DNA from: a virus
Reading direction: 5' to 3' (one strand)
IMG/VR virus record: IMGVR_UViG_3300006104_000909
Coordinates: 1 to 25,802 of that record
DNA length: 25,802 nt
Numbering within the stretch: position 1 is the first letter of the stretch; each line of letters begins with the position of its first letter. The translations under genes were made by a program, and so were the position numbers. Below the pieces are notes generated by a model. The model worked only from the letters and a program-made list of their open reading frames with translations. It searched no databases and had not been told where the DNA came from. Below, one piece after another: positions 1 through 25,802 of the stretch.

Positions 1-3000
1 GCAGGAACATCAACATCTGTTGTGCATCTAATATATACATCAACAAATACATGGGTTGTTGATAATTATAAAGGAATAGTATCACAACCAATTCCTGATC
101 CATTCTGGAATAATGTTGTATTATCAATGCCTTTGAATGGTTCAATACAAGATATATCTGGTAATAATTTAGCCTTCACTAATACAGGTGGGGTTTCAAC
201 ACAATCCCCGCAATTATTTGGGAATCAATCAGTCTATTTTAGTGGAAATACAACTTATGCGTCTTCAGCATACAATGCAAGTAACTGGTGTTCTGCCGAT
301 ATCACCATTGAAGCATGGGCGTATTTTACTGCAGCACCGTCTGTAACATCTATGATAATGATTTTAGGTAATTCAGCACCAAATAACGTATGGTTTGGTG
401 TTCAAAACAACTTAATGCCAACTGCAAGTTGGAATAGTCAAACTGTAATCACTGGCACTACAGCAATTACATTAAATAAATGGCATCATTTCGCACAGGT
501 TCGTCAGGGAACATTAGGTATGTTCTTTGTTGATGGTGTTTTAATAGGAACATCTTCTTGGACAGTTAATACATTGACATCTGCAGGTATTTGTCTTGCT
601 GGTTATTATGGCAATGCAACTTATGGCGGATATTATTATATGGCCAATGCACGTGTTACTACAGGTATAGCAAGATATGTAACAAATTTCACCATACCAA
701 CAAACGTATTCCCATCATCTTTAGATAATACATATGATCCGGTATGGAATGATGTAACATTTAGACCATCTGCGGTAACTCTGTCTGATTTGTCAAATAA
801 TAATATTCCATTATATTTTTATGGCACACCATCTACATCAAAAAGTATAACAATTCAGGATTCTGCATCATTTTATTTTAATGGTTCATCATCTATGAAT
901 TATGCACCAGGTGGAACCATTGCAGCAGTTCCTAGTGCTCCGGCACAATTCTATGGTGATTTTACAGTTGAATTTTGGATTAATAATCAGAATTCAACAG
1001 CTGGATATATTTTTGGTACAGATTCAACATCATCAACAACAGGTATTCTATTGGCTATAAATGCATCCAATATAATTACTGTTAACGTTTCTAGTGCAAC
1101 AGTAATTTTAACAACAACAGGAACTGCTCCAGTTGGTGTTTGGACACATATTGCTATGGTTAGACTTGGCGGTATATTAATGGTCTATGCAAACGGCGTT
1201 AACGTTGGTTCGGTCGCAAACTCAACAATTTTTACAGATACGAAACTGGCATTCGGTGCTGGTGCAAATAGCTTTGGTGAAGGTACTAAAAACTGTTATA
1301 TGTCAGGTATTCGTATAACAAAATTTGCAAGATATACAGCGAATTTTACAGTTCCATATCAAACAACTTCATCATTGCCATCATCTTTTGATCCATATTG
1401 GAACGAAACAACATTATTATTGGGATTTGAAAATAATTTAACTGACCAATCTAATGTCAGTTTGGCTATGACCAACACAAATGTTACATATACCGCATTA
1501 TCTACTTTATTTGCAGGACCAAAATTTGGCGCTGCTGGATGTGCATATTTCAACGGAACTGCAGCATCATATATTACAGTGGCAAATACAGGCAATGCAA
1601 CTAAATTCAATGGTGATTTTACTATTGAATGCTGGCATTATCCGACATCTTTATCTGTTGGTGGTGGTCTTATTTCAACTAATATTACATCTATCAACAG
1701 AGTAACCGGTATTACTATGTATTGCCAAGGATCAAAACTCAGCATATATCAGAATAGTGCAAATATAATTACCGGTACTACTACAATGACAATAAACAAT
1801 TGGTATCATTGTGCAGTAACAAGACAAGGATCAACAGTAACTTTATGGCTTAACGGAGTCTCACAGGGATCGGCAGTATTATCAACAGCATTAACAGACG
1901 GAGGATTACTTGTTGGTGCAACAAATTCATTAACAAGTGGTTCCGATTTGTGTCAAGGTTATGTTCAGGATGTTCGCGTGGTTAATGGAATAGCAGTTTA
2001 CACGTCTGCATTCACACCTCCAACAAGCACATTAACAGCAATAACAAATACAACTGCATTATTCCATTTGGATACTGGTGCATTGGTTGATTCTAGTATA
2101 AACGGTTTAATTGCTACAAATAATAGCACTTTAGTTACTTGTTTTAATAATTTACAGGGATCATATGCTGCATACTTCAATGGATCGAACGCTTATGCCC
2201 AGCCAACAACATTACCACAAAACGCCTTCACTGGTGATTTCACTATTGAATGCTGGGTTTATGCTGTTGCTTTACCTGGTACAGGTGGTTTGTCACCAAT
2301 TGTTCAGGCATTCTCTAGTGGTTCGTCATCAACTGGTTTCTTATATTGTTTATATAATAGTGGTGGAACAACCTATCTGTCAATTGATTTCGGCGGATCA
2401 TTCCATAGTACAACTGCAACAATTACTGCTGGATCATGGTATCACTGTGCATTTGTTAGACAAGGCGCTGCAAATACACTCTATGTAAATGGTATAGGAA
2501 CAAACGTTTTAAATAATTCAGCAGCATATCCAGATACCAATACATATTTCCAGATTGGTGGCGCTGTATTATATTCTGTATATTTTAATGGTTATATTGA
2601 TAATTTCAGAGTAACAAAATATGCAAGATACACAGCAAACTTTAATTTGTCAACACCACCAACATATTTAACAAATGGTTTAACAACTACAGTTGCTCCA
2701 GTAATATCATCAACAACTGTTGATCCATTCTATACTAATGTTACTGCATTATTACCATTAAATGGAACAACAGCAGATTATTCTGGTAATAATTTACCAT
2801 TAACAAACACTGCAGTGTCATTTGTTACACCACAACCAACAAAATTTAATAGTCAAGTGGCGTATTTTAATGGTAGTACAAATTATTTAACTGGACCAAC
2901 TGGTGCCGCAACAAAATTCTATAGTGATTTTACAGTTGAATTTTGGACATATGTTACATCAACAGCAACAAATCCAACATTTATATGTACAATGACTGGA

Positions 3001-5853
3001 ACAAATACCAGTACAGGGTTCTTTATTTCTATAGACGGTAACGGCAATCACTATGCTTTTAGTACTGGCGGATCGAATATTATTGACGCTGGAACCGTAC
3101 CTTTAAATACATGGGTTCATATAGCAGTAACAAAACAAGGATCATTAGTATCATTATATGCAAATGGTATTCTACAAGCATCAGCAACAACATCAAACGT
3201 ATTCAGTGATGGTGGTTTGATTCTTGGTAAACTATACTGGTCAGCAGCTAATAATTTAAATGGCTATATGTCAAATCTTCGTATAACAAATGGTGTAGCA
3301 AGATATACATCTAACTTCACTGTTCCTTCGCAACCATTTGGTTATATCACAGACTCTTCAGCTGATCCAGTATGGAATAAAACAGTATCTGAATTATCAT
3401 TGAATGGTAATCTAACTGATGTATCTGGTGCAATTCAATCATATTATAATAACGGCTATTCTTCTGCTTATTTTAATGGATCAGCAGTATTATCTACAGC
3501 AAATAATGCAGCATTCCAGTACAGTGGACAATTTACAGTAGAATGTTTTGTATTTCCAACAAGTTATACAATTAGTAGTTATCCTGGTTATCTATTTGAT
3601 AGTAGATCAGGAGGAGGAACAGCTGGATTTGGTTTACAGTTTAATACATCTGGACAATTACAATTCCAATATCAGGCTGCATCACTCGGAACAACAACTG
3701 CATCAGTTCCATTAAACACTTGGAGTCATGTTGCAGCAACAAGAAATAGCAGTAATGTTATAACTGTCTGGATTAATGGTGTTGGTAATGTTATTGGAAC
3801 ATTAGCACTTAATTTCACCGATGGAACAATGAATATTGGTCAATCAGCACCATCTTCATCATATAAATATGTTGGTTATATGCAAGATTTTAGAATAAAT
3901 AATACAACAGCATTATATACAGGAACATTTACACCACCAACGAGTCAATTAACAGTAGGCACAGGTACATCAGGATTATTCCATCTAAATGGTAATATTC
4001 TTGATTATTCCGGTAATAATGTTGTATTAACAAACACTTCAGTAACATATAGTCAACCAATAAACTCCAACGTATTTACTGGTCCGGTTAATTCCGGCTC
4101 AGGATCAGGATATTTTAATGGTTCTGCATATTTAACAGGTGGAACTGGATCAGGAACTGCATTTGGAACTAATGCATTTACTATAGAATTATGGGCATTT
4201 CCATTATCTGCAGGAACAAATAATTGTATTCTTGACACCAGAAATGTTAACACGTCATCAAATGGATTAATGTTTAGATGGAATACAGCAGCTGGACAAA
4301 TTTTAATATATAACGGAGCAATTGTATTAACATCAACAATCAATGCTGTTTTAAATCAATGGAATCATATTGCAGTTGTTAGAAATTCTTCAGTAATAAC
4401 ATTATATATTAATGGTATTGTTGCAGGAACAACAGCAAACTCAACTAATTATACTGATAGCTCACTTGTTATAGGAAACTTCCAGGGTGGTGGTGGATTA
4501 TTTACTGGTTATATGCAAGATGTTCGTGTTGTAAATGGAACTGCAGTTTATACTGGTACATTCACGCCACCAACAGCAGCTTTAACAGCAGTATCAAATA
4601 CTACTGCATTATTTCATTTATATAATAGTGCAGCAGATTCGAGTACAAATAATTTACAATTAGTTAACACTTCTGTCACATTCTATCAGCAAACACCAAC
4701 ATTAAATTCAACATATTTTAATGGTTCTGCTTATTTGTCTTTACCTACAGTACAAGTAACAAATATACAACCTGGTCTACAAGGTCCATATACACTAGAA
4801 ATGTGGATTTATACAAATCAAATAGGAACTGCAAAAACGATATGGGAACGCGGCGGTGGTGTTAATAATTGGAACGTTGCTGGTGGCATTCAAATTCAAA
4901 TTTATTTAAATACATCTGGAACAATTGCATATCAATGGTATTCCGGAACAGGTGTAGCGACAATAACAAGTAGTGCTGCAATAATAACAAATACTTGGTA
5001 TCACCTTGCAGTAACATATGATGGGACCACAACAACATTATGGATTAATGGAGTTAGTACAGGAACACCATTAACATCTGTTTATACAGCATCAGCATCA
5101 CCAACAATAATATCATTTGCTGCTGATACAACACTTAATACACAAATGTTTACAGGAAACGTTGCATTATTTAGATATAGTAGATTCCAAAGATATTCTT
5201 CAACATTTGTTCCACCAACATCTTATCAGACTGCATTACCAACAACTTATGATCCATATTGGCAGGATGTAACATTTATGCCACGTGCATCCATAACTGG
5301 TGGTTCTGATGTATCAGGAAATGCCTTAGTATTAACAAATGTGGCAACAACTATTAGTGCAACAAGTAAACAAGATACTTATGCATGGGTATTTAATGGA
5401 ACATCAACATTATATACAGCTACAACAACAGCAACACAATTTAGTGGCGATTTTACTATGGAAGCATGGGTATATCCAACAACTATTGGTACTAATCCAA
5501 TTATTATTGGGGGTATTAATTCTGGTGTTCAAGTTTATCTACCAACAGGAACATTTATTCCGCACTTGTCAATATCTGGCGGTGCAAACGTAATTACTTC
5601 ATCAACACCATTGACACAAAACGCATGGAGCCATGTTGCGGTGGTTAAACAAGGTGGAAATTCAACAATGTATATAAATGGCGTATCTGTTGGAACCTCA
5701 ACAGATGCCAATAATTATACAGTTAATGGAAATGTTGGTGTGGGTACAGGATTTACTGGTTCTATAGCTGGATATAGATTAACAAAAGCGGCAAGATACA
5801 TTGCTAATTTTACACCACCAACCACACCATTCTTAACTGTCGGTGCAGTATAA
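1..5853 (+). CDS. Giant LamG-repeat tail-fibre-like protein 1 (5' truncated by window edge)
   Basis: The reading frame is open from base 1. A GTG at 22 is not the real start, because the first residues align with the end of the N-terminal domain of the two downstream paralogues, so roughly 140 residues lie outside the window. Nine Laminin-G/concanavalin-A-like jelly-roll modules follow, beginning near nt 97, 736, 1390, 2045, 2722, 3364, 3964, 4597 and 5251. Each is about 210-220 residues. A typical module has a DPxWN or TTALFHL opening, an (A)YFNGS strand, a GDFTxExW core, a W-x-HVA-x-x-R segment, a VNG turn and a closing GYxxxxRIxxxARYTxNFTPPT. There is no signal peptide or membrane segment in the visible part. 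By family knowledge these folds bind glycans or proteins, so a role in a receptor-binding virion fibre is inferred. It ends at TAA, 46 nt before the next paralogue. Confidence 0.85.
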   Translation, partial: AGTSTSVVHLIYTSTNTWVVDNYKGIVSQPIPDPFWNNVVLSMPLNGSIQDISGNNLAFTNTGGVSTQSPQLFGNQSVYFSGNTTYASSAYNASNWCSADITIEAWAYFTAAPSVTSMIMILGNSAPNNVWFGVQNNLMPTASWNSQTVITGTTAITLNKWHHFAQVRQGTLGMFFVDGVLIGTSSWTVNTLTSAGICLAGYYGNATYGGYYYMANARVTTGIARYVTNFTIPTNVFPSSLDNTYDPVWNDVTFRPSAVTLSDLSNNNIPLYFYGTPSTSKSITIQDSASFYFNGSSSMNYAPGGTIAAVPSAPAQFYGDFTVEFWINNQNSTAGYIFGTDSTSSTTGILLAINASNIITVNVSSATVILTTTGTAPVGVWTHIAMVRLGGILMVYANGVNVGSVANSTIFTDTKLAFGAGANSFGEGTKNCYMSGIRITKFARYTANFTVPYQTTSSLPSSFDPYWNETTLLLGFENNLTDQSNVSLAMTNTNVTYTALSTLFAGPKFGAAGCAYFNGTAASYITVANTGNATKFNGDFTIECWHYPTSLSVGGGLISTNITSINRVTGITMYCQGSKLSIYQNSANIITGTTTMTINNWYHCAVTRQGSTVTLWLNGVSQGSAVLSTALTDGGLLVGATNSLTSGSDLCQGYVQDVRVVNGIAVYTSAFTPPTSTLTAITNTTALFHLDTGALVDSSINGLIATNNSTLVTCFNNLQGSYAAYFNGSNAYAQPTTLPQNAFTGDFTIECWVYAVALPGTGGLSPIVQAFSSGSSSTGFLYCLYNSGGTTYLSIDFGGSFHSTTATITAGSWYHCAFVRQGAANTLYVNGIGTNVLNNSAAYPDTNTYFQIGGAVLYSVYFNGYIDNFRVTKYARYTANFNLSTPPTYLTNGLTTTVAPVISSTTVDPFYTNVTALLPLNGTTADYSGNNLPLTNTAVSFVTPQPTKFNSQVAYFNGSTNYLTGPTGAATKFYSDFTVEFWTYVTSTATNPTFICTMTGTNTSTGFFISIDGNGNHYAFSTGGSNIIDAGTVPLNTWVHIAVTKQGSLVSLYANGILQASATTSNVFSDGGLILGKLYWSAANNLNGYMSNLRITNGVARYTSNFTVPSQPFGYITDSSADPVWNKTVSELSLNGNLTDVSGAIQSYYNNGYSSAYFNGSAVLSTANNAAFQYSGQFTVECFVFPTSYTISSYPGYLFDSRSGGGTAGFGLQFNTSGQLQFQYQAASLGTTTASVPLNTWSHVAATRNSSNVITVWINGVGNVIGTLALNFTDGTMNIGQSAPSSSYKYVGYMQDFRINNTTALYTGTFTPPTSQLTVGTGTSGLFHLNGNILDYSGNNVVLTNTSVTYSQPINSNVFTGPVNSGSGSGYFNGSAYLTGGTGSGTAFGTNAFTIELWAFPLSAGTNNCILDTRNVNTSSNGLMFRWNTAAGQILIYNGAIVLTSTINAVLNQWNHIAVVRNSSVITLYINGIVAGTTANSTNYTDSSLVIGNFQGGGGLFTGYMQDVRVVNGTAVYTGTFTPPTAALTAVSNTTALFHLYNSAADSSTNNLQLVNTSVTFYQQTPTLNSTYFNGSAYLSLPTVQVTNIQPGLQGPYTLEMWIYTNQIGTAKTIWERGGGVNNWNVAGGIQIQIYLNTSGTIAYQWYSGTGVATITSSAAIITNTWYHLAVTYDGTTTTLWINGVSTGTPLTSVYTASASPTIISFAADTTLNTQMFTGNVALFRYSRFQRYSSTFVPPTSYQTALPTTYDPYWQDVTFMPRASITGGSDVSGNALVLTNVATTISATSKQDTYAWVFNGTSTLYTATTTATQFSGDFTMEAWVYPTTIGTNPIIIGGINSGVQVYLPTGTFIPHLSISGGANVITSSTPLTQNAWSHVAVVKQGGNSTMYINGVSVGTSTDANNYTVNGNVGVGTGFTGSIAGYRLTKAARYIANFTPPTTPFLTVGAV

Positions 5854-5899
5854 TGTTTAAGATAAATATAATGACAATTTCAATATTTGAGGTGATTCA

Positions 5900-8800
5900 A
5901 TGACGTTCACAAAAGTTACATCCGACTTAATTAATACATATTCCAGTGGATCCGGTTCGGCAGTAGCTAACCAAATCGTTGCCTTAAATGGTTCTGCAGT
6001 ATTGCCAGCAGTAGATGGTTCGCAATTATTAAATGTTTCTGGAACAGGTGGTGCTTCATTAACATGGAACACAGTTACAGCAAACACAACAGCGTCAATT
6101 AATAATGGATATGTTTGTAACTCAACATCACAAATCACAATAACATTACCATCTTCACCATCAGTAGGAAATGCTGTTGAAGCAACAAGTATAGCAACAG
6201 GTGGATGGTTTATATTGCCTGCAAGTGGTCAAACAATATATTATAATGGCTTATCAATAGTATATCCAACTGGATTAACTGGCGGTCAAAATACATCTGC
6301 ACATCTTGTATATATGGGTAGTAATACTTGGTATGTTGATTATGCTTCTACATCTGTAGATACAGTATGCGATCCATTCTGGAACAATGTTTCTATTTTA
6401 ATACCAGGTAATACAGGAACTGTCCCAACAGTAGAATCTAGTGGTAATGGGCTATCATTAACAAATAGTGGTGTAGTTTCTACTACAGGACCAACAAAAT
6501 TTGGTATTTCATCCTCATTATATTTTGGTGGATCTGGTACATATATGTCTTTATCTACACAAGGTCAAAATGTCATGAAATTTTATGGCGATTGGACTAT
6601 CGAATGGTGGATGTATTATTCAGTTATGCCTACTGGTGCAACATTTATGTCACAAAGAAGTGGTTCAACAACCACAGGATGGTTGATTCAAACAGCATCA
6701 GCAACAACAATGAAAATTCAAAATAGTGCAACATCATATATTACATTTAATACACCTCCAGCGGGACAATGGAATCATGTTGCATTTACATATCAAAATG
6801 GAACTTTATATGCTTTCGTTAATGGTATCATGCAGGGTAATTTTCAGGCGGCATTAACATTCTCTGATGGTTATTTAAATATCAATTATGATGTTTTTTC
6901 AGGTGCAAATTCAGGGTTGACTACTCCCTGGTACATGCAAAATTTAAGAATTTCAAAAGTTTGTCGTTATGCATCCAATTTCACAGTTCCGGCGAATACT
7001 TTCCCAACAATCGGTGAAATCAATGCTGATCCTGATTTAAATACAGTAACATATATGCCACGTGCAGGAAACAATATGGATTTATCTGGAAATAATCTTT
7101 CCATAACAGCTAATAATATGACCGCGTCAACATTTAGTAAACAGGACACATATTCATGGGCATTTAACGGAACAAATAGTTCATTGGTCATTACTGCACC
7201 TGGTTCAGCAACACAATTTTATGGTGATTGGACATATGAAGGATGGTATTATTTCCAGTCTTTTACAGTATCGCCCGTTATTGTTGATTTTGGATATCAG
7301 GGCGCAGGTTCTACTGCAGTATCTGGTGGATTAGTAATAACCACAGGTTCGGGAACTGGTGTAATTGCTGCAGGATCCAATGGCAGCGCTTTGTTCACAA
7401 CAGGTACTGTTTTATCTGTAGGTGTGTGGACACATATAGCATTCGTTCAACAGGGTACAATTTTACAAACTTATGTAAATGGTGTTTCTGTCTATTCATA
7501 TACGACAACAGCAGCTAAATTTATTGTCGGTACAAAATGTACAGTAGGTGCAGTAAGTAGCGGATCAAATTCATATTCAGAATATTTGAATGGTTATGTA
7601 TCAGGAATTCGTGTTTCAAAAATAGCAAGATATACTTCTAATTTCGTTCCGCCAACACAACCTTTCCCGACTGCATTACCAACTGCATATGACCCATTAT
7701 GGAATGATGTTTCAATCATGCCACGTGCGTATGCAGGCAATATTGGTCTTGATTTATCCGGTAATAATTTGCCTTTAACTTGGTATGGCACAGCATCAAC
7801 AAGCAATTCTGTATCAAAACAAGATGCTTATTCATTTTATTTTAATGGATCATCAGCATTACAATACGATTCATCAGCAGCAATTGCAGTAGCCCCAAAT
7901 ACAGCGGCACAATTTAGTGGCGATTTCACTGCTGAATGCTGGATAAATCCATCAAATTTAAATGGTGCATACTTTATGTCCACACAAAATGGTAGTGGAA
8001 CAACAGCAGGTATCAACTGGGCCATTACTGCATCTACTGGTATTATTAATTTACAATATTCATCATCAACCGCATTTTTAACAACAACAGGATCAGTTGT
8101 AGCAGGTGTTTGGTCACATATAGCAACAGTAAGACAAGGGTCTTTAATAACTGTTTATCTAAATGGTTTAAATGTTGGTTCTGTATCGATAGCAAATAAT
8201 TTCAATGAAGGTAAAATAGCATTTGGTGCGCAAGCTCAAGGTGGTACTGCTGGTACTCCATTTACTGGTTATATGTCTGGAATAAGAATTTCGAAATGTG
8301 CAAGATATACAGCTTATTTTACACCACCAACACAGCCATTCTTATCAACAGGACCGTCATATCAGTCAGTCATATCAACATCAACAGTTGATCCTTTCTG
8401 GAATAATGTTACTTGTTTGATGCCTTTAAATGGATCATTAACTGATTATTCTGGCAATGGTCTAACATTTACTGGAACAACTGGTTTAACATTTACATCT
8501 GCCCCATCATTATTTGGTAATCAGGTTGGATATTATAATGGTTCTGCAACATTAATGTCAGCATCCGCACCTGGTAACGCCGCCAAATTTTACGGCGATT
8601 TTACTGTGGAATGTTGGGCAAATTTCCCAACTTTTGCTGGAACGCCAATTTTCTTGTCAACAGTATCTGGAAATGATGCAAATGGTTTTGGTTTCGCAGT
8701 TAATACAACAGGAGCATTGTATTGTGCATATAATAATTCTTCATCATTGATTGGACCAACATCAACCACATTGGTTTTAAATACTTGGAATCATCTAGCA

Positions 8801-11800
8801 TTAACAAGACAAGGGTCAACTTTAAGTCTTTGGATTAATGGTATATTACAGACATCAGTATCATATTCAGTTGCATTATCGGATGGTAATTTAGTAATAG
8901 GAAATTATTATGCAACAGGAAATCCAATGAATGGATATCTTGCAAATATTCGTATAACAAGTGGTGTATGTAGATATACTGCAAATTTCGTTCCACCAAC
9001 CAACGCCTTCCCAACTATTGCTGATACAACTGATCCTGTATTAAATAAAACAATTGCATTGTTTCATTTAGATAATAATACAACTGATAGCTCATTGAAT
9101 AGTAAAACATATGCAGTTGGTGGTTCAGGTTCATCGTTCTCACCATTCTGTAAATTTGGTTCAAATTCATTTTATCCTGGTACAGCAGGATATATTTCTA
9201 CATCATCACCTGTTCTTGCACCAATAGGAACTGGTGATATGACATGGGAAGCATGGGTTTGTATGACAGGCAATTCATCAGGAAGTGCTTGGTCATACGG
9301 TATGATACTTAGTGACGGTGATAATTCATCGCCAAATGGTTTGGGTGTTAATAACGGCGGAACAACTCCTGCATTAATTATTGCTGGCGGCACTGTTGTT
9401 GTATCGTCATCTGCTGGTGGATTATCATTAAATGTTTGGCATCATATAGCAGCATCAAGAGTTAACGGATACTGGTCATTATATGTCGATGGTATGAATG
9501 TCGGAAATGCATCAAGTACGTCTGGACCAAATAGCTATATATATGTTGGAAACAGAGCGAATGGTAATCTAGGTACAAGTAATCTTTATATCGATGAAGC
9601 AAGAGTTAGTGCATTCGCAAGATATACATCCAATTTCGTTCCATCTACATATACAGTAACAGCACCTTCCACATATGATCCTTTCTGGAATGAGGTTGTA
9701 TTCCTACCAAGAGCATTATCCGGTAATACTGGAACAAATTTATCAGGAAATAATTTAATTTTATCATTAAATGGAACATCGACAATAGTGGGATCAATGC
9801 AGGATTCCTACATGTTCTCATTTAATGGGTCATCAAATTATCTAACAGTAACGAATCCTGGCACCATCGCATCATTTAATGGCGGCGATTTTACATGGGA
9901 AGCAAACTGGAAATTTAATTCTTTCACTGGAAATCCTGTTTTATACTCAAACATGGGTGGAAGTTGGAATACATCAGTATTCGTTGTTCAAGCAAATACA
10001 AGTGGAACAATATCAGTAGGATCCAATGGCGGCAATCAGCTTACAACAGCTAATGCAATGGTAACAGGAACAAAATATCATATTGCAGTAGTTGGAAACG
10101 GCGGCATAATGACAATTTTTGTTAATGGTCAATCATGGGGATACTGGAATTATGGTCAGTACGGTCAATTAAATAATAGTGGCGCGATGTATATGGGTAG
10201 CGCTGGTTGGGTCGCCCAGCAGTATGTTAATGGTTATGTTGATGGTATCAGAATAACAAAAGCTGCAAGATATACTGCAACATTCACACCACCATCCACG
10301 CCATTCTTAACAAACGGATTATCATATGCAGCATTATCGTCATCAACAGTAGTTGATCCATTCTGGAATAATGTTACTTATTTACTGCCTTTGAATAATA
10401 ATATTACTGATTATTCTGGTAATAATTTATCAACAACAAACACATCTGTAACATTCTCAACGAATCCAGTTAAATTCGGTTCGTATTCAGCCTATTTTAA
10501 TGGGACAACATCTAATTTAAGTAATACTTCGCCTGGTTCTTCTGTTAAATTTCCTGGAGATTTTACTATTGAAGCATGGATTTATCCAACTGCAGTTGGC
10601 GAAGCAGCAGGATCCTTTATTCTTGGTTCAGTTAATTCTGCTGGAAATCTTGGTTTCGCATTATACGGCGGCGGTTTATACCCAGCATTGGTAAATTACA
10701 ATGTCGGTTGGTTGAACACCACTACAACAGTTGCCTGCAATTTAAATGCTTGGAATCATGTTGCCGCAACCAGACAAGGAAACATAATTCAGATTTTTGT
10801 TAATGGTGTTGTCGGTGCAACTATAACAAATTCAACACAATTTGCTAATTCAACATTGGCAATAGGATATGCGCCAGGTCAAGCAACATCATATTTCACA
10901 GGATATATGTCAAATGTTCGTATAACAAATGGTGTATGCAGATACTCAGGTAATTTCACAGCACCATCACAAGCATTTGGTTATATATCTGATACAACAA
11001 ATGATCCTGTATGGAATAAAACAGTATTTGAAACTGGTTTTGAAGGTACATTAACATCGCCGGATATATCAGGTAATGGAATCACACTTACAAACAATGG
11101 TTCAGTTACATTATCAACTGCTAATTATAAAACAGGAACACAATCTGCGTTTTTCACAGGCGGTAATTACCTTAATAATTCCACCACAAGTCTTTGGACT
11201 GGCGGCGATTTTACTATGGAAGCATGGGTATATCCAACAGCAAATGGTGTTACAGGTAGTTCTATTATTTTAGCACCTTCTGGCTATGCAACATCCGCAA
11301 CAAATAATATATTCATGTCAATTCCTGCAGGAACATCTAATTTTGCTGTTGGTCTTGGCGGCGGTTCATCAGCTGGTGTAATAAGTGGTTCTGGAAATGG
11401 ATTGAATGCTTGGTCTCATGTGGCAATAGTTAAAACTGGTACAACTGTCCTATTGTTCATAAATGGGGCATATGTTAATTCCACAACAACAACTTTTGCA
11501 ACAGGAACAGGATTTGCAATAGGAACTTTACCTGCAGCGGGAGCAGCAAATGCATTCACTGGTTATATTGATCAAATAAGAATATCTTCATTTGCAAGAT
11601 ATACATCTAATTTCGTTCCACCAACATTATATACTACAGCATTACCAACAATTTATGATCCATATTGGCAGGACGTAACATTTATGCCACGTGCACAAAC
11701 AGGTAATTTAATAACAGATGTATCCGGTAATTATTTGGGTATAACAAATACTTCAGTAACAACTACAATATCAAATGCTAAACAAGATGCATATGCAATG

Positions 11801-12307
11801 GTGTTTAACGGCTCGACCAGCACATTATTAATATCTACACCAGGTTCTATGTATAATCTTTCTGGCGATTTTACCATTGAAACATGGGTGTATCCAACAG
11901 CAGTTGGTCAAACAAACGGATCATTTATTATTGGTAATTTATCAGGAACCACTACTGGTATATGGTTAGCAATAAATCCTTCAACATATACATTAGTGTA
12001 TGGAAAGCAAGGATCATCCCCAACACTAACTGCATCTACGTCTATGACTGTAAATACATGGAATCATGTTGCTTTAGTTAGACAAGGAACAACTATGACA
12101 ATGTATCTTAATGGCACTAGTGTTGGAACTATTTCTGATAGTACAAGTTATTCATCAACCGCAGTGTACATCGGTAATGTCTCAGCTGCCGGAACATATT
12201 GGAATGGTTCAATGTCAGGAATGAGAATAACAAAAGCAGCAAGATATACAGCCAATTTTGCAAATACATTGCCAACAACACCATTCTTAACCGTAGGTCC
12301 AACATAA
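5900..12307 (+). CDS. Giant LamG-repeat tail-fibre-like protein 2 (2135 aa)
   Basis: The ATG at 5900 is preceded by a GAGGTGA ribosome binding site. Residues 1-50 form a fibre-type head with the pattern NQIVALN..LPAVDGSQLLN. Residues about 52-155 form a small beta domain (LTWNTVTANT.. GYVCNS.. LPSS.. GGWFILPASGQTI.. NTWYVDYA) of a kind common in phage fibres. Nine LamG modules follow from near nt 6371, 7028, 7691, 8390, 9032, 9677, 10355, 11003 and 11657. The first 155 residues are clearly paralogous to those of the next gene, and the end of the same domain is visible at the start of the previous gene. The final module opens with DPYWQDVTFMPRA, almost identical to the last module of protein 1. 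A trimeric or fibrous adhesin on the virion is the likely role. Function and receptor are not deducible from sequence. Confidence 0.88.
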   Translation: MTFTKVTSDLINTYSSGSGSAVANQIVALNGSAVLPAVDGSQLLNVSGTGGASLTWNTVTANTTASINNGYVCNSTSQITITLPSSPSVGNAVEATSIATGGWFILPASGQTIYYNGLSIVYPTGLTGGQNTSAHLVYMGSNTWYVDYASTSVDTVCDPFWNNVSILIPGNTGTVPTVESSGNGLSLTNSGVVSTTGPTKFGISSSLYFGGSGTYMSLSTQGQNVMKFYGDWTIEWWMYYSVMPTGATFMSQRSGSTTTGWLIQTASATTMKIQNSATSYITFNTPPAGQWNHVAFTYQNGTLYAFVNGIMQGNFQAALTFSDGYLNINYDVFSGANSGLTTPWYMQNLRISKVCRYASNFTVPANTFPTIGEINADPDLNTVTYMPRAGNNMDLSGNNLSITANNMTASTFSKQDTYSWAFNGTNSSLVITAPGSATQFYGDWTYEGWYYFQSFTVSPVIVDFGYQGAGSTAVSGGLVITTGSGTGVIAAGSNGSALFTTGTVLSVGVWTHIAFVQQGTILQTYVNGVSVYSYTTTAAKFIVGTKCTVGAVSSGSNSYSEYLNGYVSGIRVSKIARYTSNFVPPTQPFPTALPTAYDPLWNDVSIMPRAYAGNIGLDLSGNNLPLTWYGTASTSNSVSKQDAYSFYFNGSSALQYDSSAAIAVAPNTAAQFSGDFTAECWINPSNLNGAYFMSTQNGSGTTAGINWAITASTGIINLQYSSSTAFLTTTGSVVAGVWSHIATVRQGSLITVYLNGLNVGSVSIANNFNEGKIAFGAQAQGGTAGTPFTGYMSGIRISKCARYTAYFTPPTQPFLSTGPSYQSVISTSTVDPFWNNVTCLMPLNGSLTDYSGNGLTFTGTTGLTFTSAPSLFGNQVGYYNGSATLMSASAPGNAAKFYGDFTVECWANFPTFAGTPIFLSTVSGNDANGFGFAVNTTGALYCAYNNSSSLIGPTSTTLVLNTWNHLALTRQGSTLSLWINGILQTSVSYSVALSDGNLVIGNYYATGNPMNGYLANIRITSGVCRYTANFVPPTNAFPTIADTTDPVLNKTIALFHLDNNTTDSSLNSKTYAVGGSGSSFSPFCKFGSNSFYPGTAGYISTSSPVLAPIGTGDMTWEAWVCMTGNSSGSAWSYGMILSDGDNSSPNGLGVNNGGTTPALIIAGGTVVVSSSAGGLSLNVWHHIAASRVNGYWSLYVDGMNVGNASSTSGPNSYIYVGNRANGNLGTSNLYIDEARVSAFARYTSNFVPSTYTVTAPSTYDPFWNEVVFLPRALSGNTGTNLSGNNLILSLNGTSTIVGSMQDSYMFSFNGSSNYLTVTNPGTIASFNGGDFTWEANWKFNSFTGNPVLYSNMGGSWNTSVFVVQANTSGTISVGSNGGNQLTTANAMVTGTKYHIAVVGNGGIMTIFVNGQSWGYWNYGQYGQLNNSGAMYMGSAGWVAQQYVNGYVDGIRITKAARYTATFTPPSTPFLTNGLSYAALSSSTVVDPFWNNVTYLLPLNNNITDYSGNNLSTTNTSVTFSTNPVKFGSYSAYFNGTTSNLSNTSPGSSVKFPGDFTIEAWIYPTAVGEAAGSFILGSVNSAGNLGFALYGGGLYPALVNYNVGWLNTTTTVACNLNAWNHVAATRQGNIIQIFVNGVVGATITNSTQFANSTLAIGYAPGQATSYFTGYMSNVRITNGVCRYSGNFTAPSQAFGYISDTTNDPVWNKTVFETGFEGTLTSPDISGNGITLTNNGSVTLSTANYKTGTQSAFFTGGNYLNNSTTSLWTGGDFTMEAWVYPTANGVTGSSIILAPSGYATSATNNIFMSIPAGTSNFAVGLGGGSSAGVISGSGNGLNAWSHVAIVKTGTTVLLFINGAYVNSTTTTFATGTGFAIGTLPAAGAANAFTGYIDQIRISSFARYTSNFVPPTLYTTALPTIYDPYWQDVTFMPRAQTGNLITDVSGNYLGITNTSVTTTISNAKQDAYAMVFNGSTSTLLISTPGSMYNLSGDFTIETWVYPTAVGQTNGSFIIGNLSGTTTGIWLAINPSTYTLVYGKQGSSPTLTASTSMTVNTWNHVALVRQGTTMTMYLNGTSVGTISDSTSYSSTAVYIGNVSAAGTYWNGSMSGMRITKAARYTANFANTLPTTPFLTVGPT

Positions 12308-12325
12308 TATTAGGGGATTAAACAA

Positions 12326-15300
12326 ATGACTTTTACTAAAGCAACTTATGACGTAGTTAATACTTATAATGGATCAGGTACAGCAACAGCTAATCAGGTA
12401 TTAGTTCTTGATGCAAATGGTAAAATACCAGCAATTAATGGTGCAAACCTAACAAATATTACTGGTGGATCCGGTGGTTTAACATGGAATACCATCACTA
12501 CAAATACATCGGCATCAGTTAATCAAGGATACATATGTAATAGTACAACCCAATTGCAAATAAATTTACCATCAACATCAACTGTTGGTAGTATAATTGA
12601 GGTAACAAGTATTAATACTGGCGGCTGGATGATTGTTCCTTACACAGGGCAAACAATAAATTATGGAACATTATCTGCATCTGGTATATATACTTTTGTT
12701 GGGTCACAATATGCATCTATGTATTTGGTATACCAAGGAAATAATATATGGAATGCAGATTATGCAACAGGAACCATAACAACCGCAGCATATGGCGATC
12801 CATTCTTTAATAATGTTACATGTTTATTACCACTTAATGGTTCAACAACAGATTATTCAAATAATGCTTTGACATTAGCAAATGTTGGAGGTGTATCATT
12901 TGTCAATAATCCAGGTAAATTTGGAAATCAGCAGGTAGCATATTTTAATGGATCATCATGGTTGGGCGCTCAGGGAACTGCACCAGGTAAAAATGCAACA
13001 TATATTAGTGGCGACTTTACAGTTGAATGTTGGTGTTATCCAACATCTCTAACTGGTGCAGCACCGGCATTTATAGAAACAAGAAGTGGTGGAAGTCAAA
13101 ATGGTATGTTGATTTGGTATAACCAATCAAATAATAATCAATGGGTATTTACAAACGTATCAGCAGATAATGCTGTTGGCGGCATAGGAACATTAGTTAC
13201 AAACGCTTGGCAGCATGTGGCTTGTACAAGACAGGGATCAAAAGTATCAATATTTGTCAATGGTAATTTGGCAACCACAGCAACTTTTACAAATAATTTT
13301 AGTCAAGGATATTTAACAATTGGTATAAATGTTGGCGGCGCATCAGGCGGTTTCACAGGTTATATGTCCAATTATCGATTAACAAATGGTGTAGCAAGAT
13401 ATACAGCAAATTTCACCCCACCAACCACTTATTTCCCCTTAGCATTAGATACAACTGCGGATCCTGTATGGAACAAAACAGTATTTGAAACTGGCTTTGA
13501 AGGTAATTTTTTAGACGTTTCGAACACATCAACATCATTATATAATAATGGATTGCCCGCAGCATATTTTAATGGTTCAACTTCATATGTGGGCGTTTCT
13601 TCACCAGGTACTGCATATAATTTATCAGGAAATTTCACAGTAGAAGCATGGGTATATCCAACAGCAGCAGGACAAGGAGGTGACACCACTATTATTGGTT
13701 CAACTACTACAAATTCCCTTAAATTTTTACAGTCTAATGGTGCATATACAATAGGTGCTGCAGTATATGGTGCATCTGCATTCATAACATCAACAATAGC
13801 AATGACACCAAATGCTTGGAATCACGTTGCATGTACCAGAAGTGGAACAACATTTAGTTTATGGGTTAATGGTGTATCTGCAGGGTCTGCTTCACAATCA
13901 GCTGCGTTTGCTTCATCTATGTTAAATGTCGGCGGTGGACAATCTTCTGCGTATTTTACTGGATATATTCAAGATGCTCGTGTAGTAAATGGAACAGCAG
14001 TTTATACGTCAAACTTTACACCACCAACAAGTCAATTGGTAGCAATAACAAATACAACTGCTTTATTCCATTTAAATTCGAATGTAACAGATTCAAGTAC
14101 AAGTAATTTAGTTGCTACAAATAATAACGTTACTTGGGGACTATTAACAAATATTAATAACGTTGTATTATATTCTCCTAAATTTGGATCAACAGCAGCA
14201 TATTTTAATGGATCAACAGCATATTTAACAGTAGCAACACCAGGTAATGCAACAAAATTTGCTGGAGATTTTACTCTTGAATGTTGGACTTATTTAACTG
14301 GCGGTGCAGGTACATATCGTGTATTATTTGAATCATTCCCAAGTACAACTGCTACAACAACCGGTTTTCAATTATATGTAAATACTTCAAATAATTGGGT
14401 TCTTGAAACAAACGCAACGGGTAATTTAATTGCTAATGCTGGTGCATCAACAATAGGTTCTTGGGTTCATGTTGCATTAGTAAGACAAGCATCAAATATA
14501 ACATTTTATTTAAATGGCACTGCTAGTGCAACTATAACAAACACAACTAATTTTAGTGATGGTGGTATAACCATTGGCAAATCATATACTGTTATTCAAT
14601 TATGGCCGGGTTATATCCAAGACTTCAGAATTGTAAATGGAACCGCAGTATATACTGCCAATTTTACACCACCAACAACTGCATTGACAGCAATAACAAA
14701 TACAACTGCATTATTCCATTTAACTACAGATGCAAGTGATAGTAGCACAAATACATTATTAGCAACAAATAATTTAGTTAATTTTGTGGGACCAAAAGTA
14801 GGATCATACTCCGCAATATTTAACGGAAGTAATTATCTGCAAAATACAACAATAACTCCTGCAAATTTTACTGGAGATTTTACAATTGAAGCATGGGTTT
14901 TCCCAACAGCAAATGGTACAGGCAATACTACTTTCTGTGTTTGTTTGGGTGGTTTTACAAGTAATACAACCGGATGTGCATCCCTTGGTCTTAATGCATC
15001 TAATCAATTAGTGGCTTATATGTCAGGTGCAACGCTAACACCATCAGCAACATTAACACTTAATACTTGGCAGCACATTGCTTTGGTTAGATCAGGATCA
15101 TTGGTGTCCGCATTCATAAATGGTGTATCAGTTGTGACCGGAACCAGTACAAATGCACTTTCTGGAACAGGTTTATGTATAGGTGCAATTTATAATACTG
15201 GTAACAATAATAATTTTATTGGTTTAATTGATCAAGTGAGAATATCGCAATTTGCAAGATATACATCAAATTTTACACCATCAGCAACAGCATATCCAAC

Positions 15301-16624
15301 AGCATTACCAGTAGCATATGATCCATATTGGCAGGATACAACATTCCAAATAGGTTTTGAAAATGGTTTCTCTGATCAATCTGGTAATAATTTAGTATTG
15401 ACAAACACTGGAACAGCAGTATGGGGACCACAATATAATGCTTCATCATCTGCATTATTTAATGGATCAACATCGTATATTTCAGTAGCAACACCTGGTT
15501 CAGCTGCACAATTTAGCGGACCATTTACTATAGAGGCTTGGATATATCCAACATCATTGGCAGTATCAGGTGGATTCAATATTATTGATACCAGAACAAA
15601 TAATACATCTGCAGCTGGTATATCATTTGGACAATATGCAGCAAATAGTCCATATCTAAATGCTTTTTGGACTGGCGGTTCAGTAACAGGAACTACAGGT
15701 GCATTGGTAGCAAATCAATGGCAACATGTCGCCTTAACAAGAAATTCATCAAATGTTATGAATATTTGGCTTAATGGTGTTTTAACAGCAACTGCAACAT
15801 ATTCAAATAATTTCTCAAATGGACAAATAAGTATAGGTCAACAATGTCCAGGTGCAGCAGCAGCGTGTTTCTTCCCTGGTTTTATGCAAGACTTTAGAAT
15901 AAATAATACAACTGCAGTTTATACCGCAAACTTTACACCACCAACAAGCCAATTAACAGCAATAACAAATACAACAGCATTATTCCACTTAACAGGAAAT
16001 GTTACAGACTCAAGTGCAAGTCCATTGGCAGCAGTAGCAACATCAATAATATTCCCAACACCAAAAACTGGTAATTATTGTGCATACTTTAATTCAACCT
16101 CATTACCATTAGCTATATCATCATCAAGTTCAATGGTATTTGGTTTGGGTGACTTTACTGTTGAAACATGGGTTTATACTACATCACCACCTGCATCTTC
16201 CCAAGTTCTAGGATTATTTGATATGCGTGGTGCTGGTGCAACCGGAACTGGTTTATTTTTTGGATTGACAGGAACAAATACGCCAGTATCAGGAAATACA
16301 CCATATTATCCATATATAGGTGTTAATGGAACAACATATTTAGTATCGTCAATCATAGCAGCAACTAATACTTGGACACATATTGCATATGTAAGACAGG
16401 GCGGAACACTTACAATTTATGTTAATGGAAAATCAGGTGGATCAGTAGCATATACAAATAATTTATCAGATTATGGCACTTTTCCTTTCTGTATCGGTGG
16501 ACAAATTGGTGGTGGTGCTAGTTATTATTATGGATTTATGGATCAAATAAGATTCACAAAAGCAGCAAGATATACCGCGCCATTTACACCGCCAACAACA
16601 TATTTGACAAATGGTCCATTATAA
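12326..16624 (+). CDS. Giant LamG-repeat tail-fibre-like protein 3 (1432 aa)
   Basis: The ATG at 12326 has an AGGGGA ribosome binding site and follows the previous stop by 18 nt, so the genes are probably one operon. Residues 1-155 are the same fibre head and beta domain as protein 2 (MTFTKATYDVVNTY.. ANQVLVLDANGKIPAINGANLTNI, then LTWNTITTNT.. GGWMIVPYTGQTI). Six LamG modules start near nt 12797, 13460, 14049, 14697, 15320 and 15967. Modules 3, 4 and 6 are of the TTALFHL subtype, module 2 of the DPVWNKTVFETGFEG subtype shared with protein 2, and module 5 of the DPYWQD subtype that closes proteins 1 and 2. The protein is therefore a shorter mosaic of the same building blocks. The TAA stop overlaps the ATG of the PilZ gene (TAATG). 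Confidence 0.88.
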   Translation: MTFTKATYDVVNTYNGSGTATANQVLVLDANGKIPAINGANLTNITGGSGGLTWNTITTNTSASVNQGYICNSTTQLQINLPSTSTVGSIIEVTSINTGGWMIVPYTGQTINYGTLSASGIYTFVGSQYASMYLVYQGNNIWNADYATGTITTAAYGDPFFNNVTCLLPLNGSTTDYSNNALTLANVGGVSFVNNPGKFGNQQVAYFNGSSWLGAQGTAPGKNATYISGDFTVECWCYPTSLTGAAPAFIETRSGGSQNGMLIWYNQSNNNQWVFTNVSADNAVGGIGTLVTNAWQHVACTRQGSKVSIFVNGNLATTATFTNNFSQGYLTIGINVGGASGGFTGYMSNYRLTNGVARYTANFTPPTTYFPLALDTTADPVWNKTVFETGFEGNFLDVSNTSTSLYNNGLPAAYFNGSTSYVGVSSPGTAYNLSGNFTVEAWVYPTAAGQGGDTTIIGSTTTNSLKFLQSNGAYTIGAAVYGASAFITSTIAMTPNAWNHVACTRSGTTFSLWVNGVSAGSASQSAAFASSMLNVGGGQSSAYFTGYIQDARVVNGTAVYTSNFTPPTSQLVAITNTTALFHLNSNVTDSSTSNLVATNNNVTWGLLTNINNVVLYSPKFGSTAAYFNGSTAYLTVATPGNATKFAGDFTLECWTYLTGGAGTYRVLFESFPSTTATTTGFQLYVNTSNNWVLETNATGNLIANAGASTIGSWVHVALVRQASNITFYLNGTASATITNTTNFSDGGITIGKSYTVIQLWPGYIQDFRIVNGTAVYTANFTPPTTALTAITNTTALFHLTTDASDSSTNTLLATNNLVNFVGPKVGSYSAIFNGSNYLQNTTITPANFTGDFTIEAWVFPTANGTGNTTFCVCLGGFTSNTTGCASLGLNASNQLVAYMSGATLTPSATLTLNTWQHIALVRSGSLVSAFINGVSVVTGTSTNALSGTGLCIGAIYNTGNNNNFIGLIDQVRISQFARYTSNFTPSATAYPTALPVAYDPYWQDTTFQIGFENGFSDQSGNNLVLTNTGTAVWGPQYNASSSALFNGSTSYISVATPGSAAQFSGPFTIEAWIYPTSLAVSGGFNIIDTRTNNTSAAGISFGQYAANSPYLNAFWTGGSVTGTTGALVANQWQHVALTRNSSNVMNIWLNGVLTATATYSNNFSNGQISIGQQCPGAAAACFFPGFMQDFRINNTTAVYTANFTPPTSQLTAITNTTALFHLTGNVTDSSASPLAAVATSIIFPTPKTGNYCAYFNSTSLPLAISSSSSMVFGLGDFTVETWVYTTSPPASSQVLGLFDMRGAGATGTGLFFGLTGTNTPVSGNTPYYPYIGVNGTTYLVSSIIAATNTWTHIAYVRQGGTLTIYVNGKSGGSVAYTNNLSDYGTFPFCIGGQIGGGASYYYGFMDQIRFTKAARYTAPFTPPTTYLTNGPL

Positions 16625-16932
16625 TGGAAAACAATAGACGACAACACCAACGATATAATCCAGATAGTGTTGTCGTCTTCATTGATAACGAAGTTGCAGA
16701 AATAATTGATATGTCCGAGATTGGTGTAAGATTTGAAAAACAATCTGACTTAATTCTCGGAAATACTTATGTAGTATGTGTGTCAGCATTTAAAGGCGAT
16801 GAACTCGATATTAATAAATCAATTGATATTGAAGCAAAAATCGTAAGAGTTGATGACAAATATGTAGCAATACAATTTATTGAACCTACACCAAAATTAT
16901 TAAAAATGTTTGAAGAACATTTTAAAAAATAA
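16624..16932 (+). CDS. PilZ-domain protein (predicted c-di-GMP binding)
   Basis: This 102-residue protein is a stand-alone PilZ domain. Both c-di-GMP contact motifs of the family are visible: RxxxR at residues 6-10 (RQHQR, preceded by another Arg) and DxSxxG at residues 29-34 (DMSEIG). These are followed by the expected beta-barrel pattern (GVRFEK.. GNTYVVCVS.. IDIEAKIVRVDDKYVAIQFIEP) and a C-terminal helix. The ATG overlaps the stop of fibre gene 3 and no good ribosome binding site precedes it, so translation is probably coupled to the fibre gene. Binding of the second messenger c-di-GMP is predicted from family knowledge. The partner or output is unknown; the position next to adhesin genes suggests a link to host surface state or to late expression, but this is inference. 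Confidence 0.8.
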   Translation: MENNRRQHQRYNPDSVVVFIDNEVAEIIDMSEIGVRFEKQSDLILGNTYVVCVSAFKGDELDINKSIDIEAKIVRVDDKYVAIQFIEPTPKLLKMFEEHFKK

Positions 16933-16933
16933 A

Positions 16934-17569
16934 TTATTTAATTAATTTCAATATAGGACGAACAGTTTCTTTACTATAACCATAATCCCATAATCTATTA
17001 TCAAAATCTTCATCATATTGACCATGATGTAATACAACATCAGTATATATTATTCTATTAGTTGATAAGTCAACAAGATCAACAACAACATCCAGATTTT
17101 TGGATAAATTTGACCATAATTTTCTTGCACCAAAATATTGTTCACGATCACCTATAAGAGACATGCCATTATTAACTAGATAGATATAAACTTCAGTAGC
17201 AATCCCCATACCACGCTTGTCTTTACGCACAAAAACTTCATTTACTCTATAAAGATTTTTATATGGAAGAACAGATTCTAGTTTATCCTGTTTTGTTAAA
17301 TCAATTTTCAATACAATATCAAATGCTTTTTTAATTTCGCCATTTTTATTAATATCTTCTAAGGTTCCAAGTATATATGAATCCATAGTTCCATGTTTGG
17401 CAAATGTATATGTTTTTTCAAGAGTTTGAATGTCATCAATAGCAATCCAAGTTTTTTCAAACATAAAAGCAGACAATGTTCCAATATGACTCTCATCTTT
17501 CCTCCAATCGCCTTCCCTAGCAATGGATTCGGCAACATTAAATTTTTTCGTAAATTCATGCATTCTCAT
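16934..17569 (-). CDS. GNAT-like protein of phage type (211 aa)
   Basis: The ATG at 17569 has an AGGAG site about 7 nt upstream. The protein starts MRM, as does the plus-strand gene at 21500. Residues 110-130 (NEVFVRKDKRGMGIATEVY) resemble GNAT motif A, the acetyl-CoA pyrophosphate loop R/Q-x-x-G-x-G/A, with R119-G-M-G-I-A. They are followed by a GARKLWSNL segment similar to the C-terminal part of small GNAT-fold phage proteins. Acetyltransferase activity is not assured, and no substrate can be named. It converges on the PilZ gene with a one-base gap, and I see no clear terminator between them. Its own promoter lies between this start and the tmRNA terminator. Confidence 0.6.
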   Translation of the reverse strand: MRMHEFTKKFNVAESIAREGDWRKDESHIGTLSAFMFEKTWIAIDDIQTLEKTYTFAKHGTMDSYILGTLEDINKNGEIKKAFDIVLKIDLTKQDKLESVLPYKNLYRVNEVFVRKDKRGMGIATEVYIYLVNNGMSLIGDREQYFGARKLWSNLSKNLDVVVDLVDLSTNRIIYTDVVLHHGQYDEDFDNRLWDYGYSKETVRPILKLIK

Positions 17570-17587
17570 AATATTTCTCCTATATTA

Positions 17588-17615
17588 TTTATAACATTTT
17601 TAGGAAAATAGTCAA
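17588..17615 (-). promoter_or_regulatory. Promoter for the GNAT-like gene
   Basis: On the minus strand TTGACT (17615-17610), a 16-nt spacer and TATAAA (17593-17588) sit directly after the tmRNA terminator. The -10 is also the 8-mer TATAAATA, the consensus of T4-type late promoters. Transcription would start about at the ribosome binding site, giving a very short leader. Confidence 0.5.
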
Positions 17616-17641
17616 CAAAAAAGGAGTCCGAAGACTCCTTT
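17616..17641 (-). terminator. Intrinsic terminator of the tmRNA gene
   Basis: On the minus strand a perfect 9-bp stem (AAAGGAGTC / GACTCCTTT) with a UUCG tetraloop is followed by a run of T residues (complement of 17616-17621). There is no T run on the opposite strand, so it serves the minus-strand transcript. Confidence 0.9.
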
Positions 17642-17943
17642 GATGCTACAAATATTATTTAACAGGGAATTTGTCTAACCCCGGATACTTAAGCTGCAAG
17701 GCTGACTTGGTCATCCATTGAAACATAGTTATCGTTGCTGAATGTGTTTGCACTCATTAATTTTAGTCAATTACAGCATGTGCTGTGGGAAACAACTCCC
17801 GTTTAGCGTATAGTCGAACTAACTTCTTCTATCTTTTACAATAAATCTAACCCAATTCCGACCCATAGTGAAAAATTTGGTGGATCGGGGCGGTTTCGAA
17901 CCGCCTTCTTTACTGCCTATTACATATTAGTGTAACGCCAACA
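17642..17943 (-). ncRNA. ssrA: Circularly permuted (two-piece) tmRNA precursor
   Basis: Read on the minus strand, the acceptor piece comes first (about 17943 to 17878) and ends with a T-arm GGCGG-TTCGAAA-CCGCC (17905-17889), the acceptor strand CCGATCC (17888-17882) and ACCA (17881-17878). After an intervening segment of only 13 nt (17877-17865), the coding piece starts with GGGTCGG (17864-17858), which pairs over all seven positions with CCGATCC. This pairing includes a G3-U70 wobble next to discriminator A73, the alanine identity element of tmRNA. TTTATTGT (17845-17838) pairs over eight positions with GCAGTAAA (17916-17909), giving helix P2. The coding piece then has hairpins upstream of a tag frame ending in LAA and stop. 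The order acceptor piece then coding piece is that of permuted tmRNA. Exact processed ends are not visible. Confidence 0.92.
17689..17751 (-). other. tmRNA proteolysis-tag reading frame
   Basis: The likely resume codon is GCA at 17751-17749. The frame encodes ANTFSNDNYVSMDDQVSLAA and stops at TAA (17691-17689). The N-terminal Ala-Asn and the C-terminal LAA are typical of tmRNA tags, where the hydrophobic end is a ClpXP/ClpAP degradation signal. At 20 residues it is longer than many bacterial tags. The frame shifted by one ends quickly without an AA-type end, which supports this frame. Confidence 0.82.
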
Positions 17944-17949
17944 GGACTA

Positions 17950-17978
17950 TTTATACACGAAAGGCAATTAGATGTCAA
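17950..17978 (-). promoter_or_regulatory. Consensus sigma70-type promoter of the tmRNA gene
   Basis: On the minus strand TTGACA (17978-17973), a 17-nt spacer and TATAAA (17955-17950) precede the acceptor piece, with a start expected near 17943. The -35 overlaps the TGA stop of the upstream GIY-YIG gene. The -10 region also reads TATAAATA. Confidence 0.8.
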
Positions 17979-18601
17979 GATTTAATTTTAAGTCTTTCAC
18001 GATCAAATTTCCACAGTGACTGTAAATTATCTGCGTACAACGATTTGCGTTCCATATGTCTTATACCTTCATCTAAATTAACAAGAAATCCTCCGGTCGT
18101 TCTCAATCCAAAAATATCTATTAATTTTGATTCGTACATGAATGCTTCTAATTCAGATAAACCTTCTTTGATTATTTTAACATTTATATCATCGCCAAAC
18201 ATTTTTATTTTTTGTCTGACTTTTCGATGTGTATCGTTTCTATCAAGTTCCCAAGCTCTCTTTCCAGTTCCTTTTCCAAAATAGAAAGGAAAATATGATA
18301 AACCTAATGTGGCAGCGAAAGTGGTTCGTCCATCTTTGCCTATGGCTATTTTTCTACTAGGATCACAATGAGCATATACATAATATTTCCGAGTAGGATC
18401 AAAATTCATATCGCAATATATTTTTGATATATCAAAATTAAATATTTCATTACAATCCATAAATATTTTTTGTTTTCGTTCTTTGGATGATATGTGATTA
18501 GGATCATTTTTTCGTAATTCGCCAATTCTAGACCTTAATACTCTTATTAATTTTTCGCAATCTTCCAAAGAATCAAGATCTACTTCATAATTTTTGATCA
18601 T
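17975..18601 (-). CDS. GIY-YIG family nuclease (208 aa)
   Basis: I chose the ATG at 18601 (MIKNYEVDLDSLED), which lies one base after the upstream stop (TAATATG); a longer frame from 18643 would overlap that gene. Residues 1-65 are a helical N-terminal part. Residues 73-180 are a GIY-YIG domain of the type with an insertion: YYVYAH (73-78) in the GIY position, PFYFGKGTGKRAWEL (105-119) with YFG in the YIG position and candidate catalytic R115, LSELEAFMYE with the metal-ligand candidate E157, and VNLDEG with N175. By family knowledge these enzymes make strand breaks in DNA. It is the last gene of an operon with two DUF4357-type proteins, a domain that elsewhere is fused to GIY-YIG nucleases. 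It could be a homing, defence or anti-host nuclease; which one is not decidable. Confidence 0.78.
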   Translation of the reverse strand: MIKNYEVDLDSLEDCEKLIRVLRSRIGELRKNDPNHISSKERKQKIFMDCNEIFNFDISKIYCDMNFDPTRKYYVYAHCDPSRKIAIGKDGRTTFAATLGLSYFPFYFGKGTGKRAWELDRNDTHRKVRQKIKMFGDDINVKIIKEGLSELEAFMYESKLIDIFGLRTTGGFLVNLDEGIRHMERKSLYADNLQSLWKFDRERLKIKS

Positions 18602-18602
18602 A

Positions 18603-19202
18603 TTAATTCCAGTCACCATAAGGATTTTTTGCATATGCACCAATTACCACGCTTGTTGCAACTGTTGGACTGTCAAAATAATGATTTTTTGCAAAGATGT
18701 ATTTTGATTTAGTTAAATCTAATACCAATATGCTATCAGAAATAAGAGTATTTTTTATTGTTCTTGCTTCTGCACTACCATCAACATTAAGTGATGCTTC
18801 TGATCCTTGTAGAACAGTCAAATGGTTTCTTATTTTTTCAGAATTTGACCCTTCATGAGCAATTGCTTCAGCAACAAATCCATATTTTTTATTCAAAATT
18901 ATTCTTTGTCCATGTGTAAATTTTTTTTGATTAGACTTTGCTTTTTTTCGATTTGCTTTTTTTCGATTAGGTTTAGATGGAATCTGCTGAACAGGTGGTG
19001 CATTTAATGCAGGATTAAACCCGCCTATAATAACATCTTCTGGTAATGGTGAATTATTTTGTTCGCTAATTTTTTCTATGCAATTTGGTGTCATTTCAAT
19101 ATGAAATTCTTTTGATTTTAGAATTAAAGTAAAATTTTCTTTATCTAAAATGTTAAGTATATCTGATATAAATGCTGTTATTTTTTGTGTATTTACTGAC
19201 AT
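18603..19202 (-). CDS. DUF4357-like protein B with basic linker (199 aa)
   Basis: The start MSVNTQK at 19202 is preceded by a strong AAGGAGA site. A longer frame from 19232 would overlap the upstream gene and lacks such a site. The N-terminal ~70 residues are of mixed hydrophobic type. A Lys/Arg-rich linker (NRKKANRKKAKSNQKK) follows and could contact nucleic acid. The C-terminal ~100 residues (FTHGQRIILN.. LTVLQGSEAS.. SKYIFAKNHYFDSPTVATSVVIGAYAKNPYGDWN) match the DUF4357 pattern of a GS-x-A strand, a y-x-F-x-x-d-x-x-FxSPxxAaxxvxG core and a terminal W. It is a paralogue of the gene just upstream and is followed directly by the GIY-YIG gene. DUF4357 has no firmly known activity; a specificity or nucleic-acid-binding role for the nuclease is an inference. 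Confidence 0.65.
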   Translation of the reverse strand: MSVNTQKITAFISDILNILDKENFTLILKSKEFHIEMTPNCIEKISEQNNSPLPEDVIIGGFNPALNAPPVQQIPSKPNRKKANRKKAKSNQKKFTHGQRIILNKKYGFVAEAIAHEGSNSEKIRNHLTVLQGSEASLNVDGSAEARTIKNTLISDSILVLDLTKSKYIFAKNHYFDSPTVATSVVIGAYAKNPYGDWN

Positions 19203-19218
19203 TATTTTCTCCTTAATA

Positions 19219-19773
19219 TTATTTCCATTCATGATATCCGCTAGTGCAAGATCCTAGTATGATAGAACTTGCCCTAGACATTGTATTAAAAGGGCAATCC
19301 TTAACAAAAATCATTTTATTTTTATCTGTTGGATGATCACATATAAATCCACTATCTATTAAATCTTTTTTTATGGCCTCATATCTTCCGAAAGACTGAA
19401 TAGTTTCGCAGTTATATACCTCGCTTCCTGCAGAAACAGTTAATGTGTTTGAAGCTACTTTGCCACTGGTATTGTATGATGTAATTGTTGCTCTTGCTTT
19501 TATATTTGGCTTATCGATATAAATTATTGATCCAACATTAATAAATCTTGTTTTACTGTCTCTCGCTGCAAATATGCGATTTGTTGGAATAGTAATTGGA
19601 TGTATTTGTACAGGGTTCAATGATTGTGTCTGCACTGTCTGCGTCTGCAAATTAAATTCTTGTTTAATTATTATATCGAAATCACCATCATTTATTACAA
19701 TTTTATCATTATCAAATGATGGTTTATATACATCAAATATGTGTTTTAAAAGTTTGTTATATTTTTCACCCAT
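19219..19773 (-). CDS. DUF4357-like protein A (184 aa), first gene of the operon
   Basis: The ATG at 19773 follows an AAGGAGA site. Residues 1-60 are an N-terminal region with a KIVINDGDFDIIIKQEF strand pattern that also appears, diverged, in protein B. Residues about 75-184 (FINVGSIIYIDKPNIKARATI.. LTVSAGSEVYN.. RYEAIKKDLIDSGFI.. MIFVKDCPFNTMSRASSIILGSCTSGYHEWK) fit DUF4357, with the GSE strand, the FxxxSRASSxxxG core and the final W. Similarity to protein B along the whole length indicates tandem duplication. The gene is read from its own promoter, and the three genes are separated by 16 and 1 nt. No enzymatic motif is visible, so the function is unknown. Confidence 0.62.
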   Translation of the reverse strand: MGEKYNKLLKHIFDVYKPSFDNDKIVINDGDFDIIIKQEFNLQTQTVQTQSLNPVQIHPITIPTNRIFAARDSKTRFINVGSIIYIDKPNIKARATITSYNTSGKVASNTLTVSAGSEVYNCETIQSFGRYEAIKKDLIDSGFICDHPTDKNKMIFVKDCPFNTMSRASSIILGSCTSGYHEWK

Positions 19774-19808
19774 GATTTCTCCTTCGTACTGGATTGATAA
19801 TATAATAT

Positions 19809-19838
19809 ACTATAGCATTAACATTATTTGGCAGTCAA
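19809..19838 (-). promoter_or_regulatory. Promoter of the DUF4357 / GIY-YIG operon
   Basis: On the minus strand TTGACT (19838-19833), an 18-nt spacer and an extended -10 TGC-TATAGT (TATAGT at 19814-19809) lie 36 nt before the first start codon. It faces away from the RNA promoter at 19916, leaving a divergent control region between them. Confidence 0.7.
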
Positions 19839-19915
19839 AATTAAACGAGAAATTTGTGAGAGGAAATTGGCTGCCAACTCTATTTTGTGAGTTTGCCATC
19901 TCGTGAAATTATCGC

Positions 19916-19944
19916 TTGACAGATAATTTGAATAGTGGTATAAA
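19916..19944 (+). promoter_or_regulatory. Promoter of structured RNA 1
   Basis: TTGACA (19916-19921), a 17-nt spacer and TATAAA (19939-19944) give a near-consensus sigma70 promoter with a start near 19952. No ribosome binding site with a credible ORF follows before the terminator at 20191. Confidence 0.8.
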
Positions 19945-19951
19945 GTAATCC

Positions 19952-20224
19952 TTAGAGAGAACGCAGGCGGCTTGGTAATTCGTGCTTGGGAAGAAACAGA
20001 ATTACAGACTGGTGTTGTAATGGAAATGTTTTTATAGTAAAAGGGCGGGGATTGATCATCTTCCGCAGTTGAAGCGACTAATCAATCGTGGAATGAGTCA
20101 CTATATGGAATATGGAAGTTACTCGGGTGGCCACCCGAAAAAAACACCATTACTTATGATACTAATTAAATATGTAGTAAAGTTACCCAAGGGCAGATAA
20201 TCTTTGTAATTATCTGCCCTTTTT
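19952..20224 (+). ncRNA. Structured RNA 1 (about 270 nt, unknown family)
   Basis: The unit runs from a consensus promoter to a strong terminator with no convincing ORF. Its 5' part contains a 7-bp stem GTAATTC/GAATTAC. The domain at 20043-20138 is shared with structured RNA 2. GCGG (20045-20048) can pair with CCGC (20063-20066), and GATTGAT (20050-20056) with ATCAATC (20081-20087); these cross and so form an H-type pseudoknot. Thirty-five nt further, after GTTAC, a hairpin TCGGGT-GGCC-ACCCGA (20123-20138) follows. In RNA 2 the same elements occur with compensatory changes. I do not recognise the family. A trans-acting RNA, decoy or ribonucleoprotein scaffold are all possible. Confidence 0.78.
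20191..20224 (+). terminator. Intrinsic terminator of structured RNA 1
   Basis: A perfect 11-bp stem GGGCAGATAAT / ATTATCTGCCC with a 7-nt loop is followed by TTTTT (20220-20224). Confidence 0.92.
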
Positions 20225-20248
20225 AGTCATAAATTTTTAAATTTATCC

Positions 20249-20276
20249 TTGACAATAAATTACTATAGTGTATATT
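20249..20276 (+). promoter_or_regulatory. Promoter of structured RNA 2
   Basis: TTGACA (20249-20254), a 16-nt spacer and TATATT (20271-20276) lie 25 nt after the end of the RNA 1 terminator. The start is expected near 20283. Confidence 0.72.
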
Positions 20277-20282
20277 GGTTTT

Positions 20283-20689
20283 ATTGATTGAGAAATCAAG
20301 AGGAATTAGGAGGTTCGAGTCCTCTAATGGAAAGAAAGATTTACATTTGTTTCCATACATGGTGTTAAATTTAACGGTCCGGTAGTTGTTGGTGCGAACG
20401 GAAGGAAGGTTAAGTAACCATCAGAGATGTAGTAAAAGAAGTATATTTTTAGGTATGGGCAGGGACTGGTAATCTTCTGCAGTTGAAGCGACTAACCAAT
20501 CGTGGATGGAGAACTTAGAAATATATGGGCGTTACCAGTGTGCGCACGCTGCCGAGTACGATTGTTATTTAAGGTGCATCTCTATTACTTAAGAATACCA
20601 TGCGGGTTATTCGGGGGACACTGAATCGCAAGAGTCAAGTTGGGTTCTTAAAAAAAGGCGAATATCCGCTAAGATATTTCGCCTTTTTT
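20283..20689 (+). ncRNA. Structured RNA 2 (about 400 nt, paralogue of RNA 1)
   Basis: This second promoter-to-terminator unit has no convincing ORF. The domain at 20457-20551 matches RNA 1. GCAG (20459-20462) pairs with CTGC (20477-20480), and GACTGGT (20464-20470) pairs with ACCAATC (20495-20501) with one mismatch. Thirty-four nt further a hairpin CAGTGT-GCGC-ACGCTG (20536-20551) follows GTTAC. The strictly conserved primary sequence is GCAGTTGAAGCGACTAA in the loop region. A later CTATTACTTAAGAATAC segment also resembles RNA 1. The 5' part is unique and holds a TTGATT/AATCAA hairpin and a T-arm-like hairpin GGAGG-TTCGAGT-CCTCT, but lacks acceptor stem and CCA, so it is not a tRNA gene. The family is not recognised. 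Confidence 0.76.
20651..20689 (+). terminator. Intrinsic terminator of structured RNA 2
   Basis: The stem GGCGAATATC / GATATTTCGCC (one bulged A) is extended by A6/T6 pairing and has a CGCTAA loop. The T run at 20684-20689 ends it. Confidence 0.88.
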
Positions 20690-20805
20690 ATTTCGATTAT
20701 CCTTGTGATAAATAGATGTGGTAATCCAATTACTCACAATAATTGTTTAATTAGACATAAAATTGAACGAGATGGATATATTTGGAAGCGTGAAATTGCT
20801 GATGC

Positions 20806-21369
20806 TTAATCGAAATTCGTTATTTTCCTTAAAATTTTAGTTTGAAATTTCAAGGAATAGTCTAACCAACTCATAATTTCTTCCGTTAATTCGTTATGAA
20901 AATGCGGAATATGATTTTCAAGTTTCAATTTTGCAAAAACTTCACCATCTTCTGATGTTTTGGTCATCCCTTCTTTCTCAGCAATTTTTAACATAAATGA
21001 GTTCTGAGCAAGACATTGTGTAAATAATTCACTTACACCTCTGTTCTCGCCCCATTCAACTGCTTTCTTGAATAAAGCATGACCATGACCCTTGCCTCTC
21101 TGTGATTTTTCCACAGACAAACCAAGCTCGGCATGTTTGTGACCATCTTGGGTATTGATGATGCAAATGTGAATTGCGGCAATGATATTAAGATCAGAAT
21201 CAAAGCAGCCATAGATAACGTCATCAAATAATGTAATGTTATCTACATATTTTTCAATTGTTTCATCGCCAGTGTACATCCCAAAACGCATACGGCGATC
21301 TTCTGTATCCAAGCGTAACAAATGTTCCTTGAATTTATTTAATTCATATGGTAATATATGTCTCAACAT
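20806..21369 (-). CDS. GNAT-family N-acetyltransferase (187 aa)
   Basis: The ATG at 21369 has an AAAGGAA site 9 nt upstream. Residues 80-100 (AELGLSVEKSQRGKGHGHALF) are a textbook GNAT motif A with V86 and the R91-G-K-G-H-G96 acetyl-CoA pyrophosphate loop. The motif B region SELFTQCLAQNSFMLKIAEKEGM carries the usual Asn (N123). The N-terminal LRLDTEDRRMRFGM is frequent in bacterial GNATs of this subgroup. A C-terminal extension (residues 155-187) is amphipathic. The enzyme should transfer an acetyl group from acetyl-CoA to an amine; the substrate is unknown. It is transcribed toward the structured RNA 2 terminator and divergently from the gene at 21500. Confidence 0.82.
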   Translation of the reverse strand: MLRHILPYELNKFKEHLLRLDTEDRRMRFGMYTGDETIEKYVDNITLFDDVIYGCFDSDLNIIAAIHICIINTQDGHKHAELGLSVEKSQRGKGHGHALFKKAVEWGENRGVSELFTQCLAQNSFMLKIAEKEGMTKTSEDGEVFAKLKLENHIPHFHNELTEEIMSWLDYSLKFQTKILRKITNFD

Positions 21370-21403
21370 GATAAATTCCTTTCATTTATTGCAGTGCAAT
21401 ATA

Positions 21404-21432
21404 TATTTATCATGGTATTTATAATATGTCAA
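21404..21432 (-). promoter_or_regulatory. Promoter of the GNAT gene
   Basis: On the minus strand TTGACA (21432-21427), a 17-nt spacer and TAAATA (21409-21404). A TATAAATA box (21423-21416), the T4-type late consensus, lies inside the spacer and could be an alternative start signal. Confidence 0.55.
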
Positions 21433-21462
21433 GTTAATTGACCTAATTTAAGAAAAGTGTCA

Positions 21463-21470
21463 TATAAATA
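21463..21470 (+). promoter_or_regulatory. TATAAATA box upstream of the 21500 gene
   Basis: TATAAATA stands 30 nt before the start codon. A TTGACC (21438-21443) is 19 nt away, too far for an optimal sigma70 promoter, so a late-type promoter is an alternative. In DNA this AT-rich the 8-mer also arises by chance. Confidence 0.4.
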
Positions 21471-21499
21471 TGCGTATGATATTTTTAAGGTGAAAGCAT

Positions 21500-22177
21500 A
21501 TGCGAATGAATGAAATAGTAACGAGAAGAATGAACTCAGAAGTGTGTAAAACTGGAAGAAAGTCATTTTATGAATCATGGCTATCTGAAATGCCAATGGG
21601 CTTAAATCAACCAAATGATATAAGTTATATCTGCAGAATTATCAATGAATTTGCACCAACTCAAAAAATTATAGATTTGGGCAATAATTTGTATAAAATG
21701 AATATAGATCCTTTATTTTATTACTGGTATGGACCATTAAATAATATTGAAATGGGTATAGAAATAGAAAAAACGCCACATGCATTGGTAGTCAACACAA
21801 TTGCTAAAAGAAATAGTGGCATTGCCCCATTTGCATCTGATTTGTATTTGGCAATATTAAATGATAATAAAGGAAATACAAATGTAAGATTGTCTAGTGA
21901 TAAATTTTTAAGTGACGATGCACTTAAAATATGGAAAAGATTAGTTTCTACTGGACATAAAATATCTGTATATGATAATACTAAACCAGGACATACTTTT
22001 ACACCAATAGAAACTGAAAATGATTTATTAAAATATTTTAAACATGGTGATTCGACATATTCAAAACATCAGTATGTATTAAGTGAATCTGAAGGGAGTT
22101 TTATATTTTTAAAATCTAGATTCGAATATAGAAAAAAATGGGAGACACTTCTTCCAGATGATTTAATTAACGATTAA
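21500..22177 (+). CDS. Uncharacterised phage protein, GNAT-like fold possible (225 aa)
   Basis: The ATG at 21500 follows AAGGTG at 21487-21492. Like the 16934-17569 gene the product begins MRM and a charged helix. Residues 95-160 (ALVVNTIAKRNSGIAPFASDLYLAIL.. VRLSSDKFLSDDALKIWKRLVSTGHKISVYDN) align in pattern with residues 108-165 of that protein: a strand, a G-x-A loop, a helix, then S-D-x-x-x-x-x-x-A-x-x-x-W-x-x-L. The canonical GNAT loop is degraded here, so activity may be lost. The rest shows no motif I know. It heads a short plus-strand series of small genes. Function unknown. Confidence 0.7.
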   Translation: MRMNEIVTRRMNSEVCKTGRKSFYESWLSEMPMGLNQPNDISYICRIINEFAPTQKIIDLGNNLYKMNIDPLFYYWYGPLNNIEMGIEIEKTPHALVVNTIAKRNSGIAPFASDLYLAILNDNKGNTNVRLSSDKFLSDDALKIWKRLVSTGHKISVYDNTKPGHTFTPIETENDLLKYFKHGDSTYSKHQYVLSESEGSFIFLKSRFEYRKKWETLLPDDLIND

Positions 22178-22190
22178 AGGGATAAGAACA

Positions 22191-22391
22191 ATGACAAACG
22201 ATGAATGGCTGGCTAATTTTAAACTGGAACAACAAAAACAAAAACCAGTTAAAGAAATTCCACAAAATATTTACTATGAACACTCCAGAAAGTCTTTGAA
22301 AGAATCTTTTGATAATGCTGATCAAAAGATTAAAGAACTCGAAGATGTAGCAAACCTTTGGAAGTCAAAATTAAATACACTTTTCTATTGA
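22191..22391 (+). CDS. Small hypothetical protein with C-terminal coiled coil (66 aa)
   Basis: The ATG at 22191 has an AAGGGA site and follows the previous stop by 13 nt, so it is probably cotranscribed with it. The product is highly charged. Residues 33-62 (RKSLKESFDNADQKIKELEDVANLWKSKL) have heptad-like spacing suitable for a coiled coil. No family recognised. Confidence 0.65.
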   Translation: MTNDEWLANFKLEQQKQKPVKEIPQNIYYEHSRKSLKESFDNADQKIKELEDVANLWKSKLNTLFY

Positions 22392-22415
22392 CATATAACA
22401 AAATGATGTTACTGT
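22388..22415 (+). promoter_or_regulatory. Possible promoter of the 22446 gene
   Basis: TTGACA (22388-22393) overlaps the TGA stop of the previous gene. A weak TACTGT follows after 16 nt. The perfect -35 and the 54-nt gap before the next start favour a promoter, but the -10 is poor. Confidence 0.4.
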
Positions 22416-22445
22416 GATAGGTATTCTTATTTTGGAGGATTTGTC

Positions 22446-22760
22446 ATGAAAACATTTGTCATAAATTGCAGTAGGGATATGAGAACTGGTGATCCATCAT
22501 ATCCTATTACATCCACTGAATATTATGAATATCCTAAGCCAATCAGGGAAAAAAAAGAGGATGGGGAATACATTTATGCGGTTTGTAAAACATATCAAGA
22601 CGCAATGGATTTTATTAAAAATCTTTCATTAAACTGGCCAAAAACTATTACACTTGATGACAAAAATAGGATTATCGAAACAAAAAATGTTGGTGATTAT
22701 CTTGAAGTGAGAACATCAGCACCAGCTGATCCTGATGCTAGAAATCTTGATTTAAATTAA
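22446..22760 (+). CDS. Hypothetical protein (104 aa)
   Basis: The ATG at 22446 follows a strong TGGAGGA site. The product starts with a beta strand (MKTFVINCSRD), has a central Tyr/Pro-rich section (STEYYEYPKPIREKKEDGEYIYAVCKTYQDAMDFIKNL) and an Asp-rich tail. There is no signal peptide, transmembrane segment or motif known to me. It precedes the RNA ligase transcription unit, which has its own promoter, so a shared function is not implied. Confidence 0.65.
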   Translation: MKTFVINCSRDMRTGDPSYPITSTEYYEYPKPIREKKEDGEYIYAVCKTYQDAMDFIKNLSLNWPKTITLDDKNRIIETKNVGDYLEVRTSAPADPDARNLDLN

Positions 22761-22769
22761 AAAATATAT

Positions 22770-22797
22770 TTGACAACCAAATAAAATGTGGTAGTAT
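22770..22797 (+). promoter_or_regulatory. Promoter of the RNA ligase gene
   Basis: TTGACA (22770-22775) with TAGTAT at a 16-nt spacing (22792-22797); a TATAAA lies 3 nt further. The start near 22805 leaves a structured leader of about 80 nt before the ligase gene. Confidence 0.6.
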
Positions 22798-22814
22798 AAA
22801 TTTATAAGGTTAAT

Positions 22815-22877
22815 TCCTTTGGTGAACAGACGGGATCGATATAGCAATTTGGCTATACCTAAATTCAACAAAGGAGA
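22815..22877 (+). promoter_or_regulatory. Leader RNA that can sequester the ligase ribosome binding site
   Basis: TCCTTTG (22815-22821) is perfectly complementary to CAAAGGA (22869-22875), which contains the Shine-Dalgarno AAAGGAG of the RNA ligase. After one mismatch four more pairs extend the stem. An inner hairpin TATAGC-AATTTG-GCTATA (22840-22857) sits inside. This layout suggests a translational switch such as a riboswitch, thermometer or protein-bound leader. No known aptamer is recognised. Confidence 0.6.
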
Positions 22878-22883
22878 AACATT

Positions 22884-23426
22884 ATGAAGAAGATGAAGAC
22901 TGTGTTTATCATTGATCGTAACAACGGTTCTGTTGCTATTAATGAAGTTATGCCCGGAAACGAATGGGTTATTGCTGGTGAAGGATTCGCCACGCGTAAG
23001 GTAGATGGAACATCATGTTTAGTTCGTGATGGAAAGTTGTTTAAGAGGTTTGATGCTAAGAATGGTAAGAATCCTCCTGAAGGATGGGAACCATGCGAAG
23101 ACAAGCCGGATGAAAAGACTGGACATTTTCCTGGATGGGTTCCTGTTGGTAATGGACCTGAAGACAAGTTTCATAACGAGGCTTTTGCTAAGGGGACATT
23201 TGTTAATGGGACTTATGAGTTAGTTGGTCCGAAGGTGAATGGTAATAAGGAAGGATTAACTTCACATGAATTATGGAAACATGGTTCAATTGTTTTAGAA
23301 GTTAAGAGAACTTTTGAAGACATTCGTGAATGGTTGTCTAACAATATCGTAGAAGGGATTGTCTTTCACCATCCTGATGGACGTATGGCTAAGATCAGAA
23401 GGAAGGATTTTGGGTTGAAGTGGTGA
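22884..23426 (+). CDS. RNA ligase of the RLIG1 / DUF5565 type (180 aa)
   Basis: The ATG at 22884 lies 7 nt after AAAGGAG. Nucleotidyltransferase ligase motifs appear in order: motif I K39-V-D-G (ATRKVDGTSCLV, with Lys39 the expected AMP-accepting residue), a conserved R55 in FKRFDAK, NGTYELVGPKV with E112 as the motif III-like element, motif IV EGIVFHH (157-163) and motif V MAKIRRKDF (168-176, K170). The segment GKNPPEGWEPC..GHFPGW is characteristic of the family of human RLIG1 (C12orf29). By family knowledge such enzymes seal 5'-phosphate and 3'-hydroxyl RNA ends with ATP. It is compact: the catalytic core without a large extra domain. In phage a role in repairing cleaved tRNA or other RNAs is likely but inferred. 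It has its own promoter, leader and terminator. Confidence 0.82.
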   Translation: MKKMKTVFIIDRNNGSVAINEVMPGNEWVIAGEGFATRKVDGTSCLVRDGKLFKRFDAKNGKNPPEGWEPCEDKPDEKTGHFPGWVPVGNGPEDKFHNEAFAKGTFVNGTYELVGPKVNGNKEGLTSHELWKHGSIVLEVKRTFEDIREWLSNNIVEGIVFHHPDGRMAKIRRKDFGLKW

Positions 23427-23427
23427 G

Positions 23428-23456
23428 AAAGGAGGCAAGAGCCTCCTTTTTCTTTT
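23428..23456 (+). terminator. Terminator of the RNA ligase gene
   Basis: A 9-bp stem AAAGGAGGC / GCCTCCTTT with an AAGA loop is followed by TTCTTTT. It begins one base after the stop codon, and its tail runs into the next -35 element. Confidence 0.9.
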
Positions 23457-23482
23457 GACATATTTGAAAAATATGTTATTAT
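23455..23482 (+). promoter_or_regulatory. Promoter with palindromic spacer for the HAD gene
   Basis: TTGACA (23455-23460) and TATTAT (23477-23482) at a 16-nt spacing; TATACT at 23480-23485 is an alternative -10. The spacer carries a perfect dyad ACATATTT-GAA-AAATATGT (23458-23476) that fits an operator for a dimeric repressor. Confidence 0.6.
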
Positions 23483-23508
23483 ACTTAAAATGTGAAAGGA
23501 TAAAAATA

Positions 23509-24021
23509 ATGACTGATAAAATTGTAGTTTCCAAATTATTTTTAGATAGCGATGGTTGCTTCTGTGATTTTGATAAGAAAGTGAAAGAAATTTTCAATGG
23601 CAAATCGCCAGAAGAAATTACCGATCGTGTAATGTGGCCTGTTTTGGCAAAATATATGGATCCAATTACTGGCCGCGATTTTTTTGACAGTCTCGAATGG
23701 ATTCCAGGGTCAAAAGAATTGTGGAATATTCTTAAGGGATATGAGAATGATATTCTGACAGGAATGCCTAGAGGCGGGTGGGCCAAAAAAGGCAAGGAAG
23801 CATGGTGGGCAAGAGAAGCTGGAGTATTTCATATTATTACTTGCATGTCGAAAGACAAGCAGCTTCATTCTGGGGCCGGTCGCCTATTGATTGATGATCG
23901 CAAGAAAAATTGTGATCAATGGGTTGCAATGGGTGGTGAAGCAATTCTATTTACTTCACCAGAACAAGCAATCGCCGAACTTGATCGTTTTGATCTTTCT
24001 GATCTGGCTGTAGGATACTAG
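23509..24021 (+). CDS. HAD-superfamily phosphatase / 5'(3')-nucleotidase-like (170 aa)
   Basis: The ATG at 23509 follows an AAAGGA site. A longer frame from 23455 would start inside the promoter and is rejected. HAD motifs are visible: motif I LDSDGCFCDFD with D13-x-D15, motif II ILTG with T84, a Lys-bearing segment after TCMS (SKDK, residues 115-118) and motif IV LLIDDR with D129-D130. The segment DFFDSLEWIPGSKELWNIL lies in the small cap region, as in deoxyribonucleotidase-type members found in phages. Expected reaction: hydrolysis of a phosphate ester, possibly of nucleotides or of nucleic-acid 3' ends. The choice cannot be made from sequence. It lies directly after the RNA ligase gene, though as a separate transcription unit. 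Confidence 0.72.
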   Translation: MTDKIVVSKLFLDSDGCFCDFDKKVKEIFNGKSPEEITDRVMWPVLAKYMDPITGRDFFDSLEWIPGSKELWNILKGYENDILTGMPRGGWAKKGKEAWWAREAGVFHIITCMSKDKQLHSGAGRLLIDDRKKNCDQWVAMGGEAILFTSPEQAIAELDRFDLSDLAVGY

Positions 24022-24043
24022 GAGAAATCCTAGTATCTTTTTT
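24014..24043 (+). terminator. Terminator of the HAD gene
   Basis: A perfect 10-bp stem GATACTAGGA / TCCTAGTATC with a GAAA tetraloop and TTTTTT. It starts inside the last codons of the gene and includes the TAG stop. Confidence 0.92.
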
Positions 24044-24182
24044 ATAATTCGCGTGTGTGTTGTAACCTTAAAGATACAATCTATTCTCATTCCGATTGTA
24101 TGTAATCCGATGTCAGCAGCAGCATAATTAGGTTTATGTCAGTTTCGACAGATGAGAACTCGAAGCGGCGAATTATAAAAAA
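24038..24182. repeat. 15-bp inverted repeat enclosing a pseudoknot-forming segment
   Basis: TTTTTTATAATTCGC (24038-24052) and its exact reverse complement (24168-24182) bracket 115 bp without an ORF. Inside, ATACAATC (24074-24081) pairs with GATTGTAT (24094-24101), and the loop sequence TTCTCAT (24084-24090) is complementary to ATGAGAA (24152-24158), so a pseudoknot is possible. A small TGTC/GACA hairpin lies at 24137-24150. Each arm contains a TATAAT pointing inward. It could be a structured RNA processed from read-through, or a small mobile or regulatory element. The active strand is not clear. Confidence 0.55.
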
Positions 24183-24187
24183 AGCAG

Positions 24188-24215
24188 TTGACAATATGCA
24201 AATATATGTTATTGT
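24188..24215 (+). promoter_or_regulatory. Promoter of T-arm-bearing RNA 3
   Basis: TTGACA (24188-24193) with TATTGT at a 16-nt spacing (24210-24215). The predicted start, near 24222, falls right before the closing stem of the RNA. Confidence 0.6.
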
Positions 24216-24221
24216 ATATTT

Positions 24222-24358
24222 GTAAGGAGCAGTTAGCAATAGGTTAGAAAGCCTTTTTGTTATACAGCGAAAGAAAGATGGTCTAGGAACGGAAGTACGA
24301 TGAGGAAACCTAGTACGATGGTAGGTTCAACTCCTACTAACCTATTGCTAACTGCTTC
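24222..24358 (+). ncRNA. Structured RNA 3 with 19-bp closing stem and tRNA-like T-arm
   Basis: Bases 24228-24246 pair perfectly with 24338-24356 (19 bp). Directly 5' of the 3' strand, with no linker, stands a T-arm GTAGG-TTCAACT-CCTAC (24321-24337) whose loop obeys the tRNA consensus TTCRANY. This reproduces the tRNA acceptor/T-arm stack, but with a much longer stem, no CCA and no normal D or anticodon arm. The interior has CTAGG/CCTAG pairing and a repeated AGTACGATG. A U-rich tract follows, so the stem may act as terminator; otherwise this is the leader of the gene at 24383. Family not recognised. Confidence 0.65.
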
Positions 24359-24382
24359 TTTATTGTTTTTAGGAGATCGAGA

Positions 24383-24577
24383 ATGTCAGAACAATCTCAA
24401 CTTGCTCAAGCAGGAACCAAGGTTTATCTTGCATATGAATGTCATTATGATTATGCTGAAGTTTGGAAGAACCTCATCAAAATATTTGCTGACGAAACCG
24501 AAGCAGGTTTGTGGGAATTGGAATTCAAAGCGACAGATACTGACTGGCGAGAAATTAATGAACATACAGTTGAATAA
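24383..24577 (+). CDS. Small hypothetical protein (64 aa)
   Basis: The ATG at 24383 follows an AGGAGA site that starts immediately after the U-rich tract of structured RNA 3. The acidic product (MSEQSQLAQAGTKVYLAYECHYDYAEVWKNL.. GLWELEFKATDTDWREINEHTVE) has no motif known to me, signal peptide or membrane segment. An overlapping longer frame from 24300 lies across the RNA and has no ribosome binding site, so this frame is preferred. It converges with the fibre-like gene 9 bp away. Expression probably depends on read-through past RNA 3. Confidence 0.6.
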   Translation: MSEQSQLAQAGTKVYLAYECHYDYAEVWKNLIKIFADETEAGLWELEFKATDTDWREINEHTVE

Positions 24578-24586
24578 ACTCTGTAA

Positions 24587-25802
24587 TTATTGATCCGCAA
24601 ATTGTGATTGAGGTTCAACATAAGTTTTACCAATATATCTTGCTACACCTGATATTCTAAAGTCATCAATAAATCCTATAAATGGATTTGCTCCAGATAA
24701 CTGTGAACCAATTGTAAAGTTTGGTTGCGAAGTCCAAGGTGTTGTAATCCATGCGTTGATCAATACTTCATCTTGATATAATGATGTCAAGCCATTATTA
24801 TTGACTAATGCTATATGATGCCATTGATTGATAGAATATGCTGGACCAACATATTGTGGTGTTGGTAATGTATCAACAACAATATTTCCGCCACTTAACA
24901 TTATTCTTGTGGCATTACCCACGCTTCCTGCAGATGCATCAGTACTAAACAATACTTGTGTAGATGAAGCATCAGTACAGTAATACCAGCATTCGATAGT
25001 CCATGAAGTTGCTGTTGCAAAATTAACAACATAATTATTTGTAGTTGTCAAACCTCCATTACTAAACAATCCTGAATTACCACCGAATTTATATTCTGTA
25101 GAAGATATTGTAGGTGTCCCAACCAATGACCATGTTCCGGGGAATGCAGCATTGTCTAATGTCATACTTGTATTGAAGTGTAGCAATGCACGAACTGAAC
25201 TAAAGTTTGTATCATATGGTGCTGTAACAACAACTATAGTAAAATCTTGATCAGAATACTTTCCAGCAGAATCTGTTGCTCTTAATGTGAAACTATACTG
25301 TCCAAGGAACTGAGCTAGACCAGTAATTTCACCAGCAGATGTCAATGTTAATCCTTGTGGAAACACACCATCATTATTTGGGCTAATAGAATATGTTATG
25401 TTTCCTGGATTATATGCCAATGCTACCAATGATATAGCATTTGGATATGAAGTATATGCAACTGGTAATTTAGAAATTACCCATACTGGAGGAGTATTAT
25501 CAATAAGATCAGGAACTAAGAATTTAGTATAAACTGCACCAGCTCCAGTAACACTATTACCAGCAGTAGCATCAAATTTATAATTTTGTATTCCAATAAA
25601 TGCAGCATTCATATCATTAACAGATAATGATGCACCAGCATTATCGCCTATTGATCTTGTTGCTCCGCATACTTTCCCAACCATTTTCCATACACCTGTA
25701 TAATAGAAAGAATACATTGCGCCAGCACCTGACACATAATTATATCCGTTGTTATCAAAACTATTAAATGGTGCACCAACAATAACAAAAGTGTCATTGC
25801 TT
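24587..25802 (-). CDS. Fibre-like protein with FG-GAP-like, Ig-like and LamG parts (5' truncated by window edge)
   Basis: The minus-strand frame is open to the right window edge. The GTG at 25735 is internal, because coding sequence continues upstream (DTFVIVGAPFNSFDNNGYNYV). Three parts are visible. First come two FG-GAP-like beta-propeller repeats (VIVGAPF.. VSGAGAMYSFYYTGVWKMVGKV and AAFIGIQN.. VTGAGAVYTKF). Next is an Ig/cadherin-like domain with PPVWV.. ITYSISPNNDGVFPQGLTLTSAGEITG.. YSFTLRATDSAGKYSDQDFTIVV. Last is one C-terminal LamG module with SWTIECWYYCTDAS, INQWHHIALV and GFIDDFRISGVARYIG. The LamG module is related to those at the left end but diverged, and the gene lies on the other strand. 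A virion adhesin or fibre is the likely role. The N-terminal part is missing. Confidence 0.8.
   Translation of the reverse strand, partial: SNDTFVIVGAPFNSFDNNGYNYVSGAGAMYSFYYTGVWKMVGKVCGATRSIGDNAGASLSVNDMNAAFIGIQNYKFDATAGNSVTGAGAVYTKFLVPDLIDNTPPVWVISKLPVAYTSYPNAISLVALAYNPGNITYSISPNNDGVFPQGLTLTSAGEITGLAQFLGQYSFTLRATDSAGKYSDQDFTIVVVTAPYDTNFSSVRALLHFNTSMTLDNAAFPGTWSLVGTPTISSTEYKFGGNSGLFSNGGLTTTNNYVVNFATATSWTIECWYYCTDASSTQVLFSTDASAGSVGNATRIMLSGGNIVVDTLPTPQYVGPAYSINQWHHIALVNNNGLTSLYQDEVLINAWITTPWTSQPNFTIGSQLSGANPFIGFIDDFRISGVARYIGKTYVEPQSQFADQ

Follow-up and report, generated by a model that had tools for sequence, protein, structure and literature searches.

A phage permuted tmRNA gene recurrently paired with a viral GIY-YIG nuclease family

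A circularly permuted tmRNA gene lies on the minus strand of a 25,802-nt viral contig (IMG/VR record IMGVR_UViG_3300006104_000909, positions 1 to 25,802; hereafter the window) next to a predicted nuclease gene, and this arrangement recurs: a permuted tmRNA directly adjoins the nuclease gene in 14 of the 16 distinct full-length members of the nuclease family. The tmRNA belongs to an already known kind of phage gene. The repeated pairing with a single viral GIY-YIG family is a new variant; we found no description of it in the literature searched, where GIY-YIG and tmRNA together returned only papers mentioning both words. The conserved nuclease neighbor, absent from an earlier sequence-only reading of the window, is the less expected of the two features. 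We consider it likely that a functional phage tmRNA, which would carry out trans-translation, is carried with a SegB-like free-standing homing endonuclease, which would promote homing. The observations behind this reading are the anatomy of the gene, its family match, covariation in the acceptor stem, the linkage itself, and the persistence of the tmRNA where the nuclease has been lost.

The identity of the window gene (17943-17617, minus strand) as a permuted tmRNA is firm, and comes from an Rfam covariance model together with the element anatomy (Table 1). In a cmscan search, RF04321 (tmRNA_permuted) matches positions 17939-17689 of the minus strand over its full length with 67.3 bits (E 3.5e-11; gathering cut-off 47 bits). 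RF01850 (beta_tmRNA) also matches over its full length, with 53.2 bits against a cut-off of 84, and RF01849 (alpha_tmRNA) scores 28.6 bits against a cut-off of 50; no cyano_tmRNA match was reported for the window at gathering score. The gene reaches the cut-off of no lineage subtype, beta being the best lineage-specific model though below its cut-off. A strict pattern for permuted tmRNAs has a single match in the window, and none of 100 shuffles contains one. ARAGORN makes no call on the gene, and blastn finds no match to the tmRNA region among named phages.

In the order of transcription, a promoter-like site is followed by the 3' strand of P2, the T-arm, the acceptor 3' strand, the intervening segment, the acceptor 5' strand, the D-region, the 5' strand of P2, the tag and the terminator. 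Both alanine identity elements, G3-U70 and A73, are present (GGGTCGG with CCGATCC-A), and minimum free energy folding yields the T-arm and the acceptor helix (z -2.2). The D-region departs from the usual tmRNA D-loop. By analogy with two-piece tmRNA biology, the intervening segment is presumably removed from the RNA. The sequence-only reading had proposed that a phage contig carries a two-piece permuted tmRNA gene encoding a 20-residue tag of its own, and the anatomy and RF04321 support this; every structural element that it named is present in the sequence (the CCA-ending T-arm and acceptor, 7/7 pairing, P2, G3-U70 and A73, the tag, the 13-nt segment, and the terminator), and the Infernal comparison that it proposed puts the gene below the cut-offs for alpha and beta. 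Its “consensus” promoter stands only in part: a promoter-like site is found, but with 11 of 12 matching positions it is suggestive only as a promoter of the tmRNA. In the window this exact pattern has two occurrences, where 0.10 would be expected.

Table 1. Predicted features of the tmRNA-nuclease locus in the window
Feature	Position	Strand	Details	Basis
LEM-3-like GIY-YIG nuclease gene, predicted	17975..18634	-	219 aa from ATG at 18634; TTG start at 18643 possible (longer)	
Permuted tmRNA (ssrA) transcription unit	17617..17943	-	predicted start ~17943, through terminator	RF04321 and element coordinates
Putative sigma-70-like promoter	17950..17978	-	TTGACA-17-TATAAA	sequence, 11/12
P2 helix, 3' strand	17909..17916	-	GCAGTAAA; pairs with 17845-17838	8 pairs, 2 of them G-U
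T-arm	17889..17905	-	GGCGG-TTCGAAA-CCGCC, canonical loop	5/5 pairs
Acceptor 3' strand, A73 and encoded CCA	17878..17888	-	CCGATCC, then ACCA	7/7 pairs with 17864-17858, including G3-U70
Intervening segment	17865..17877	-	AATTTTTCACTAT, 13 nt	sequence
Acceptor 5' strand	17858..17864	-	GGGTCGG, 5' end of coding piece	element coordinates
D-region and P2 5' strand	17838..17857 (P2 strand 17845-17838)	-	D-region GGGTTAGAT (usual: GGNTTCGAC); P2 strand TTTATTGT	sequence
Tag frame	17689..17751	-	resume codon GCA to stop TAA, ANTFSNDNYVSMDDQVSLAA, 20 codons ending SLAA	translation; aligned to RF04321 resume/stop region
Intrinsic terminator	17617..17641	-	9-pair stem, TTCG loop, T run	sequence

Is the gene viral or bacterial? 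The lack of a permuted-model match together with missing acceptor-stem pairing in homologous contigs, or proof that the contig is a bacterial chromosome with this gene as its ssrA, had been named beforehand as fatal to the reading; the RF04321 match is significant, and the contig is classed as viral (an IMG/VR virus record, a fragment). The 25.8 kb hold no capsid or terminase gene, as might be expected if the contig were bacterial and the gene the host ssrA, but this is exceedingly improbable given the virus record, three giant LamG proteins with matches to PHROGs of phage tails and baseplates, a phage-type RNA ligase (phrog_14301), and a nuclease family that has no match in 84,980 bacterial and archaeal species genomes. 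A bacterial ssrA is rejected on the virus record and the phage fibre genes. The nearest relatives of these fibre genes among named phages are weak. The three giant proteins (1943, 2135, and 1432 aa) lie in tandem at 22-16624 and consist of Laminin_G_3 repeats, with 9, 9, and 6 stretches matched; two of the three share a similar MTFTK N-terminus. At 16624-16932 there is a PilZ-domain protein (Pfam E 1.9e-7), unusual for a phage, with a possible link to cyclic-di-GMP. The next gene (16934-17569) finds no named phage by tblastn and only two IMG/VR contigs (L003 and L004), neither of which has an RF04321 match. Two adjoining genes with C-terminal DUF4357-like domains (18603-19773) lie directly upstream of the nuclease. 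The window proteins that were scanned include no SmpB.

Permuted tmRNAs are an established component of phage genomes. Two-piece forms have been reported in Melnitz and pelagiphages; 53 of the 133 unique tmRNA structures from 402 phage genomes were two-piece, 50 of these 53 were aquatic, and a tmRNA of any form was present in 2.3% of phage genomes (PMC9004378). A search of other phage genomes, suggested by the sequence-only reading, turned up 97 further IMG/VR stretches that fit the strict pattern, with tags of mostly ~10 to 30 residues. The novelty that had been implied for a permuted tmRNA in a phage is overtaken by that publication and these stretches. Across 98 viral permuted tmRNAs with 20 distinct acceptor stems, positions 4-7 are paired in 98.8%, whereas exchanging strands at random among stems gives 58% (at most 77.5% in 2000 shuffles); hence, the RNA structure has been kept by compensatory change in the viral copies. 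This bears on whether the window gene is decaying, having been captured lately from a host and now serving no function. The unusual D-region and the fragmentary contig would fit such a history, but the stems, identity elements, tag frame, and terminator are all intact and divergent relatives keep their pairing by compensatory change, making decay very unlikely.

Several viral copies have features of their own. Pseudanabaena phage PA-SR01 (L143; MT234670) carries a permuted tmRNA at 2705-3100 (RF04321, 31.9 bits) whose T-loop is broken by a 227-nt group-I-like insert (2716-2942) with U-G at the 5' splice site, P3 AUGCC/GGCAU, P7 GACU/AGUC, and a terminal G; taking the insert out restores a TTCGATT loop. 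Rfam reports no group I intron for this phage and does not recognise the insert, and the forms listed in PMC11915505 do not include one that is both permuted and intron-bearing. CCA is not encoded after A73 in L130 (2697-2950), L132 (3690-3930), and L143 (2956-2962), which have ACCC, ACTA, and ATTT. In Pseudanabaena phage Pam2 (L117, 3230-3475) and L108 (3740-3900), permuted tmRNAs of cyanobacterial type are present but unannotated; their tags are ANKNQIVKFARKSTPVAVAV and ANNNIVKFARKSALVAVAV, their T-loops are non-canonical, and their intervening segments are 5 nt long. Rfam misses both. Present tools thus cover the linked tmRNAs poorly: at least two (L108 and Pam2) escape Rfam, and that of the window escapes ARAGORN.

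The tmRNA match in the window starts 35 nt past the stop codon of the nuclease gene, on the same strand. Relatives of the nuclease were sought by protein, irrespective of tmRNA, with the exception of L157, to which its tmRNA had led. The 16 distinct full-length members, including that of the window, are all viral and form one clade with 100/100 support. The Pfam domain LEM-3_GIY-YIG matches 12 of the 16 aligned members (best 4.3e-5), and the family alignment conserves YVY, FYxGKG (FYIGKG), R, H, E, and N. The window's own protein carries the residues conserved in GIY-YIG nucleases, and its AlphaFold model, a confident one (pLDDT 85), has a beta-beta-alpha-beta-alpha core as in the GIY-YIG fold. 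For this protein, however, the GIY-YIG assignment is weak: Pfam gives it no LEM-3_GIY-YIG match, and Foldseek of the model against the PDB gives no match at E <= 0.001. Similarity to phage homing endonucleases (phrog_314) is weak for the window protein (E 0.0012) and is found for 5 of the 16 members; tblastn gives a match to a BcepSaruman homing endonuclease, 37% over 49% of the query (E 5e-7).

The adjoining tmRNA was identified by Rfam in the window, L005, L006, L106, L120, L124, L126, L127, L130, L131, L132, and L133, by pattern in L157, and by eye in L108 (7/7 acceptor pairs and a cyanobacterial-type tag). Only L007 and the C-terminally disrupted L129 lack one. Near-copies (L121-123, L125, L128, L134-136, and L181) were left out of the count, and setting L157 aside gives 13 of 15, which would arise by chance with a probability of ~1e-15 even if each locus had a 5% chance of a tmRNA; for comparison, the published proportion of phage genomes that have any tmRNA is 2.3%. 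Three arrangements occur. In most loci the tmRNA is downstream of the nuclease on the same strand; in L131, L133, and L157 it is upstream on the same strand; and in L130 it is upstream on the opposite strand. The nuclease is the sole gene, besides the tmRNA, that the linked loci have in common, and linkage through broad synteny is rejected on this ground. Since the arrangements vary and no other gene is shared, the association has been rearranged or has formed more than once. The recurrent adjacency suggests that nuclease and tmRNA may travel together. The linkage is one-sided, in that a close nuclease copy accompanies just two (L157 and L181) of the viral permuted tmRNAs that the DNA pattern picked out. 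G3-U70 is kept in 16 of the 16 tmRNAs tabulated around the family.

Two of these loci have further peculiarities. In L005, a release-factor-like protein (1991-2419; Pfam RF-1, E 6e-18), possibly a second ribosome-rescue gene, is encoded ~390 bp upstream of the nuclease-tmRNA pair. The tmRNA intervening segment of the same contig (3531-3580) holds a stretch that, judged by eye, nearly repeats the beginning of an ORF (506-560, MPQKPRL...) located ~3 kb upstream, and that looks like an inserted gene fragment. The tmRNA of L120 (3595-3845) and its nearly identical counterpart in L121 (3076-3380) have unusually long tags of 29 and 28 residues, which differ at both ends yet remain in frame, keep the stop, and end in LAV.

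Does the tmRNA depend on the nuclease? Contigs L156 and L157 are 98% identical on both flanks, and L156 lacks 588 bp of the nuclease gene, in frame, so that 14 codons and the stop remain; its tmRNA is in place, with 6 differences from that of L157 in 330 nt. Pam2 likewise retains only a C-terminal nuclease remnant and keeps its tmRNA. Conversely, in L007 the nuclease is followed directly by a terminator-like hairpin, without a tmRNA. Either partner can therefore be lost, and the tmRNA has no obvious need of the nuclease; L156 and Pam2 make a strict requirement unlikely. The same cases weigh on the idea that the tmRNA is functional and the GIY-YIG protein works with it, in precursor processing or in cutting stalled mRNAs, rather than in homing. 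Tight adjacency, and the overlap in several loci between the end of the nuclease gene and the start of the tmRNA match, are what such a partnership might produce. It is nevertheless unlikely, because each gene is found without an intact copy of the other, most viral permuted tmRNAs have no nuclease, and order and strand vary. Such survival of tmRNAs without the nuclease points to a benefit that they provide themselves.

The T-loops of the linked tmRNAs vary in sequence. Canonical loops occur in the window, L005, L130, L131, and L133, and altered ones in L106 (GTGACTG), L120 (GTGGTG), L126 (GGCAGA), L132 (AGCGTCA), L006 and L127 (TATCGTAT), and L108 (GGGTAGCATAA). L106, L120, L126, L006, L127, and L132 have no UUCRA, and their T-stem, acceptor stem, and G3-U70 are largely intact. 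The UUCRA loop is lost in 7 of 15 tabulated linked tmRNAs and in 2 of 86 viral tmRNAs picked otherwise (Fisher p ~1e-5), a biased comparison given that the control set was conditioned on a canonical D-loop. The cleavage motif of SegB is RAWTSGAAC (PMC13096335). In our own reading, the other strand of this motif would correspond to a tRNA T-loop. Hypothetically, altered T-loops might protect the donor copy from the nuclease; the canonical T-loop of the window speaks against a universal version of this idea.

How might the two genes act during infection? By analogy, host RNase P and enzymes that process 3' ends would split the transcript in two, one piece with the T-arm and acceptor and one with the coding part, and the acceptor stem and P2 would keep the two joined. 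The RNA would be charged with alanine by virtue of G3-U70 and act with host SmpB on stalled ribosomes, and the 20-residue tag ending in SLAA should address its products to ClpXP-type proteases. Ribosomes would thereby be kept free during infection, and a putative takeover of ribosome rescue by the phage is plausible. The nuclease, most likely a free-standing homing endonuclease, would cleave DNA and may help the tmRNA locus to spread or persist, a role that SegB has in phage tRNA regions. The steps that we infer are processing, aminoacylation, tagging, DNA cleavage, and homing. The RNA could instead serve as a decoy or a spare part that counters host defences, or inhibit the host tmRNA, with no role in rescue. 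There are precedents, in that a tag-less tmRNA-like RNA of phage DS6A inhibits the endogenous tmRNA (PMC11915505) and phage tRNAs counter tRNA-cutting defences (PMC13096335), but a decoy would need no tag, and in the window and its linked relatives the tag frame is intact, resume and stop codons included; we regard this role as improbable. Under the preferred reading, of a functional tmRNA carried with a homing endonuclease, a mobile-element partner would explain part of the spread of tmRNAs without a fitness benefit from every copy. The nuclease also offers a concrete target, with one purified protein and one DNA substrate.

Four known systems resemble this locus. First, the permuted tmRNAs of RF04321 (PMC11915505) have the same gene order, with the T-arm and acceptor upstream of the coding piece, as well as P2, G3-U70, and a tag ending in AA; the window gene differs in its short 13-nt intervening segment, unusual D-region, and 20-residue tag. 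Second, the two-piece tmRNAs of Melnitz and pelagiphages are likewise complete permuted ssrA genes in phages (PMC9004378). The Melnitz gene is reported to have a glutamine riboswitch and to adjoin a transcription coactivator gene (PMC9004378), whereas the window gene adjoins a GIY-YIG gene and has its own promoter-like site. Third, group I introns with homing endonucleases in tmRNA genes (PMC11915505) are also selfish elements tied to a tmRNA gene, but the window nuclease is free-standing beside the gene, outside any intron. Fourth, SegB of T-even phages (PMC13096335, PMC2988022) is a phage GIY-YIG gene linked to genes for translation RNAs, in its case tRNAs. In various phages this free-standing homing endonuclease is linked to tRNA genes (PMC13096335, which makes no mention of tmRNA), and the present family matches this pattern in that 14 of 16 members, from divergent phages, adjoin the RNA-gene region. 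In contrast to SegB, the window nuclease is LEM-3-like, only weakly similar to phage homing endonucleases, a putative DNA-cleaving and homing enzyme, and linked to a tmRNA.
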